64,000 nt of DNA from positions 28,037 through 92,036 of IMG/VR virus record IMGVR_UViG_3300009161_000033; one strand, 5' to 3'. Below, piece after piece: positions 1 to 64,000 of this stretch (within the stretch, counting starts at the first letter, position 1; each line of letters begins with the position of its first letter). Below the pieces are notes generated by a model. That model searched no databases, was not told the DNA's origin, and saw nothing but the letters and a program-made list of their open reading frames with translations. The DNA comes from a virus. Position numbers and translations under genes: made by a program.

Positions 1-2
1 AC

Positions 3-2252
3 CTATCACAAAGAAGGATTGATTCAGTTAAGAAATTTTTTAAAACGTTCAAAACTAAAGACGGTATTAGTATTGGTGACTTCATTGATAAAAAATTCTT
101 TATTAAGTCGGAACCTGGTAATGGTGAAAATATTGTAATACCAAAAGGTGAATTGGGTATTGGTTTTGAAGTTGATTGTACAATAGATATTTCAGGGGGA
201 ACTGCAAATATTACGGATAATAAATCTGCGGACGTTTACTCAGTAAATGCTATGGCTTGTAGACGTGTTAAATTTTCAGAAATTAAAGTTACAATTCCAC
301 CTATAGTTGAACCTGTTACTCCTGAAGTACCAAAAGAAATACAAACAATAAATGTTGATGTACCAAAACCAGCACCAACTGTTGAATATGTCCAAAAGTT
401 AAAAGAAGGTATTAGTAAAAAAATATTAAGAAATTTATTATCTGAGTGTGATTATTTTGAAGTTGTTAAGGAAGAAAATCCAATGGTTTATGACTCGTTT
501 AAAGAGAAAATCAGATACTTTAATCCTGCGTTCCACTCAACAACACCTGAAGGTTTAAATGCTCGTTTAACTTTCTTAAATCAATGTGTTAGACCTGGTG
601 AAACAATACCAGTAATTGGTACTGATGGTAAACCAAAATACAACGATGCGGTTAATACCTCATTCGGGGCACCACCTGTATTAATATTAAGATTAGGGGA
701 TTTTATTAATACTAAAATTATTCCTACGGCATTGTCATTCACTTACGACCCGTTAATGTTAGACCTAAACCCTGAAGGTATTGGTATTCAGCCAATGATT
801 GCGAGTGTTAGTATGTCCTTTAACATTATTGGTGGTATGGGATTAAAAGAACCTGTAGAACAATTACAAAACGCATTATCGTTTAACTATTACGCGAATA
901 CTGAGATATACGATGAAAGAGCGGTTTGGACTGAAGATACGTCAGCGTTAGATAAACAAGTTGTTGATGCGATTTTAGCGTCTCAAACACCTGCAACCAC
1001 TAAAGATGTTACTAATCCACCAACAAATAATGGAGGGACTACCATTGGTGAAATTATTACTAATATACCAATTGTTAGTGGACAAACGGGTGAAATCGGA
1101 TATCAAAAAATAATGGATAGCTTATTAACAGAGACTAAAAATTATTTTGAATTAGTCACAAATAAATTAGAGAGTATTAACTCAAGTTATAATTATGGTG
1201 TAGTTCAGATGTTAAATATCCAACGACAATTTACAGGCGGTACTATTAGCGGTCAAACATCACCACTTAATCTTGAATCTCCTGTGGATATATATGGTAA
1301 ACCTGTTTATACCGAGAATGGTACGGATTTAATCAAACTTCAATTTACAAATGCAATCAGTGACATTAACTCAAATACAAATCCTATTTTAGTTAAATTA
1401 TTACCACATCAATTTCCTGATAGTGTTCTTAGAGATGTTAGAACTAACATGATTCAATACCTTAACAGTATGGAGAGTACGTTCTCAAATGGTATTACAA
1501 CAACAATGCAAGAAGTTGTTACTTTTGAACAAACTTATGTACAAATTATTAGAAAATTAGATTTAATTGCGGATTTAACAGACGGTAAAATTTTGGATAC
1601 TAATTTACCAAGAGTTTATAATTTAAGTGCGACAACACAAGTTAGTTCATCAAGTAAAACCTCAACACCAGTACCCTCAACAACATATGAGGAATTTGGA
1701 TATGATTACTTAACTTTAAATAAAGCAACAACTAAATTCAATGACTTATTGGGAAGTGCTGATTACCAAGTGGCCTTTGGGACTAGCCCGTGGAATGGTG
1801 GTAATTTTAGAGTTTTAAATACTAACGTATTAAAAGACGAATACGATAAAACATTCTTTTTTATTATGGCTAGAATCCTTTCGGATAAAAATAAAAAAGA
1901 TGAATTTATTAATTACGTTATTAAAGGTACTTTAGTTAACGTGACAACACCTGTTAAATTAAAAAATAAATTTGAAAAAATTGTGGATGATTTATCTGAT
2001 GATTATAAAAAAGAATTAAAAGATGAAGAAAAAATGTTTGACAAATTAAAGAAAGAGAAAGTTTATAAAGATTTAACTAATGGTATTGAGGATACTATGT
2101 ACCCTAAAGGTAAGACAAGAAAATTTGAATATGATACAGTACCAAATCCTGCTACGGAGGCGGCTCAAAAAGAAAAAATCTTGAATTTATATAAATCAAT
2201 AAATGTTAATGATGTTGTAACAACCTATAAAGGTAAAATTAAATTTACATAA
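3..2252 (+). CDS. Virion/baseplate structural protein, 5'-truncated by window edge
   Basis: The reading frame is open from base 3 with no plausible start; the first start-like codon is an in-frame TTG at 153, so the gene begins upstream of the window. About 750 C-terminal residues are visible. The middle (roughly fragment residues 215-310) has a compact beta-rich stretch with RLGDFINTKIIPTALSFTYD followed by a DLNPEGIG segment and a YYANTEIYDERA segment. I associate this with tail/baseplate proteins of T4-like phages of marine and Bacteroidota hosts, but I cannot name a T4 equivalent. The C-terminal 150 residues are lysine-rich and probably helical. It sits 2 nt before the gp53-like gene and upstream of the hub gene, which supports a baseplate or tail-tube-end role. 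Coding status is certain; function is inferred from context. Confidence 0.8.
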   Translation, partial: LSQRRIDSVKKFFKTFKTKDGISIGDFIDKKFFIKSEPGNGENIVIPKGELGIGFEVDCTIDISGGTANITDNKSADVYSVNAMACRRVKFSEIKVTIPPIVEPVTPEVPKEIQTINVDVPKPAPTVEYVQKLKEGISKKILRNLLSECDYFEVVKEENPMVYDSFKEKIRYFNPAFHSTTPEGLNARLTFLNQCVRPGETIPVIGTDGKPKYNDAVNTSFGAPPVLILRLGDFINTKIIPTALSFTYDPLMLDLNPEGIGIQPMIASVSMSFNIIGGMGLKEPVEQLQNALSFNYYANTEIYDERAVWTEDTSALDKQVVDAILASQTPATTKDVTNPPTNNGGTTIGEIITNIPIVSGQTGEIGYQKIMDSLLTETKNYFELVTNKLESINSSYNYGVVQMLNIQRQFTGGTISGQTSPLNLESPVDIYGKPVYTENGTDLIKLQFTNAISDINSNTNPILVKLLPHQFPDSVLRDVRTNMIQYLNSMESTFSNGITTTMQEVVTFEQTYVQIIRKLDLIADLTDGKILDTNLPRVYNLSATTQVSSSSKTSTPVPSTTYEEFGYDYLTLNKATTKFNDLLGSADYQVAFGTSPWNGGNFRVLNTNVLKDEYDKTFFFIMARILSDKNKKDEFINYVIKGTLVNVTTPVKLKNKFEKIVDDLSDDYKKELKDEEKMFDKLKKEKVYKDLTNGIEDTMYPKGKTRKFEYDTVPNPATEAAQKEKILNLYKSINVNDVVTTYKGKIKFT

Positions 2253-2254
2253 CA

Positions 2255-2578
2255 ATGGCAAAACAAAATTATAATAGATATAGTGACTTTATTCTTGATG
2301 GACAACAAACCATTGTTCCATATATTACTTTACCTACTAAATCTACAGATAAACGATATATTTATAAAGTTGGTCAATCTAGGATGGATAAGGTTTCTCA
2401 ACAATATTTCAGTTCCCCAACATTTGGGTGGTTGATTATGATGGCAAACCCAATATATGGTGGACAAGAATGGAATATTCCTGACGGTGCTATCTTGACA
2501 ATTCCATTTCCTTTAGTAGCTTCTTTACAGGACTATAAAAATCAATTAGATAACCATTTCTTCTATTATGGTAGGTAA
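2255..2578 (+). CDS. gp53/LysM-like baseplate wedge protein
   Basis: This small 107-residue protein resembles the LysM-like core of T4 gp53 and the LysM tail proteins of other contractile phages. The telling stretch is YIYKVGQSRMDKVSQQYFSS followed by PTFGWLIMMANP, matching the family pattern of a short beta strand, a helix, then a Trp-containing helix and an Asn-Pro. The later IPDGAILTIP is the typical end of a LysM fold. It is about half the length of T4 gp53, so only the core is present. It starts 2 nt after the preceding gene, and its last 11 nt overlap the start of the hub gene, implying coupled translation. In related systems the LysM protein joins hub or wedge parts of the baseplate. 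Confidence 0.7.
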   Translation: MAKQNYNRYSDFILDGQQTIVPYITLPTKSTDKRYIYKVGQSRMDKVSQQYFSSPTFGWLIMMANPIYGGQEWNIPDGAILTIPFPLVASLQDYKNQLDNHFFYYGR

Positions 2579-5500
2579 TCAACCAGAAAATATATTAGTA
2601 GAGTTTGACTATAACAACATTACAGTAATTGACCCCAACAAAGTTGTGGACGAATTTGGTGTTGCTAAAGAAAGACACGTTAACCAAGAGGACTTGGTTA
2701 TGTACGCCAATTTGGAATGTAAAGTTATTCCAAGAACTAAACTCTCAGTTGGTACTGCGAACAATGATGCGATTCAGACAATCTCTGTTGCGTCTATGAA
2801 CTTCCTAAAACCTGGAGGTAAAACTTTTTTAGATAACAGTTATACAGATGAGATAACGGGTAAAGATTCTATTAAAGGTGAAGGAGTTAATCAACCAAAA
2901 CAAACATCAGTATCTAACCCTAAGAAAGATAATGATTTCTTTATTAGACAAACAATAAATTCAGGTGGTAAGCCAGGAGCAACCGATAACGGGTTATTGG
3001 GTATTACAAGTATCACTATTAAACAAAACACATCGTTCATGTCAACAATTACTGTTGAAATGGAAGACGTTAAAGGTCGTGCATTGTTTGAATCGGGTGA
3101 TAATTCACCATACGCAGCATTTTTTAATTTACCCTATCCTTTATTTTATTTAACGGTTAAGGGTTATTATGGTAAAGCGGTTAGGTTACCAATAATGTTA
3201 CAGACGTTCACTTCACGATATAACACAGGGTCAGGTAACTTCCATATTACTTTAACATTTTTAACTTACAAATATACAATCCTAAGTGAAGTTCCTATGG
3301 GATATTTGGTTGCTGCCCCGCACATGTATAAATCAAGAGTGAAGATTCAAACAACAAGTGGTAACGCAAGTCAATTCTCTAATGTTGATGATACAATCTA
3401 TGAAAGAGGATATCAGAAGATTAAAGAGATGTATAGTGAGTATAAAACTAAAGGATTAATCCCTGATGACTTCCCTGAGATTACCCTTGTCCAAATGCAG
3501 AACAGAATTGAAAATTTCGTAAAGAATATTTTAGATTCATTTACTAAACAAAACTTAGACCCCTTAAGTCATGTTGACGAATACCAAAAAGTTTTAATTG
3601 ATTATGGTAAGGATGTTTATTACGCCGCGGGTACATCATGGTTTGACAAATACATGGATAAAACTAATTATTTTGTTTTAAAAAATTCCACAGGTAATAA
3701 TAATGACCAACTTAAAATATATAGTTTTAAACCTGAGATTAAAACTTCAAAACAAAGAGAAGATGCTAAATCGGAATTAAAAAGTATTATTGAAAAAAAC
3801 AACAAACTTTTAAATGAGAATGAGACTGTTGGTAAAAATGGTAAATATAAAATCGATGGAAAAGAAACACCTTGTCAAATTGTGTGTGACATTAACTATG
3901 AAATTTTCCCTATTGAAATACAATCTACTGACGTTGATTTAAAAGAAACATTTAAACAAAAAAATAAAGATAAGGAACCTACTGATGTTGAGTTATTGGA
4001 ATTACAAGCTAATTTAGAAAAAAACAATATTTTTAACAGTGGCGAGATAGTAGAAAAAGATGGTTCAAAACAACCAATATATACATATTATATTTTTGAA
4101 GGTACTAAAAAGTTTACGGACAAATTAGACAAACTTTCAAAAGATTTAAAAACAAAACGAGAAGAGATTGAAGTTAAATTAACTGACGCACTATCAAAAC
4201 TACTACAAAGTAAAGATAGTGGTATAGGGTTTGTCCCAAACATTAGAAACGTATTGGCGGTTGTCTTTGCAAATGGAGAGGCGTTCTTACGAATGATGGA
4301 TGACGTTCACACATCGGCGTGGGAACAAAGAGATAACAAATATAGAAAAGAAGTTATATTTGATAAACAAATTGCGGGAGCGTCTGCCGACAATATAACT
4401 TCAGGGGATAATAGTAAACAACCTGTATATCCATGGCCACAATTAATTGTTGAGACTGCGGGTGAGGATGGACATGAGAAATATGAAATAACTTATCCTG
4501 GTGACCCAAAGATTATTAATAGAAGTAAGGGTTATTTATTTAATGTGTGGCCTGAAATTGAGTTTGTTGAAGAATTTATTAAAGGACTTACGGAAAGAAC
4601 ATTACCTCCTGCGGACCCTACCGCAACATCAAATGAATTAGTTCAAAGTGAAAGAATCTCTATTGATGCAATTGAATTCCCAATAGGAAATTGGGTATAC
4701 GGTAATAAAGAAGAAGTTAAATATTTCTTTGAAATATACGAAAGAGTTATTTTAAATTCTTATTATTCAAGATTCTCAAGAAGTAATGGGTTTGTTAGTG
4801 ATTCAGATAAAATCAGTAATTTAATTGCCGAAGCGGAAAAAAGTAATATTGTTAAAAGTCTATCTAACGATAATCCATTCATCATCCAAAAGTTAAAACA
4901 ATATGGGTTTAATGCAAGTAATTTTGCAACTATTCTAAGACAGTTTTCAAACGGAGGGTTAGGTGAAAGTTGGCAGAATTATATTAGAGGTATTTTTAAT
5001 ACTCCATATATTAAAAATTTAGTTAATAATAGTAGTTTTGAATTTATAAATTACAATGTTATTAATAGTGCTTCAGCACAACCATTGGTTTCATTACCAA
5101 ATGAATCTGGTATGACGGAATATATTTCAGGGTCAACAACATCTAATAAATTTGATTTAGCGGATACCTTCCCGTTTACTAATAAAAATTGGGATAGTAA
5201 GTATTTGGCTAACGGGACAACAATCTTAGATGCTAATGGTTCTCTTGACACTAGAAAAACTTTAAAGTATGACCAAAACATTAAATCTATAACGAGTAAT
5301 GTTGGAAGTAATACTAATGAAGTTAGACCGATAACTAACTTTGTTTATTTGTCAAGTCAAGTTCCAAATGTAAGTAGTTCAACAAGTCTAAAAGAATTCT
5401 ATAGTAGTAGGACTTTTGAATCTCAGTTAATTACTGAAGGTAACGTTAGATATTATGATTATAGTGGTTTGGTAAGTAACGACCAAACAACATCTATATT

Positions 5501-8500
5501 GAACACCCCTTATTTTGTGAATTCAATCCAAGAAGGAGTTAAGAATTTTAGAAATAATGATGAGTATCCATTTGCATCATCTGCCTACTTGTTCATTAAC
5601 AGTTTACCATTAGGGACTTTAAGAGAAAAGTATAAAACTTATAGTAATGGTGCAACAACCGATTTGGATTATATTTTTGCAACCCTTAAAAAATTTGGTG
5701 CTATTCATAAAATACCATACGCTTGGATTTTAAAAATTGGTTCTGTTTGGTATCGTTATAAAAAATATATTGAAGAGGGTGTTGATATCTTGGATAAATC
5801 ATGGTCGGGATTTAGTTATACTACTAACTTTGACCCTGTTACAAGTGCGAACACTCGTAACTATGGTTTAATCATAAATGGAGCCCCGATTGATATTGTA
5901 TTACAAAAAGATACTGCAATAGGGTCTGAATTATCTACTCTAATCAATGTTGGTTTTTACCCAAAGTTAATAAACGACTTTAATGTATTCTACCAAGGGT
6001 ATGAAGTATTTTCAGGATATACTGATACATTAATACAATCAGGGATAACCTCAGGAGTATCTATCAATTATGTTGATGAAGCGATTATTAATTTATCCGA
6101 AGGATTTGACCCTGCGGTTCCTCTTAGAGATTTGAGAGTTATTCCTTGGTCAGTAACCGTTGATACTGTTGATGGTAATTATACGTATATTATGCCATCA
6201 GAGGGTTCTGTTTTAAATCAAACGTTAAATGAATGTTTTGAAAACGGGAAACTTAAATTTGAAGTTAATTCTAATCAAGCAATGTACGATGGTTCTGTCA
6301 GATTATTTTGGGGATTACCTAACTATGGTTATTTTGATAACTCAAAACTTAGTAAACCGTCACCATTTGTGTACATGAAACAAATTTTCTCAGGTCAAAG
6401 CAAACAGGAAAACTTCTCAATTAACGGGACCAATAGTGAATATTCACAAATTAGTGAAATGTTGTCTGTTTTTGAAAAATCTGTATTAGATGAATTTGAA
6501 ACCGTCTTTTTAAATTTCTCAAAATCGGTTTACGATTATTCACCTGATACTATAACAAATAGTTCATCACAAAATGAGGCGATTGCAAGTGCGTTAGGGG
6601 TTAGCCCAACTGATATTAATACTAGTGGAGATACTAATGGTGTTGTTACAGATACTGAAAAGACTTTTAAAAACTTCCAAATGTTATTTAGAAGTTTAAT
6701 GAAGACTCCAAAAGTAACAGGTGAAACAGGGACCGATATTGTAAATAAAATACAAAACGCTCAAGTAACAAATGTTACAAATGTTCTAAAACAATTCTTA
6801 AATTACGATGTTGTATTTAAATACGGTAACCCTTCATTTTACGATAAGAAATTGTTTTATACTTTCTCATCATTACCATTAACAGAACCATATACGTGGG
6901 GAAGTTATAATTCATTCACACCTGGTTCAGTCCCTACAAATGGTGGAGGTGTTACATTAACAACATCTAAAAGTAATTATCCTAATGAATGGATTGCTTT
7001 ACAAACATATGTTGGTTTTTCAGAAATACCTGAATTAGTTTACGATAATAATGGGTCTTATATTACTGACTTCTTCGTTGATTTAGATGTTGCATTTACA
7101 GTTGATAATATTAAATTATTTGCACCAATCGTTAAGATTTATGCAACTCAAAAATTAAATCAGTTCCAAGCAAACCCAATACCTGCTCCTGAACCACCAA
7201 TTTCATCACCAAGTCAAGTTGTCTCAGTTACTAAATTATTAAGTGGGGATACGGTTACGGTTAGAAAAGAAGCATTAAAAAATGTTGCGTATGTTTCGGA
7301 TAGTTCAGGTCTTATTTTATTTGAAAGTTTACCTGCAAGTTTTCCACCAACTACAGGTTATACTCAATCATTAATTGATGAAGCGATTATCATTGTATAT
7401 GGCTCATTAGCAGTAAACCCAACGGACAAACAATTTATTGTAAGTACAGTTTTCACACCACAACCACAATACCCACAAATACCTGCACCAAATACAAAAC
7501 AAGGACAAAGTGCTTTTTATCAAGCGATGACTAACTACCTATTAGATATTAATAATTTCCAAGCTAAAATAATTAATAATTTAATACCTAAATTACAATT
7601 GGCGTTACCTGACACAAATACAGTTGCGGACTCTCAAGTTCAGTCTGAATTACAAGGTGAACAATCTAAAGTTGAGTTGTGGGAAACATTCAAAGCGTTA
7701 AATGATAAATGGATATCAGGTAATGACTTTAAAACAAAAACATTATTTGAAGACATTTTATTATTGGATAGGGCAAGTAGAAATGTTGGGGATAAAATTT
7801 TAGTTGATATCTACAAATTAAAAGATAGATTACTTAATATACCTGTTAAGGCATCAATGTTATCTTTTGTTCAAAGTATTTTAATTGAGAACCATTTTGT
7901 GGTAATGAATATCCCATCGTATGTTAATTTCTATAATGTACAAGAGGCGGTTAAAAACCCAAAACCAAGAATTGAAGGAACTACCGAATTTGCAAACACT
8001 ATGTTTGGAACACACTTAAATGTGGATTATAGAGATTCTTCTTCTAAAATGGTTTGTTTCTACGGTGGTAAACCAAGTGAACAATTAGATTTGAAAAACA
8101 ATGTTGATTATAGATATAGAAATGATGCTTTTGATTTACGTAGAGCAAGTGACAACCCATTAATTGAAAACCAAGTTGGTAAAACAGATTGGGACAAATC
8201 AAATAAAGTTGTTGGGTTTAATGTTGATATTGGAGTTCAAAACCAACAAATATTTAAAAGTTTTTCTGTTGACCAAAATGCGGGTAAAGCGACTGCGGAA
8301 TCTTTAGAAGTGATAAATCAAATGGCCAACCAAGCGGGAGGTAGAGGAGGTACAACTCAAAATACTTCATTATATAACCTTTATAAAAATAGAAGTTATG
8401 GTTGTCAGATAACCATGTTAGGTAACGCAATGATACAACCAACCATGTACTTTAACCTAAGACACGTTCCGATGTTTAGTGGACCATACATGATTCTTTC

Positions 8501-9302
8501 TGTTGACCATAGTATAACACCTGGTAATTTTGAAACATATATTTCAGGTATTAGACAACCTATTGCTTCATTACCTAAGATTGATAACTATATCCAATCA
8601 CTTAGAACTAATTTACTAAAATCAATTGTTGAAAAAAATAAAGAAGTTAAAGCACAAACAACTAAAGACTCAAAAGGAAATGTTGTTTCACAACAAAATA
8701 AAGTAACATCAAATGCTAACGGAGGAAAAGAAGTAACTCAAGTCCAATCATGTGTTCCGTCAAATTCATACAATAGATTTGTTAATATTACACCAACAAG
8801 TACTAAAGCAACGTTTAAAGAGGCTTTAAGTACGATAAAAAATCAAATAATTGCATCAGGAGTTTCTGATGACGGTAAATTGAAATATTGTGTATTTGCC
8901 GCGTTGTACTTAGAGTCTAGTACTACAACAGGTTTAGAATCTTACGAAAATAATTTCGCGGGTATTGATTTATCACAATCATGGGGAACCTCATCAAGAT
9001 ACTTTAGTGGTAATGAACAATTCTTCTGTTTAAAATCAGATACAACTACACTACCTTATGCAGTATTTGACGATTTATCAAATAATGTTAGATTGTTAAT
9101 TGAAAGATGGAAAGACAGGATGGGTAATGTTCCTAATAATAGTGCAAAAGAAATTACTAAGTTTTGGATACTTAATTTTGGAGCGAATCAAAATCAATCA
9201 AACGTCTATACATCAATGGACCCAACAAAACTTTCTAACATTGAGGCTAAAGTACAAAAATCAATTGACAACGTAAATTCGTTAGAATTAATAACCCCTT
9301 AA
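2568..9302 (+). CDS. Giant baseplate hub protein with probable C-terminal peptidoglycan hydrolase domain
   Basis: The protein has 2244 residues, far larger than T4 gp27 (about 390) or gp5 (about 575). Around residues 140-240 is a beta-rich domain (GLLGITSITIKQNTSFMSTI, then FFNLPYPLFYLTVKGYYGK), as in hub or tail-associated proteins of T4-like phages. The middle 1500 residues are a long Ser/Asn/Thr-rich region with no domain I recognise. Residues about 1805-2025 resemble the closing part of a gp27/gpD-type hub (IQPTMYFNLRHVPMFSGPYM, then HSITPGNFETYISGIRQP). Residues about 2068-2244 look like a glucosaminidase or lysozyme-type wall hydrolase: FAALYLES with a candidate catalytic Glu, then ENNFAGIDLSQSWG. 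Hub plus hydrolase in one chain would parallel the T4 gp27-gp5 complex. The hub call rests on position after the LysM gene and these motifs; the hydrolase call is weaker. Confidence 0.7.
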   Translation: MVGNQPENILVEFDYNNITVIDPNKVVDEFGVAKERHVNQEDLVMYANLECKVIPRTKLSVGTANNDAIQTISVASMNFLKPGGKTFLDNSYTDEITGKDSIKGEGVNQPKQTSVSNPKKDNDFFIRQTINSGGKPGATDNGLLGITSITIKQNTSFMSTITVEMEDVKGRALFESGDNSPYAAFFNLPYPLFYLTVKGYYGKAVRLPIMLQTFTSRYNTGSGNFHITLTFLTYKYTILSEVPMGYLVAAPHMYKSRVKIQTTSGNASQFSNVDDTIYERGYQKIKEMYSEYKTKGLIPDDFPEITLVQMQNRIENFVKNILDSFTKQNLDPLSHVDEYQKVLIDYGKDVYYAAGTSWFDKYMDKTNYFVLKNSTGNNNDQLKIYSFKPEIKTSKQREDAKSELKSIIEKNNKLLNENETVGKNGKYKIDGKETPCQIVCDINYEIFPIEIQSTDVDLKETFKQKNKDKEPTDVELLELQANLEKNNIFNSGEIVEKDGSKQPIYTYYIFEGTKKFTDKLDKLSKDLKTKREEIEVKLTDALSKLLQSKDSGIGFVPNIRNVLAVVFANGEAFLRMMDDVHTSAWEQRDNKYRKEVIFDKQIAGASADNITSGDNSKQPVYPWPQLIVETAGEDGHEKYEITYPGDPKIINRSKGYLFNVWPEIEFVEEFIKGLTERTLPPADPTATSNELVQSERISIDAIEFPIGNWVYGNKEEVKYFFEIYERVILNSYYSRFSRSNGFVSDSDKISNLIAEAEKSNIVKSLSNDNPFIIQKLKQYGFNASNFATILRQFSNGGLGESWQNYIRGIFNTPYIKNLVNNSSFEFINYNVINSASAQPLVSLPNESGMTEYISGSTTSNKFDLADTFPFTNKNWDSKYLANGTTILDANGSLDTRKTLKYDQNIKSITSNVGSNTNEVRPITNFVYLSSQVPNVSSSTSLKEFYSSRTFESQLITEGNVRYYDYSGLVSNDQTTSILNTPYFVNSIQEGVKNFRNNDEYPFASSAYLFINSLPLGTLREKYKTYSNGATTDLDYIFATLKKFGAIHKIPYAWILKIGSVWYRYKKYIEEGVDILDKSWSGFSYTTNFDPVTSANTRNYGLIINGAPIDIVLQKDTAIGSELSTLINVGFYPKLINDFNVFYQGYEVFSGYTDTLIQSGITSGVSINYVDEAIINLSEGFDPAVPLRDLRVIPWSVTVDTVDGNYTYIMPSEGSVLNQTLNECFENGKLKFEVNSNQAMYDGSVRLFWGLPNYGYFDNSKLSKPSPFVYMKQIFSGQSKQENFSINGTNSEYSQISEMLSVFEKSVLDEFETVFLNFSKSVYDYSPDTITNSSSQNEAIASALGVSPTDINTSGDTNGVVTDTEKTFKNFQMLFRSLMKTPKVTGETGTDIVNKIQNAQVTNVTNVLKQFLNYDVVFKYGNPSFYDKKLFYTFSSLPLTEPYTWGSYNSFTPGSVPTNGGGVTLTTSKSNYPNEWIALQTYVGFSEIPELVYDNNGSYITDFFVDLDVAFTVDNIKLFAPIVKIYATQKLNQFQANPIPAPEPPISSPSQVVSVTKLLSGDTVTVRKEALKNVAYVSDSSGLILFESLPASFPPTTGYTQSLIDEAIIIVYGSLAVNPTDKQFIVSTVFTPQPQYPQIPAPNTKQGQSAFYQAMTNYLLDINNFQAKIINNLIPKLQLALPDTNTVADSQVQSELQGEQSKVELWETFKALNDKWISGNDFKTKTLFEDILLLDRASRNVGDKILVDIYKLKDRLLNIPVKASMLSFVQSILIENHFVVMNIPSYVNFYNVQEAVKNPKPRIEGTTEFANTMFGTHLNVDYRDSSSKMVCFYGGKPSEQLDLKNNVDYRYRNDAFDLRRASDNPLIENQVGKTDWDKSNKVVGFNVDIGVQNQQIFKSFSVDQNAGKATAESLEVINQMANQAGGRGGTTQNTSLYNLYKNRSYGCQITMLGNAMIQPTMYFNLRHVPMFSGPYMILSVDHSITPGNFETYISGIRQPIASLPKIDNYIQSLRTNLLKSIVEKNKEVKAQTTKDSKGNVVSQQNKVTSNANGGKEVTQVQSCVPSNSYNRFVNITPTSTKATFKEALSTIKNQIIASGVSDDGKLKYCVFAALYLESSTTTGLESYENNFAGIDLSQSWGTSSRYFSGNEQFFCLKSDTTTLPYAVFDDLSNNVRLLIERWKDRMGNVPNNSAKEITKFWILNFGANQNQSNVYTSMDPTKLSNIEAKVQKSIDNVNSLELITP

Positions 9303-9340
9303 TAGTTATTTGGGTTAAGAAATTTTTAATAGAACAATGA

Positions 9341-9347
9341 TATTTAT
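9341..9347 (+). promoter_or_regulatory. TATTTAT box upstream of the 74-residue gene
   Basis: TATTTAT starts 22 nt before the ATG in a 60-nt gap after the hub gene. It is one of about ten such boxes at 12, 20-22 or 28 nt from starts in this window. Candidate late promoter element; no -35 match was identified. Confidence 0.35.
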
Positions 9348-9362
9348 ATAAAAAGAGAAATT

Positions 9363-9587
9363 ATGAACACAAAATTAATTTTAGATAATTACTTAGGTAA
9401 GAGTACTAGAACCACTGAGAAAGACATGGGTAATGGTAATAAACAAGTATGTGACTTAGATACAGGTGATTGTTATACAATCAGAATGAAAGACGGTCTT
9501 ATTGAAAGAGTGGATAATACGATGTCCCAAAATAAAAAAATCCAAGTTGAAACAACTACTGGAGTAAAACAATTATTAAATGGATAA
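9363..9587 (+). CDS. Small hypothetical protein, 74 residues
   Basis: I do not recognise a family. The protein is hydrophilic, with two cysteines close together (VCDLDTGDCYTIR) that could form a disulfide or bind metal, and a short beta-strand pattern in the middle. It follows a TATTTAT box, and its last 8 nt (ATGGATAA) are also the start of the next gene, so the two are probably translated together. Its position right after the hub gene suggests a small virion or assembly factor, but this is only context. Confidence 0.7.
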   Translation: MNTKLILDNYLGKSTRTTEKDMGNGNKQVCDLDTGDCYTIRMKDGLIERVDNTMSQNKKIQVETTTGVKQLLNG

Positions 9588-10275
9588 GAAAATGAAAGTA
9601 GATGTAAGAATCTTAAACGAAGTTATGAGATACAAAAGTATTAATAATTATATCTCAGAACAAGATGCCACTTTACCTCCACCACCTGATGCGGGAGCGT
9701 TACCACCACCTGATGCGGGAGCTTTACCACCACCACCTGATGCGGGAGCGGTTCCACCTCCAGCACCTGATGCTACGGGAGCTGAAACACCACCTGAAAC
9801 AATTGATGTTGCGAATGACCCTGATGTAGAAAAAGTTGGTGAAGAAGACAAAGGAAAAGGAGGAACTCAAGAAATTGAAATCACTGATTTGGTTAAATCT
9901 CAAAAAAATGTTGAGAAGAAACAAGAAGAATATTTTGATAACTTGTTCAAACATTTGGACGACTTAGAAAATAAATTATCTACTATGGATACTATAGTTA
10001 ACCAACTTAACAGTTTGGAAGCTAAAGTTGAAAAAATGAGACCAAAAACACCTGAAGAAAAATTAGAATTAAGAAGTTTAGATTCAGGACCTTATAATCA
10101 AAAATTGAGTGATTTTTTTGAAGATAAGCAAGAAGACATGGAAAAGTCAGGAAAAAATGAATATATTTTAACTCAAGACGATGTTGAAAGTTATTCTCCT
10201 GGAGATATCAAAAAAAGTTTCAGAAATTTTGGGACTGATGACTCAGAACTTGACTCATTCCAAACAATTAGGTAA
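9580..10275 (+). CDS. Proline-rich putative internal head or scaffold-like protein
   Basis: The protein has 231 residues. The N-terminus (to about residue 27) is a short helix ending in NNYISEQDA, where I-S-E fits the (I/L)xE cleavage signal of T4-type prohead protease substrates. It is followed by a Pro/Ala/Gly tract with three or four copies of a PPPDAGA unit (about residues 28-65). Residues 85-155 are acidic and predicted coiled coil (VEKKQEEYFDNLFKHLDDLE), and the C-terminus is acidic. I chose the ATG at 9580 because it makes the 8-nt overlap with the previous stop seen at several junctions here; an ATG at 9592 is the alternative. An internal or scaffold role is inferred. A strong terminator follows directly. 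Confidence 0.65.
   Translation: MDKKMKVDVRILNEVMRYKSINNYISEQDATLPPPPDAGALPPPDAGALPPPPDAGAVPPPAPDATGAETPPETIDVANDPDVEKVGEEDKGKGGTQEIEITDLVKSQKNVEKKQEEYFDNLFKHLDDLENKLSTMDTIVNQLNSLEAKVEKMRPKTPEEKLELRSLDSGPYNQKLSDFFEDKQEDMEKSGKNEYILTQDDVESYSPGDIKKSFRNFGTDDSELDSFQTIR
9679..9770 (+). repeat. Short tandem repeat encoding PPPDAGA units
   Basis: Near-identical copies of an 18-21 bp unit (core ccacctgatgcgggagc) run in tandem and encode the proline-rich tract of the overlapping gene. The antisense frames through this GC-richer stretch stay open only because of the repeat. Unit number may vary between relatives by slippage. Confidence 0.7.
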
Positions 10276-10278
10276 AAG

Positions 10279-10302
10279 AACGGTCCTAATGGACCGTTTT
10301 TT
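10279..10302 (+). terminator. Rho-independent terminator after the proline-rich protein gene
   Basis: AACGGTCC and GGACCGTT form a perfect 8-bp stem with a 4-nt TAAT loop, followed by a T run. It lies 3 nt past the stop codon and separates the hub module from the SSB promoter. Confidence 0.9.
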
Positions 10303-10315
10303 AACTTAAAAATAT

Positions 10316-10344
10316 TTGACAAAACAAAGGCTGACACTTATACT
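10316..10344 (+). promoter_or_regulatory. TTGACA-N17-TATACT promoter for the SSB gene
   Basis: A TTGACA hexamer and a TATACT hexamer are separated by exactly 17 nt, between a terminator and the SSB start, giving an expected leader of about 20 nt. A second copy with the same spacing and the same 15-nt AAATATTTGACAAAA context lies at 48679-48707. This is probably an early or middle promoter. Confidence 0.6.
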
Positions 10345-10369
10345 TAGTAAACAATTAAAACATAAATAA

Positions 10370-11230
10370 ATGGCGACAAACAATTCCTTAGATTCGGTAC
10401 TAGCACAGTACGAACAATCAAAACAAGGTGGTTATACTTCCACCTCAAAAATATCTCAAGAAGATAGAATGAAAAAGTATTTCGCGGCAATCCTTAAGGA
10501 TAACGAAAAACAAGGACAAAAAAGATTACGTATCTTACCAACACCTGATGGTTCTTCACCTTTCAAAGAAGTATGGTTCCACGAAGTTCAAGTAGATGGA
10601 AAATGGGTAAAGTTATTTGACCCAGGAAAAAATGACAATGAGCGTTCACCTTTGAGTGAAGTTCATGAAGAGTTAATGTCAACAGGTAAAGATTCCGATA
10701 AGGAACTTGCTAAGTCCTACAAACCACGTAAATTCTACATTGTTAAGGTTATTGACCGTGACAACGAGCAAGATGGTGTTAAATTCTGGCGTTTTAAACA
10801 CAATTACAAAAACGAAGGAATTCTTGACAAAATTATTCCTATTTGGAGAGCTAAAGGTGACATCACAGACGAAACAACAGGTCGTGACATTATCCTTGAA
10901 TTAACCAAAGCAAAAACCCCAAAAGGTGCGGTTTATACAGTTATCCAAACTGTTATGTACGAAGACGCGGGACCTGTTCACGAAGATGATGAGACTGCAA
11001 AATCTTGGATTACTGATGAACTTACTTGGTCTGACGTTTATTCTAAGAAACCTGTAGAATATCTTGAAGCGATTGCACGAGGAGAAACTCCACGTTGGGA
11101 TAGTGACAAAGGCGGATACTCATATGGAAACTCTGATGAATCAGAAATTTCTATGGGTGGTACATCTGAAAAACAACCAACTATTGACCCACAAGCGGGT
11201 GACCAACCTGACGAAGATTTACCATTCTAA
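10370..11230 (+). CDS. Single-stranded DNA-binding protein, T4 gp32-like
   Basis: The 286-residue protein fits the gp32 family (T4 gp32 is 301). It coats single-stranded DNA during replication and recombination and recruits partners through its tail. The N-terminal 45 residues are polar, as in the gp32 cooperativity region. The core from about residue 45 has KRLRILPTPDGSSPFKEVWF and aromatic strands (FYIVKVIDRD, VKFWRFKHNY) typical of the OB fold. The C-terminus is acidic and ends DEDLPF, the classic partner-binding tip of SSB proteins. There is no cysteine in the whole protein, so the zinc site of T4 gp32 is missing. The gene has its own promoter and terminator, fitting strong separate expression, and precedes the UvsX gene. 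Confidence 0.85.
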   Translation: MATNNSLDSVLAQYEQSKQGGYTSTSKISQEDRMKKYFAAILKDNEKQGQKRLRILPTPDGSSPFKEVWFHEVQVDGKWVKLFDPGKNDNERSPLSEVHEELMSTGKDSDKELAKSYKPRKFYIVKVIDRDNEQDGVKFWRFKHNYKNEGILDKIIPIWRAKGDITDETTGRDIILELTKAKTPKGAVYTVIQTVMYEDAGPVHEDDETAKSWITDELTWSDVYSKKPVEYLEAIARGETPRWDSDKGGYSYGNSDESEISMGGTSEKQPTIDPQAGDQPDEDLPF

Positions 11231-11236
11231 GTTATT

Positions 11237-11295
11237 GAACTTGGACATATACTTAGACGCGATGTCTTAGTAAGTGTCCAAGTTCTTATTTTTTT
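11237..11295 (+). terminator. Long-stem terminator after the SSB gene
   Basis: An 11-bp perfect outer stem (GAACTTGGACA with TGTCCAAGTTC) encloses a second near-perfect stem (ACTTAGAC with GTCTTAGT), followed by TTATTTTTTT. It begins 6 nt after the SSB stop and ends 30 nt before the UvsX start, so it may partly limit read-through into the recombination genes. Confidence 0.85.
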
Positions 11296-11324
11296 ACAAA
11301 ACATTTAACAAACACATAGACAAT

Positions 11325-12329
11325 ATGGCAATTAAGAAAAACGACTTTAAATCAATTAAAGATAAATTTTCTACGTCTGCGAAATACAAACCCCAAAGGT
11401 TTTTTGATTTGGGTAATGATTTCTTGGATGCGGTAGGTTTACCAGGACCAGCGATAGGACATTTGAACATGTTCTTAGGTCACTCAGATACAGGAAAGAC
11501 AACGGCATTGGTAAAGACTGCGGTTGATGCACAAAAGAAAGGTATACTTCCTGTGTTTATTATTACAGAACAAAAATGGTCATTTGAACATGCAAAATTA
11601 ATGGGATTTGACTGTGAAGAAGTTGTTGACGAAGAAACAGGAGAATTAGATTGGGATGGGTTTTACATCTTCAATAATAATTTTGATTATATTGAACAAA
11701 TTACTGATTACATTAATTCATTATTAGACGCACAAGAAAAAGGTGAATTAGATTATAGTTTATGTTTCATGTGGGATTCAGTTGGCTCCGTTCCTTGTAA
11801 GATGACTTACGAAGGTAAAGGTGGTAAACAACATAACGCATCAACATTGGCGGATAAGATTGGAATGGGTATTAACCAACGTATTTCAGGAAGTCGTAAG
11901 GCTGACTCAAAATTTGAGAATACATTAATCATTGTTAATCAACCTTGGGTTGAGTTACCTGACAATCCATTTGGACAACCAAAAATTAAAGCGAAAGGTG
12001 GTGAGGCAATTTGGTTAAACTCATCTTTAGTATTCTTGTTTGGTAATCAAAAAGGTGCGGGAACAACTAAAATTACAGCAACTAAAGATAAAAGAACTAT
12101 TAAGTTTGCATCAAGAACTAAAGTATCTGTAATGAAAAACCATATTAATGGTTTAGGTTATGAAGATGGAAAAATCATTGTAACACCTCATGGATTTATT
12201 GCAGGAAAAGAAGCGTCGGAAGAAAAGGCCTCTATTGAAAAATACAAGAAAGAGTACGCCGACTATTGGAAAGAAATCATTGGAACAGATGGTGATTTTG
12301 ATTTAAAAGAAGAGAGAGAACAGTCATAA
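11325..12329 (+). CDS. uvsX: UvsX/RecA-like recombinase
   Basis: This strand-exchange ATPase loads on single-stranded DNA with SSB and drives recombination and recombination-dependent replication. It is 334 residues when started at the ATG at 11325 (MAIKKND). An upstream ATG at 11274 lies inside the terminator stem and would add 17 unlikely residues. The Walker A motif GHSDTGKTT lies at about residues 52-60, a Walker B-like strand YSLCFMWDSVGS at about 143-155, and an N-terminal FFDLGNDFLDAVGLPGPAIG matches the phage UvsX pattern. The C-terminus is acidic and charged. Its order with SSB, flap exonuclease and replicative helicase supports a T4-type replication module. Confidence 0.9.
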   Translation: MAIKKNDFKSIKDKFSTSAKYKPQRFFDLGNDFLDAVGLPGPAIGHLNMFLGHSDTGKTTALVKTAVDAQKKGILPVFIITEQKWSFEHAKLMGFDCEEVVDEETGELDWDGFYIFNNNFDYIEQITDYINSLLDAQEKGELDYSLCFMWDSVGSVPCKMTYEGKGGKQHNASTLADKIGMGINQRISGSRKADSKFENTLIIVNQPWVELPDNPFGQPKIKAKGGEAIWLNSSLVFLFGNQKGAGTTKITATKDKRTIKFASRTKVSVMKNHINGLGYEDGKIIVTPHGFIAGKEASEEKASIEKYKKEYADYWKEIIGTDGDFDLKEEREQS

Positions 12330-12345
12330 CTATAAACCAATACAA

Positions 12346-13350
12346 GTGATAAAAACATTATTAGTCGATGGGAATAACCTCCTTAAGATTGGATTTCATG
12401 GGGTAAAAGATTTTTATCATGATGGTAAACATATTGGTGGAATATGGCATTTTTTAAATACTATCAGAAGATTTATTGAAGAACAAAATTTTGATAAAGT
12501 AGTCGTATTTTGGGATGGAGAAGAAAATTCTTTAAGTAGAAAACTTCTCTATCCGAGATACAAAGAAAATCGTACAAAAGAAATTAATGAGTACAAGGAG
12601 AGTTCTTTCCAATCCCAAAAAGAACGAGTAAAACAATATTTAGAGGAGATGTTTATTAGACAGATAAACATTACTAATAATGAGGCGGATGATTTAATCG
12701 CCTACTATTGTCAGATTTCTCATAACGAACTTAAAACCATTTTTTCGTCAGATAAAGACCTTACACAACTTATTTCCGATAAAGTGAGTGTCTATTCACC
12801 TTCTGCTAAACTAACGTATAAGAACGGAGATAAAATCAAACTACAAGATTATTCTATCCCACATGAGAATGTAAAAACTTATAAAATATTGGCAGGTGAT
12901 AAATCTGATAATATTGATGGAATTTATTATTTAGGTGAGAAAACTTTAATCAAATTATTCCCTGAGCTACTTGACGAAACGGTTAAACTCACCGATATTT
13001 TAACAAAGGCAGAAAGATTATTGTCTGAAGATAAAGACAATACCGTCTTAAAAAATCTTCTGTCAGGAAAAACAAAAACAGGTATTTACGGAAACGAATT
13101 TTTTGAGATAAATGAAAAAATTGTAGACTTATCAAACCCATTAATTACCGATGAAGGTAAACAATTAGTTGAACTGTATTATACAGAATCATTAGACCCC
13201 GATGGGAGGGGACACCGAAACATTATTAAAATGATGATGGAAGATGGATTTTTCAAATTCCTACCTAAAGGGGACGACAATTGGGTGAAATTCCTAACCC
13301 CATTTTTAAAATTAACAAGAAAAGAAAAGAAAAAATTTAAACAAAAATAA
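12346..13350 (+). CDS. 5'-3' exonuclease / flap endonuclease (RNase H type)
   Basis: The 334-residue protein belongs to the PIN/FEN nuclease family, which includes T4 RNase H and the DNA polymerase I 5' nuclease; it would remove RNA primers and 5' flaps. Acidic metal-binding residues appear in order: LVDGNNLLK near the N-terminus, VVFWDGE at about residue 50, NNEADDLIAYY at about 110, FSSDKDLTQL at about 130 and LAGDKSDNIDGI at about 185. The last begins the helix-hairpin-helix DNA-binding element. The start is GTG, 16 nt after the UvsX stop, giving MIKTLLVDGNN in register with the family. The C-terminus is lysine-rich. Confidence 0.88.
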   Translation: MIKTLLVDGNNLLKIGFHGVKDFYHDGKHIGGIWHFLNTIRRFIEEQNFDKVVVFWDGEENSLSRKLLYPRYKENRTKEINEYKESSFQSQKERVKQYLEEMFIRQINITNNEADDLIAYYCQISHNELKTIFSSDKDLTQLISDKVSVYSPSAKLTYKNGDKIKLQDYSIPHENVKTYKILAGDKSDNIDGIYYLGEKTLIKLFPELLDETVKLTDILTKAERLLSEDKDNTVLKNLLSGKTKTGIYGNEFFEINEKIVDLSNPLITDEGKQLVELYYTESLDPDGRGHRNIIKMMMEDGFFKFLPKGDDNWVKFLTPFLKLTRKEKKKFKQK

Positions 13351-13351
13351 C

Positions 13352-13804
13352 ATGAGAGACCAAGACACAACCAAATTAGAATTCTTAATGATGGTTAACG
13401 ACAACATCATCGTTCAACGATTTTTCAACGTTAAAGAGTACAATCCTAACGCTAAAAGTTCTACTGAATTGTATGAATACCTTTATGACTTTAAAGGTCA
13501 ATTGGAGAGAGAATTGAAAATGAAATCTGTTACATATATGTTGGACAATACATATGAGATTTCACAGAATCCTGCTATGTTAGAGACATCAAATACCGAT
13601 GGTCCAGAACATTTTAACATTTTTATTAAGGTAGGAGACATGACAATTTGTCATAGAAGAATGGATGCAAAAGTCTTCCCACCTAAAATAAGATACACCG
13701 TAGACATACGTCCGCACATAAAAAGTATACTTTCGGATTTGACTGACATTTTTTCGTCTAAAAATTTAACATACGAGTACGCTGGAGTTCCGACAAAGGG
13801 GTAA
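13352..13804 (+). CDS. Conserved-looking hypothetical protein in the replication block
   Basis: The 150-residue protein starts one base after the exonuclease stop codon. I do not recognise a named family. It has an alternating alpha/beta pattern with LEFLMMVNDNIIVQRFFNV at the N-terminus and a C-terminal VDIRPHIKSILSDLTDIFS helix, and no signal peptide or membrane segment. Tight packing between the exonuclease and the replicative helicase suggests an accessory replication role, possibly helicase loading, but nothing in the sequence proves it. Confidence 0.75.
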   Translation: MRDQDTTKLEFLMMVNDNIIVQRFFNVKEYNPNAKSSTELYEYLYDFKGQLERELKMKSVTYMLDNTYEISQNPAMLETSNTDGPEHFNIFIKVGDMTICHRRMDAKVFPPKIRYTVDIRPHIKSILSDLTDIFSSKNLTYEYAGVPTKG

Positions 13805-13811
13805 TATTTAT
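13805..13811 (+). promoter_or_regulatory. TATTTAT box upstream of the helicase gene
   Basis: TATTTAT begins 28 nt before the helicase ATG, just after the previous stop. Member of the recurrent box set; weaker because spacing differs from the 12 and 20-22 nt classes. Confidence 0.25.
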
Positions 13812-13832
13812 TTTATACAAAACTTAAAAAAT

Positions 13833-15212
13833 ATGGCGTCAAACAAAAACTTTGATTATCTCGGAAGTAATTTTCAAATACAATTATTAAATCAAGTCGT
13901 GGTGGATAAAGACTTTTCAAGGTCTATCATTGATGTGATTGAAACTAATTATTTTGAAAACAAATACTTCAAGATAATCATACAAATGATTAAAGAGTAC
14001 TACTCTAAATACGAACACACACCAACGTTTGACACTTTAGAACAAATCACAAAATCAGAATTACAACAAGAATTAGCGTCTAAAATTGTTTTAGATACTT
14101 TAACAAAAATCAAAGACGCACCGACTGAGGGACAAGAATTTGTTCAAGAGAAAGCGTTGAAATTTTGTAAACAACAAGAGTTACAAAAGGCGATTACTAA
14201 AGCTCAAAAAGTTATTGATGGTGGAGAGTTTGAAAACTACGACACGTTAGAGACTTTGGTAAGAGAAGCATTACAGATTGGTGAAAGAGAAGACGGAATG
14301 ACTGACATTTTTGCCAATTTGGATGAGGTGTTAAATGAGGATTACCGACACCCAATACCTATGGGAATTCCTGGTATTGATAGACTACTTAAGGGTGGTC
14401 TCGCTAAAGGGGAGATAGGTGTGATATTAGCACCAACAGGAGTCGGTAAGTCAACCTTACTAACTAAGATTGCTAACCATTCATTTAACTTGGGGTACAA
14501 TGTCCTACAAATCTTCTTTGAAGATAACCCTAAAATTATTCAAAGAAAACACATTACTTTATGGACCAAAGTTCATCCTGATGAGTTAACCTTAAAGAAA
14601 GATGAGGTAATGGCTAAAGTTAATCAAATTAAAAATTCTATGGAGAATAAGTTGATTATGAAAAAACTTCCATCTGATACTGTAACCATGTTACAAATCA
14701 AAAACCAAATCAGAAAACTAATTGCTGACGGTACTAAGATTGATATGGTATTACTTGATTATATTGATTGTGTAGTACCTGATAAAAACTTAGGAGATGA
14801 ATGGAAGTCTGAAGGGTCTGTAATGAGAGGGTTTGAATCAATGTGCCACGAATTAAATCTGGCAGGTTGGACTGCAACTCAAGGTAATAGGAGTTCAATC
14901 TCTTCTGAGGTTGTAACAACAGACCAAATGGGTGGGTCAATTAAGAAAGCTCAAGTTGGTCACGTAATCATTTCCGTGGCAAAAACATTACAACAAAAAG
15001 AAATGAAATTAGCAACTATTGCGATTACCAAATCACGAATCGGTGATGATGGTGTTGTCTTTGAAAACTGTAAATTTGATAACGGTATGTTAGAAATTGA
15101 TACGGAATCATCTGTAACATTCTTAGGTCTTGAAGAACAAAACGAAGAGAAAAACAGACAAAGGATTAAAGATTTATTAGACAAACGAAAACAAAGAGAA
15201 GAAAAAAATTAA
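13833..15212 (+). CDS. Replicative DNA helicase, DnaB/gp41-like
   Basis: The 459-residue protein is the likely ring helicase that unwinds the fork and works with the primase encoded at 46931. The N-terminal 150 residues are helical, as in the DnaB/gp41 N-domain. RecA-type ATPase motifs follow: [20 protein letters not shown] with Walker A at about residues 200-207, an [10 protein letters not shown] segment with a catalytic-type Glu at about 232, and Walker [12 protein letters not shown] at about 303-313. A later TQGNRSS segment fits the DnaB sensor motif. The C-terminus is a charged helix, perhaps for contacts with primase or loader. T4 gp41 is 475 residues, so length fits. Confidence 0.9.
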
Positions 15213-15216
15213 AAAA

Positions 15217-16167
15217 ATGAACGAAAAAATATTAAAAGAAAATCCCGATAGATTTGTGATTTTTCCAATCCAACATAATGATATATGGGAATATTATAAA
15301 ATGCACCAAGCCGCATTTTGGACCGCAGAGGAAATTGATTTAACAGGGGATATTAGAGATTGGGAAAACCTTTCGGATAATGAGAAGTATTTCGTTAAGA
15401 ACGTATTGTCGTTCTTTGCGGCATCTGATGGAATTGTAAATGAAAACTTAGCTGAGAATTTTTACCGAGAGGTTCAGTACCCTGAGGCTAAATTCTTTTA
15501 CGGTATACAGTTGGCAATGGAGAATATCCACTCACTAATGTATTCTTTATTGATAGACACCTATGTCTCAAATGAACAAGAAAAAGATGAATGTTTTCAT
15601 GCAATTGATAGATTACCTGCAGTTCAAAAGAAAGCAAAATGGGCACTTGAGTGGATTGAAAACGGTTCATTCCAAGAAAGATTAGTAGCCTTTGCTGCCG
15701 TTGAAGGTATATTCTTCTCAGGTTCGTTTTGTTCTATTTTTTGGTTAAAATCAAGAGGTATTATGCAAGGACTATGTAATGCAAACTCACTGATATTTAA
15801 AGATGAAAATCTACATTGTGATTTTGCAATTCACTTATTAAATAATCACTGTGAAAACAAACCATCCGAGAAAAGAATTAAAGAAATTTTATTTTCTGCA
15901 TTGGAGATTGAAAAGGAGTTTATCACAGAGTCACTACCAGTATCTTTGATTGGTATGAACTCAAATTTAATGAAACAATATCTTGAATTTGTGGTGGACG
16001 GGTTACTTATTAAATTTGGTTATAAGAAACACTTTAACGTGGAACAACCATTCAAATTTATGGAACAAATTGCCGTGGAAACTAAAGGTAATTTCTTTGA
16101 GTCTAGAACGGTTGAGTATCAAAAAGCAAAGCTTAATGAGACAATTTCCTTTACAGACGATTTTTAA
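15217..16167 (+). CDS. nrdB: Ribonucleotide reductase class I small subunit
   Basis: The 316-residue subunit generates the tyrosyl radical used to make deoxyribonucleotides. Metal ligands and radical-site context are visible: FWTAEEID at about residue 35, [19 protein letters not shown] at about 100-120 (Glu, His and the likely radical Tyr), [10 protein letters not shown] at about 170 and [11 protein letters not shown] at about 203. The C-terminal tail ends FTDDF, like the acidic/aromatic R2 tail that docks on the large subunit. It lies 4 nt after the helicase gene and 19 nt before nrdA, in the order B then A. Confidence 0.93.
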
Positions 16168-16186
16168 TCAACTATTTTATTAAACT

Positions 16187-18619
16187 ATGATGTCACTAAG
16201 AATTAAAAAAAGAGGTGGGGACGACGCGTCCTTTAACCCACAAAAAATTTATAATAGAATTAAACGAGCTTCAAAAGGGTTGAGTGTTAATTCAGATGAA
16301 ATCTTTATCAAGGTAATTACTTCAGTACCAACTGAGGGTTTAATTACCACTAAAGAATTAGATAAACTTATCTATGAAATTGCCGCGGCTTTTACAGGTA
16401 GTCATCACGATTACTCAAGATTGGCTTCGTCAGTTGCTATTTCATCTTACCATAAAGAAACTGAACCAAGTTTCTCAAATACTATGCACATGTTACATGA
16501 TGATGGTATTGTTAATGATGAATTCATGAGTATGATTGAATCATATGGACCTGATAAAATTGATGAAGTTATTAATCATGATAATGATTATAATTTTGAC
16601 TACTTTGCTTGGAGGTCCCTTCAAGAAATGTACCTATTAAAACTATCAGGTGGTAAAGTGGTTGAACGACCACAACATATGTATATGAGAGTTGCTATTT
16701 GGGTAACAAAATCATTTGAACAGGCGGTTGAGTATTACAAGTCATTGTCTAATCAATTAATTTCACCTGCAACACCAATCATGATTAACGCGGGAACTAA
16801 AGTTCCTCAATTAGCGTCATGTGTGTTACATTACAATAATTCAGATTCTCGTAACGGGTTATTAAACACTTTAAATGACATCTCAACATACTCATCTGAT
16901 GCTGCAGGTATTGGGTTATCTATGTCTAACATCCGAAGTAAAGAAAGTAGAATTTCTTCTTCAGGAGGATTTGCAGGAGGATTGTTAAAGTACTTGAAAA
17001 TTGTTAATGAATCACTTAGATTCTTCAATCAGCAAGGACGTAGACCTGGTTCTGCAGCAATCTATCTTGAACCTTGGCATAAAGATATTTTTGATTTATT
17101 AGATATTAAAAAGAATACGGGAGCTGAGGAATTAAGAGCGAGAGATTTATTTACGGCACTTTGGATTCCTGACAACTTCATGAGAGCGGTTAAGAATAAC
17201 GGTGATTGGTATCTGTTCTGTCCTAATGATATTTTAAAAAGTGGTATTAAACCATTACAAGAGTGTTACGGTGATGAGTACGAAGAGAATTACAAAAAGG
17301 CGGTTTCTATGGGTCTTGGTAAGAAAGTTAAAGCTCAAGAAGTTTGGAATAAAATTATTGAATCCCAAGTTGAAACAGGGGTTCCTTATCTTTGTTCTAA
17401 AGACAGTGCTAACAGAAAGACTAATCATCAGAATATTGGTGTTATTAAACAATCAAACTTGTGTAATGAAATTTATCAATTTACTGATGAGAACACAACC
17501 GCAATTTGTACATTATCATCCATGGTGTTGAAGAACTTCATTATTGATGGAAAATTTGACTTCCAACTATTATATAGTGAGGTTAGAAAAGTTGTTAAAG
17601 CATTAAATAAAGTAGTTGATATCAATAGTTACTCAACTGAGAAAGGACGTAAAGGAGGTCTTGACCAAAGAGCTATCGCAATTGGAACTCAAGGATTGGC
17701 TGACGTTTTTTATTTAATGGATTATATTTTCACTTCTGAGGAGGCTCGTAAACTAAACAAAAATATTTTTGAAACGATTTACTTTGCAGCAATTACAGAA
17801 AGTATGGAGTTGTGTAAATCAGGTCAATATAAACCTTACTCTCACTTTGAAGGGTCGCCGATGTCAAAAGGAAATTTCCAATTTGATATGTGGGGATTAG
17901 ACTATGAAGGATTAGGAGGAATGTGGGATTGGGATTCACTTAAATTAGAAGTGTCTAACCATGGTGTTTGTAACTCATTATTTACGGCTCAAATGCCTGT
18001 AGCATCTTCAGCAAAGATTACAGGTTCTTTTGAAATGACTGAACCCGCTCACTCGGCATTGTTTAACAGACGAGTTGTTGGTGGAGAAATTATGATTGTT
18101 AACAAATACTTAATTAGTGATTTTGAAAAGATTGGACTTTGGAGTGAAGATTTAAAAAATGAAATCATTATTAATGAAGGGTCAATTCAGAATGTTAACT
18201 TTAACAATCATATTGATTTGGAAGATAAGAGATATAACTTCAAAGTTAAAAGAGTGGAACATTTAATTCAAAAATACAAAACCATTTGGGAAATTTCTCA
18301 AAGAGAGTTAATTGATATGGCGGCAGAACGAGCACCATTCATTGACCAATCACAATCAATGAATATCTACATGGCTAACCCAACATTGTCTAAAATTACC
18401 TCATCACATTTCCACTCATGGGAAAAAGGTTTAAAAACTTTGTGTTACTATGTAAGAACTAAAGCGATATCCACAGGGGCAAAACACTTGGCGGTTGATA
18501 TCTCTAAAATGGAGAAATCAAAACCAATAGTTGAAAAACCTAATGTTGATTTTAGTAATATGAATTTACCTGAAAAACCAATAGATAGTCAATTTGATTG
18601 TTTTGGTTGTTCATCTTAA
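16187..18619 (+). CDS. nrdA: Ribonucleotide reductase class I large subunit
   Basis: The 810-residue catalytic subunit reduces ribonucleoside diphosphates. The N-terminal 90 residues look like an ATP-cone allosteric domain (RIKKRGGDDASFNPQKIYN). Catalytic features include LASCVLHY, a KQSNLCNEI segment with the Asn-Cys-Glu active-site pattern followed by AICTLSSM, and a C-terminal CFGCSS Cys-x-x-Cys pair that passes electrons to the active site. ATG codons at 16187 and 16190 are both possible. A terminator follows directly, closing the replication block. With NrdB this should enlarge the dNTP pool in infected cells. Confidence 0.93.
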   Translation: MMSLRIKKRGGDDASFNPQKIYNRIKRASKGLSVNSDEIFIKVITSVPTEGLITTKELDKLIYEIAAAFTGSHHDYSRLASSVAISSYHKETEPSFSNTMHMLHDDGIVNDEFMSMIESYGPDKIDEVINHDNDYNFDYFAWRSLQEMYLLKLSGGKVVERPQHMYMRVAIWVTKSFEQAVEYYKSLSNQLISPATPIMINAGTKVPQLASCVLHYNNSDSRNGLLNTLNDISTYSSDAAGIGLSMSNIRSKESRISSSGGFAGGLLKYLKIVNESLRFFNQQGRRPGSAAIYLEPWHKDIFDLLDIKKNTGAEELRARDLFTALWIPDNFMRAVKNNGDWYLFCPNDILKSGIKPLQECYGDEYEENYKKAVSMGLGKKVKAQEVWNKIIESQVETGVPYLCSKDSANRKTNHQNIGVIKQSNLCNEIYQFTDENTTAICTLSSMVLKNFIIDGKFDFQLLYSEVRKVVKALNKVVDINSYSTEKGRKGGLDQRAIAIGTQGLADVFYLMDYIFTSEEARKLNKNIFETIYFAAITESMELCKSGQYKPYSHFEGSPMSKGNFQFDMWGLDYEGLGGMWDWDSLKLEVSNHGVCNSLFTAQMPVASSAKITGSFEMTEPAHSALFNRRVVGGEIMIVNKYLISDFEKIGLWSEDLKNEIIINEGSIQNVNFNNHIDLEDKRYNFKVKRVEHLIQKYKTIWEISQRELIDMAAERAPFIDQSQSMNIYMANPTLSKITSSHFHSWEKGLKTLCYYVRTKAISTGAKHLAVDISKMEKSKPIVEKPNVDFSNMNLPEKPIDSQFDCFGCSS

Positions 18620-18629
18620 TTACGACATT

Positions 18630-18660
18630 AATCCCGACACTTAGTCGGGATTTTGTTTTT
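18630..18660 (+). terminator. Terminator after nrdA
   Basis: AATCCCGAC pairs with GTCGGGATT over 9 bp with a 5-nt loop, followed by TTGTTTTT. It ends the helicase-nrdB-nrdA block. Confidence 0.9.
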
Positions 18661-18666
18661 AAGTTA

Positions 18667-18673
18667 TATTTAT
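18667..18673 (+). promoter_or_regulatory. TATTTAT box before the internal virion protein candidate
   Basis: TATTTAT starts 20 nt before the ATG and directly follows the nrdA terminator, so a new transcript is needed here. This is one of the better supported boxes. Confidence 0.4.
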
Positions 18674-18686
18674 TAATTAAAACACG

Positions 18687-19742
18687 ATGAACATTAAAAA
18701 CATTTTAATTACCGAAATAGAAAAGAAAATTATTAGAGAAATGTATGGGATGATTACTGAGGAAGATTCAAAACCAATCAGAATTAGACATAAAGATACA
18801 TCAAGATACGATGTTAATTCAACAGACCCTAAAAATTTTATAGATAAATTTGTAAATGATTTGGTTACCAAAATAGATGCGACTCCTGGAGGTAAACAAA
18901 TGAGAGATAGTGGTAAGATGACTATAGTAAGTTTACTAACTCAAACAGGTGCTAGTAATCATTGGGGAGGTAAACCGACAGGTTATGATTTTGAAAATAA
19001 TTTAACAACACCCGCATCGTCTAAAATTGAAACGGAACTTTACGATAAAAATAAAGATTTGTCTAAAAGAAGAGGTGATGATTTTAATAAATTGTTACAA
19101 ACTAAATTAGATAAATTTGGTATTAAATTTTCACCTCAAACAAAAATGGCAACTTCTGCAGATGTTATTAATACAGGAGGTAAAAATGACGAACAAAAAG
19201 ACTCATCCAAATACCCGAATAACGGTCAATATGTTGGACTTACTTTATCATTACAATACGCGGATAAAATAACTACACAAACAACCTCACCAACTAAAGT
19301 GAACATTGCCTCATTTCAAAGTTGGAAAGATATTAAATCAGACCACATATTAACAGGGTCTTATTTTTGTGATGGTACTAATAGTGAAAAACGTGGAGCT
19401 TCTAGTGATACTTATGAAAGTGTTTGTTCTAAATTACCTGAAAATTTAAGAAATCATGACCACATATCCGCATTTGAAATAAAATGGGGACCTAATGTTA
19501 TTGGAGCGACTTATACTGTACCCGTCGCAAGATGGATGTTTATATGGGGACCTGACAATAAAATAACCTCAATCTACAGAAAACAATACAATAAGAAATA
19601 TCCTGTGGACCAAAGTTTACCTGAACAACAAGTAACTCTTGATGACCCGACTTTAAAATTCTTTATGGGAATATCAGAAGGTCAAACCGCAACTGGCGGG
19701 GAAAGATACAAAAAATATGTGTTACCTTTCATTAAAAAATAA
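18687..19742 (+). CDS. Putative internal virion protein with weak OmpA-like pattern
   Basis: The 351-residue protein is not assigned to a named family. Its N-terminus is a short amphipathic helix ending YGMITEED, where I-T-E resembles the cleavage site of T4-type capsid-targeted proteins. A middle stretch (about residues 85-180) has NKDLSKRRGDDFNKLLQTKL followed by a DKFGIKF segment and a VINTGGKNDEQKDSSKYP segment. This recalls the N-x-x-LS-x-R-R helix of OmpA-type peptidoglycan-binding domains, but the match is weak. There is no membrane segment. Its own TATTTAT box and position before gp25/gp6 suggest late expression and a virion role, which is inference. Confidence 0.6.
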   Translation: MNIKNILITEIEKKIIREMYGMITEEDSKPIRIRHKDTSRYDVNSTDPKNFIDKFVNDLVTKIDATPGGKQMRDSGKMTIVSLLTQTGASNHWGGKPTGYDFENNLTTPASSKIETELYDKNKDLSKRRGDDFNKLLQTKLDKFGIKFSPQTKMATSADVINTGGKNDEQKDSSKYPNNGQYVGLTLSLQYADKITTQTTSPTKVNIASFQSWKDIKSDHILTGSYFCDGTNSEKRGASSDTYESVCSKLPENLRNHDHISAFEIKWGPNVIGATYTVPVARWMFIWGPDNKITSIYRKQYNKKYPVDQSLPEQQVTLDDPTLKFFMGISEGQTATGGERYKKYVLPFIKK

Positions 19743-19792
19743 TAAAACTATTTAATTTACCTTTAATAATAGGGAATTGACACACAGTAGTT

Positions 19793-19828
19793 GGTATTTT
19801 GTTTTTATAACTATTTATTGAAAATACC
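19793..19828 (+). promoter_or_regulatory. Hairpin enclosing a TATTTAT box upstream of the gp25 gene
   Basis: GGTATTTT and AAAATACC form an 8-bp inverted repeat whose 20-nt loop holds TATTTAT at 19812-19818, 38 nt before the gp25 ATG. A second TATTTAT lies at 19838-19844, 12 nt before the ATG. The 107-nt gap has no ORF and probably carries the promoter for the wedge genes. Confidence 0.35.
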
Positions 19829-19849
19829 ACGACACTATATTTATATTAT

Positions 19850-20305
19850 ATGGCAGAAGGAAAAACATATGGAGTTAATTTCCCTTTTAGAGATTCTTTA
19901 AAAGGTAACTATCTTTCTTTATCACAAACCGCTGATGAGGAGGTAAGAAGTAGTTTAATTCATTTATTATTAACAAGAAAAGGTACAAGATATTATTTAC
20001 CTGATTTTGGAACAAGATTATATGAATATATTTTTGAACCTATGGACGCTCCTACATTTTCTGATATTGAGTCTGAAGTTAGAGATTCGGTGGCGGAATA
20101 CATTCCTGGTATTACTATTACTAAAATTAGTGTCACCGCGGCATCGGATGGTGAAGAGGACAAAGGAACTTACGTTCAAGGGGACACAAGAGTTTACCGA
20201 GTACCTGGTATTAGTGAAAAGGAACACACTGCCAAAATTAAAATAGATTATATCATTACGGATTCCGCTTTTAATCAGAGTGATTTCGTAATCATTAATA
20301 TTTAA
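19850..20305 (+). CDS. Baseplate wedge protein gp25-like (GPW/gp25 family)
   Basis: The 151-residue protein matches the gp25 family, found in contractile tails, R-type pyocins and type VI secretion. The conserved core is seen as LSQTADEEVRSSLIHLLLTR at about residues 24-43, then KGTRYYLPDFGTRLYEYIFE, with the Gly-x-Arg and FG-x-x-L pattern of the family. T4 gp25 is 132 residues, so length fits. It would join gp6 and gp53 in the inner wedge. The next gene, 6 nt downstream, is gp6-like, which is the standard order. Confidence 0.92.
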   Translation: MAEGKTYGVNFPFRDSLKGNYLSLSQTADEEVRSSLIHLLLTRKGTRYYLPDFGTRLYEYIFEPMDAPTFSDIESEVRDSVAEYIPGITITKISVTAASDGEEDKGTYVQGDTRVYRVPGISEKEHTAKIKIDYIITDSAFNQSDFVIINI

Positions 20306-20311
20306 TGATAT

Positions 20312-22150
20312 ATGGCAAATAAAAAAATATCGTATACTACGAGGGACTTTCAGTCAATAAGAACTGAATTAATTAATTTTACCCGAACATATTATCCTGA
20401 ACTAATTGATAATTTTAACGACGCGTCAGTATTTTCTGCGTTATTAGATTTAAATGCCGCGGTAAGTGATAACCTACAATTTAACATTGATAGAAGTATA
20501 CAGGAAACTGTATTACAGTATGCCCAACAAAGGTCTTCTATTTTCAACATTGCAAGAACCTATGGATTAAAAGTACCAGGTCAAAGACCTTCAGTTGCGT
20601 TAGTTGATTTTGCGATAACTGTTCCTGCGTTTGGAGATAAAGAAGATTTAAGATATTGTGGTATCCTTAGAAGAGGTTCACAAGTTAACGGTGCAGGACA
20701 AGTATTTGAAACGGTTTATGATATTGATTTTGCATCTGCCATTAATGCTGAAGGATACCCAAACAGATTAAAAATACCAAACTTTGATTCCAATAATAAA
20801 TTACTCAATTATACTATTGTTAAAAGAGAAACGGTTGTTAACGGGATTACCAAAGTTTTCAAGAGAGTAGTAACTGCAAATGATGTTAAACCATTCTTTG
20901 AAATGTTTTTACCTGAAAAAAATGTTTTAGGTGTGACAAGTGTATTATTAAAAGACGGTACTCAATACGCTAATATGCCCTCATCACAAGAATTCTTAGG
21001 TCTTGACAATAGATGGTACGAAGTTAAAGCTTTAGCTGAGGATAGAGTTTTCATTGAGGACCCTACTAAAGTATCTGACCAACCTGGAATTAAGGTAGGT
21101 AAGTATGTTGTTACAAGTGACAAATTTATTACCGAATACACACCTGAAGGTTTTATGAAATTAACTTTTGGTGGTGGTAGTCAGTCCGCTGATGAACAAT
21201 TACGAGAATTTGCTAGAAATGGTTATAAATTAGATTTGTATAAATACTCAAACAACTTGGCATTGGGTAGTACATTAAAAGCGAACACGACCATGTTTAT
21301 TCAATATAGAATTGGTGGAGGTACAGGAAGTAATTTAGGTGTTAGTGTTATTACACAAATTGGTACAGTTTCTTTCTTTGTTAACGGTCCTTCAGATTCA
21401 GTCAATACAAGTGTGGTTAATTCATTAAGTTGTAACAATGTAACCGCGGCAATTGGGGGAGCGGCATCACCAACAACTGAAGAGGTTAGAAACTTGGTGG
21501 CGTTTAACTTCTCAGCACAGAACAGAGCGGTTACTGTAAATGACTATGATTCGTTAATTAGAACAATGCCATCACAATTTGGGGCACCTGCAAAGGTTGC
21601 AATAACTGAGGAGAATAACAAGATTAAAATTAAAATGTTATCTTTTGACGACTCAGGTAAATTAACCGAAATAGTATCAGACACATTAAAGAATAATGTT
21701 GCAAACTACCTATCCAACTATAGAATGATTAATGATTACATCTCAGTTGAAACCGCAAGTGTTATTGATTTGGCGATGAATATTGATGTTGTTTTAGATA
21801 ATAGCCAAACTCAAGGAGCGATAATTTCTCAGATTGTAAACATTGTTACAAATTACTTTGACCCAGCAAATAGACAAATGGGTGAGAATGTTTATGTTTC
21901 AGAAATTAGAAGGTTAATTCAAGCAGAAAATGGAGTTATCTCGGTATCAGGAATCCAAGTATTCAACAAGGTTGGAGGACAGTACTCATCATCTCAAACG
22001 TCACAAGCTTATTTAGACAGTACAACAAGAGAAATCCAATTAATTGATGAGACAATCTATGCTGAACCTAGTCAAACTTATCAAGTTAGGTTCCCAAACA
22101 AGGATATTAACGTAAGAGTTAAGAATCTATCTACAGTTAATTTCTCCTGA
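20312..22150 (+). CDS. Baseplate wedge protein gp6-like (gpJ family)
   Basis: The 612-residue protein corresponds to T4 gp6 (660 residues) and the gpJ family; it would form the inner ring joining wedges around the hub. The N-terminus has ISYTTRDFQSIRTELINFTR, a family hallmark. A Gly-rich turn (YRIGGGTGSNLGV) lies at about residue 330, and NFSAQNRAVTVNDYDSLIRT at about 395-415 is the conserved gpJ-like element. The C-terminal domain has VYVSEIRRLIQAENGVISVS. It follows gp25 directly and ends in a 72-nt gap before the next large tail gene. Confidence 0.9.
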   Translation: MANKKISYTTRDFQSIRTELINFTRTYYPELIDNFNDASVFSALLDLNAAVSDNLQFNIDRSIQETVLQYAQQRSSIFNIARTYGLKVPGQRPSVALVDFAITVPAFGDKEDLRYCGILRRGSQVNGAGQVFETVYDIDFASAINAEGYPNRLKIPNFDSNNKLLNYTIVKRETVVNGITKVFKRVVTANDVKPFFEMFLPEKNVLGVTSVLLKDGTQYANMPSSQEFLGLDNRWYEVKALAEDRVFIEDPTKVSDQPGIKVGKYVVTSDKFITEYTPEGFMKLTFGGGSQSADEQLREFARNGYKLDLYKYSNNLALGSTLKANTTMFIQYRIGGGTGSNLGVSVITQIGTVSFFVNGPSDSVNTSVVNSLSCNNVTAAIGGAASPTTEEVRNLVAFNFSAQNRAVTVNDYDSLIRTMPSQFGAPAKVAITEENNKIKIKMLSFDDSGKLTEIVSDTLKNNVANYLSNYRMINDYISVETASVIDLAMNIDVVLDNSQTQGAIISQIVNIVTNYFDPANRQMGENVYVSEIRRLIQAENGVISVSGIQVFNKVGGQYSSSQTSQAYLDSTTREIQLIDETIYAEPSQTYQVRFPNKDINVRVKNLSTVNFS

Positions 22151-22178
22151 TAATTTATTTTAATAATTTATGGTTTAT

Positions 22179-22216
22179 CTTTTTGAAAATGGTATATAAA
22201 CTATTTATCAAAAAAG
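22179..22216 (+). promoter_or_regulatory. TATTTAT box at an inverted repeat before the 1684-residue tail protein
   Basis: CTTTTTGA and TCAAAAAAG form an imperfect inverted repeat; TATTTAT at 22202-22208 abuts its right arm, 21 nt before the ATG. The arrangement resembles the box-in-hairpin upstream of gp25. Candidate late promoter. Confidence 0.3.
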
Positions 22217-22222
22217 ATTTAA

Positions 22223-25200
22223 ATGTCAAATTCATATAGAATAAGAACTCAAGTAGGTGTAGATAAATCAATTAAAGTATTAATTGACCAAGAATTTGAA
22301 TATCTTGAAATTTTATCACTTAAAGTACTACAGAGTCAAATTTACACAAGACAATGTTCAGACTATGGTGTTGTTATAGGTAGAGTCACCGCAAACGATG
22401 GTTTCGGTATTCCTAATGCCAAAGTTTCAGTTTTCATCCCATTAACTGATGAAGACTCAAACAACCCAATAATTTCTGACTTATATCCATACAAAACTTT
22501 ATCAGAATTAAATGAAGATGGGTATAGATATAATTTATTACCTTATATTCAATCATATAGTGAACATACCCCAACAGGAACTTTCTTCACTAAGAATGAT
22601 GTTTTAGTTGACCCTACATTAATTGAGGTTTACGACAAATATTTTAAGTATACTGCAAAAACTAATGATAGTGGTGACTACATGATATTTGGTGTTCCTG
22701 CAGGACCCCAAACAATTCATATTGATGTTGATTTATCAGACATTGGTGAATTTTCATTATCACCTCAAGATTTGGTTAGAATGGGGGTTGCCTCACCTAA
22801 TCAAGTTGCTGGAACCAAGTTTAAATCGTCAACTAATTTAAATGAACTACCTCAGATTATATCAATAAATAGAGTTATTGAAGTTGAGCCATTATGGGGA
22901 CAACCCGAAGTTTGTAATTTAGGTATTACAAGAACAGACTTTGATTTAACGGGTGAAGTGAACATTACAATTACTCCGACATCTATTTTTATGGGGTCTA
23001 TCTTTTCATCTAATGACGACCAATTCCAAAAAAGAAACTGTAAACCAAAATTAAAACAAGGTAAGTTATGTAATTTAGTTACAGGTCCTGGTGAAATATT
23101 GGCAATTAGACAAACAATACAACAAGATTCTGCGGGACAACCTATATTAGAAACTGTAGATTTAGAAAGTGGTGGACAAGTTATAGATGAAAATGGAACA
23201 TGGTTAATTGACGTCCCAATGAATTTAGATTACGTCATTACTAATGAATTTGGTGAAAGAGTTCTTTCTAATGACCCTAATAAAGGAATTCCAACAAAGG
23301 GAAAATATCGTTTTAAGGTTAAGTGGAATCAATCACCTTCACTAAGTGAATCAGTTAAACGAGGGTATTTCTTAGTACCTAATGTTAGAGAATACGGGTG
23401 GTCATCAAGTAATGTTGACCCACTTAGACAATCCCCATCAAGTATAGTTTACCAAGAAGCAATCAAATCGTATTCATTCAGTTTAGATTGGAATGATTAT
23501 GCCGATGTGCAATCAGCAATTAATTGTGAGGATACTTTTTATGAAATGAAGTATAATAAAGTTTATACGGTGTCTCAAATGATTGACCAGTATAGACGAG
23601 GATATTTACCAAACCGTATGATTACGGTAAAAGACATTTTGGATGAATCGTGTGAGAGTGAAAATGTAAAATTCCCAACAAATGATTCAATCCTTAGATT
23701 TGATATTATTTATCTGTTGTTTGTTATGATGATGTTCATTTTCAAACCTACACTATACCTTTTATTAATTACCGTCCACATATTGGCGTTTTTCTTAATG
23801 TTAATTGGACCAATATTAGCGGTGATTGTTGGAGTTGTAATGGAGATTGTTTTTGTAATATGTAATTTTATTAACGGAATTATTTGGGCTATAAATTTAA
23901 TCCCTGGAGTAGATATTGATGGGTTAGATTGTCCATCACAACAAGACATTAAAGACGCGGTTAATAGTTGTTTAACATTATATAAAAAATTTACTCATTT
24001 AAATTTACCTAATTTATCTTACCCTGATTGTGAATTATGTTCATGTAAAGAAGGTGAATTGGTTGAAGATACAACATCAAGTGACCCGAGTACTTCAGGT
24101 CTTTATACAGGATTAACGGATTCAGGAATTAATAGTGTATTATCCCGATATCAAGTATTAAACAATTATAATATTATTGGGGCGAGTTATCCAGGAAACT
24201 TCCAAGGGATTATTGCAGGAGGTAATATTAATACCTCATCACCAACCGCAACAAGTAGAGCACCTCAAATGACTACATATGGAGATGATGGTGGAGGTAA
24301 TAGACATTTATTTACATCAAGTTTAACATTAGCAGAAAGAATAAACCTATTCAATAATAAAGCAAAGTACTTTGATGATTTAGGAGGGACTAATCCTGGT
24401 GGGGGACAAAATAGAATTAAAGTTACATTTGACACCGATTTAAATGTACCTGCAACAACCTACCATTACGATAATATTGTAATGATTTCATGTCAACCGA
24501 GTCAATTAGGTAATTTTCAATTAGGTCAAATAGTTTCATTTCAAGATGTAACATTAAGCGGTGATAAAAATTTAACAGGATATACTTTAACTAATCAGTT
24601 TGGGACCAATGGTATAACAGGAACCTCAATCAATGATTCAGGTAATATTACCGTTAGTTACGCTAATCCTGCAACACCAACAGGATTACCTGTTCAAACA
24701 ACGGTATATAATATTACCCAAAACCCTGACGATGCAAGTTATGCAAAATTTGCAATGGACGTTGAATACTTCCAAGTAATTACCGCGATGACTTATAATA
24801 CTTTTTCAGGATTAACAAATGCTACGGGGAGTGATTTGAGTTTAAATAAACGTTATTTGAATAATAACATGACATTCGCGTATGTTAGTTCAGATAACTG
24901 TGTTGCTCAGTTATCACCTATGGTTATCCCTATGAACCCATTACAGTTATATACCGATGGGGCATCACAAGTTTTAGTGTTCTTAGTTAGAGGTGTTGAC
25001 CCATACTCAACAAGAAAAAATAATTCATATGATTTTAGTAGAATTTTTGGTTATTCATCATGGAATCAACCAGGGTTAACTGTTACAGGTAGTTTTAAAT
25101 TAAATCACCCTATAAAAGGAGGTTTAGGTTCGGTAAAACATAATATGACGAGTAATGTCACGTCAATTGACTTGACAACTTCAGAATATCTTTATTATGA

Positions 25201-27277
25201 ATCTTTTCACTTTCAACCTGAAACAAACCCATCAAACGCGGGATTCTCAGCATTTACATCTAACTTACCGTCTTATTATTCATCATTAGATTCTACAACA
25301 TTTGGATTTACACCTACGGGTGGAGTTGGGATGTCAATCGCTTGTGACAATGGAATTTATAACGTTGCATCAGTTAAAACACAATCATCAAATCCTTTAT
25401 CAAGTGTTTCTCAAAACGGATTCACTATTGAATGGGATGGTTCATCTTCTTTACTTGGATGTGGTCCTAATGATTTATACTTTACATGGTCAACTAATTC
25501 ATATCCTACTGATAATAGAGGATATTTTGAAAGAGAGATTGTTGAAGGTGGTTCGGTAATGTTACAAAGAGTACAATTAACACCTGAAGGAACAATATAT
25601 AATAAATCATTTTATTATGCACCAAGATACTCAAATTCTACGGTATATAATTATAATGGTTTAGGAACTAATAACCGTCAGATTATTATGAGGTCAGATA
25701 GGTTACCGTTATCAACAAGTGTACAAGAGACGGCAAATAACAGTTTCGCATTACAAAATAACTCAACGTTTGCAGCATATTTAATTAGTGATGACGGAAC
25801 ATCTTTAAATGTTGGTGGTACGGCTTCTAACTCACCATCAGTTGCTGAAGGAGGTGAAACGCAGGAAGAAGGATTACCATCATTTACTCCAAATGTATTA
25901 GCGAGTTTTAGTTGTGGACAAATGGTTCCATTAAATTGTTATTATGATAATTCAGGAGAAATTGCAATTGAGAATGTTGGAAATAACTGTTATGAGAATG
26001 GAGTTACGGGTAGTAAAATTATGGAAAATGGTTGTTATGTTACGGTAACTGCAATATTTCTTTCATTACCAAAAGATATTCAGTTGTTAACTGAATGGAC
26101 ATCAAGACTACAAATTACCTTTGGTGCTTGTAGAGACGTATGGTCACATATTTTCACAAATAATTGGATTAACGGAACGTTATACGCATTTTCATTTAAA
26201 AATGATAGATTCTTTAATAGTCAAAATGTTCCGTCAAGTTATTACTGTAAAGACACTATTATATTACATCCAACAACTAATAATTTTTACTACAGAAGTA
26301 GTCCTTGGAACGGTTCAGGGTTTATTGGTGCAAACGCTCCAAACGGGATTTTTGGACCTGATGGGGGTAACGACAAAAACCTTAAATTCCCAACGACTAT
26401 AATGGACTTAGGACCAAGAAGTCAGTACCTACAAGAGATTGTCATGTCAGATGATTATGATGGGTATGTTGTTAATAAATTAAATTCAACAACTTTTACA
26501 GATGTGTCAGAAATTTTAAATTTATTAATTATTAGTAGATTAACAAATACAAGTTTCTTGGGTCAATTAATTGGTGTTGGTGGTGGTAATATATTATCAT
26601 ATTTTAATCAAAGAGGTAAACGATTTGTTGACGCGGATTACGCTCAAATGTTATCCATTAGTTCTGAATTAGGTGTTGCGGACTTTGAGCCTGATAATTA
26701 CCCACCAATAGTTGGAGCTCAAGACCCAGTCTATTTTAACGGTGCTGGTAGTTCAGATGGTATTATTGGTATATTCTTTTCTTCGGATACTCAAGTTAGA
26801 GATTACATAACACCTAAAAGGACCATAATTGACAATACTGCAACGGTCACTAACCCATGCGGATTTAATTACTTTAGTGTATTCACACAAGAAGTTCCTT
26901 TTTACCAATGGGAGGTTAAAACAGGAAACCCTGACAGTATTTTTGGTTCCCAAAGTAATGATTGGTATACAACACCAATAAGTGGAGGTAATTTCTTTAC
27001 TCACAAATATCAAACAATGGACAGGATAGATATTAATTCAAGATATTTTAGAACTAATGGAAGTACTGAGACTAAAGACTTTAAAGGTTATATTTATTCA
27101 GTTGATGGTTCAGGTAATTATGACCCTAATACGGCGTCTCAAAATCCTAATAATCCATTACCAAGAACAATAACCGTGGGAGCACCATTCCATTTTTATT
27201 TTGGTTTAAAGAAAGGTAAAACTGCGTTTGATAGATTTGCTGCTAAATGGATATCATTTGAAACAATAACAGATTAA
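22223..27277 (+). CDS. Very large virion protein with internal hydrophobic membrane-like region
   Basis: The 1684-residue protein has no T4 equivalent I can name. Residues about 45-180 look like a carboxypeptidase-regulatory/CNA-B-type beta sandwich (VIGRVTANDGFGIPNAKVSV, later TNDSGDYMIFGVPAGPQTI). Residues about 494-563 form a strongly hydrophobic stretch long enough for two or three membrane segments (LLFVMMMFIFKPTLYLLLIT, then ILAFFLMLIGPILAVIVGVV, then INGIIWAINLIPG), followed by cysteine pairs (CELCSCKEG). The rest is a Ser/Thr/Asn/Gly-rich beta-type region typical of tail or fibre proteins. Its place after gp6 and 1 nt before the next tail gene supports a baseplate-attached role. A buried hydrophobic region is unusual for a tail protein. 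Confidence 0.75.
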   Translation: MSNSYRIRTQVGVDKSIKVLIDQEFEYLEILSLKVLQSQIYTRQCSDYGVVIGRVTANDGFGIPNAKVSVFIPLTDEDSNNPIISDLYPYKTLSELNEDGYRYNLLPYIQSYSEHTPTGTFFTKNDVLVDPTLIEVYDKYFKYTAKTNDSGDYMIFGVPAGPQTIHIDVDLSDIGEFSLSPQDLVRMGVASPNQVAGTKFKSSTNLNELPQIISINRVIEVEPLWGQPEVCNLGITRTDFDLTGEVNITITPTSIFMGSIFSSNDDQFQKRNCKPKLKQGKLCNLVTGPGEILAIRQTIQQDSAGQPILETVDLESGGQVIDENGTWLIDVPMNLDYVITNEFGERVLSNDPNKGIPTKGKYRFKVKWNQSPSLSESVKRGYFLVPNVREYGWSSSNVDPLRQSPSSIVYQEAIKSYSFSLDWNDYADVQSAINCEDTFYEMKYNKVYTVSQMIDQYRRGYLPNRMITVKDILDESCESENVKFPTNDSILRFDIIYLLFVMMMFIFKPTLYLLLITVHILAFFLMLIGPILAVIVGVVMEIVFVICNFINGIIWAINLIPGVDIDGLDCPSQQDIKDAVNSCLTLYKKFTHLNLPNLSYPDCELCSCKEGELVEDTTSSDPSTSGLYTGLTDSGINSVLSRYQVLNNYNIIGASYPGNFQGIIAGGNINTSSPTATSRAPQMTTYGDDGGGNRHLFTSSLTLAERINLFNNKAKYFDDLGGTNPGGGQNRIKVTFDTDLNVPATTYHYDNIVMISCQPSQLGNFQLGQIVSFQDVTLSGDKNLTGYTLTNQFGTNGITGTSINDSGNITVSYANPATPTGLPVQTTVYNITQNPDDASYAKFAMDVEYFQVITAMTYNTFSGLTNATGSDLSLNKRYLNNNMTFAYVSSDNCVAQLSPMVIPMNPLQLYTDGASQVLVFLVRGVDPYSTRKNNSYDFSRIFGYSSWNQPGLTVTGSFKLNHPIKGGLGSVKHNMTSNVTSIDLTTSEYLYYESFHFQPETNPSNAGFSAFTSNLPSYYSSLDSTTFGFTPTGGVGMSIACDNGIYNVASVKTQSSNPLSSVSQNGFTIEWDGSSSLLGCGPNDLYFTWSTNSYPTDNRGYFEREIVEGGSVMLQRVQLTPEGTIYNKSFYYAPRYSNSTVYNYNGLGTNNRQIIMRSDRLPLSTSVQETANNSFALQNNSTFAAYLISDDGTSLNVGGTASNSPSVAEGGETQEEGLPSFTPNVLASFSCGQMVPLNCYYDNSGEIAIENVGNNCYENGVTGSKIMENGCYVTVTAIFLSLPKDIQLLTEWTSRLQITFGACRDVWSHIFTNNWINGTLYAFSFKNDRFFNSQNVPSSYYCKDTIILHPTTNNFYYRSSPWNGSGFIGANAPNGIFGPDGGNDKNLKFPTTIMDLGPRSQYLQEIVMSDDYDGYVVNKLNSTTFTDVSEILNLLIISRLTNTSFLGQLIGVGGGNILSYFNQRGKRFVDADYAQMLSISSELGVADFEPDNYPPIVGAQDPVYFNGAGSSDGIIGIFFSSDTQVRDYITPKRTIIDNTATVTNPCGFNYFSVFTQEVPFYQWEVKTGNPDSIFGSQSNDWYTTPISGGNFFTHKYQTMDRIDINSRYFRTNGSTETKDFKGYIYSVDGSGNYDPNTASQNPNNPLPRTITVGAPFHFYFGLKKGKTAFDRFAAKWISFETITD

Positions 27278-27278
27278 T

Positions 27279-29069
27279 ATGGGGAATAGACAAGATACAA
27301 GAGTTATATTAGGTTCGTTAAGGTATAAATCGGCCCCTGACACAACATTGTTGTTTGAGGTTCCATTAATACAAACAACAAAAGAAAATGTTGAGTTTGA
27401 TAGAAGTATTGATGTTGACTTAGAACAAGTTTTTAACGATGAAAGACAAAACTCAGACATTATTAGACCAACTTGTAAGTTCTCCTTACTTTTTGAAAAT
27501 GCTTATTCAGGGTTCACTAATTATCCACCATTTGAAAATAATTTATATTATTTAAATGCTGAGACCGCAGCAATTGCATCATGTGGGTTACCTAATCCGT
27601 TGTCAGTTTCTTGGACAGGATTACCACAATATAATGAATTTGATTTTATTAGAACAGATTATAATGTACCTGGTTATACCCAACCACCGAATCAACATTT
27701 AAATTTTATACCTAAAAGTGCATCAAGTTATAATTGGAATTTTTATATGAGTTATGCGTATGAAAACGATTATACAAAACCTATGACCGCAACGGATAAA
27801 AAAACAAACACTGTTTTAAATTGGATAGTTGGTGACGGGATACCGTTTATTATTGAAAACACGGTATATAAAGGAATAAATACCGTTTCATTTAGATGTC
27901 CTGTTAAACATGGGATGTCAGTCGGGGATTCGGTTAAACTAAGTATTAATTATAATGGGGAAGACATTTTTCAAATAGATTCATTAGGTAATAGTACTTT
28001 TGATAGTGACCTTTATGTTTTTAATCTTATCAATGTTGGGTATTTAGGAACCACATTTAATAACGGAACTACGGGAACTGCTAAACGAATAATTATTAGG
28101 GATAGTGTTGATGACACTATTTCTACATACTATGTTAGACGAAACAAGATATTAACTAATTCTGATAATGCGGTTTTAGTCAAAGCGGGGTTTGAACAAA
28201 ACATCTTTGGAGAAAAGAAAAAATACGAAAGTAGTGGATATACCCCAACTCAAACCGCAAGAGTTTCAATTAAAGAAGGTTCACAATCATATACTTTATC
28301 TTTTAATAAAGACATTTTAGTTAATCCTATTAGAGATAATCAAAAAAGACCAATCACTGAATTATATTTTACGGTTGTTTATAAAGGTTATTTTGGGTGG
28401 ATGTTTGGAATTCCTAATAGTACAGGTGGATATTATGGTTTAAAACAAGGTTACGATTTTAATTTACCATTAAATTCATTAGGTCAACCTAGTAGTTGGT
28501 GGAGTAATTCAAATTCAAACTCGGATGCTAATTTATCTGTCGGTACTTATAGTACTTCGGAAAGTGTTGGATATGGACCAGGTGGAGGACCAATTACCTT
28601 TACTTATATTAAATCACTAAATGAAGGTGAAATAATTGATGGGGATTATTGTGAATGGAACGACTACGAACAAAGTGAAAGAGTTATCTCAAATCTATTT
28701 CATAAATTAAGGTACAATCCCTTTTCATTTAGAATTGGTACAACACCATCAAATCAACTTGGATATTATTATCAACCTCACCACGTCTTAACTACAAAAG
28801 TATTTTCGGATTATATTGAAAATGGAAACCCTGTTAATGTGGTCGGAATACCCGATTACGCTCATTTCTCAACAACACAGAATTTATTTATATGGAGAGA
28901 TTTATATCCATATGGTTTTATTGATAGTACAGGAATAGGTGTTAATTATCCATTTTTAAATGGTACTCATTACCCGTTTAAAAACATTATTTTCAGAATA
29001 ATCCCTGAAGGAACTAATTATAAAGAACAAACCATAATCGCAGAACCAATATCAGATAATTGTGAGTAA
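27279..29069 (+). CDS. Tail/baseplate structural protein, unknown family
   Basis: The 596-residue protein starts 1 nt after the previous stop and overlaps the next gene by 8 nt. I do not recognise a domain. It is rich in aromatic residues, Asn, Ser and Thr with many short beta strands, and has few charged clusters, like other phage tail proteins in this block. The N-terminus (NRQDTRVILGSLRYKSAPDT) is followed by an acidic region, and a Gly/Ser turn region with SWWSNSNSNS lies near residue 410. Its function is inferred only from position among gp6-like, gp7-like and fibre genes. Confidence 0.7.
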   Translation: MGNRQDTRVILGSLRYKSAPDTTLLFEVPLIQTTKENVEFDRSIDVDLEQVFNDERQNSDIIRPTCKFSLLFENAYSGFTNYPPFENNLYYLNAETAAIASCGLPNPLSVSWTGLPQYNEFDFIRTDYNVPGYTQPPNQHLNFIPKSASSYNWNFYMSYAYENDYTKPMTATDKKTNTVLNWIVGDGIPFIIENTVYKGINTVSFRCPVKHGMSVGDSVKLSINYNGEDIFQIDSLGNSTFDSDLYVFNLINVGYLGTTFNNGTTGTAKRIIIRDSVDDTISTYYVRRNKILTNSDNAVLVKAGFEQNIFGEKKKYESSGYTPTQTARVSIKEGSQSYTLSFNKDILVNPIRDNQKRPITELYFTVVYKGYFGWMFGIPNSTGGYYGLKQGYDFNLPLNSLGQPSSWWSNSNSNSDANLSVGTYSTSESVGYGPGGGPITFTYIKSLNEGEIIDGDYCEWNDYEQSERVISNLFHKLRYNPFSFRIGTTPSNQLGYYYQPHHVLTTKVFSDYIENGNPVNVVGIPDYAHFSTTQNLFIWRDLYPYGFIDSTGIGVNYPFLNGTHYPFKNIIFRIIPEGTNYKEQTIIAEPISDNCE

Positions 29070-29859
29070 TAAATTTTTATTTACCATTCCAAAAGGAAAC
29101 AAAACAATTGATTTACCAATAGAAATTAAATGGGATTTTTATGGTAGAGATGATAGTATTGAACTGTATGAGGAAGAAGTTTTAGTTGATATTATTGGAG
29201 TCCCTAAAGATTTTGAAATTTTAAGATTTAGTCATAATTCTTATATTCCTTATGAAGAAACCGCAATAAAATATGATTTTTATTTTTATAGTGGGGTGTC
29301 AAGTAATGTTAGTGCGTCAACATCAACTGATTGGGTTAATAGTTATTTAGCTGAAGGATTTCAAGCTGATGAAGTGTATTACTACACCAAACCATTTACT
29401 AAGTCATTTTTTAAACTTGATTTTTACGATACTAAAGAAGCCCAAAGTCAAACAAATTATTTTACAATTATAATACCTGTACAACAAGGTGCGACTGAAA
29501 ATGTAAGTATTTCACCACTAACCCCTAATGTTAATATTAGAATACCATCATATAAATTAGATTTTGTTGGAGATAAGGAAGGGTTTTTTATTTATTGGTT
29601 AAAAAATGAATTATTCCTTAACATTGATACTTTTTATATGACCGCAAAATTCTTTGACGGTAGATTAGGTGTCTTTGTTAAGATGATGAACGAACCACAA
29701 TCATCGTTACCTGATAAATTCAACTTTGACGCTAGCCGTTATTTTTATAACAAAGTGGTTTTAGATTACACAACAAAAACTTATGAAGTGTTTAATTATT
29801 TAGATAACCGAATAGGTACGGGAACACCGATAAAATGGTATGAATATGTTAACCCATAA
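29062..29859 (+). CDS. Tail/baseplate structural protein, unknown family
   Basis: The 265-residue protein starts with GTG inside the end of the upstream gene (GTGAGTAA, an 8-nt overlap) and ends in a TAATG overlap with the next gene. Sequence is mixed beta with many aromatics (FLFTIPKGNKTIDLPIEIKW, YYYTKPFTKSFFKLDFYD). There is no membrane segment and no recognised motif. The tight coupling on both sides suggests it is made in fixed ratio with its neighbours, probably as part of the same virion complex. Confidence 0.7.
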   Translation: MSNKFLFTIPKGNKTIDLPIEIKWDFYGRDDSIELYEEEVLVDIIGVPKDFEILRFSHNSYIPYEETAIKYDFYFYSGVSSNVSASTSTDWVNSYLAEGFQADEVYYYTKPFTKSFFKLDFYDTKEAQSQTNYFTIIIPVQQGATENVSISPLTPNVNIRIPSYKLDFVGDKEGFFIYWLKNELFLNIDTFYMTAKFFDGRLGVFVKMMNEPQSSLPDKFNFDASRYFYNKVVLDYTTKTYEVFNYLDNRIGTGTPIKWYEYVNP

Positions 29860-31046
29860 TGGACGATAGATATTACAGTATACGAATTTCACCTGAAGTT
29901 ATTCGTGGGGATTTATTCACGACACCGTATAATGCGGGGTATTCTCAATTTAATTTAAGTGGAGACCCATGTTGTGATACAACCACAACAACAACGACAA
30001 GTCAATACACTGGATTTACCTATGTTTATTCATCAATGACTCAAGTCTTGACAGGTGGTACAGATGGGACATCTTTATTAACAGGTTTAACTCTACCAAT
30101 TTTTCTTACTGAGAATACGGTTGATATTGGATATTATTCGGTATTTGACGGAATGGTTACTCAAAAAGATACCATGACAAACTTTTTGTTTTCTGCAACA
30201 ACATACGACCCGTTTACATATTATTTTTATAATACATCAGATACAGAATTTAAAAAATATCTTGCCTTTGCCACCTATCAGATTGATTGGGGGGATAGTT
30301 CACCAAGTGAAATAGTTAGTACTACTTCTCCGAGTTATTACAGTCATACTTACGCGTCTGCGGGTGTTTATACGATAACAATGTCGGGGATGAGTCCTTG
30401 GGGTTATAATGTAATTAAAAAAGATGTCACAGTTCCGTTCACAAATGTTGTTGCAACCAACCCTAATGGGACTGCCTATTTTTACCCATCAGGAGGTAAT
30501 TGGACAGGAACACCATTAATGTATGATTACATATTCACAGGAGATTCTAATTGTGATATATATGACCAATCAAGTTACAATTATACAACAGTACCATTCT
30601 TAGTTACAGGGTATACAAATTCAACCATGAGTGATTTAGTTCAATATGGAAGTAAGTACGACCCAACAAGATTTTCAGGTAAGTACAAACTTGGAGTACA
30701 GGTAACAGGAACGTCAGGGAGTATTGGAACATTTTGGGGTCCATCTGTGGATAACTTATATACTGCCTATACAATTAATGACATTAACTACTATGATTAT
30801 AATGACGGAACAACAATTTTTACGGTTTATTCATCAGGGATGACACCTGACATGATGGTTTGTTCGGCAATAACAAAAAATGAGGTATTATTAAACGTAA
30901 TTGATGAAGCAGAAATACAATCCAATGTATTTATAGAACGAGGGAAGAACTCTGTTTTAGAAAGGTTGGAGAGATTAGGTGAAGTTGATAATGTTGGAGA
31001 CCTTGAAAAATACGGATACAAATTCTTTAATGTAATTAATATATAA
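29859..31046 (+). CDS. Tail protein with a PKD-like domain
   Basis: The 395-residue protein has a short Thr-rich linker near residue 42 and, at about residues 130-190, a PKD/Ig-like beta sandwich. Key elements are IDWGDSSPSEIV, then YYSHTYASAGVYTITMSG, which match the WGD and HxYxxxGxYxV signature of PKD domains. Such domains are common in extracellular adhesins and in phage fibres of Bacteroidota. The C-terminal 60 residues are a charged helix (VFIERGKNSVLERLERLGEV) that may anchor it to the baseplate. It begins at a TAATG overlap with the previous gene and sits 1 nt before the next. Confidence 0.7.
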   Translation: MDDRYYSIRISPEVIRGDLFTTPYNAGYSQFNLSGDPCCDTTTTTTTSQYTGFTYVYSSMTQVLTGGTDGTSLLTGLTLPIFLTENTVDIGYYSVFDGMVTQKDTMTNFLFSATTYDPFTYYFYNTSDTEFKKYLAFATYQIDWGDSSPSEIVSTTSPSYYSHTYASAGVYTITMSGMSPWGYNVIKKDVTVPFTNVVATNPNGTAYFYPSGGNWTGTPLMYDYIFTGDSNCDIYDQSSYNYTTVPFLVTGYTNSTMSDLVQYGSKYDPTRFSGKYKLGVQVTGTSGSIGTFWGPSVDNLYTAYTINDINYYDYNDGTTIFTVYSSGMTPDMMVCSAITKNEVLLNVIDEAEIQSNVFIERGKNSVLERLERLGEVDNVGDLEKYGYKFFNVINI

Positions 31047-31047
31047 T

Positions 31048-31956
31048 ATGGCAACAGGAACATACGGAACAATAAGACCAGCTGATGTATCACCCGAAGA
31101 TGTGGACATCATCTTAAACTACACCCCATCAAGAGATGAGACTGATAATTTTGTGTTAACTAAATTAGACGCTCCGTCTATTTTAAAACCATATTTTAAT
31201 AATGCTGATACGGGAGGTAATGCAGGTATTGAAATTTTAGGTGGGTTATACAACTTAAAATTACCTGCGGACCAATTTAATAAGATTGGTATCTACACAT
31301 TATTGATTAGACCTGCTCAAATTAGAACTACGATTTTAGATTGTGGGGTTTTATCGGCATTACCTAATGTTAGAGGGGTTGTAATTGACTTAAACTCAGT
31401 CCCAACACAATATAGAAATAAATTTATTAACCAAGGTTTAGTTGGATTTAGAATTGAATACTTAAATTCTGACGGGACTAAAATCCCTAACTTTTTTAGA
31501 TTGATTACCTCATCTTTCTTTTGTGAACCTGTTGTTCAAAATTTAACTAACACATCACAGAAAGCTATTAGATATAGATATACTGATAATAATACTAATT
31601 TAATATTTTGTACCTTATCACCATCTTCGGCACCAACAAATAAACCGAATTCTATTCCGTATATTGGTCAACCCGACCAAAGTATTATTATTACAAATAC
31701 ATTCTTCAATCCAATAACATTAGATGTTGAGATTGCAGAACATGACTTCTCAACGTTAGCAATTGCATTATTTGGTAATCAAACTAAATCAATTGATGAT
31801 GGTATCTACACATTATACGATAGTCAAAATAACATCTACAAACAATACAACTTGTATGAAATTAGAGACCAATTTAATGAGTTGTTGTATGAGGTTAGAC
31901 AAGATAGAGGGGATAATATTGATTTTAGTAAAAACTTTACAAACATTACACAATAA
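31048..31956 (+). CDS. Conserved-looking baseplate/tail structural protein
   Basis: The 302-residue protein has a recognisable virion-type core (GNAGIEILGGLYNLKLPADQ, then FNKIGIYTLLIRPAQIRTTI) that I associate with structural proteins of T4-like phages from aquatic metagenomes, without a T4 name. The C-terminal half ends in a charged coil (YEIRDQFNELLYEVRQDRGD). It shares a TAATG junction with the gp7-like gene downstream. A role in the outer wedge is plausible from order: gp25, gp6, large tail proteins, this protein, gp7-like. Confidence 0.7.
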   Translation: MATGTYGTIRPADVSPEDVDIILNYTPSRDETDNFVLTKLDAPSILKPYFNNADTGGNAGIEILGGLYNLKLPADQFNKIGIYTLLIRPAQIRTTILDCGVLSALPNVRGVVIDLNSVPTQYRNKFINQGLVGFRIEYLNSDGTKIPNFFRLITSSFFCEPVVQNLTNTSQKAIRYRYTDNNTNLIFCTLSPSSAPTNKPNSIPYIGQPDQSIIITNTFFNPITLDVEIAEHDFSTLAIALFGNQTKSIDDGIYTLYDSQNNIYKQYNLYEIRDQFNELLYEVRQDRGDNIDFSKNFTNITQ

Positions 31957-34900
31957 TGGCGGTTAAAAAATATACTTGTCCACCACAATCAGCAACAGGT
32001 GCTGGTACATTCTCTGACAACTTAGTTGGACTACAACTTGTTGCGGGAGGAGGTCTTACGCAAGGAAATTTTAATTTTATAACGTCAACTAATGAAAAAA
32101 CTAATAGAACTTTTAGTACAGGTACTTTTTCGGACCCTATTAATTTAGATTCATTAGGGATTAATAGTATTAATCAATCAAAATCAATTGTTGAGAATAA
32201 TTTTAAAGTTTACCCTAACTTTGACTTAAGTCAGGTTACTAACTTCACAATGTATGGGTCAATGAGTAAAAGGATGTCAGCATCTATTACAACAATCATT
32301 AGTTATTTCCCTGCAGGTATTGAATCTACATACATGGGGTCTAATTATGTTTCAGGTCCTACTGCGGTTAATATTGTTTATAATATCACTGATGATGAAA
32401 CTAGTTTTGATTTAGACGTAACAAGATTACGTAATCCATTTGATGTTGATTTTACAACTAACTCAACAAGAAATTTACAATTAAAGGAAGTACAAGTTTC
32501 ACCATTAAGAGACATGACACTTCAATATACAAAATACTCATTATATTTTAAAGGTGACGGGTATAACGTCACAGGTATTGTCCCAACTACGGGATTAACT
32601 AACGGAACATTAAAAGTATATGTTACTGGAAACCCATTCTCAGGTGAACCCATCACTAATGAAAACTTGGTCATTAGACCAAATGACATGGAGGTTAATA
32701 AAGTATTTAACGAAGAACTTGATGAGGTTGAAAATTTCTTATTAAACCGAAACGTTACTCCTAAATACACATCGGTATTTAAAGTTCCGAGAGAAAATGA
32801 GGACGGTACTTATTATATACAAAATTTGAATACCACATGGCCATTATATGGTAGTTGGAATATTGACATTGTTACTAAAGCGTTCTCAAGTTATTTGACA
32901 ATTATTAACGATGTAAGTGATTCTTTTGATTTATATAAAACAAATTTAGTTTCTAGATTTTTAACAACGGGGGCTTTTAAAGAGTTTGATACTTCGGAAC
33001 ATAAAGTTGAAAAGGTATTACAAGTTTACGGTAAAAGTTTTGATGATATTAAAAAATATATCACCGCATTATCATTCATGACCTCGGTTAATTATAATGT
33101 TGGTAATGACATACCATCACAATTACTTAAAAATTTGGCACAAACTCTTGGATGGGCCACAAACATTTCACCAATATCTGAAACTGAATTATTAAATTCT
33201 GTGTTTGGGGAGAAAAATAGTAACACATCGGTTTACCCTGGAGTATCTCAAGAACAAACACCCGACTCATTAAATTACCAATACTATAGAAATTTAATAT
33301 TAAACTCTGCTTATCTATTTAAATCTAAAGGAACAAGAAAATCTATTGAAATTTTATTAAGATTGATTGGTGCTCCCGAAGCATTAATTGAATTTAATGA
33401 ACATGTTTATTTGGCAGACCAAAAAATTAATTTAAATCAATTTAATACTCAATTTGCTCAAATCTCAGGTGGTACATATGTCCAACAGATACCTATTTTG
33501 GATTCTACAGACATATACTCTATCTTTGGTTTACCATATACTGGATTCACAACAACTAGTGATATACAAGATGTTAACATCACCATAGATGAATACCCAA
33601 TGGATAGTTATGGGTTTCCCATGACACCGACTAATTCAGAAAGTTACTTTTTCCAAATGGGTAGTGGATGGTTTGAACAAACACCACAACACAGAGCTCC
33701 TGAACAAGTTGATTTAACAAATAGTATTTTTGTAGGTAATAACCCTAATTATCAAACAGTTTTAATGCCATATTCTTATGGTCAAGAATATCTAAATAGA
33801 TACCGAAAATTCCCATTTATGAATTTAGGTTACCAATTAACAAAAGCGATTGATAATAATAAAAGTTGGGTTGATAATGAAGTAGGTATTAGAAGTAATC
33901 TTGATGGTAATTTTAATGCCAGATATTATACCTCAGATGAACGTTTAGTCTTGAACGTTAAAAATGTGGATTTGTTTATGAATCCTGCTCAAGGTATCGC
34001 TTATGACATATGGTATATGTCACAACAATATAATTACCCAATACCTAATGAAGGATTAAATTACGTTACCCCAACATATTGTGACCCAAAACCGTATTCA
34101 CCATATCCAAGTATAGGAGGTGTGGATTGGACTGAAATTAACCCACAACCAAAAAGAAAAACTTTCTTTGAGTTTGCTCAAACGTTTTGGTTGAATACTA
34201 TCAATGTTAGAAACAGACAATTCTCATCTAACGGAAAGACAGGGGGATACCCAACATTGGAGTCTATTTTTTGGAGATACTTACAATCAGACGAAACAAT
34301 CGGGATACCAAATGACAATTTCACATATAAAACTATGATGGAATATGTTAACGGTTTAGGTGATTATTGGATTAGATTAATTGAACAAATGGTTCCAGCA
34401 ACCACTATTTGGAATACAGGTGTTAAACTTGAAAACTCAATTTTTCATAGACAAAAATTTGTTTGGAGAAGACAAGAGGGTTGTCAATTAATTAAAGTTC
34501 CATGTAAACCATGTTCAATAATATCAAATCTATTTGATTATGATTGTCCGTTAGAGTCGGTTGAATGTCCTATTTATCCATGGACCAATAACCCAACGAT
34601 TCAGGATTTTGGAGGTGTGTTAGGTCAATTATTAACTAATTATTTAACCGCTAATAGTTATAGTTTAAATGATTGTGATTTTAACGGAATGACAACCGAA
34701 TGGTTTGTTGACTTACAGTTAAATGATTATAGTGTGGTGAGGTATTCATTCTTTAATGGGATTGGATATAGTAGTCCTATTTATAGTACACCAACAACTT
34801 CACAATGGAATTCGGGTCTTTTAATTGCTTTGAACAGTTTAGAAGATAATGGTTATGGTTATTATTTAACAAATACCAACACAGTTATTGTATACAACCA

Positions 34901-34976
34901 ATCATGTTCACAATTAACTAATGGTATTAATTTTAAACTGAATGTTGGAATAAACTTTAAAATCTTATGTAGTTAA
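31956..34976 (+). CDS. Baseplate wedge protein, gp7/gpI-like
   Basis: At 1006 residues this is close to T4 gp7 (1032). The best evidence is at about residues 350-480: KVLQVYGKSFDDIKKYITAL, then LKNLAQTLGWATNI, then YLFKSKGTRKSIEILLRLIG. That last helix is characteristic of the tail protein I (gpI) family, which contacts gp6/gpJ. The C-terminal third carries several cysteines (CKPCSI, CPLESVECP) and a small beta domain. It overlaps both neighbours at TAATG junctions. Expected role: outer wedge component linking gp6 to fibres. Confidence 0.7.
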   Translation: MAVKKYTCPPQSATGAGTFSDNLVGLQLVAGGGLTQGNFNFITSTNEKTNRTFSTGTFSDPINLDSLGINSINQSKSIVENNFKVYPNFDLSQVTNFTMYGSMSKRMSASITTIISYFPAGIESTYMGSNYVSGPTAVNIVYNITDDETSFDLDVTRLRNPFDVDFTTNSTRNLQLKEVQVSPLRDMTLQYTKYSLYFKGDGYNVTGIVPTTGLTNGTLKVYVTGNPFSGEPITNENLVIRPNDMEVNKVFNEELDEVENFLLNRNVTPKYTSVFKVPRENEDGTYYIQNLNTTWPLYGSWNIDIVTKAFSSYLTIINDVSDSFDLYKTNLVSRFLTTGAFKEFDTSEHKVEKVLQVYGKSFDDIKKYITALSFMTSVNYNVGNDIPSQLLKNLAQTLGWATNISPISETELLNSVFGEKNSNTSVYPGVSQEQTPDSLNYQYYRNLILNSAYLFKSKGTRKSIEILLRLIGAPEALIEFNEHVYLADQKINLNQFNTQFAQISGGTYVQQIPILDSTDIYSIFGLPYTGFTTTSDIQDVNITIDEYPMDSYGFPMTPTNSESYFFQMGSGWFEQTPQHRAPEQVDLTNSIFVGNNPNYQTVLMPYSYGQEYLNRYRKFPFMNLGYQLTKAIDNNKSWVDNEVGIRSNLDGNFNARYYTSDERLVLNVKNVDLFMNPAQGIAYDIWYMSQQYNYPIPNEGLNYVTPTYCDPKPYSPYPSIGGVDWTEINPQPKRKTFFEFAQTFWLNTINVRNRQFSSNGKTGGYPTLESIFWRYLQSDETIGIPNDNFTYKTMMEYVNGLGDYWIRLIEQMVPATTIWNTGVKLENSIFHRQKFVWRRQEGCQLIKVPCKPCSIISNLFDYDCPLESVECPIYPWTNNPTIQDFGGVLGQLLTNYLTANSYSLNDCDFNGMTTEWFVDLQLNDYSVVRYSFFNGIGYSSPIYSTPTTSQWNSGLLIALNSLEDNGYGYYLTNTNTVIVYNQSCSQLTNGINFKLNVGINFKILCS

Positions 34977-37600
34977 TGTCTTGTTTATTGACTTATACAA
35001 ATAGTATAACAGGTGACTGTTTAAATGATTTATCGGGTGCGTTTAGCATTGATATTGCAGGTAGTGCTCCTGATTACAGTATTGAATGGATTAGTCCTTT
35101 TATAGGAACCATCTTTTTGGGACCTGGAGTTAGTAATTATACTCAAACAGGGTTATCAGGTGGGACATACTCGTTCAACATCATTGATAGTTGTTCCCCG
35201 ACAAATACGACATTAGCGGTGAACGTAAATATTTCCACAGGGACTTGTGTGAGTATTACAAGTGAGACAAATACTGTATGTGGTTTAAATAACGGAGCCT
35301 TAACTGCTACTACAACCAACATGTATTCCGAAGCTAAATTTTATTTATATGAATATAGTTCAGGTTATATAACTTCAGGAACAAGTTTTACAGAATCTTA
35401 TAGTTTTGGTTCTTTATCAGGAGGAACATATTATGTGATTGCGGATGACGGAGGAGGATGTACGGGTAAATCTGAGACATGTATTATTAAAGAATCAAGT
35501 CCTCTTGAAATTGGTTTATATGTTATTAATGATGCGGGATGTGCCGTTAATTCAGGTGCTATTTATATCACAGGATTAACAGGTGTACCACCTTACACTT
35601 ATTTATGGAGTAACGGTGGAACATTACAATCAATAACGGGTTTAACTGCTGGACCTTATAGTGTTACTGTTACAGATAGTTCGGGGTGTGCTCAAAGTAG
35701 TGGTGTTACAGTTAATACAGTACCCCCCATTGGATTAGGTGCGTTTACTGTTGTAACTCCAAGTTGTTTCGCTTCTGACGGTGAAGTAACCGTGACAATA
35801 ACAGGTGGGACTGCTCCGTTTTATTATTCAGGTTCAAATGGAACAGTTGCGGTTAGTTTTGCAACTTCTTATACTTTTGTTGGTGTTCCTGCAGGAATGT
35901 TTTCAGTACATGTAACTGACTCGGGATTATGTAGTTTTACTTCGTCAACAACTTTATTAACACCTGGTGGGTTAACCGTAACGTCTGTTAATATTACAAA
36001 TTCAGTATGTAATGATAGTTCGGGTAAAATTAAAGTTATTATATATGGAGGTTCACCACCATACACTTATACATTAACGGATTCATTAGGTAATCCAACT
36101 GTTATTACAGGAAGTTTTACTAGTTGGACATTTAATGGATTACCATCGGACACTTACACTTTAACAATTTCTGATAGTGGCCCTTGTACGTTTACTCAAG
36201 AGTATGTTGTAGATAATACTGTTTTATTTGAATTGACAGTTGATACAACAGGGACAACTTGTAATTTAAATGATGGTCAAGTTACTCTAAATATTACTAC
36301 GGGAGGAGTTGGACCATTCCAATATGAGATTGATGGACAAACAACGTATTCTAACGATTATACATATACCTTTATTGATTTAATTTCAGGTAGTTATACG
36401 GCAACCGTAACGGATACTAACGGATGTGCACAAATTGTACCATTCAATATAGGGAGCTCAAGTAATGTTGATTTTGTTCTTATTGGAACAGATTCTACAG
36501 ATGGAACCAATGGTTCTATAACCGCGTTTATAACTAGCGGAGAACCTACATTTACATGGGAATGGAGTACCAATGTTAATGGTCAAACAGGTTTAACAGT
36601 TAGTAATTTATCTGCGGGAACATATAGTTTATCAGTAACCGATTTTAATGGATGTACACTAATCAGAGAGATTATTATTAATGGGTTCAATGAGTTATCC
36701 TCGTATCAAATTTTTAATATTTGTGATGACGACTTTATAAATACAGGTCAGACGATTAGGAAGGGACCTCAACAAATGTTAAATGAAGGTTTTTATGATT
36801 TAACATTATTGGATACTAATTGCATATTAAATCAAGCAATATTCACGGCTCAGGTAACTGTTAGTGGGGTAACCCAAGAAAATTCATTTTATACAGGTAA
36901 TACCTTGAGTGATTATCCGTCAGATAGTTTATTCTATAATACGGTCAACGATTTATTGATTTCTTATGAAGGTATTGGTGACGTGGTAATTGATTATGTA
37001 AATAATATAATAACCGTAAGTACAGATTGTGATTCTTCAGTTTCTTTAAATGACGCTGATGTTAAAATTGATTTAAAAATATCTTATGATATTAACTGCC
37101 AAATATGTGGAATTAATTTAACGCCCACACCAACAGTAACGCCAACAAATACGATAACACCAACAGTAACACCAACAAATACAATAACTCCAACAATTAC
37201 TCCAACACCAAACCTTAGTCCTACCCCTACCCCTACTATAACACCAACAAATACTATAACACCTACTATAACACCAACTATTACTAAAACTCCTACGGTA
37301 ACTCCTACTATTACTAAAACACCTACGGTAACTCCTACTATTACTAAAACACCTACACAAACTAAAACACCAACACCAACAGTTACTCCGACACCGACAA
37401 CTAGTTGTATCCGATACTTAGTTAAAGGTAATAATATTGGTGCAACCTATGATTTTAAACCTTGTTGTGGTGAAACATTAATACCACCATTTATTGACAA
37501 TAGTCCTGGAACAAATTATTATATTTGTTCATCAAATGGTATTACGGTGACTAATGGAACCGCTACGGTAGTTAATGTTGGAGTATGTCCGAGTTGTTAA
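34976..37600 (+). CDS. Fibre/adhesin protein with seven SprB-like repeats and a Thr-Pro linker
   Basis: The 874-residue protein has about seven tandem beta domains of 70-90 residues between residues 15 and 570. Each contains the SprB-repeat pattern: a Cys or Asp-Gly start, a GGxxPYxYxW strand, a LxAGxYxVxVTD strand and a closing C. The clearest are VPPYTYLWSNGG with TGLTAGPYSVTVTDSSGC, and SGSYTATVTDTNGC. SprB repeats are known from gliding adhesins of Flavobacteriia. Residues 570-712 form a separate beta domain. A Thr-Pro-rich linker (about 715-808) leads to a cysteine-rich C-terminal domain (CCGE, YYICSS, CPSC) similar to modules in the other fibre genes. Likely receptor-binding or spacer fibre. 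Confidence 0.8.
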   Translation: MSCLLTYTNSITGDCLNDLSGAFSIDIAGSAPDYSIEWISPFIGTIFLGPGVSNYTQTGLSGGTYSFNIIDSCSPTNTTLAVNVNISTGTCVSITSETNTVCGLNNGALTATTTNMYSEAKFYLYEYSSGYITSGTSFTESYSFGSLSGGTYYVIADDGGGCTGKSETCIIKESSPLEIGLYVINDAGCAVNSGAIYITGLTGVPPYTYLWSNGGTLQSITGLTAGPYSVTVTDSSGCAQSSGVTVNTVPPIGLGAFTVVTPSCFASDGEVTVTITGGTAPFYYSGSNGTVAVSFATSYTFVGVPAGMFSVHVTDSGLCSFTSSTTLLTPGGLTVTSVNITNSVCNDSSGKIKVIIYGGSPPYTYTLTDSLGNPTVITGSFTSWTFNGLPSDTYTLTISDSGPCTFTQEYVVDNTVLFELTVDTTGTTCNLNDGQVTLNITTGGVGPFQYEIDGQTTYSNDYTYTFIDLISGSYTATVTDTNGCAQIVPFNIGSSSNVDFVLIGTDSTDGTNGSITAFITSGEPTFTWEWSTNVNGQTGLTVSNLSAGTYSLSVTDFNGCTLIREIIINGFNELSSYQIFNICDDDFINTGQTIRKGPQQMLNEGFYDLTLLDTNCILNQAIFTAQVTVSGVTQENSFYTGNTLSDYPSDSLFYNTVNDLLISYEGIGDVVIDYVNNIITVSTDCDSSVSLNDADVKIDLKISYDINCQICGINLTPTPTVTPTNTITPTVTPTNTITPTITPTPNLSPTPTPTITPTNTITPTITPTITKTPTVTPTITKTPTVTPTITKTPTQTKTPTPTVTPTPTTSCIRYLVKGNNIGATYDFKPCCGETLIPPFIDNSPGTNYYICSSNGITVTNGTATVVNVGVCPSC
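37126..37405 (+). repeat. Tandem repeat encoding a Thr-Pro/Ile-Thr linker
   Basis: Short units built on acaccaaca, ataactccaaca and acctacggtaactcc recur across about 280 bp and encode TPTITPT-like and TITKTPTVTP-like units. A near-exact 30-bp unit (giving TPTITKTPTV) appears two to three times in tandem near 37281-37350. Similar repeats occur in the other fibre genes and, inverted, in the minus-strand island. Confidence 0.8.
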
Positions 37601-37773
37601 TCTTTAGGAATAGTTTTACCAATATTACTATAAAGTTTCATTAGTTTAAGAGATTCATTATAGTTTTTTTCTAACCTATCAAGTTCTTTTTCACTAACCC
37701 CCCTTTCAGCCGCCTCATCAAGAGCTCGTTGAGATTCTACGACTAATTTTGATATTGTTTTGAGTAATTTCAT
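37597..37773 (-). CDS. Small minus-strand protein, 58 residues, coiled coil
   Basis: An intact minus-strand frame fills the gap between the SprB-like fibre gene and the glycosyltransferase-like gene. It encodes MKLLKTISKLVVESQRALDE, continues through AAERGVSEKELDRLEKNYNE and ends IGKTIPKD, a single amphipathic, probably coiled-coil helix. The stop codon overlaps the stop of the plus-strand fibre gene tail-to-tail. A TATTTAT box lies 12 nt upstream on the same strand. Being sandwiched in a plus-strand tail module with its own box makes a regulatory or chaperone role possible, but no function is visible. Confidence 0.6.
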   Translation of the reverse strand: MKLLKTISKLVVESQRALDEAAERGVSEKELDRLEKNYNESLKLMKLYSNIGKTIPKD

Positions 37774-37778
37774 ATATT

Positions 37779-37785
37779 ATAAATA
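37779..37785 (-). promoter_or_regulatory. Minus-strand TATTTAT box for the 58-residue gene
   Basis: On the minus strand TATTTAT starts 12 nt before the ATG at 37773. Because it is oriented with a minus-strand gene inside a plus-strand block, it supports the box as a directional element. Confidence 0.4.
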
Positions 37786-37844
37786 TCTCCCAGCACACCA
37801 TTTATTAAAAATAAATGTTTTCTATTTTTAAAATAAACACTTTT

Positions 37845-38825
37845 ATGAAATATGATTTAGTATTTGTTACCGCACAACCTGATGTCCCGTATTTTCATTG
37901 GCAGGCAAAAGTTTACTCTTATAATTTTATTGAATTAGGAATTAAACCTGAACAAATACACATTGTATTTGGTATTGTAAATGGTAACACAGAACCAACT
38001 AAAGAGTCTTTAGAATTAAAAGAAATGGGGGTAAATGTACATCATTATTTAGATGAAAGAGAACACAGACATTATATCCCAAATATTAAACCATTTTTAG
38101 TTTCTAAATGGATTAAAGATTATCCTGAACTTGGTAAATGTTTCTTTTTACATGATGCCGATATTATTTTTAGAGTCTTACCTGATTTTGAAAAATTATT
38201 ATCTGATGATATATCATATCTGTCAGATACTAAAGGTTATATAGGGTATGATTATATTAATAGTTGTTGTGAACGATATGAAAAACAACACCCATCATCA
38301 AATAAAGGTCAATTAATTCAAGAAATGGCTGACGTTATTGGAGTTACTGTTGATTGTATTAAATGTAATCAAGAAAATTCAGGTGGTGGTCAATACATTA
38401 TTAAAAACACCAATTATGAAGTTTGGGATAAAATTTATAAAGATTGTACTCCTTTGTATGACCAAATGAAAGATTATCATATTAGATTCCCAATAGCACC
38501 TGGTGAAATACAGTTTTGGACTGCAGAAATGTGGTCATTATTGTGGAATCTTTGGTTGTTTGATATTGAAACACAAATAACTAATGACCTTAGTTTTTCT
38601 TGGGCGACAGATAATATAATGTTATATGAAAAACATCCAATCTTACATATGGCGGGGGTTACACATGATTTAAAATCAACAAAATTTTATAAAGGTGAAT
38701 TTATCAATATTAACCCATTGAATAAATTAAAAGAGAATATTGATTACTTCAACTATGTTGACAAGAATAGTGCAACAATAAAATATATTGAGATAATGAA
38801 AAGGATTGTAAAAAATCAATTCTAA
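37845..38825 (+). CDS. Putative glycosyltransferase (GT-A-like)
   Basis: The gene encodes 326 residues from the ATG at 37845; an upstream in-frame ATG at 37815 would add ten mostly hydrophobic residues. The start MKYDLVFVTAQPDVPYFHWQ fits a Rossmann-like first strand. A strand ending GKCFFLHDADIIF at about residue 110 places an Asp-x-Asp motif where GT-A enzymes bind the sugar-nucleotide metal. NSGGGQYIIKN at about 190, FWTAEMWSLLWNLWL at about 230 and a late HPILHMAGV segment resemble acceptor-site parts of small glycosyltransferases. There is no membrane segment. It could modify phage fibres or host surface glycans. The fold call is moderate and the substrate unknown. Confidence 0.55.
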   Translation: MKYDLVFVTAQPDVPYFHWQAKVYSYNFIELGIKPEQIHIVFGIVNGNTEPTKESLELKEMGVNVHHYLDEREHRHYIPNIKPFLVSKWIKDYPELGKCFFLHDADIIFRVLPDFEKLLSDDISYLSDTKGYIGYDYINSCCERYEKQHPSSNKGQLIQEMADVIGVTVDCIKCNQENSGGGQYIIKNTNYEVWDKIYKDCTPLYDQMKDYHIRFPIAPGEIQFWTAEMWSLLWNLWLFDIETQITNDLSFSWATDNIMLYEKHPILHMAGVTHDLKSTKFYKGEFININPLNKLKENIDYFNYVDKNSATIKYIEIMKRIVKNQF

Positions 38826-38828
38826 ATG

Positions 38829-38835
38829 TATTTAT
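38829..38835 (+). promoter_or_regulatory. TATTTAT box before the SprB/W-domain fibre gene
   Basis: TATTTAT starts 12 nt before the ATG at 38841, in a 15-nt intergenic gap. Such spacing would give an almost leaderless transcript. Confidence 0.35.
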
Positions 38836-38840
38836 CGTAG

Positions 38841-40268
38841 ATGAGTAATAAAACCCCATATCAAATCACTGAAGAAACATCTTGTATACCAACAGGTGTT
38901 AATGAATGTAATGTTATCACCTTATTTAAAATGGGTGTTGAATGTAATGTTGTTCATCCGTCATATCCTGAAGCAACTGACGGAACCGCGTCTTTAGTTA
39001 TTACAGGAGGTACACCACCTTATTTTATATTATGGGAAAATGGAAATGTTGGACCCTCAATCAGTAACTTAAGTGCTGGTTCATATCAAGCAACAGTGAT
39101 TGATTATTATGGTGATTTCAGTGCAAATACAACTTGTGTTTTAACGGGAGTAACACCAACAACAACAACGACCTCAACTAGTACCACATCACCATACCCT
39201 AATGAATATGAATTATGTATGGTTACCAATATGTTGGCACGAGGAGGTTATGTTGAAACTCAAACGCATTTTAACCCAAATGGAATTTATGATGGAAAAC
39301 CAATGTGGATATCGGATGATAGTCAGCAATCAATTATATGGGATAATACTAATTCTCAATGGTTGGTATCAGCGGCAACACCAACACTTTATGTTATATC
39401 AAATCTTAACCCAACTTACCCTCCAATATATGGTAGTTGGTTTTTAATTGGTGCGACAGGTAGTGTTATAGTTTATGAAGGACTTTGTCAAACATTTCCT
39501 GTTGGATTAAGACAACTTAGAGGTACTGAAATGTCTACACCTTTAACAATGAATGTTACAAAAAATCAAACAATATGCGGATGTGATGGAGGATTAACAA
39601 TAACCGCGAATGGGGGAACACCACCTTACAGTTATTCTATAGATTCAGGATTAACATATAAAAGAATTCCAATCTTTACTAATTTATGTTCGGGGTCTTA
39701 TAACGTTGTTGTTACAGATAATAATGGTATTATAACAAGTTCAAATGTTATATTAAATCAACCATCAAAACCAACAACATACGTTGTTTCATTAAATACA
39801 ACATCTGAGATTACTGAAAATTCAAGTAACAGAGTTGGTAAAACATATACGACAACTTTATCAGTAATACCAAGTCTACCTGATGGTGTTGTAATAAGTT
39901 TTGATTTAACACATTTAAATCTGACAAAAATTTCACCAAACAAAGAATCTGCGGAAGTCATAACGAAATCATTACTTTATTTAAATGGGGATGATTATTA
40001 TCCTAATACTGACGTTATTAGTGATAAAACAAATAGCACTAAGGTTGGATGTCAAAATGAACCCGTTTATATCACATCAACAGTGGATTCTTGGAGTACT
40101 AAAGGTAGTTTATCTGTAGATAATCAAACTAAATTTATACTAACAACTAATACTATCATCAGTAAAAATGAAGACAATAACTGTTATTTAGTTTCAAGTG
40201 ATGAAACATATTCGATTAGTAATCTTAGAGTAAGAGGGTGTAGTTGTTGTTCAGTAATAACAGAATAA
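38841..40268 (+). CDS. Fibre protein with two SprB-like repeats and a W-type domain
   Basis: The 475-residue protein has one SprB-like repeat at about residues 35-100 (ITGGTPPYFILWENGN, then LSAGSYQATVIDYYGDFSAN) and another at about 240-310 (GGTPPYSYSIDSG, then LCSGSYNVVVTDNNGI). Between them a Thr/Ser-rich linker leads to a domain with IYDGKPMWISDD and TNSQWLVSAATP. A related domain occurs in the minus-strand fibre gene (TYDGYNFWRS, DLQWCLSTS). The C-terminus is a beta domain ending in a CSCC cluster. It sits between the glycosyltransferase-like gene and the next fibre gene and is probably a receptor-binding tail component. Confidence 0.72.
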   Translation: MSNKTPYQITEETSCIPTGVNECNVITLFKMGVECNVVHPSYPEATDGTASLVITGGTPPYFILWENGNVGPSISNLSAGSYQATVIDYYGDFSANTTCVLTGVTPTTTTTSTSTTSPYPNEYELCMVTNMLARGGYVETQTHFNPNGIYDGKPMWISDDSQQSIIWDNTNSQWLVSAATPTLYVISNLNPTYPPIYGSWFLIGATGSVIVYEGLCQTFPVGLRQLRGTEMSTPLTMNVTKNQTICGCDGGLTITANGGTPPYSYSIDSGLTYKRIPIFTNLCSGSYNVVVTDNNGIITSSNVILNQPSKPTTYVVSLNTTSEITENSSNRVGKTYTTTLSVIPSLPDGVVISFDLTHLNLTKISPNKESAEVITKSLLYLNGDDYYPNTDVISDKTNSTKVGCQNEPVYITSTVDSWSTKGSLSVDNQTKFILTTNTIISKNEDNNCYLVSSDETYSISNLRVRGCSCCSVITE

Positions 40269-40283
40269 AAAAAGAAATATACA

Positions 40284-40290
40284 TATTTAT
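40284..40290 (+). promoter_or_regulatory. TATTTAT box before the 900-residue fibre gene
   Basis: TATTTAT starts 12 nt before the ATG at 40296 in a 27-nt gap; same spacing class as the boxes at 38829 and, on the minus strand, 37785. Confidence 0.35.
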
Positions 40291-40295
40291 AATCA

Positions 40296-42998
40296 ATGGG
40301 ATTTATAATAAAAAATACGTCAGGGTTAATTAATACAAGATTGACTGACACAGGTAGACAAAAGTTATCACAAGGTAATTTTAATATATCTTACTTCCAA
40401 ATTGGGGATAGTGAGGTATCGTATAATACACTACCAACAAGTTATAATCAATTTGACACTGTTGTATTAGAGCCCGCATTTAACGCCCAAAATTCAAGTG
40501 GGGTTCCTGAATCAAATAAGGAGAACGTTAAGTATCCTTACTATGTTGATGGTTTTACAGGTAATACTTATGGAATTCCGTTCATGGATTCAGTAGTTTC
40601 ACCCGTTTATAATAGAGCGGTTATGAGAGGATTTTTTACAGGTGATACTACCGCGACAACTATTAATTGGAGTGCGTTAACTAATAATTTTTATGCTATT
40701 AACGCTAACTATGTGGTTCAGATGAATACCTTATCAGGTACAAATGAAATTACATTAATTAGTAATATTAGTAATCCTGATTTTGTTAGAGAACCTGCAA
40801 TTGGTGATATCATCACAATTTATTATGATGGTAAAGGATTGGAAAACTGTTACTGTATTAATTTACCAACACCAACACCAACACCAACAACTTCAATGAC
40901 ACCTTCAGTGACTCCAAGTATTGACACAACATCAACCCCAACACCAACTCCATCATCAACAAATTCGTATCCTTGTGATTCACCTACACCCACACCAACA
41001 CCATCTAAGACACCTTGTTTCACACCAACACCAAGTAGACAATGTCCACTTCCATCACCACCCGATTGCTTAGTTGATATGGATAGTTGTTATTCAATGT
41101 TAACTTATAAGATTGTTGATATTTGTTTAGATGTAATAACATTAGATAGACCGACGCCTGACTTCTCAACAGTAACTAATGAATGTTATGGTAGAGTAAT
41201 TGTTTACCCACCTAATATGACAACAATTTACGATAGTATTACACCTAATCGTCATTGGAATGATAACGTTATTAATTTTGAATCAGTTTGTTATACTGAT
41301 GAATTTGACGTTAAAGTTTGGAACATGAACATTCCATGGTCAGAGAATCCTGCAGGATTAATCTCATCTATTAATAAAGATTATACTAACTTTGGTTCCG
41401 TTGCTTATTTAGGGACTAAAGAATATTTTGGGTACGCGTCAAGTAGTGGTCAAACTGATAGTAGTTCTGTTTACTATGTTAATTCATTTGGGGACATTGT
41501 TACGGTTAAACCTGAACAACAAAAAGCCATTGCAATTATTCATTATACAAATCAAACAGTTGATTTCTTCTATGGTGAAAAATTTGCTTTAGAACCATAC
41601 GACCCTTCTAACCCTACTGATACAACAGGACAAGCAAGAAACTTTAAATTACACATTCCTTGGTTAATGTGGCATAAAAATCCTGAATGTTGTAATGGAC
41701 AAACATTTTGGGTTGACCCTCCAGGGTTTGATGAATTAGACCTATTCCAAGTTCAGAATTTACAATCAACTAAAAATGTTGATATGAATTCACCTGGTAT
41801 TAGATACTATCATCTATGGGATACAAATCCTAATATTGATGGTTATCCTAATAGAATTGGTAAAGTATTTCCTGATGATAAATTAGTAATTATTGATGAT
41901 GAGGAAATCATTGCGGCAATGTCTTACAAATCAAACCGAAATTGGACTTTACCATCACCAAAAATTTCATTAATAACACCAAATACTTGTGGTAATGATA
42001 GTACAAGTGTTACGGGTATTTTAACAGGTAATACAGAATATTTGTATGTTACTTATAGATTAAGTAATGATAGTGGGTTTACAAACTCACTACATTGTAA
42101 CTATTACTCATTAATCCAAGGACCGAACATCGATTGTTCCCCAACTACGTCACAAAATGTGGCAGTTAGATTCGGAGGAGAATTCGGTTGTTTAAGTACG
42201 GATTTCCCAATAACCACAACAACAACTACTTTACCACCTTGTGATTGTTATGAAGTAACGGGTGAGGTTGGTTGTCCCATTGAATATACTGATTGTTATG
42301 GAGTACCGACTAGTTATAATTTAACTGCAATTACGGAAAACATTTGTTCAGTAACTACCCCAACATCTTCGTGTGAAACATGGTCAGTTATTGATTTAGG
42401 TTTATGTAGTGAATCAGTTGATTGTGGTAATTTTACAACAACCACGACAACTTGTCCCCCAATCTGTAATGTTAATCAAGGGTTTTCAGCAACCAAGTTT
42501 GAAATTATATGTCAAAAAGTTGATGGTACAGGAAGACCAAATTCATCTGAATGGAAAATTATTGATTTTACAGACCAATTATCGGCAACTACAGTTACGG
42601 TCAATTCGTATATCACTCAAAGTGGTTTAACAGGTAATACATTTGTTATTACTCAACAAGAATATGATGATGCACCAACTTATAACCTAAATGACTATAT
42701 TTCATTAACACCTGTTGGTTATACAGGAACTTCACTTAATTTTGGTGATGAATATTACTTCTATGGTTCGTTGGAAACTGATATTGAAGCGACCATCTAT
42801 GAGATGAGATATAAGATTAACTTAGGACAGGCTGAGTTCCAAAGTACATCAAATCCTACATGGACAAATGGTAATCCTTCTTACGTTACTGAAATTGGTC
42901 TTTACGATTCTAACAAAAATCTTATGATTATATCAAAAATGCAATCACCTATCTTAAGACAAGGTATTCAGCAGTTTTTGATTAAATTTGATATTTAA
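40296..42998 (+). CDS. Tail fibre protein with conserved ends and variable mosaic centre
   Basis: The 900-residue protein has an N-terminus (SGLINTRLTDTGRQKLSQGN, then ISYFQIGDSEVSY) of a type common in virion-attached fibre proteins of T4-like phages. Residues about 190-250 are a Thr-Pro/Ser-Pro linker with cysteines. A large beta region follows, then a cysteine-rich module at about 648-715 (CDCYEVTG, IEYTDCYG, ICSVTTP, DLGLCSES) shared with the minus-strand island, and a short TTTTTT linker. The C-terminus (EIGLYDSNKNLMIISKM) resembles the closing segment of other fibre proteins. Fixed ends with a mosaic centre suggest an adsorption protein under diversifying selection. It ends 3 nt before the RuvC-like gene. 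Confidence 0.75.
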   Translation: MGFIIKNTSGLINTRLTDTGRQKLSQGNFNISYFQIGDSEVSYNTLPTSYNQFDTVVLEPAFNAQNSSGVPESNKENVKYPYYVDGFTGNTYGIPFMDSVVSPVYNRAVMRGFFTGDTTATTINWSALTNNFYAINANYVVQMNTLSGTNEITLISNISNPDFVREPAIGDIITIYYDGKGLENCYCINLPTPTPTPTTSMTPSVTPSIDTTSTPTPTPSSTNSYPCDSPTPTPTPSKTPCFTPTPSRQCPLPSPPDCLVDMDSCYSMLTYKIVDICLDVITLDRPTPDFSTVTNECYGRVIVYPPNMTTIYDSITPNRHWNDNVINFESVCYTDEFDVKVWNMNIPWSENPAGLISSINKDYTNFGSVAYLGTKEYFGYASSSGQTDSSSVYYVNSFGDIVTVKPEQQKAIAIIHYTNQTVDFFYGEKFALEPYDPSNPTDTTGQARNFKLHIPWLMWHKNPECCNGQTFWVDPPGFDELDLFQVQNLQSTKNVDMNSPGIRYYHLWDTNPNIDGYPNRIGKVFPDDKLVIIDDEEIIAAMSYKSNRNWTLPSPKISLITPNTCGNDSTSVTGILTGNTEYLYVTYRLSNDSGFTNSLHCNYYSLIQGPNIDCSPTTSQNVAVRFGGEFGCLSTDFPITTTTTTLPPCDCYEVTGEVGCPIEYTDCYGVPTSYNLTAITENICSVTTPTSSCETWSVIDLGLCSESVDCGNFTTTTTTCPPICNVNQGFSATKFEIICQKVDGTGRPNSSEWKIIDFTDQLSATTVTVNSYITQSGLTGNTFVITQQEYDDAPTYNLNDYISLTPVGYTGTSLNFGDEYYFYGSLETDIEATIYEMRYKINLGQAEFQSTSNPTWTNGNPSYVTEIGLYDSNKNLMIISKMQSPILRQGIQQFLIKFDI
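40867..41040 (+). repeat. Low-complexity Thr-Pro/Ser-Pro linker repeat in the fibre gene
   Basis: Copies of ccaacaccaacacc and related ccatca/ccaagt units form a degenerate tandem repeat. Its reverse complement (ggtgttggtgttgg) is present in the minus-strand island, so the region forms part of a dispersed inverted repeat. Confidence 0.7.
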
Positions 42999-43001
42999 TA
43001 T

Positions 43002-43604
43002 ATGAAAAAAGCAACAAAAGAAAGTCCTAAAGTTCTTGGGCTTGACGTTTCGTCCAAAACAATTGGATGGGCGTTATTTGACATCCAAACAAGAGAATTA
43101 TTGGAATTAACTCATGTATCACCCGTCCCTAAACCAAAGGAAGAAAATAAAATTAAAGAACTTATTTTAAAGAGTGAAATTTTTAAAACTAAATTAGTTC
43201 AATATAAAGATTTAGGTATTACTAAGGTTATCATTGAGGAACCTTTAATGAATAGTAATAACGTCTACACCATTCAAACCTTACTAAGATTTAATACGTT
43301 AATTACGAAACAAATCTTTGATGTATTAGGAATAGTACCTGATTACGTATCAACATATAATTCAAGAAAATTTGCATTCCCTGAGTTAGTTCGAGAAAAT
43401 GATAAAGGTAAATATGTATTGTTTGGAGGGTTACCAAAAGACTGTGATAAGAAACAAATCATTTGGGATTTGGTAGCGAAAAGAGAACCTCAGATTACTT
43501 GGGCTTACACAAGAAACAATACTCTTAAGAAAGAAAACTTTGACCAAACAGATGCTTATTGTTGTGTATTAGGTTACATGTCCCAAGAAGGAATTTGGAA
43601 ATAA
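43002..43604 (+). CDS. RuvC-like Holliday junction resolvase
   Basis: The 200-residue protein has an RNase H fold with RuvC-type acidic residues: VLGLDVSSKTIGWALFD at the N-terminus, KVIIEEPLM at about residue 80 and FDQTDAYCCVLGYM near the end. It would cut branched DNA made by UvsX-driven recombination before packaging, the job done in T4 by the unrelated endonuclease VII. It lies 3 nt after the fibre gene and is followed by a terminator that also marks the meeting point with the minus-strand island. Confidence 0.8.
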   Translation: MKKATKESPKVLGLDVSSKTIGWALFDIQTRELLELTHVSPVPKPKEENKIKELILKSEIFKTKLVQYKDLGITKVIIEEPLMNSNNVYTIQTLLRFNTLITKQIFDVLGIVPDYVSTYNSRKFAFPELVRENDKGKYVLFGGLPKDCDKKQIIWDLVAKREPQITWAYTRNNTLKKENFDQTDAYCCVLGYMSQEGIWK

Positions 43605-43629
43605 TATCTGTTAAATAACCGATAATCTG

Positions 43630-43660
43630 AAATATCGTCTCTTTGGACGATATTTTTGTT
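43630..43660 (+). terminator. Terminator between the resolvase and the convergent minus-strand island
   Basis: AAATATCGTC pairs with GACGATATTT over 10 bp with a 6-nt loop, then TTGTTTTT on the plus strand. The minus-strand gene ends 2 nt beyond. The T run is on the plus side only, so it mainly stops plus-strand transcription. Confidence 0.85.
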
Positions 43661-43661
43661 T

Positions 43662-44675
43662 TTAACAAGGTACAATATTTAATATTAAACCTGTTGGGTC
43701 AACCTGTAATGAATATTTATTTGTTGGGATAGTATAGTCCTGTAATACACCACCCCATACAGAAATCCAATTATTTCCACCATTAATAGGACTTCCTACT
43801 GGAGTTGTATTATCTCGTAGGATTTGACCAACGGCAAATGACGATGTTGTGGTGTAAGACCTTTCGGCGATAATGCTTGAACATGAAGTACCACTACTTG
43901 AATAAATAGTATCACTTCCTGGTAAACATGAACCACCTGATGTAGGGATTGCACCTATATAAAAGACTGCTTTTATTAGAGAAGGTACAGGTGAAATTGG
44001 ATAACCACCTGATGAAGAAATTATTGTAAATCTCATAGCTTTTTGACCGTAAACAATTGGACCGACTCTACTAGTTGTTCCTGTAATTTCACCAACACCT
44101 AAAGAATCTAAAGTAACCGTAAATGTTGATGTTACACTTTCCGTTAAAGTTATTGAGTTCATAACCGTTGTCCCTGTCATTGAGTTTAATCCATCCCAAT
44201 CTACTTGTATTGTTAGAGTATCAAAAGGGACTCCTAATAATGACGCTTGTCCTGAAAAAAGTGAAAGAGAACTAAAAGCATTTATATAATATGATGAACC
44301 ATACGATGTAAATCTCGTATCAGCGATTCCTGATGGACTTGGAGTTATTGTTGGAGTTATTGTTGGAGTTATTGTTGGTGTTGGAGTTATTGTTGGTGTT
44401 GGGGTCAATGTTGGAGTTACTGATGGGGTTGGACTTGAAGGAAGTTCAATACAACTAAACGTTTCAAATCTCTCACATCCATCCATAGTTATTATTTTAA
44501 TACCTACCGCAGGTGCCGTATTAAACTGATATGGTAAAATTATTGTATTTGAAGGAGGAACTGTTGTACCTATAGAAGCAACAATAATACAATTATTACC
44601 ATACACATCACAAGCATAAACTGTGTATGGTGTTGTAATACTACCTGTTATTGATGTTATTTCTATAGATGTCAT
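43662..44675 (-). CDS. Minus-strand fibre-like protein with Thr-Pro linker
   Basis: The gene encodes 337 residues from the ATG at 44675, 2 nt after the upstream stop; a longer frame would need a TTG start. The N-terminal 75 residues (ITGSITTPYTVYACDVYGNN, then KIITMDGCERFETFSC) are related to the complete 72-residue protein encoded at 46848. A Thr-Pro/Ile-Thr linker at about residues 82-115 leads to a beta-rich C-terminal domain with GDTGTTS-type turns and a probable disulfide (GGSCLPGS, GTSCSSII). It is the last gene of a three-gene minus-strand unit and likely encodes an alternative or accessory adhesin. Confidence 0.7.
   Translation of the reverse strand: MTSIEITSITGSITTPYTVYACDVYGNNCIIVASIGTTVPPSNTIILPYQFNTAPAVGIKIITMDGCERFETFSCIELPSSPTPSVTPTLTPTPTITPTPTITPTITPTITPSPSGIADTRFTSYGSSYYINAFSSLSLFSGQASLLGVPFDTLTIQVDWDGLNSMTGTTVMNSITLTESVTSTFTVTLDSLGVGEITGTTSRVGPIVYGQKAMRFTIISSSGGYPISPVPSLIKAVFYIGAIPTSGGSCLPGSDTIYSSSGTSCSSIIAERSYTTTSSFAVGQILRDNTTPVGSPINGGNNWISVWGGVLQDYTIPTNKYSLQVDPTGLILNIVPC
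44335..44435 (-). repeat. Tandem 12-15 bp repeat encoding the Thr-Pro linker in the minus-strand fibre
   Basis: On the plus strand the unit ggagttattgtt repeats three times nearly perfectly, followed by ggtgttggagttattgtt variants. Translated on the minus strand it gives TPTITPT-like units. It is the inverse of repeats in the plus-strand fibre genes. Confidence 0.75.
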
Positions 44676-44677
44676 AA

Positions 44678-46633
44678 TTATACTATTGGACAATTACCCC
44701 CAATACAATCACCGTAAGGAGTTATTGAAGTTATATTTCCTGACGATATAATAAACGGTGTTGTTAATGAACAGAATTTAGGACTTGATGAATAATTATT
44801 TACATGTATTGTCTGTAGAACATTATCACAGTCATAATAAACTACGCTAATACCCGTTGATGTACCTTTAATAGGTCCACTGTTTGATACCGAGTAACAT
44901 TTACAAACTAAAGGAGGGCAAACTCCGTCAGAACAGATACCAAGATTGGTAATCGTAAAAGGATTCAGTGAAGTTCCGATAGGTGTTGTTAATGAACAAA
45001 CATATTGTGGTATAACATCTGAAGTTGTGACATTTTGAGAAATTCCATTACAATCCACGTAAGTGTAATTACAGATTAAGTCACTTATCAATTCATAACA
45101 ATAACAAGGAATACCACTTGGTGTTGGTGTTAAAGTAGGTGTAGGAGTCGGAGTTGAACTTGGAATAACAATACAAGAGAAACAACCTCCTAAATTAGAA
45201 TATCCTAATGGACCATCAATTAAATCAATAGTATTAACCCCAATTATACTGTTATTAACCCCAACGTATGATACACATTTAAGTACGCCATCAATGTATG
45301 CCTTAAATACCATAAATTCTTCTAAAGTATCCCCTGAAGGAGTTGGAACTGAATTTGTTGTATAATACATCATACCGTTAGTACAATCTTGAAATTGTTT
45401 ACTTGTTGGACAATCAAACTGACCATCAACAGTTGTAAATGATACGTCACCTAATACATTACAAGGTCTTGTAACAATAGGGGTTGAACTTGGGGTTACT
45501 GTAGGTGTTGGTGTAGGTGTTGGACTATAACTATTAATTGTTGCGTCAATTGAAACATCAACACAAAGGTCAATTACTGGTGTAGGAGTTGGTGTTGGAG
45601 TATGAGTAGGTGTGACACTTGGTGTAGGAGTTGGCTCAACTAAACAATCAAATATTGCGTCAAAATCAAAAGTAGTACATGCAAGTGTTGTTGTGGTAGT
45701 TGTTGGACAAATACCCTCAAAAAAGTATTCTTCACATAAGTCAGGACATTTTGAAAAACAAGGTGACTTACCTGACAGTAAACAAAAACCACCTAAACTT
45801 GTTGATAAACACCATTGTAAGTCAGTTGTATTGTAATAAATAAAATAGTATCCAGTAGTACTCCTCCAAAAATTGTAACCATCATAAGTACCGTCTAAAG
45901 TATATGTATCATCATAATCATTACCCGTATTAGTAATACAATATTCGTCTGAACATGGGCCACAATTAGGATTTTCTGAACAAAGTCCTAAATTAGTGAC
46001 GACTACAGTACAACTAATGTCAAATGTAGGTTCTGCCAATGAACATAAAGAATTGTTATAACCTTCTAAATTTATAACTATTATACTACCTGTACCACAC
46101 TCTACATATGTTATATCACATCCACCAATGTCATCAACATCTATTTGATAACAGTTACAACAAGGATAATCTATAATACAGGTTGTACAATCGGGATATT
46201 TATAAACAACTTCTCCGTATACTTGATTACCAAGAGGGATAATACTACCATAAACATCAATAGACATTAATGTATAACAACCTAAAATTAGTGATGGTGT
46301 TATACAATCGGCTGCGTTCGTAAATTCGGAAAAACTATAACTCACCCCAATACTTGAAGGTTGGAAAGGAAATGAGACATCATTACTCCCTAATAAATAA
46401 AAAACATCACTACTACAACAACTACTAAAAGAAAATATGTATCTTGTATCCCAAACATCAACAGTCAAATTAGGGTTTGGTACAAAAGTAAGTAAGTCTG
46501 CGGTAATGAAATATTCTTGACTGTCTTGAACAGTTATACTACAAGAGTTACCATTACAATCGGTAAAACTTTGTCCCTGAGGGCCTCCACTACTATTATT
46601 TAGCTGATATGATGAACAAATTATACTACTCAT
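44678..46633 (-). CDS. Minus-strand cysteine-rich mosaic fibre-like protein
   Basis: The 651-residue protein contains many cysteines (over 50 by eye). Three modules follow the pattern C-x-C-Y ... DC ... CSLTTP ... LGxC: one near residues 160-225 (CCNCYQIDVDDIGGC, NLGLCSENPNC), one near 505-570 (CYCYELISDLIC, VCSLTTP, NLGICSDGVC) and one at the end (CKCYSVSN, FCSLTTP). A W-type domain (TYDGYNFWRSTTGYYF, DLQWCLSTS) lies near 245-285. Thr-Pro linkers separate the parts. Thr-rich TTTTTT also occurs. It overlaps the upstream 72-residue gene at ATGA and lies 2 nt before the next. High cysteine content suggests a disulfide- or metal-stabilised extracellular protein. Confidence 0.72.
   Translation of the reverse strand: MSSIICSSYQLNNSSGGPQGQSFTDCNGNSCSITVQDSQEYFITADLLTFVPNPNLTVDVWDTRYIFSFSSCCSSDVFYLLGSNDVSFPFQPSSIGVSYSFSEFTNAADCITPSLILGCYTLMSIDVYGSIIPLGNQVYGEVVYKYPDCTTCIIDYPCCNCYQIDVDDIGGCDITYVECGTGSIIVINLEGYNNSLCSLAEPTFDISCTVVVTNLGLCSENPNCGPCSDEYCITNTGNDYDDTYTLDGTYDGYNFWRSTTGYYFIYYNTTDLQWCLSTSLGGFCLLSGKSPCFSKCPDLCEEYFFEGICPTTTTTTLACTTFDFDAIFDCLVEPTPTPSVTPTHTPTPTPTPVIDLCVDVSIDATINSYSPTPTPTPTVTPSSTPIVTRPCNVLGDVSFTTVDGQFDCPTSKQFQDCTNGMMYYTTNSVPTPSGDTLEEFMVFKAYIDGVLKCVSYVGVNNSIIGVNTIDLIDGPLGYSNLGGCFSCIVIPSSTPTPTPTLTPTPSGIPCYCYELISDLICNYTYVDCNGISQNVTTSDVIPQYVCSLTTPIGTSLNPFTITNLGICSDGVCPPLVCKCYSVSNSGPIKGTSTGISVVYYDCDNVLQTIHVNNYSSSPKFCSLTTPFIISSGNITSITPYGDCIGGNCPIV
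45110..45640 (-). repeat. Dispersed Thr-Pro linker repeats in the minus-strand fibre gene
   Basis: Three clusters (about 45115-45165, 45480-45530 and 45575-45640) of ggtgttggtgtagg-type units encode TPTPTPT linkers between domains. The intervening sequence is non-repetitive coding DNA. These are inverted copies of the ccaacacc units in the plus-strand fibre genes. Confidence 0.65.
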
Positions 46634-46848
46634 GATATTATTAATGTTTGAGTGATTATACAGTCATTATTATCTATAACTTTTAAATTAAATTCAGTTT
46701 GGCTTGATAAAATTGAAGGAACCTCAAATGTATATGGTAAACTTGAAATGGTATCCACATAAAAACAAGTTGTTATGGGATTATCGCATAAATAAACATC
46801 AAAAGGGGTTGACCCTGTAATATCGTTAATCGTAATGTCTGTTGGCAT
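46630..46848 (-). CDS. Small minus-strand beta-domain protein, 72 residues
   Basis: The complete protein equals the N-terminal domain of the fibre-like protein ending the same unit: TINDITGSTPFDVYLCD, a second Cys about eight residues later, then LKVIDNNDCIITQ. It has a single beta-rich domain and no signal peptide. It is the first gene of the minus-strand unit, with a TATTTAT box 21 nt upstream and an ATGA overlap with the next gene. It may be a stand-alone version of an attachment or capping domain; function is not known. Confidence 0.65.
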   Translation of the reverse strand: MPTDITINDITGSTPFDVYLCDNPITTCFYVDTISSLPYTFEVPSILSSQTEFNLKVIDNNDCIITQTLIIS

Positions 46849-46862
46849 TTTATTCTTTTATA

Positions 46863-46869
46863 ATAAATA
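46863..46869 (-). promoter_or_regulatory. Minus-strand TATTTAT box for the fibre island
   Basis: On the minus strand TATTTAT begins 21 nt before the ATG at 46848, matching the 20-22 nt class on the plus strand. It would drive the three-gene minus-strand unit. Confidence 0.4.
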
Positions 46870-46895
46870 TAATAGGGTAGCAAAACTTGTGAAGA

Positions 46896-46924
46896 TTGAC
46901 TACTATTATTATTTTTCTTATTTT
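46896..46924 (+). promoter_or_regulatory. Possible promoter for the primase gene
   Basis: TTGACT and TATTTT are separated by 17 nt and end 6 nt before the primase ATG, implying a leaderless start. It lies back to back with the minus-strand box. Weak because the -10 is a poor match in an AT-rich gap. Confidence 0.3.
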
Positions 46925-46930
46925 TAGTTC

Positions 46931-47830
46931 ATGTCTGACGATGCCGAAATCTTAATTGAGTTATTAACTGATGTTCTTGGTGACCCAAAACAACATTATG
47001 AAAACAAAGGTCAAATCGCCTTTGACTGTCCTGCCTGTGATGAAGATAGACACAAGGGAAACCTTGAGATAAACTATTTCTCACATGTGTACAAATGTTG
47101 GTCCTGTAGTGACGTTAACAACATGCACGGACCTTTAGGTAAATTATTTGACAAGTTCGGAAATAAAAAACAAAAGAAAGTTTACAACGTTCTACAACCC
47201 GAGGAATTTAAACCTAAGGAAAAAAAAGTTGTCAAACTAAGGTTACCCGAAAATTTCACAACCTTTAAGGACTCAAGTCCCGTTTATCCTATTAGACGAC
47301 AAGCCTATAACTATCTGAAGAACAGAGGGATTACAGATGAGATTATTGAAAAATATGGTATTGGGTTTTGTGATACGGGTAGTCATGGTGGACGTATCAT
47401 CGTTCCATCATATGATAAGAAAGGTGAGTTGACCTATTATATTGCTAGAAGTTGGGACCCTAACAGTAGAGCAAAATACAAGAACCCCGAAGCGGAGAAG
47501 GATAAAATAATCTTCAATGAGAGTCTGATTGATTGGAAAAAAGACATATATTTAGTTGAAGGAGTTTTTGATGGATTCTTTCTACCCAACAGTATTCCAA
47601 TGTTAGGAAAACATTTATCCTCACTATTATTTGAAAGTTTATATAATAAGGCCAAGAAAAATATTATAGTTGCGTTAGATGGTGACGCATACGAAAATGG
47701 ATTAAAAACATACCACGAATTAAATGGTGGTGATTTATATGGTAGGATTAAAATCGTTAAACTACCAAAAGATAAAGATGTCTGTGACTTAAAAGGACAG
47801 ATTGATGAATATTATATAACAATTAGATGA
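46931..47830 (+). CDS. DNA primase, DnaG/gp61-like
   Basis: The 299-residue primase would make RNA primers for lagging-strand synthesis with the gp41-like helicase. An N-terminal zinc ribbon has CPACDEDRHKG at about residue 33 and YKCWSC at about 54-59. A TOPRIM catalytic core follows: IYLVEGVFDGFF at about 204-215 with the catalytic Glu, IIVALDGDAYENG at about 246-258 with the Asp-x-Asp, then LPKDKDVCDLKG. At about 300 residues it is near T4 gp61 (342) and lacks a C-terminal helicase-binding extension as large as DnaG's. It overlaps the next gene by 4 nt (ATGA). Confidence 0.88.
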   Translation: MSDDAEILIELLTDVLGDPKQHYENKGQIAFDCPACDEDRHKGNLEINYFSHVYKCWSCSDVNNMHGPLGKLFDKFGNKKQKKVYNVLQPEEFKPKEKKVVKLRLPENFTTFKDSSPVYPIRRQAYNYLKNRGITDEIIEKYGIGFCDTGSHGGRIIVPSYDKKGELTYYIARSWDPNSRAKYKNPEAEKDKIIFNESLIDWKKDIYLVEGVFDGFFLPNSIPMLGKHLSSLLFESLYNKAKKNIIVALDGDAYENGLKTYHELNGGDLYGRIKIVKLPKDKDVCDLKGQIDEYYITIR

Positions 47831-48690
47831 CAGAAGATTTAAATGAAATAGCGAAAGAGATTCGTGAGATTTTACAAAAAAGGAGAGATGAATTAGAATT
47901 AACTTTCGTTGAAGATACCCATACTTACTACATGAAGGATTTAAAGGGTGAGATTAAAGATGATTATCCCTCAGTGAGTAAAGTAATGAAACTTTTTTAT
48001 GAGGAGTTTGACAGTGAAGGTATTTCATATAAGAAAGCTAAAGGGGACCCTGAGGTTCAACAACAATTACTTGATGAATGGAAAGCCGCGGGTGATTACT
48101 CAACAAATATGGGGAGTAGAGTTCACTATATATTGGAGAAAAAACTTATTGAAATGTTTGGGGATTATAAAGAAGTGAGACAACCAATCTTTGACTGTGA
48201 CTTTACCCAAATATTAAAAGGAGATTCCATGGTAGTTGCAGGAAGTAATTACTTAGACCTAATGATAGAGAGAGGGGCTATCCTTCTTGATACGGAGATT
48301 GTGTTAGGGGACCCTGAGTTAGGATATACAGGACAACCCGATAAGGTATGGTTAATTTTCAATAAAGAGATGACCGAGTTTGGTATTGTTATTACCGATT
48401 GGAAATCAAATAAACCAAAAAACTTTGAGGAAAACCATTTCACTAAAAAAATGAAATATCCATTCCAAAAACACCCAAACAATGCTTTGGGTCACTACTT
48501 CACCCAATTACCATTTTATGGTAAGTTATTACTTAAAATGTTGAAAGGTACGAAATACGAACACCTTAAATTATACGGGTGTATTGTTGTGTTAGTTAAA
48601 GAAAATGGTGAATATGAAGAATTCAGAGTCCCTAAAGATGTTATCAATACTATATTGGATATGGACATGTCAAAATATTTGACAAAATAA
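47827..48690 (+). CDS. PD-(D/E)XK nuclease (RecB/Cas4-like)
   Basis: The 287-residue protein has the motif order of RecB-type nucleases: MGSRVHYILEKKL at about residue 96 (the GxxxH-type helix), LLDTEIVLGDPELGYTGQPD at about 155-175, with the Glu and the catalytic GxxDxV/W-type Asp, and IVITDWKSNKP at about 190-200, the D-x-K core. It would cut or trim DNA during recombination, repair or host DNA breakdown. It overlaps the primase gene by 4 nt, so replication-linked processing is likely. Specific substrate unknown. Confidence 0.8.
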   Translation: MTEDLNEIAKEIREILQKRRDELELTFVEDTHTYYMKDLKGEIKDDYPSVSKVMKLFYEEFDSEGISYKKAKGDPEVQQQLLDEWKAAGDYSTNMGSRVHYILEKKLIEMFGDYKEVRQPIFDCDFTQILKGDSMVVAGSNYLDLMIERGAILLDTEIVLGDPELGYTGQPDKVWLIFNKEMTEFGIVITDWKSNKPKNFEENHFTKKMKYPFQKHPNNALGHYFTQLPFYGKLLLKMLKGTKYEHLKLYGCIVVLVKENGEYEEFRVPKDVINTILDMDMSKYLTK

Positions 48691-48707
48691 ACTAAAAGAA
48701 CTATACT
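48679..48707 (+). promoter_or_regulatory. TTGACA-N17-TATACT promoter for the small-gene/gp47/gp46 block
   Basis: TTGACA and TATACT are 17 nt apart, with the same AAATATTTGACAAAA context as the SSB promoter. The -35 lies inside the last codons of the nuclease gene. Transcription would start around 48714, giving a leader of about 90 nt before the zinc-ribbon gene. Confidence 0.6.
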
Positions 48708-48712
48708 TTATC

Positions 48713-48805
48713 ATGGAAAGTAGAATAACACTTGCGTGGACTTACACCACAACTTGGGATGATTTTGTCCCAAACGGATTAACAATAAATTATATAATTA
48801 AATAA
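48713..48805 (+). CDS. Possible 30-residue leader ORF
   Basis: A short frame (MESRITLAWTYTTTWDDFVP, ending NYIIK) exactly fills the leader between the promoter and the next gene and stops 1 nt before its ATG. The ATG lies only 6 nt past the -10 hexamer, so a transcript from this promoter would start at about the ATG itself. It may be leaderless, read from upstream transcripts, or not translated. No family recognised. Confidence 0.25.
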   Translation: MESRITLAWTYTTTWDDFVPNGLTINYIIK

Positions 48806-48806
48806 A

Positions 48807-49043
48807 ATGGACGATATTTTAAAACCAAAAATTAACCTTAAAAAACAACCAACTGTTGAATGTGAAAAATGCTCCTCAAAATATTTTAGAGAAGTAGTTT
48901 TAATTAAGAAAGTTTCTAAACTAATGACGGGTAGTTCTGATGATACATTAGTTCCATTCCCTACATACCGATGTGATGACTGTGGACATGTGAATCCAGA
49001 TTTCGCATTATTTGACGAAGATAATAAAACAAACTTAGTTTAA
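48807..49043 (+). CDS. Zinc-ribbon protein, 78 residues
   Basis: Two Cys-x-x-Cys knuckles (VECEKCSSKYF at about residue 19 and YRCDDCGHVNPDF at about 58) form a classic zinc ribbon. Such small proteins often act as transcription or processing accessory factors, but no specific role is visible. It is the first well-supported gene of an apparent operon of small genes leading to gp47 and gp46, downstream of the TTGACA-N17-TATACT promoter. Confidence 0.75.
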   Translation: MDDILKPKINLKKQPTVECEKCSSKYFREVVLIKKVSKLMTGSSDDTLVPFPTYRCDDCGHVNPDFALFDEDNKTNLV

Positions 49044-49045
49044 AC

Positions 49046-49255
49046 ATGACCCACAAAGAGTTTTTTATTTGGTTGGATGGGTTCATGACCAATAGATGTT
49101 GGACAGTCATCCAACAATCCGACATTGAAGGAATTCAGAATAAAATGAAAGAGGTTAAAGATGAATTTAACTTTGATGATTTTATAAAAAAAGGTAAACA
49201 TAGAACATTTGGTGAACCAATAATCGTTGACTCAAAAGAACAATTAAATGACTAA
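49046..49255 (+). CDS. Small hypothetical protein, 69 residues
   Basis: It starts 2 nt after the zinc-ribbon gene and ends in an 8-nt ATGACTAA overlap with the next gene. The sequence (HKEFFIWLDGFMTNRCWTVI, then DIEGIQNKMKEVKDEF) is mainly helical with aromatic residues. The early FFxWLDGF stretch is a pattern I have seen in small phage proteins, without a known function. Confidence 0.7.
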   Translation: MTHKEFFIWLDGFMTNRCWTVIQQSDIEGIQNKMKEVKDEFNFDDFIKKGKHRTFGEPIIVDSKEQLND

Positions 49256-49496
49256 CATAAGTAAAATATTAATGATATTTGGAATTTTTATTTTAGGTAT
49301 CGCTATGGGGCTCTTAATTGAAAAGTCTAAACCTATTAAAGTTATTACAATAACTAACACCGATACAACATTGGTTAATCAAGTTCAAGAACTTGAAGAA
49401 CAGAATGAATTACTTTTAGACGAATTACAACTGAAAGAGAGTGAAATTAGTTATTGGGGTAGGAAGTATGAAGAAGAGAAAAAGAATTTAAAATGA
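49248..49496 (+). CDS. Small single-pass membrane protein with coiled coil
   Basis: The 82-residue protein has one N-terminal membrane segment (ILMIFGIFILGIAMGLLIEK, about residues 7-26) and a C-terminal coiled coil (QVQELEEQNELLLDELQLKE). The layout resembles an inner-membrane spanin or a small membrane anchor, but it is not next to the endolysin gene, so the spanin idea is weak. It is coupled to both neighbours by short overlaps. Confidence 0.65.
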   Translation: MTNISKILMIFGIFILGIAMGLLIEKSKPIKVITITNTDTTLVNQVQELEEQNELLLDELQLKESEISYWGRKYEEEKKNLK

Positions 49497-49666
49497 AAGA
49501 AGAACAGAAAAAAGAAGTAGATGAAAAAATAAAAAGTATTGCTGATGATATTGCAAAATCAACATCAAAAGTTGGTGATACAAATGAAACTTATGACAAG
49601 CGTAAAAAACAATCGGAAGTAATGCTTTTTAGTCTGTGTGAAATGTATAAAATAGCGTACTCTTAA
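49493..49666 (+). CDS. Small hypothetical helical protein, 57 residues
   Basis: An ATGA overlap with the membrane-protein gene starts this frame: MKEEQKKEVDEKIKSIADDI through MLFSLCEMYKIAYS. It is charged and helical with no recognised motif. Unbroken coupling with neighbours and a 17-nt gap to the next start support it as a real gene. Confidence 0.55.
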   Translation: MKEEQKKEVDEKIKSIADDIAKSTSKVGDTNETYDKRKKQSEVMLFSLCEMYKIAYS

Positions 49667-49683
49667 AATTTAAAAATAAAATA

Positions 49684-49893
49684 ATGGATAGTTTACAAAT
49701 CAAGGCTCACATAGAGGATAAAACAGAGACCAAGAACAATATGCACAGATTATGGGAGTATGTCAATGACCTAAACTTAAATGTGGGGTTATCTAAAAGT
49801 ACCATGGATGAATTACAAGCAAAGATTAGTAGTAAGATTGCCCAATGTGAAAAAAGTATTCAAGACCATGAAGAAGAGAAAAACAAAAAGTAA
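49684..49893 (+). CDS. Small coiled-coil protein, 69 residues
   Basis: The protein is highly charged and helical (NMHRLWEYVNDLNLNVGLSK, then ELQAKISSKIAQCEKSIQDH). It overlaps the gp47-like start by one base (TAATG). A preceding A-rich stretch serves as the translation region. Possibly a partner of the gp47/gp46 nuclease by position only. Confidence 0.6.
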   Translation: MDSLQIKAHIEDKTETKNNMHRLWEYVNDLNLNVGLSKSTMDELQAKISSKIAQCEKSIQDHEEEKNKK

Positions 49894-50672
49894 TGATTAA
49901 AAAACTAGTACACTTCTCTGATTTACATGTCAGATTATTTAAAGACCATGAACTTTATCGTGGTATTCTGATTGATATGTTTAATCAGTTTAAAGAGATT
50001 GCTCCTGATAGAATTGTCTTCACGGGTGATTTAGTACACTCTAAAAATCAAATGACTCCTGAACTTATTGAGTTCGTTGCGTGGACATTGACAGAATGTT
50101 CTAAGATTGCTAAAACAGTTTTGATTATTGGTAATCATGATTTCTTGGAGAACAACATGTCAAGATTAGACGCGTTAACGCCAATCATTGATTCATTACA
50201 AGATGAGAACATTGTTTATTTGAAAAACAGAGGTGTTTATGAAGACCAAAACATTGATTGGGTTGTTTACTCATTAATGGACCACAACATTCCACCTGAT
50301 ATTGAAAAAACAGATAGATTGAAGATTGGATTGTTCCATGGACCCGTTCAAGGTTTAACGACTGACATCGGATACAAATTTGAAACAGGATTTGAATCTG
50401 ATAAATTTGATGGTTGTGATTTGGTTTTATGTGGAGATATTCACAAACGACAAGTGTTTAATATCCCTGGTGGTAAGAAAGCTTATATGGTCGGGTCAAC
50501 CATCCAACAGAACTTTGGGGAAACGATTAACAAACATGGGTATGGAATTTATGATGTTGAAAATGACAAGTATGAATTTGTTGATTTGAAAAACTCAAAA
50601 CCTTTCCTATCTTTTAAACTAAAATCATTTGATGATATTATAGATGGGACAGAAAGACTCGCAAATGTATAA
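49893..50672 (+). CDS. Recombination exonuclease subunit gp47 (SbcD/Mre11-like)
   Basis: The 259-residue calcineurin-type phosphoesterase has all core motifs: HFSDLHVRL at the N-terminus, RIVFTGDLVHSK at about residue 43, IIGNHDFLENN at about 77, GLFHGPVQG at about 150 and LCGDIHKRQVF at about 180. With gp46 it resects DNA ends to single strands for UvsX. It is shorter than T4 gp47 (339), mainly at the C-terminus. One gene separates it from gp46; the following gene starts inside its last codons (ATGTATAA). Confidence 0.9.
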   Translation: MIKKLVHFSDLHVRLFKDHELYRGILIDMFNQFKEIAPDRIVFTGDLVHSKNQMTPELIEFVAWTLTECSKIAKTVLIIGNHDFLENNMSRLDALTPIIDSLQDENIVYLKNRGVYEDQNIDWVVYSLMDHNIPPDIEKTDRLKIGLFHGPVQGLTTDIGYKFETGFESDKFDGCDLVLCGDIHKRQVFNIPGGKKAYMVGSTIQQNFGETINKHGYGIYDVENDKYEFVDLKNSKPFLSFKLKSFDDIIDGTERLANV

Positions 50673-51354
50673 CATTGATATTAAGAATACCAAAGAAATT
50701 TACGATTATTGTTTATTAAACAAAATATTAGATATTGATGGATTCATTAACAAATGTTTTAAGAATGGATTCCATACTGAGAAATACGGACTATTGGGAA
50801 AACCACTTAATGATGGTGAAAAAGACTTAAAAACAGACGGGATTGGTGAAAAACAGTTGGAAATTGAGGTAATACGAGAAATACGGGTGGAAGTACCTGT
50901 TGAGGTTATCAAAGAGGTAGAGAAAATAGTTGAAGTGATTAAGGAGATACCCGTTGATAGAGTGGTTATTCAAGAAGTGATTAAGGAAGTCCCTGTTGAA
51001 AAAATTATCCAAGTCTCTGATGATACTCAAATAAATGAACTGTTGTTAAAAATACAACAGTTGGAAAACGAAACGTCTAAAAAAGATGAAAAGTTAGACG
51101 AACTTAGACGTAATTTAGACATTGCTTTAGACAAACCACCTGTTGAGAAAATTGTTGAGGTTGTTAAGGAAGTTGAGAAAACTAATGACAGAACCTTGAT
51201 GTTACAGGAAACATTAAATAAATTACGTAAGGAACTTACCGATAAAAATAGTAAGATTACGGAACTTGAGGGGACTATCAAAAATTTAGAACAAATAAAT
51301 AAAAATCAAGGTGCGGTCTATATGAAAGGGTCAAACCTATCACAAAATTTATAA
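50665..51354 (+). CDS. Coiled-coil protein with Val-Glu heptad-like repeats between gp47 and gp46
   Basis: From the ATG at 50665 (8-nt overlap with gp47) this encodes 229 residues. The first 60 are globular-looking. Residues about 70-115 are built from repeats of a VxVEVIKEV type (VEVPVEVIKEVEKIVEVIKE, then VVIQEVIKEVPVEKIIQV), then two coiled coils (LLLKIQQLENETSKK and TLNKLRKELTDKNSKITELE). No enzyme motif. In this position it could be a structural partner of the gp46/gp47 nuclease or a scaffold. An ATG at 50644 is an alternative start. Confidence 0.65.
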   Translation: MYNIDIKNTKEIYDYCLLNKILDIDGFINKCFKNGFHTEKYGLLGKPLNDGEKDLKTDGIGEKQLEIEVIREIRVEVPVEVIKEVEKIVEVIKEIPVDRVVIQEVIKEVPVEKIIQVSDDTQINELLLKIQQLENETSKKDEKLDELRRNLDIALDKPPVEKIVEVVKEVEKTNDRTLMLQETLNKLRKELTDKNSKITELEGTIKNLEQINKNQGAVYMKGSNLSQNL

Positions 51355-51358
51355 AATT

Positions 51359-51706
51359 ATGATAATATTAGTATGGTTATTAATTGCTTATGGAATGACT
51401 AACATTCTTGTTTACGGTTCCATATTCCAAGGGATGAGAAATTGGTTTAATAAAATGGGTAATAGAGAGTATCTACCATTTAATGGGGTATTCAAATTTA
51501 TCTCAGACCTGTTATCTTGTATGATGTGTACAAGTACATGGGTAGGTTTTTTCTTATCTTTGGTATTTTATTCACCATCACAAACTTTCTTTGGACATAA
51601 TGATTTTATTTCACTATTCTTTGATGGGATGTTAGCGTCAGGATTTGTTTGGGCGTTTAACGGGATGGTAGAATGGTTTGAAGAAAATAGACCAACAAAA
51701 AATTAA
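51359..51706 (+). CDS. Small integral membrane protein (DUF1360-like pattern)
   Basis: The 115-residue protein has three likely membrane segments: IILVWLLIAYGMTNILVYGS, LLSCMMCTSTWVGFFLSLVF and FFDGMLASGFVWAFNGMVEW. The central CMMCTSTWVGF matches a Cys-x-x-Cys-x-x-x-W pattern I associate with DUF1360-type small membrane proteins in bacteria and phages. No function is established. It sits 4 nt after the coiled-coil gene. Confidence 0.65.
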   Translation: MIILVWLLIAYGMTNILVYGSIFQGMRNWFNKMGNREYLPFNGVFKFISDLLSCMMCTSTWVGFFLSLVFYSPSQTFFGHNDFISLFFDGMLASGFVWAFNGMVEWFEENRPTKN

Positions 51707-51735
51707 AACTAAATAACAAATAAAAAATAACAATT

Positions 51736-52008
51736 ATGCCAAAGTCAAAATTACGTGGTGGTGCGAAAGCACACAAAGCAAGAGTTACAAAAAGAAACGA
51801 AAAATTAACAATTGAAAGAAAACAAGCTGAAAAACAGTACATGCAACTGATGGAACAACGTTTACAAGAATTCCAAAACAAATTTTCAGGCATGACAGAA
51901 ACAGATGAGTTAAATGCTGAGAACGTTGTTGACGTTTTAACTAACGAGGAACCAATTCAAGAAGATGTTAAACCAATTGAAGACGAGGTTTCTGAATTAG
52001 AAAAATAA
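51736..52008 (+). CDS. Small basic/acidic hypothetical protein, 90 residues
   Basis: The N-terminal half is strongly basic (PKSKLRGGAKAHKARVTKRN) and could bind nucleic acid; the C-terminal half is acidic (EEPIQEDVKPIEDEVSELEK). The middle is helical. A single base separates it from the gp46 gene. I do not know a function; a DNA- or RNA-binding accessory role is a guess from charge. Confidence 0.65.
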   Translation: MPKSKLRGGAKAHKARVTKRNEKLTIERKQAEKQYMQLMEQRLQEFQNKFSGMTETDELNAENVVDVLTNEEPIQEDVKPIEDEVSELEK

Positions 52009-52009
52009 A

Positions 52010-54382
52010 ATGGATTTATTCAATCCTCCTATAGAATATAATTACAAAAGAATGAGTAAAGAATTAGAGTTTGCAACGTTAGACAACCCATACTTACAAG
52101 TGGTATGGGAAGACTATGCGGAAAACTTCACACAAGAAAAGATTAAGAGTGTTAGACATTATTTCCAAAAGAAATACAATACTACGAATGTGAATGTTAT
52201 CACCAAAACCAAATCAAGTGATGAGGTAACACACACAGTAGATATTTCATTCAATATCTTAGATAAGAATTACCAATCTGAATTAGTTAAAACCTATTTG
52301 GTGTCTAAATCACAAGATAAGTTATTTGATGAAATAATTCATCTTGATGGGATAGTGGATAATAAATTACTTTTAAATGATAGTGAAGTAAGTCCATTCA
52401 AACGATGGTTTATTAAGAACATTGAATTTTCAAATTTCCTTTCCTATGGTGAGAATCAAAAGATTGATTTTGAAAAAAGTGATGGTATCTCAGTTATTGA
52501 ATCAAACCCACCAAACTTCGGAGGTAAAACTGTTTTAAGTGTTGACCTTTTGTTGTTCTTATTCTTTAATGAGACGACTAAAACATCTAAAGCGGAAGAA
52601 GTATTCAACCGATTCACAGATAAGAATAAAGTTCATGTTAAAGGTGAGGTTACAATTGATGGTGAGGATTATATCATTGTTAGACAGATTGAAAGAAAAA
52701 AAGCTAAGAGTGGGGATTGGAATGTTAAAACCGAACTAGACTTCTTTAAAAAACTGTCAGATGGTAGTTTACAAAACTTTACAGGGGAACAAAGAAGAGA
52801 GACTGAATCGTTCATTAAAATGTCCATTGGGTCCAAGGAGGATTTCTTAATGACTATCCTAACAACTGCAACTAACTTAGAGGACTTAATTGATTCTAAA
52901 CCAACTGCACGAGGACAAGTTTTGTCAAGATTCATGGGATTAGATTTCCTGAAAAAGAAAGAGGATGCTGGTAAAGAAATTTATAGTGAGTTCTCAAAAT
53001 CAATGATGTCTAACATCTATAGTAGTGAGAAACTAAAAACAGATAATGAAACTTACAGTGAAAAAATAGTTGAACTAAAAGACCAAAACAGTCAATCACA
53101 AAAAGATTTAATTGATGCTCAAGACAGAATAATTAAAGGTCAAGAGTATCGTGACGGTCTTTTAAAGAGTAAACATAACGACATTGATAAAGAGATTAGT
53201 ATGTTATCTCCTGACAAAGTTAATTCGGAAATAACTTCATTAACTGTTCAGAAGAAAAGTGTTGAACAACAACTATCTGAAATCAAAGTAATTGAACCTT
53301 CATCATACTATCATGAAGATGAACACGACAAGGTTAAGGAAAGTTACAATCAAGAATTTAAAAAGAAAATTGAGGTTGAACACAAGATAAAAACCATTGA
53401 GGATTTGAAAAGTTCTGTGGATGGTGGGATAAAATGCGAACATTGTGGTATTGACCTGATGATGGCATCAATTACACAATCCAAGATTGCAGAACTTGAT
53501 GGTTATATCATGCAAAAAAGTCAAATTTTAACCTTAATGACGGATTTATCAGGCAAAGAGCTGGCATTTGTCCAACTTAAAAAAGAGTTTGATGAATATG
53601 AAAAAAACAAATTAATTAAGGAGAAATACGAATTAAGTATTGAAAGTTTTGATTTGAAAATTAAAAATTATCAGGAGAAACTCACCAAGTATAATGAGTT
53701 ACAAGATAAAATCACTTCCAACGAAAAGATTGAAACTCAATTAATCAAGGCGGGATTAAGATTGGATGAACTTGAAGCTGAGAAAAATAATATTGTTAGA
53801 AAGATTGACGGTAACGAATATCAGATTAAGTCGTATGAAGAAAAAATAGAACAAAATCTAAAGATTATTGTTAAGATTGGTGAAGAATCAGAAAGAGAGA
53901 AAATTTATAAAATCTATTTGGAAATCTACGGTAAAAACGGAATCTCTAAAATGATTATGAAAACTATGATGCCACTGATTAACTCGGAACTACAAAGATT
54001 ATTGGAAGATAGTTGTCACTTCAGATTAGAAGTTAGAATTAACGATAAGAACGAGGTTGAATTCTTAATGATTGATAATAATACTCAGATTGAAAAGTTG
54101 ATGGCTTCGGGGTCAGGATATGAAAGAACTATCGCATCGCTAGCATTAAGAGCGGTACTAAGTAAAATATGTTCTTTACCAAAACCAAATATCATCGTCT
54201 TTGATGAGGTGTTTGGTAAAATATCTAACGACAACTTAGATATGGTTTCAGAATTCTTCATTAAGATTAAAGAATATTTTGAGAAGATATTTGTTATCAC
54301 TCACAATCCTTTGGTAACAAATTGGGCGGACAATGTTATTAAGATTAGGAAAGACGATAATATTAGTTTTGTGACACAATAA
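52010..54382 (+). CDS. Recombination exonuclease subunit gp46 (SbcC/Rad50-like)
   Basis: The 790-residue SMC-type ATPase partners gp47. It carries a 110-residue N-terminal extension, longer than in T4 gp46 (560 residues). The nucleotide-binding region is NFLSYGENQKIDFE then SNPPNFGGKTVLS at about residue 165-180. Here the Walker A is PPNFGGKT, with Pro in place of the usual first Gly. Long coiled coils flank a zinc hook IKCEHCGIDL at about 475-480. The C-terminal half has the signature ASGSGYERTIASLALRAVL at about 697 and Walker B NIIVFDEVFGKIS at about 728. It would help resect DNA ends for recombination-dependent replication. Confidence 0.9.
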   Translation: MDLFNPPIEYNYKRMSKELEFATLDNPYLQVVWEDYAENFTQEKIKSVRHYFQKKYNTTNVNVITKTKSSDEVTHTVDISFNILDKNYQSELVKTYLVSKSQDKLFDEIIHLDGIVDNKLLLNDSEVSPFKRWFIKNIEFSNFLSYGENQKIDFEKSDGISVIESNPPNFGGKTVLSVDLLLFLFFNETTKTSKAEEVFNRFTDKNKVHVKGEVTIDGEDYIIVRQIERKKAKSGDWNVKTELDFFKKLSDGSLQNFTGEQRRETESFIKMSIGSKEDFLMTILTTATNLEDLIDSKPTARGQVLSRFMGLDFLKKKEDAGKEIYSEFSKSMMSNIYSSEKLKTDNETYSEKIVELKDQNSQSQKDLIDAQDRIIKGQEYRDGLLKSKHNDIDKEISMLSPDKVNSEITSLTVQKKSVEQQLSEIKVIEPSSYYHEDEHDKVKESYNQEFKKKIEVEHKIKTIEDLKSSVDGGIKCEHCGIDLMMASITQSKIAELDGYIMQKSQILTLMTDLSGKELAFVQLKKEFDEYEKNKLIKEKYELSIESFDLKIKNYQEKLTKYNELQDKITSNEKIETQLIKAGLRLDELEAEKNNIVRKIDGNEYQIKSYEEKIEQNLKIIVKIGEESEREKIYKIYLEIYGKNGISKMIMKTMMPLINSELQRLLEDSCHFRLEVRINDKNEVEFLMIDNNTQIEKLMASGSGYERTIASLALRAVLSKICSLPKPNIIVFDEVFGKISNDNLDMVSEFFIKIKEYFEKIFVITHNPLVTNWADNVIKIRKDDNISFVTQ

Positions 54383-54414
54383 TTTGGTAGGTCCAAGAAA
54401 GTTTTATATATTTG
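54383..54414 (+). promoter_or_regulatory. Bacteroidota-type promoter (TTTG - TAnnTTTG)
   Basis: TTTG at 54383-54386 and TATATTTG at 54407-54414 are 20 nt apart, matching the known -33/-7 consensus of Bacteroidota primary sigma factors. It lies 20 nt before the ATG of the gene preceding the phage sigma factor, so host polymerase may transcribe the sigma gene early. Confidence 0.5.
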
Positions 54415-54433
54415 TAGAATAGAAAATAACCAT

Positions 54434-54979
54434 ATGAAGTATTTGTTATTCGTATTTGCGAAACATAAAAACCAAGAATCTTTTGTTAAGATATTGGCGG
54501 AGGAGATTGTTGGAGTTATAGACACATCAGATATTAAATTTTATTACGGAGATGAATCGGCAGTATTAACATTCAATACCAAAGAAACTATAGGAAATGT
54601 TAAAGATTTTTTTTTAGATACATTGGGGGCGTCAGGGATTGTTTATTTCCTTTCTCCTTATGAACCTGACAAAATGTCATATTGGTTAGATAGAAATATT
54701 GAAAAATATCTATTTGATAGTGACAAAAGGTCTGATATTGTTGAAAATACCCTTGAGGAACAGGTTGAGGTCCAAAAATTGATATTCGGTGACCTTGAAA
54801 AAGAACTTGATTCTTTAGTTCAAGATATTGAAGATGAAGACGTTGATGAGATTAAACAACTGAAATCAAAACCTAAAGTTAAAACTGTTGACGAACTTTT
54901 GGATAAAATACTTGATTGTGGTTATGAATCACTAACTAAAAAAGAACTAACTTTACTTAACGAATATTCTAAAAAATAA
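54434..54979 (+). CDS. Hypothetical protein with Bacteroidota-type C-terminal motif
   Basis: The 181-residue protein has an N-terminal alpha/beta domain (KYLLFVFAKHKNQESFVKIL, then FFLDTLGASGIVYFLSPYE). A coiled, acidic middle leads to a C-terminal DELLDKILDCGYESLTKKEL motif, resembling the short DUF6576-type tail found on many Bacteroidota proteins such as rhomboids. It is the first gene after a host-type promoter and lies 2 nt before the sigma factor gene. Function unknown; a role with the sigma factor is possible from position. Confidence 0.65.
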   Translation: MKYLLFVFAKHKNQESFVKILAEEIVGVIDTSDIKFYYGDESAVLTFNTKETIGNVKDFFLDTLGASGIVYFLSPYEPDKMSYWLDRNIEKYLFDSDKRSDIVENTLEEQVEVQKLIFGDLEKELDSLVQDIEDEDVDEIKQLKSKPKVKTVDELLDKILDCGYESLTKKELTLLNEYSKK

Positions 54980-54981
54980 TT

Positions 54982-55782
54982 ATGAGAGAAAAAAATACGG
55001 GAATCCCGATTAACCAAGAAGAAATTCAACACTATCTAAAAGATATCCGTAGGATAAAAGTAATGACACCTGAACGTGAGAAAGAACTCGCTCAGTTAAT
55101 GAAGTCAGGTACTATTACTGATTCAGAAAGAGAAAAAGTCCATAAAGAATTACTTGAGGGTAATTTACGATTTGTCATCACTGTTGCAAAACAGTATCAG
55201 AATCAAGGATTAGATTTCCCTGACCTTATTGCCGAAGGTAATTTTGGTTTGATGAAAGCAATTAAAAACTTTGATTGGAATAAAGACCTACGTTTTATTT
55301 CTTATGCGGTGTGGTGGGTTAAACAATCAATCCTACAATCTCTTAATGATAACGCAAGAACCATCCGACTACCTGTAAACGTTGTTCAAGATTTACATAG
55401 AGCAAAACGTGAGATAGAATCTAACGGTGGAACATTAAGTGATAAATTCCAAAACCTACCGTCAATGATTGACCTTGATATGAATATTAATGAAGAGGGA
55501 GATACCTTGTTTGATATTATCAAGAACGAAGATGCGGATATGCCTGATGAAGTATTCAATAGTAAAGACCTATTAAAAGTTAAACTAATGGGGTTACTAA
55601 CATCCTTAGATGAAAGAGAAAAAGTAATTATTGAAGATTACTTTGGTATCTCAGGGTCACCAAGAACCTTAGAAGATATTGGTGGTGACTTTAGTCTGAC
55701 CAAGGAAAGGGTTAGACAAATTAAGGAGAAAGCCCTTAGGAAATTACGAAACGATAGCTCAATATTATTTGACTATATGTAA
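54982..55782 (+). CDS. Sigma-70 family RNA polymerase sigma factor
   Basis: The 266-residue protein is a nearly full-length, RpoD-like sigma factor. Region 1.2 is INQEEIQHYLKDIRRIKVMT, region 2 runs from LLEGNLRFVITVAKQYQNQG through DLIAEGNFGLMKAIKNFD to YAVWWVKQSILQSLNDNART (regions 2.3-2.4), region 3 is short, and region 4 ends in SLTKERVRQIKEKALRKLRN, a helix-turn-helix for -35 recognition. It is much more host-like than T4 gp55, which lacks region 4. It would redirect host RNA polymerase, possibly to the TATTTAT boxes. A terminator follows. Confidence 0.92.
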   Translation: MREKNTGIPINQEEIQHYLKDIRRIKVMTPEREKELAQLMKSGTITDSEREKVHKELLEGNLRFVITVAKQYQNQGLDFPDLIAEGNFGLMKAIKNFDWNKDLRFISYAVWWVKQSILQSLNDNARTIRLPVNVVQDLHRAKREIESNGGTLSDKFQNLPSMIDLDMNINEEGDTLFDIIKNEDADMPDEVFNSKDLLKVKLMGLLTSLDEREKVIIEDYFGISGSPRTLEDIGGDFSLTKERVRQIKEKALRKLRNDSSILFDYM

Positions 55783-55790
55783 AAAAGAGA

Positions 55791-55823
55791 AAACCTTCTA
55801 TTTATTATGATAGAAGGTTTTTT
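55791..55823 (+). terminator. Terminator after the sigma factor gene
   Basis: AAACCTTCTAT pairs with ATAGAAGGTTT over 11 bp with an 8-nt loop, followed by further T residues. The left arm and loop contain TATTTAT (55799-55805), probably by chance. Confidence 0.9.
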
Positions 55824-55842
55824 ACTTTTATAGAAAAATATT

Positions 55843-56169
55843 ATGAAAAAAATTATTGAATTTGTTAAAAAGTACAAGTTACACATCTTGACTACCTTAT
55901 TGGTTATTTTCTTTTTTCGCTCATGTTCTAAATCAGGTGATGTTAGAAAATTAGAAAAATCAAATATCAAACAAACTGAGGTTATTGATAGTTTAACATC
56001 TGTTGTAAACGGTCAAAAAGATACTATTAATAACATATCGGAAGTAATTAGACTTGAAAAAATTAAAGTCCATACAGAATATGATAATTACATTTCTTCT
56101 AAAAATAGAGGAGAACAATTAATGGAATTACATAAGATTGTTAAACAAAAACTTAAAGAATTAGAATAA
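55843..56169 (+). CDS. Single-pass membrane protein with coiled coil (spanin-like layout)
   Basis: The 108-residue protein has an N-terminal membrane segment (HILTTLLVIFFFRSCSKSGD) followed by a long periplasm-facing coiled coil (SLTSVVNGQKDTINNISEVI). Basic residues precede the membrane segment, giving an N-in orientation. The R-S-C-S-K-S-G sequence after it is echoed by R-A-C-S-S-D-G in the protein encoded at 58079. Proximity to the amidase gene makes an inner-membrane spanin plausible. It overlaps the next gene by one base (TAATG). Confidence 0.6.
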   Translation: MKKIIEFVKKYKLHILTTLLVIFFFRSCSKSGDVRKLEKSNIKQTEVIDSLTSVVNGQKDTINNISEVIRLEKIKVHTEYDNYISSKNRGEQLMELHKIVKQKLKELE

Positions 56170-56855
56170 TGAAAAGAATTTGGGAATGGGTTAAATTAAA
56201 CCCAAACAGAACCATGTTTTTAGTACCTATACTTTTAGTTGCTGGAATCTCTATTTCACACGTTGTGAGTTGGTACGACATTGCAAACCCATTTAGTTGG
56301 GCGGTATACCTGTCAATTGCTATTGAAGTTGGTGCGATGACCGCATTGGTCGCGGCGACAAACAAAATTAAAGGTGGGGTTTGGTTTATGTTTGGACTTG
56401 TAACTTTAATCCAAATGATTGGTAATATTTTCTTTTCCTTTAAAGAAATTGATGCTAACGGTGACCTATTCAAATCATGGGTTGAGTTAACATCCCCATT
56501 ATGGGAAATGATGGGAACTGATACCACTGACGTGATTTCACTTAAACGATGGTTGGCTTTCTTAGAAGGTGGTTTACTTCCTATTATCTCATTAACCTCA
56601 TTACACTTCTTTATCAAGTATGAGGACCGTAAACCCGATACCACTAAAGAACTGTTGGAGGACATTGTTGAAGAATTAACTACCGACCAAACGACTGACC
56701 AAGTTGAAGAAATATCTAAATCTGAAGAAAATTTAGATGAAGAATATACCAATGATGAGGTGAAGTACCTTGACATCCAAGACGATTGGGTATCAACAAC
56801 TACCACAACTACTACTGATGGTATTAGAAGGTTAACATATTCAAAACCAATTTAA
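56169..56855 (+). CDS. Integral membrane protein with four predicted membrane segments
   Basis: The 228-residue protein has segments at about residues 14-33 (MFLVPILLVAGISISHVV), 40-65 (FSWAVYLSIAIEVGAMTALV), 70-90 (GGVWFMFGLVTLIQMIGNIF) and 137-155 (LEGGLLPIISLTSLHFFI). The C-terminal 65 residues are acidic and Thr-rich (DWVSTTTTTTTDG) and probably cytoplasmic. Lying between a spanin-like gene and the amidase, it might take part in lysis (holin or antiholin role), but it is larger than most holins and the call is tentative. Confidence 0.6.
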   Translation: MKRIWEWVKLNPNRTMFLVPILLVAGISISHVVSWYDIANPFSWAVYLSIAIEVGAMTALVAATNKIKGGVWFMFGLVTLIQMIGNIFFSFKEIDANGDLFKSWVELTSPLWEMMGTDTTDVISLKRWLAFLEGGLLPIISLTSLHFFIKYEDRKPDTTKELLEDIVEELTTDQTTDQVEEISKSEENLDEEYTNDEVKYLDIQDDWVSTTTTTTTDGIRRLTYSKPI

Positions 56856-56881
56856 CCTAATAAAACTTTAAGTCATGTTAA

Positions 56882-57487
56882 ATGGTAGATATAATACAAT
56901 ACGGAGACTTCAAACCATTAGGTAAACAAAAGAAAAAATCTCAAATCATATTATCACATTCATCAAGGAATGTTGAGAATTATTTACAATCATTAAAATA
57001 TAGGTATAACGGGAAATTTTTAAGAATTCCCAATTATGTTATTACTAAAGAAGGTAAAATATTACAATTACTTTCCAATACTGAACACAGTAATTTCTTT
57101 AAAGACCTCAATATAAATAGGAATTCAATTAACATTGTATTAGAAAATTTAGGGTGGGTTCAAAAAGAACCACTAAAAGATTATTACGTTAACTGGATTG
57201 GTGATATTTATAAAGGTAAAGTGTTTGAAAGAAAATGGAGAGATTATTTTTTTTGGGACCCGTACACTGAAAAACAAATAGATTCTACAGTTTTATTATG
57301 TAAGATGTTGTTTAAAGAAATGGGAATAAAAAACAATATTATTGGACACAATACACGAATAAATGGTATAGAAAAATTTGAAGGAGTAGTAACCAAAAGT
57401 AATTTTGATTCCAACTTTACCGAGGTAAACCCATCTTTCAACTTTGAAAATTTTATAAAAAAAATAGACGATGAACAACTCACATGA
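56882..57487 (+). CDS. N-acetylmuramoyl-L-alanine amidase (endolysin)
   Basis: The 201-residue protein resembles the Amidase_2 fold, which cuts the bond between N-acetylmuramic acid and the peptide stem. Likely zinc ligands are His26 (IILSHSSRN) and His156 (NIIGHNTRIN), with EKFEGVVTKSNFDSNF supplying the third-ligand/Lys region. VITKEGKILQLL and INIVLENLGW are typical core strands. There is no signal peptide, so release would need a holin. It overlaps the next gene by 17 nt. It is not a close match to T4 lysozyme, which is unrelated. Confidence 0.72.
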   Translation: MVDIIQYGDFKPLGKQKKKSQIILSHSSRNVENYLQSLKYRYNGKFLRIPNYVITKEGKILQLLSNTEHSNFFKDLNINRNSINIVLENLGWVQKEPLKDYYVNWIGDIYKGKVFERKWRDYFFWDPYTEKQIDSTVLLCKMLFKEMGIKNNIIGHNTRINGIEKFEGVVTKSNFDSNFTEVNPSFNFENFIKKIDDEQLT

Positions 57488-58082
57488 TGAAATAAAAAAT
57501 CTTTTGAAAGCTTCAAGAACGATGCTTTCAAAACCTAATTCATTACAGGAATCATTAAGTATTAAAAAACAATATGGTATCTTAACCGAACAAAATGTTA
57601 ATATGACATCTGGTGATATTACTACAAAGATGAATGTCGGTAAAGAAATTGAGACTGCGATTAGTGATGATGAAGAAGAACAATCAGGTAAAGATTTAAC
57701 TCAAGCCTATAGAATTTCAGGAGGAATTTTAGTTCTTCATGGTAAAGACCAAACTGAATTAGAATTAACTACTGATGAGAAAATTGCATTCCAAGAAACG
57801 ATGGACGAATTTGTCGCGGAGGTTTCTGACTTGGTAGACTTTAATAAATTGAATGTTTATCCAAACAATGTTGAATGGTCGGGTAAAATTATTGATTTTG
57901 ATGTTGAATTTATTTACTCAATCGGAGAAGAAAATGGTATTTATGTTAACGGAGATATGATGAAGATGGATGATAAATTTATTGAATTTGTTACTAAATT
58001 AAAATCATATTACGAAAAATTTAAATCAAAATGGGCTAAAATATTAGCATCAAGAAAGAAAACAAAAAAAACTGACGAATGA
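57471..58082 (+). CDS. Putative internal virion protein
   Basis: The 203-residue protein has an N-terminal helix ending KQYGILTEQNV, whose L-T-E fits the prohead protease cleavage pattern seen in other candidates here. The rest is acidic then alpha/beta (DDEEEQSGKDLTQAYRISGG, then FNKLNVYPNNVEWSGKIIDF), with a basic C-terminus (ILASRKKTKKTDE). No enzyme motif. It overlaps both the amidase gene and the next membrane protein gene (ATGA). Packaging into the head is inferred. Confidence 0.6.
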   Translation: MNNSHDEIKNLLKASRTMLSKPNSLQESLSIKKQYGILTEQNVNMTSGDITTKMNVGKEIETAISDDEEEQSGKDLTQAYRISGGILVLHGKDQTELELTTDEKIAFQETMDEFVAEVSDLVDFNKLNVYPNNVEWSGKIIDFDVEFIYSIGEENGIYVNGDMMKMDDKFIEFVTKLKSYYEKFKSKWAKILASRKKTKKTDE

Positions 58083-58711
58083 TTAACATTTTAAAAAAAT
58101 TAGACTTAAAAACTTTATTAATACTAGGATTAATTATTGTAATCCTTTTAATGAGAGCTTGTTCATCTGATGGTGGTGGAAATAAAGGTAAAGAAATTAA
58201 AATTGATGGTAAAAAATACACCATTATCAAACATACAATTGATACAATAATTAAACCTGTGACTCAAACTGTATATAAGAAAGGGGAAACAATTTTTGTT
58301 GATGTACCTGTTTATGTTAATATTCCTGCAAATGTTGATACCGCATCAATCTTAAAAGACTATTACACTAAGTATCCATATAAAGATACACTTATACTTG
58401 ATGATGGATTAGGGTATATTGCGGTAAATGACACAATATTTAAGAATAGAATCTTGAATAGAAAGTTTAAGTCATTCATCAATCAAACAACAATTACGGA
58501 AACTATTTATCTTGAACCAGCACCAAAAATTCAAATGTACATTGGTGGTGTTGCAGGATTTGATAAGGTTAACATAGTTAACTTTGTTGGACCATCCCTA
58601 TTATTAAAAGATAAAAAAGATAAAGTGTATTCTTTAGGAGTTGGTTATAGCAATGCTAAATCATTATCAATCCAAGGGGGTATTTATTGGAAAATTAAAT
58701 TAAAAAAATAA
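58079..58711 (+). CDS. N-terminally anchored membrane protein
   Basis: The 210-residue protein has one N-terminal membrane segment (LKTLLILGLIIVILLMRACS) and a large outside domain that starts with a Gly/Ser turn (SSDGGGNKG) and is beta-rich (YKKGETIFVDVPVYVNIPAN, then MYIGGVAGFDKVNIVNFVGP). The C-terminal 60 residues have the look of a small beta-barrel-like or outer-membrane-type end. The R-A-C-S-S-D-G after the membrane segment resembles the smaller spanin-like protein upstream. It may be a lysis or envelope protein; an unusual lipobox cannot be excluded. Confidence 0.6.
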   Translation: MINILKKLDLKTLLILGLIIVILLMRACSSDGGGNKGKEIKIDGKKYTIIKHTIDTIIKPVTQTVYKKGETIFVDVPVYVNIPANVDTASILKDYYTKYPYKDTLILDDGLGYIAVNDTIFKNRILNRKFKSFINQTTITETIYLEPAPKIQMYIGGVAGFDKVNIVNFVGPSLLLKDKKDKVYSLGVGYSNAKSLSIQGGIYWKIKLKK

Positions 58712-58712
58712 C

Positions 58713-58958
58713 ATGGCCTTAACCGACACTGATAAGAAACAGATTGAGACAATGATTCGTAAAGAAATTAAAGATTTCATTGGGTCAACAACTATGAGAC
58801 AATATGAGGATAAATTAATTGATACACTATCAAGAGAAATCAGAAGAGGTAAACTTGAAAGTGACGTTAAAGATATTGTCGTTAGGTCTTTTAGTGAGTT
58901 TTATCAATTCATGTGGACTCAAAGAAGTTATTGGATGCCAAGAATAAAGAACGCTTAA
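58713..58958 (+). CDS. Small conserved-looking hypothetical protein, 81 residues
   Basis: Sequence is helical (LTDTDKKQIETMIRKEIKDF, then YEDKLIDTLSREIRRGKLES) with a Trp-rich end (YQFMWTQRSYWMPRIKNA). It lies 1 nt after the membrane protein gene and 1 nt before the next gene. The compact size and aromatic tail suggest a small virion or assembly protein, but no family name is known to me. Confidence 0.68.
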   Translation: MALTDTDKKQIETMIRKEIKDFIGSTTMRQYEDKLIDTLSREIRRGKLESDVKDIVVRSFSEFYQFMWTQRSYWMPRIKNA

Positions 58959-58959
58959 T

Positions 58960-59772
58960 ATGAGAATCAACGAAAATTTAACCGCAGATTTAAAATCTAA
59001 AATGTCTACTGAGTTTGGTAAAACAGGTGGTGGAGGTATTGAACAAATGATGGGTCAAAACGGGTTTTTAAATAGTTTGGGTGAAAACAAAAAAAAGAAA
59101 GTGAAAAAAACGGAAACTAAAGAAGTTACAGGGTCAGGTAGTGCGGGAGCAGTTGAAGGACTTTTTTCAGTAACTAAAAAAGAAATGGGGGAAATGAAAC
59201 AAACATCTTTCAAGGCACCAAAGTTAACAATGTTTTCAGATGAATCACCGAAACCAATAAAGACTATGAATGAATCATGTTGGAAAGGTTATAAACAAGA
59301 AGGGATGAAAGATAAGAATGGTAAACAAGTTCCTAATTGCGTTCCTATCAAAGAAAGTGAAGAGGTTAAAGAAAAATGGTCTGAAAAATATAAAAAAAGT
59401 ATTGACTGTAATAATCCTAAAGGATTTTCTCAAAAAGCACATTGTCAAGGTAAAGTTAAAAAAGTTGAAACTAAAGAAGCAACAGGAGCGTCTTCTGCAG
59501 GTTCTTATCTTACAACCGCAGCTTGGGCTAAATCAACCAATAAAAAAGATTGGAGAGGAAAATCAAAGACTCAAATCCCTGGAGGTAGTTTTGTACAAGT
59601 CAAAAAGAAATGTAAAAAATTCCCATACTGTAATCAAGGAGATATCAAAGCATTAAATATTTTTGAAGATGATACCTTTAAAAAGGTTAGTAAAAAAATT
59701 AGTGAGAAACACGGTATTAGTGAAAATGTTATTAAGTCTATCCTTTCTTACGAATATTATAAAACCAAATAA
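58960..59772 (+). CDS. Modular basic protein with repeated TG-SAG motifs, likely internal virion protein
   Basis: The 270-residue protein starts MRINENLT, with an early I-N-E. Two copies of a short module (ETKEVTGSGSAGAVEGLF at about residue 48 and ETKEATGASSAGSYLTTAAW at about 170) flank a cysteine motif CWKGYKQEGMKDKNGKQVPN (about 107-126) and a second DCNNPKGFSQKAHCQGK (about 148-164). I associate both cysteine modules with proteins of T4-like marine phages. The C-terminus ends in a helical SENVIKSILSYEYYKTK. It is strongly basic overall. Packaging with DNA is plausible. Confidence 0.62.
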   Translation: MRINENLTADLKSKMSTEFGKTGGGGIEQMMGQNGFLNSLGENKKKKVKKTETKEVTGSGSAGAVEGLFSVTKKEMGEMKQTSFKAPKLTMFSDESPKPIKTMNESCWKGYKQEGMKDKNGKQVPNCVPIKESEEVKEKWSEKYKKSIDCNNPKGFSQKAHCQGKVKKVETKEATGASSAGSYLTTAAWAKSTNKKDWRGKSKTQIPGGSFVQVKKKCKKFPYCNQGDIKALNIFEDDTFKKVSKKISEKHGISENVIKSILSYEYYKTK

Positions 59773-59783
59773 AAACTTTAAGA

Positions 59784-59790
59784 TATTTAT
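59784..59790 (+). promoter_or_regulatory. TATTTAT box before the acidic zinc/EF-hand-like protein gene
   Basis: TATTTAT starts 22 nt before the ATG at 59806 in a 33-nt gap, matching the 20-22 nt class. Confidence 0.35.
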
Positions 59791-59805
59791 TAAATAAAAA
59801 CAAAG

Positions 59806-61497
59806 ATGAAAAAAATTAATAGTACATATATTGATAATCTTGTTCAGAGAGTAATCAACGAAACATTAGAAAAAAGAGCCGATAGTTTAGTTTCTAAAAT
59901 CAAAACTAACGTCAATGAATTAGGAGGAATGGATGATGGACATCCTAGATTTGGTAAACTTAATTTATCAACAATGACCGATGATGAAATCGCCGATTTA
60001 ATGAGTCAACCTATGAATGGTCACGATGATGAAGAAACTATTGATTTGACAAATATGACAGACGATGATACTTTAGAAGTTTACAAAAATATGAGTGATG
60101 ACGATTTTGAAGAAATTGACGAAGACGATTGTATGGAATGTGGAAAATCTGACATGTATGAAAGTTCAGAAGTTTGTGAATGTGGTGGAGGAATCTACGA
60201 AGGTGAATGTATGGAATGTGGAGCATCTTATATGGAAGAAGGAATTCATGATGAAGAAGATATTAATGGTGATTTTGATTATGTTGATGAAGAAGATGAT
60301 ACTTTAGAATTTGAAGATGATGAAACTGAGGAAGAAGAAGAGAATAAAGAATTCTGTAAATATCAGAAAAAAATGTTTGGGCCTGACGATGAAAGATATA
60401 CTGAAAAATGTTTAGGTAAATCGGCAGTTAAAGACTTATCTCGTAGACCAATCTCAATGAATGAAAGATTAAGAGGTAATCAATCTAAAATTGATAGAAA
60501 TAAAAATGGTAAGATTGATGCTGAAGATTTTAAAATGTTAAGAGGGAAAAATAATAGAGAAATGGGTGAAAGTAGATATGTAACCTCCAAAGGAGGAAGA
60601 TTTGATAAAGAAAATATGCCGATGTCTAGACAAGACATGGAAATGGGTATGAATAATATGCCAGAATTTGATTTAGAAGAATTTTGTTCTCATCATCATA
60701 ATATGGACACACCTGAATGTCAATCATACTACAATCATAATAGCGAAGTTGACGAGGGTAACGCATTTACAGGAGCACTTGCAAATGCTAAAAAACGTCA
60801 TAAAGACAAATTTAATGTTGATGGTAAAAAATTCCATGTTAAAGAATCTGTTAAACTTACTGAATCTGAAATTATTGATTTAATTGAAAAAATTGTTTTA
60901 GAACAAAAAGAAGAAAATAAAGTTAAATCAAATATCAAAACAACTGAAAGACCTAAAGGATTGGCGGCTTACGAAAAAGCGGTTAAAGGTTCTAAAAAAG
61001 AAAACGATGACTATATTAAGTCAGTTGCTAAAAAGATGAAAGATTATTTAAAAGATGGTTCTAAAGGTGAGTATGAAACAAACCCTAAACATTTTCCAAA
61101 AGGTAATGGTCAATTGGCTAAAATGGCTAAAAAAGCTTACGAAATTGACGAAGAAGGTACGGACTTCAACAGGGAAGTTGGAGGATTAAATATCCCTGAC
61201 TATGATAATGGTGGTCACCCAAAGAAAGAGACTATTGAAAAACAAATAAAAGGTAGTTCCGATAATGGTAATAATCCAAAATGGGCAAACGCTGAAGATA
61301 CAGGTGTTAATGATAAATTCTCAGAATATTTTGAAAACGACCAATTAGCAAAATGGAAAGATGAATCATACGGAAGAGTACCTTCTCCTGTATATGGTGA
61401 AACACCTAAAAAAAGTAAAAAGGTTAGTAAAAGTAAATTGAAAGAGGAGTTTGAAATAATGAAATCATTAATTTCATACGATAGAAAGACTCAGTAA
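59806..61497 (+). CDS. Modular acidic protein with Cys ribbon, EF-hand-like loop and targeting-like helices
   Basis: The 563-residue protein starts with a helix LVQRVINETLEKRADSLVSK containing an I-N-E. Residues 20-180 are very acidic and hold a Cys cluster (CMECG, VCECGG, GECMECGAS) at about 109-145 that looks like a zinc ribbon. DRNKNGKIDAED at about 231-242 fits an EF-hand/dockerin calcium loop, with Asp rather than Glu at position 12. At about 347-366 KLTESEIIDLIEKIVLEQ matches a helix that I recall at the start of many packaged proteins. The C-terminal 200 residues are Lys/Gly-rich. The patchwork suggests a fused internal head protein. Confidence 0.6.
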   Translation: MKKINSTYIDNLVQRVINETLEKRADSLVSKIKTNVNELGGMDDGHPRFGKLNLSTMTDDEIADLMSQPMNGHDDEETIDLTNMTDDDTLEVYKNMSDDDFEEIDEDDCMECGKSDMYESSEVCECGGGIYEGECMECGASYMEEGIHDEEDINGDFDYVDEEDDTLEFEDDETEEEEENKEFCKYQKKMFGPDDERYTEKCLGKSAVKDLSRRPISMNERLRGNQSKIDRNKNGKIDAEDFKMLRGKNNREMGESRYVTSKGGRFDKENMPMSRQDMEMGMNNMPEFDLEEFCSHHHNMDTPECQSYYNHNSEVDEGNAFTGALANAKKRHKDKFNVDGKKFHVKESVKLTESEIIDLIEKIVLEQKEENKVKSNIKTTERPKGLAAYEKAVKGSKKENDDYIKSVAKKMKDYLKDGSKGEYETNPKHFPKGNGQLAKMAKKAYEIDEEGTDFNREVGGLNIPDYDNGGHPKKETIEKQIKGSSDNGNNPKWANAEDTGVNDKFSEYFENDQLAKWKDESYGRVPSPVYGETPKKSKKVSKSKLKEEFEIMKSLISYDRKTQ

Positions 61498-61525
61498 TAT
61501 ACATTTAAATAATAGTTATTATATT

Positions 61526-61560
61526 TTCTCCATAAGACCTTTCTTATGGAGAATTTTTTT
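61526..61560 (+). terminator. Terminator hairpin containing the next gene's start codon
   Basis: TTCTCCATAAG and CTTATGGAGAA form a perfect 11-bp stem with a 6-nt loop, followed by seven T residues. The ATG of the next gene (61546) lies in the right arm of the stem. Confidence 0.8.
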
Positions 61561-62013
61561 AATTATATAACAAAACCATTAACCCCTGAAGACGTAGACG
61601 TTTGGTTCAGGAGTAATAATATAATTCCTGAAAAAATGGAGTTATATTCTGATTTTAGTCACTCACTAAACATTCTGATAGTTGATACCTATCTTGGTGA
61701 ACAACCTCAATCTAATGAGACTAAAATTACATTATCTGAAGAGGATAATGAGAAACACTTTGAATGGTGTTGGAATAAAATCGTAGATAACTTTAAGAAA
61801 GAAGGGTTGACTTTTAACAACAAAGGTGAACACTACGACTACTTTAAATCATTCTTTGATGAGATATTTTACAATCAAAAAGATGAGAAGGTTAGAAAGT
61901 CTATTTCGGGTTTTTTTAACGACCTGTTTGATGTTAAAAAACCATTTACAAAATCGGATTTAGATATGATTTCAACAATATATAAAATATTGGACAAACA
62001 TATGAACATATAA
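61546..62013 (+). CDS. Hypothetical protein starting inside a terminator hairpin
   Basis: The 155-residue protein (MENFFNYITKPLTPEDVDVW) is soluble and helical, rich in aromatics and acidic residues. The N-terminal KPLTPEDVDVWFRSNNIIPE looks like a conserved phage-protein start, which supports the ATG at 61546 despite its position in a hairpin; the next in-frame Met is residue 31 (MELYSD). The hairpin could block translation until opened or could end the upstream transcript. No function is recognised. Confidence 0.7.
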   Translation: MENFFNYITKPLTPEDVDVWFRSNNIIPEKMELYSDFSHSLNILIVDTYLGEQPQSNETKITLSEEDNEKHFEWCWNKIVDNFKKEGLTFNNKGEHYDYFKSFFDEIFYNQKDEKVRKSISGFFNDLFDVKKPFTKSDLDMISTIYKILDKHMNI

Positions 62014-62018
62014 AAAAT

Positions 62019-62040
62019 CCCTGTAGTGTTTACTATAGGG
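62019..62040. other. Intergenic hairpin without a plus-strand T run
   Basis: CCCTGTAGT and ACTATAGGG form a 9-bp stem (one G-T pair) with a 4-nt loop in the 74-nt gap between two plus-strand genes. On the minus strand it is followed by six T residues (complement of 62012-62017), so it could terminate minus-strand transcription. The rest of the gap holds no ORF and no clear promoter. Confidence 0.45.
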
Positions 62041-62087
62041 TAAATAAAATTAACTTTTAAGTAATAAAAAAAATAAACTAAACAACA

Positions 62088-62270
62088 ATGGAAACTTTAG
62101 AACAAATCAAAACATTGACCGAGGAATTATCAGTTGATGCGACAAAATTTTTCAAAGGGAATAAAAGTGCTGGGACTAGAGCAAGAAAATCTGCACAAGT
62201 TTTAAAAGACTTACTACAAACTTTGAGAAAAGAAATTTTGGAAGAAAAAAAAGGTGCTGAGAATGAATAA
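62088..62270 (+). CDS. Histone H1-like DNA-binding protein (Hc1 type)
   Basis: The 60-residue protein matches small Bacteroidota/Chlamydia histone H1-like proteins. The core KGNKSAGTRARKSAQVLKDL is the conserved part, with the AGTRARK element, preceded by an acidic helix (IKTLTEELSVDATKFF) and followed by LQTLRKEILEEKK. Such proteins bind and compact DNA in the cell. A phage copy could compact or reorganise host or phage DNA. It lacks the long Lys/Ala-rich tail of chlamydial Hc1. An 8-nt overlap couples it to the next gene. Confidence 0.75.
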   Translation: METLEQIKTLTEELSVDATKFFKGNKSAGTRARKSAQVLKDLLQTLRKEILEEKKGAENE

Positions 62271-62451
62271 TTTAGATACTATATTTTTATTTGTATTTAT
62301 ATTTTCGGTATTGACCGTGATAAGAATGGTCTTTCGCTTTATAAGAGCCCTATCACTAACACCCCCAACTAAGTTGGTGTTAAGTGGTAGGGAACTTATC
62401 TTCTTAGGTCTATCAGTCACCTATTGTTTAACTTATTTAATACGACATTAA
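62263..62451 (+). CDS. Small membrane protein, 62 residues
   Basis: From the ATG at 62263 (ATGAATAA overlap with the previous stop) it has one strong membrane segment (DTIFLFVFIFSVLTVIRMVF) and a second weaker one near the end (ELIFLGLSVTYCLTYLI). Nearly half of its coding sequence is occupied by a long near-perfect hairpin. No function recognised. Confidence 0.55.
   Translation: MNNLDTIFLFVFIFSVLTVIRMVFRFIRALSLTPPTKLVLSGRELIFLGLSVTYCLTYLIRH
62348..62392 (+). repeat. Long imperfect hairpin inside the small membrane protein gene
   Basis: The left arm CCCTATCACTAACA and right arm TGTTAAGTGGTAGGG pair with one mismatch and one bulge, and an inner CCAAC/GTTGG stem continues the helix to a 3-nt loop. 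Total length is about 45 nt, one of the longest folds in the window. No T run follows. Confidence 0.6.
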
Positions 62452-62453
62452 TC

Positions 62454-62894
62454 ATGAGCTTATATAAAGAATTTTCAACATTATTCCCTTATCTACAATC
62501 AGTTAGGAAGATTAAAACTTACCTTAGTTTTGATATTAGTTTCCCTACTTCATGGAAACTACCTAAGAAGTTTGTAAACGAAGAAAAGGTTATGGAACAA
62601 ACCTCATCAGTTCAAAATGAAAGATTATTTTCATTTGTTTGTGAAATAACAGAAAATGATATTGAGACAATATCATCAAACATCCAAAGTATTATCAAGT
62701 ATAATCTTGATAGGGAGGAGAAAGAACGACTTTTTGAAACAAAAGTTAACGAGTTAAAGATGATTTTTGAAAAACAAAATTTGTCTAATTTAAAAAATTT
62801 AGAATTTGACATTAAAACAGGTAAAATAGAATTAATTGACAATGAAGAAGAAATCAGAACAACAACTGGAGTGGTTGGAGACGGAGAGATTTAA
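62454..62894 (+). CDS. Hypothetical helical protein, 146 residues
   Basis: I use the ATG at 62454 (MSLYKEFSTLFPYLQSVRKI), 2 nt after the previous stop; a further upstream ATG at 62424 would overlap the preceding gene. The protein is alpha/beta then coiled coil (IIKYNLDREEKERLFETKVN) and has no recognised motif. The early KTYLSFDISFPTSWKLPKKF stretch is typical of a family of small phage proteins whose function I do not know. It overlaps the next small gene by 53 nt. Confidence 0.65.
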   Translation: MSLYKEFSTLFPYLQSVRKIKTYLSFDISFPTSWKLPKKFVNEEKVMEQTSSVQNERLFSFVCEITENDIETISSNIQSIIKYNLDREEKERLFETKVNELKMIFEKQNLSNLKNLEFDIKTGKIELIDNEEEIRTTTGVVGDGEI

Positions 62895-63027
62895 AGATAA
62901 AATAGAACTTGAAAAAAGTAAGTTATCTTTAATCAACGAACTCAAAAAATATAAAAAAGAGGATATTATTCCTAAAAAAGAAAAATTAAATTTATGGACA
63001 AGACTAAAGAAGGTGTTAATGGGGTAA
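62842..63027 (+). CDS. Small charged coiled-coil protein, 61 residues
   Basis: From the ATG at 62842 (MKKKSEQQLEWLETERFKDK) it is a highly charged helix, with a longer frame possible only from a TTG. It overlaps the upstream gene by 53 nt and the downstream gene by 34 nt in different frames. The overlaps lower confidence, but the continuous chain of coupled genes supports it. Confidence 0.45.
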   Translation: MKKKSEQQLEWLETERFKDKIELEKSKLSLINELKKYKKEDIIPKKEKLNLWTRLKKVLMG

Positions 63028-63260
63028 TACAAAAATTCGCAATGTTGTCCGAAGGACTTGCAGAAATACTACCAAACGCAAAATCAGTTGTTGTTTTTTC
63101 CTTAAATAAAGAAGATTTTAATTTTATTAAAATGCAAGTTAATGATTTTAGTCAAAACACAACACAATTTAAAATTGATATCTCAGGGGTTGAATTTATT
63201 TTTTTACAGGATGAGTTGTTGAATGTCTCTGAAGATAAGATTTCGGAAACCCCTTTTTAA
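62994..63260 (+). CDS. Hypothetical protein, 88 residues
   Basis: Helix then beta-strand pattern (VIQKFAMLSEGLAEILPNAK, then SVVVFSLNKEDFNFIKMQV, then FKIDISGVEFIFLQDEL). No motif recognised and no membrane segment. Its last 65 nt overlap the 3' end of a minus-strand gene tail-to-tail, so both messages are antisense to each other there. Confidence 0.6.
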   Translation: MDKTKEGVNGVIQKFAMLSEGLAEILPNAKSVVVFSLNKEDFNFIKMQVNDFSQNTTQFKIDISGVEFIFLQDELLNVSEDKISETPF

Positions 63261-63843
63261 CTAATAAATCATAAAGATATTTTCGTTGGGCGGTTGAGTT
63301 GTCCTTAACCATTAAACAGTCTTTTCGTTTTTCATTGTTAAATTTTTCGGTTAAGGTATTAATGAACCTTTCAGATTCATCAATTGTTTTAAATGTGAAT
63401 AAATTAAATGTGTCATCATTTTGAACCACAATTTTATTATTTAACTTTGAGATTAGTTTAAGTCCTACAGACCCAAGGTATTTTTTGATAAAGACTTTAG
63501 TATCAATCTTTTCATTCATTGAATAGTCTACAAATAACTCCTCAATGTTGTATTTGTTAATATGAGTCATTGTGAAATCAGTATCATCTAATTTTACTTT
63601 AATTTGTCTACCGTAATAATCCTTCATAAATAACGGTAATAATGTCCCTGAAGTCCTCTCAACTAGACCAATCTCAAACTCACATTCCGAACCATTTTCC
63701 ATTTCTTTATTGAATATAACCTCATCACTTTCATTCATAAGGTTTTTGTAATATTCAAACGCACGTTTATGAGTCTTAAACTTATTGATTATTTTCTTTT
63801 TTACTTTATTCTTAAATAGGATAATTTGGTAAGTATCGTTCAT
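63196..63843 (-). CDS. Hypothetical minus-strand protein, 215 residues
   Basis: A lysine-rich alpha/beta protein (YQIILFKNKVKKKIINKFKT, then FEYYKNLMNESDEVIFNKEM). The C-terminal CLMVKDNSTAQRKYLYDLLV and KGFPKSYLQRHSTTHP look like a conserved phage tail but I do not know a family name. Start ATG at 63843; its promoter would lie in the 47-nt divergent gap shared with the DnaJ-like gene. It overlaps the convergent plus-strand gene by 65 nt. Possibly regulatory; no evidence for a specific role. Confidence 0.7.
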   Translation of the reverse strand: MNDTYQIILFKNKVKKKIINKFKTHKRAFEYYKNLMNESDEVIFNKEMENGSECEFEIGLVERTSGTLLPLFMKDYYGRQIKVKLDDTDFTMTHINKYNIEELFVDYSMNEKIDTKVFIKKYLGSVGLKLISKLNNKIVVQNDDTFNLFTFKTIDESERFINTLTEKFNNEKRKDCLMVKDNSTAQRKYLYDLLVKKGFPKSYLQRHSTTHPVKK

Positions 63844-63890
63844 TACGATTAATTATCATAACAAAATAAAAATAGTATATAGATAAGTAA

Positions 63891-64000
63891 ATGAGTCAAG
63901 AAAATTTTTATCAAATTTTGGGGGTGGATGAGAAAGCCTCTCAAGATGAAATTAAGAAAGTTTATAGAAAATTAGTAAAAGAAACACACCCTGATAAAGG
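63891..64000 (+). CDS. DnaJ-like J-domain protein, 3'-truncated by window edge
   Basis: Only 36 complete codons are visible: [20 protein letters not shown] then [17 protein letters not shown]. This is the start of a J domain, including the diagnostic His-Pro-Asp in the loop between helices II and III. J-domain proteins stimulate the Hsp70 ATPase. A phage J protein could recruit host DnaK for folding of its large virion proteins. Total length and other domains cannot be seen. Confidence 0.85.

Follow-up and report, generated by a model that had tools for sequence, protein, structure and literature searches.

A cysteine-rich domain family in fibre-like proteins of an uncultivated phage, with a fibre slot in which the domain appears to be gained, lost or replaced

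Ig-like domains are accessory extracellular modules carried by unrelated virion proteins of tailed phages, and SprB repeats (PF13573) are typical of the surface adhesins of Bacteroidota. BACON, a small domain of crAss-like and other gut phages that is shared with Bacteroidota, occurs singly or in tandem in tail-associated proteins (de Jonge et al. 2019, PMC6949934). In stable arrays its copies group into clades by position, and single domains have also been transferred horizontally. A role in host binding has been proposed but is unproven; horizontal transfer of Ig-like domains is mentioned in the same work (PMC6949934). More generally, the receptor-binding proteins of phages are mosaic, with fragments common to unrelated tail proteins and with tail fibres as outliers (Smug et al. 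2023, PMC10684548).

Sequence comparison places the domain described here as a different, unnamed family among mobile phage tail domains such as BACON. BACON is the closest parallel, as the present domain also has stable position-specific copies together with others that moved. Unlike BACON, it is cysteine-rich, has no Pfam match above cut-off and sits in a linker-bounded slot, and the phage carrying it has T4-like baseplate and recombination genes, which sets it apart from the BACON phages. Like Ig-like domains, it occurs on unrelated proteins that are probably all virion components, but its copies have no Ig-family Pfam match above cut-off and its five-strand predicted fold has no significant PDB counterpart. 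Two neighbouring genes of the same locus, both fibre-like, carry SprB repeats, which are separate from the cysteine domain. Compared with the general mosaicism described above, the case concerns a single uncatalogued domain for which an internal slot is defined, and its between-gene copies mostly fall under the 50% identity limit used for contemporary mosaicism (PMC10684548). As in mobile fibre domains generally, it is present or absent at one site among close carriers, and the same domain recurs in unrelated proteins. This defines an uncatalogued domain family in proteins that probably face the host, in an uncultivated phage lineage that is widespread, and its profile helps to annotate proteins now labelled hypothetical.

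The window, that is, the whole stretch of 64,000 nucleotides that was analysed, covers positions 28037-92036 of a 92-kb IMG/VR virus record (IMGVR_UViG_3300009161_000033) from an uncultivated virus of bacteria. It encodes T4-like baseplate wedge genes (19850-20305 and 20312-22150), a gp32-like single-strand DNA-binding protein (10370..11230, plus strand; PF08804, 3e-12), a UvsX-like recombinase (11274..12329, plus strand; phrog_97, 3e-16) and a RuvC-like Holliday junction resolvase (43002..43604, plus strand; phrog_159, 3.9e-6), as well as a DnaB-like helicase, a ribonucleotide reductase, a primase and an SbcC/D-type nuclease. The phage lineage is probably T4-like and its host probably belongs to the Bacteroidota.

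Large modular proteins that carry SprB repeats, threonine runs and PTPTP linkers are encoded in a row between ~35 and 46.6 kb of the window. An 874-aa protein (34976..37600, plus strand) combines SprB repeats (E 3e-17) with a PTPTP linker and ends in a copy of the cysteine domain. A 900-aa protein (40296..42998, plus strand) has 448 relatives in IMG/VR contigs and is called a fibre here from its context, since its AF2 model was poor (pLDDT 56) and Foldseek with this model returned nothing meaningful. The Pfam profile Phage_tail_fib (PF12571) did not match it, and scored 18.3 bits, below its cut-off of 23, against the joined ends of a distant relative. A 651-aa modular protein on the minus strand (44678..46633) is probably also a fibre or adhesin. 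Between the two SprB-repeat genes, 37815-38825 encodes a 336-aa protein that is glycosyltransferase-like by eye and has no Pfam match.

The original prediction had placed five copies of the domain in three of these genes. A profile was seeded with the window copies and a slot copy of a second phage, then iterated over six-frame translations of ~90 loci; for the test it was rebuilt with the window and its closest relatives excluded, and run on the window. This leave-out profile recovered all five copies (i-E 6e-7 to 1e-12), with the mild circularity that its training copies had first been recruited using window seeds. Copy A (42240..42425, plus strand; i-E 6e-7) lies in the 900-aa fibre, copies B1 (45962..46159; i-E 3e-10), B2 (44918..45106; i-E 1e-12) and B3 (44690..44905; i-E 2e-11) lie on the minus strand in the 651-aa protein, and copy S (37406..37597, plus strand; i-E 9e-8) forms the C-terminus of the 874-aa protein. 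A partial sixth copy, about half a domain, was found at the N-terminus of the 651-aa protein (46502..46618, minus strand; i-E 2e-4), and its counterpart also starts the homologues of this protein in three relatives (L003, L011 and L063). Outside the window, one more copy, the seventh, is encoded at record position 379-564; adjoining it, at record 994-6484, are proteins that look by eye like glycosyltransferases and methyltransferases. Eleven copies were counted in a large relative phage record of 322 kb (G003), several of them in one open frame of ~3800 aa (e.g. C1:283859-292033).

The motif given at the outset, from C-x-C-Y to LGxC, is looser than proposed: B1 reads YVEC and CSLAEP, and the gap before Y-x-DC varies from ~11 to 20 residues across copies. 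Copy S had been taken for a degenerate form; it is instead a member of a distinct 'CC' subtype, being 40% identical to a fibre slot copy of another phage (L016).

The statement that the domain has no named family held in Pfam, PHROGs, NCBIfam and the PDB. No credible family match was obtained in the first three, and the PHROG matches of whole proteins landed on their linkers. When 59 copies were compared with Pfam, none matched BACON (PF13004) even at E 1, none matched SprB (PF13573), which occurs in other parts of the 874-aa and 475-aa proteins, and none matched an Ig or fn3 family above cut-off, the one stray hit being a CD47 V-set at E 0.18. The 651-aa protein, copy A and a consensus made by hand gave no credible match when run by tblastn against a cultured-phage collection, and a literature search on threonine linkers and domains of such kind found nothing specific. 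Structure prediction, which had been suggested as a check, gave a confident result: AF2 on copy A with an alignment of 59 copies predicted a five-stranded domain (pLDDT 92.1, pTM 0.73). The PDB held no significant match to the domain by sequence or by fold (none at E <= 0.001), and the top fold matches in BFVD were uncharacterised phage proteins (TM 0.73-0.75, E 0.03-0.06). Because no solved structure resembles the domain, binding was not inferred from the fold.

The cysteines of 87 distinct copies were compared in profile numbering. C21 and C39 were near-invariant and were jointly absent from two related copies, C1 and C60 were associated, and C3 and C65 tended to co-occur (36 copies with both, 37 with neither and 14 with one only, some absent end cysteines being due to truncated alignments). 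Shared ancestry may also account for the pairing, which amounts to at most five independent contrasts. This paired presence and absence suggests three disulfides, one of them optional, most likely C1-C60 and C21-C39 with C3-C65 as the optional third. A precedent for disulfides in phage virions is phage Milano (PMC10811340).

To see how the domain sits in the fibre, 80 loci were taken from the 448 contigs with a relative of the 900-aa protein, and 81 sequences were classed. The N-terminal 630 and C-terminal 165 residues of the family are conserved, and the content between them varies. In the window, this slot spans 42192..42494 on the plus strand (residues ~634-734), with threonine-run linkers to the left (ITTTTTT, 42210..42230, plus strand) and right (TTTTTT, 42435..42452, plus strand) of copy A; in relatives it holds linkers, other domains or almost nothing. 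Threonine linkers only were found in 34 sequences, almost nothing in 24, the CC subtype of the domain in 8, the CxC subtype in 5, a different domain of FILTE type in 6 and a large multi-domain insert in 4. These counts are approximate: L083, placed under CxC by a simple rule, in fact carries a large insert that has a copy at its end, and two of the large inserts end similarly. The unnamed C[FY]ILTE domain fills the slot in L015, L017, L019, L020, L023 and L085. Among 17 distinct domain-bearing slots, threonine runs flank the content on both sides in 12 and on one side in 4, and in L081 two tandem copies each have a threonine run ahead of them. The AF2 model of the complete fibre, for what its low confidence allows, shows the slot as a poorly predicted segment flanked by two strands of better confidence. 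A distant relative of the 900-aa protein in a Bacteroidota MAG contig lacks the slot content.

On a tree of 64 distinct fibres built without the slot, the slot state changed at least 15 times, and presence of the cysteine domain was gained or lost at least 7 times. The window and the domain-bearing L010 form a clade (support 99) nested among relatives with linkers only. Three such relatives, L003, L011 and L063, have only threonine linkers in the slot and are 86-90% identical to the window fibre elsewhere (90% outside the slot for L003). L010 and L003 share an IMG sample number, so both slot states occur together. L083 and L026 share 93% identity outside the slot and are distinguished there by a large insert flanked by similar linkers. 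Near-identical fibres with and without the domain thus provide natural plus/minus pairs for questions of host range. Judged from these comparisons, the slot appears to be a fixed loop-like site where the domain is gained, lost or replaced.

The explanation we consider likely is that this unnamed, disulfide-held domain serves as an accessory surface module on virion proteins and is exchanged by phage recombination. A compact five-stranded fold of ~60 residues, held by disulfides, would be displayed on several virion proteins; in the 900-aa fibre it would sit in a fixed loop slot flanked by threonine-rich linkers, and the content of this slot would be gained, lost, duplicated or replaced slowly, over evolutionary time. 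The simplest route would be homologous or homeologous recombination by the phage's own UvsX/gp32/SbcCD/RuvC-type machinery, with repetitive linkers that would tolerate imprecise joins. Going by their setting, the displayed modules would probably bind glycans or proteins of the host surface and tune adsorption. A bolder version, which we put forward only tentatively, would make the slot, whose position is conserved across this large lineage, a dedicated display site and the threonine-coding DNA a recombination handle for swapping receptor-binding modules. The cysteine-rich domain would be one of several such modules, taken from other virion genes and in the end from proteins that Bacteroidota secrete. 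The threonine flanks are what would be expected if linkers tolerate joins, and equally if they are mere spacers. In settings other than the slot, PTPTP linkers rather than threonine runs often precede the domain, so threonine runs are not a required part of a mobile unit.

The domain might alternatively be a structural spacer or stalk that stiffens or spaces the fibre, as some Ig-like domains do, without binding, in which case the slot differences would be near-neutral changes in length. Its embedding between threonine and PTPTP linkers agrees with such a role, as does the fact that many relatives manage without it, their slot being linker-only or nearly empty. However, the slot takes several unrelated domains, and the cysteine domain is also found at protein ends (copy S and many C-termini of minus-strand proteins), which suits display better, and we regard a pure spacer as unlikely.

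Exchange as the preferred explanation for the domain's distribution is also seen between genes. In a census of its settings, the domain occurred in the slot, in same-strand upstream genes and in an opposite-strand downstream gene (about 30 contigs). In the domain tree, copy S falls inside a clade of CC-type slot copies from other phages (support 99/93), so copies moved between genes and the CC subtype is present in at least two of them. The minus-strand copies behave differently. Each of B1, B2 and B3 clusters with the same-position copy in L003, L011 and L063 (supports 95/91, 97/87 and a weaker 82/83), which indicates vertical inheritance, and a DNA search found no similarity between copy A and any minus-strand copy, so that recent copying between them is not visible. 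Taken together, movement between genes is real but old, and gain and loss at the slot are more recent. The idea of a mobile cassette is thus borne out by slot gain and loss and by the passage of S between genes, but not for the minus-strand copies, which are old and vertically inherited. Module sharing at this locus is general and not peculiar to the cysteine domain, as a second module (YDGxxxW...QW) is common to the 651-aa protein (45674..45946, minus strand) and the 475-aa SprB-repeat protein (39192..39506, plus strand; pairwise E 1e-6).

The original prediction went further and read the spread over both strands as a sign of shuffling, which would make the domain an active diversity-generating cassette, now copied from one fibre gene or strand to another inside a single genome. 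The seven copies on both strands of one record invite this reading, and the repetitive linker DNA does make inverted repeats between the strands. Yet copy A is only ~40% identical to B1 and B2 and has no DNA similarity to the minus-strand copies, the B copies fall into position-specific clades, and about 30 relatives also encode the domain in a minus-strand gene downstream of the fibre. Current shuffling is therefore not supported by the spread over strands, and an active cassette is improbable. An inversion cassette was considered and rejected: the longest inverted repeats are mostly PTPTP-coding linker DNA, ~75-80% complementary, and the orientation of the minus-strand gene relative to the fibre is the same in relatives. 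The 92-kb record, possibly a fragment, contained no match to an RVT_1 reverse transcriptase, which counts against active diversification, and a DGR target was likewise rejected.

The similarity among the copies had also been open to refutation as nothing beyond what cysteine-rich sequences share. With the cysteines held fixed in 1000 shuffles per copy, no shuffle scored as high as the real sequence (31.6 bits against a maximum of 10.4 for copy A, and 34.2 against 20.8 for copy S). In pairwise comparisons with shuffles, A-B1 gave z 8, A-B2 z 10 and S with its L016 relative z 9.7, and this last likeness ties S to the family through intermediate sequences. Chance or convergent cysteine-rich sequence without common origin, to which weakly similar pairs such as B3-S (z -0.3) might point, is extremely improbable given the leave-out E-values, these shuffles, the intermediates connecting the copies and the confident fold predicted from their joint alignment. 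By these sequence tests, the window copies belong to one homologous domain family.

Lastly, relatives were sought in cells. The domain profile matched 4 of about 700 Bacteroidota genomes (E 7e-7 to 6e-5 per genome); L093, L094, L115 and L116 are Bacteroidota genomes with domain-related proteins. Three of the four matches are short proteins with a signal peptide by eye and a C-terminal domain, and in the fourth, a long protein, the domain is likewise C-terminal. Of the profile cysteines, the cellular copies retain C1, C21, C39 and the final one, but not C3. These weak but consistent indications point to an extracellular domain common to hosts and phages. A reciprocal profile built from the cellular copies matched nothing in reversed sequences and retrieved four phage copies (best 7e-6).
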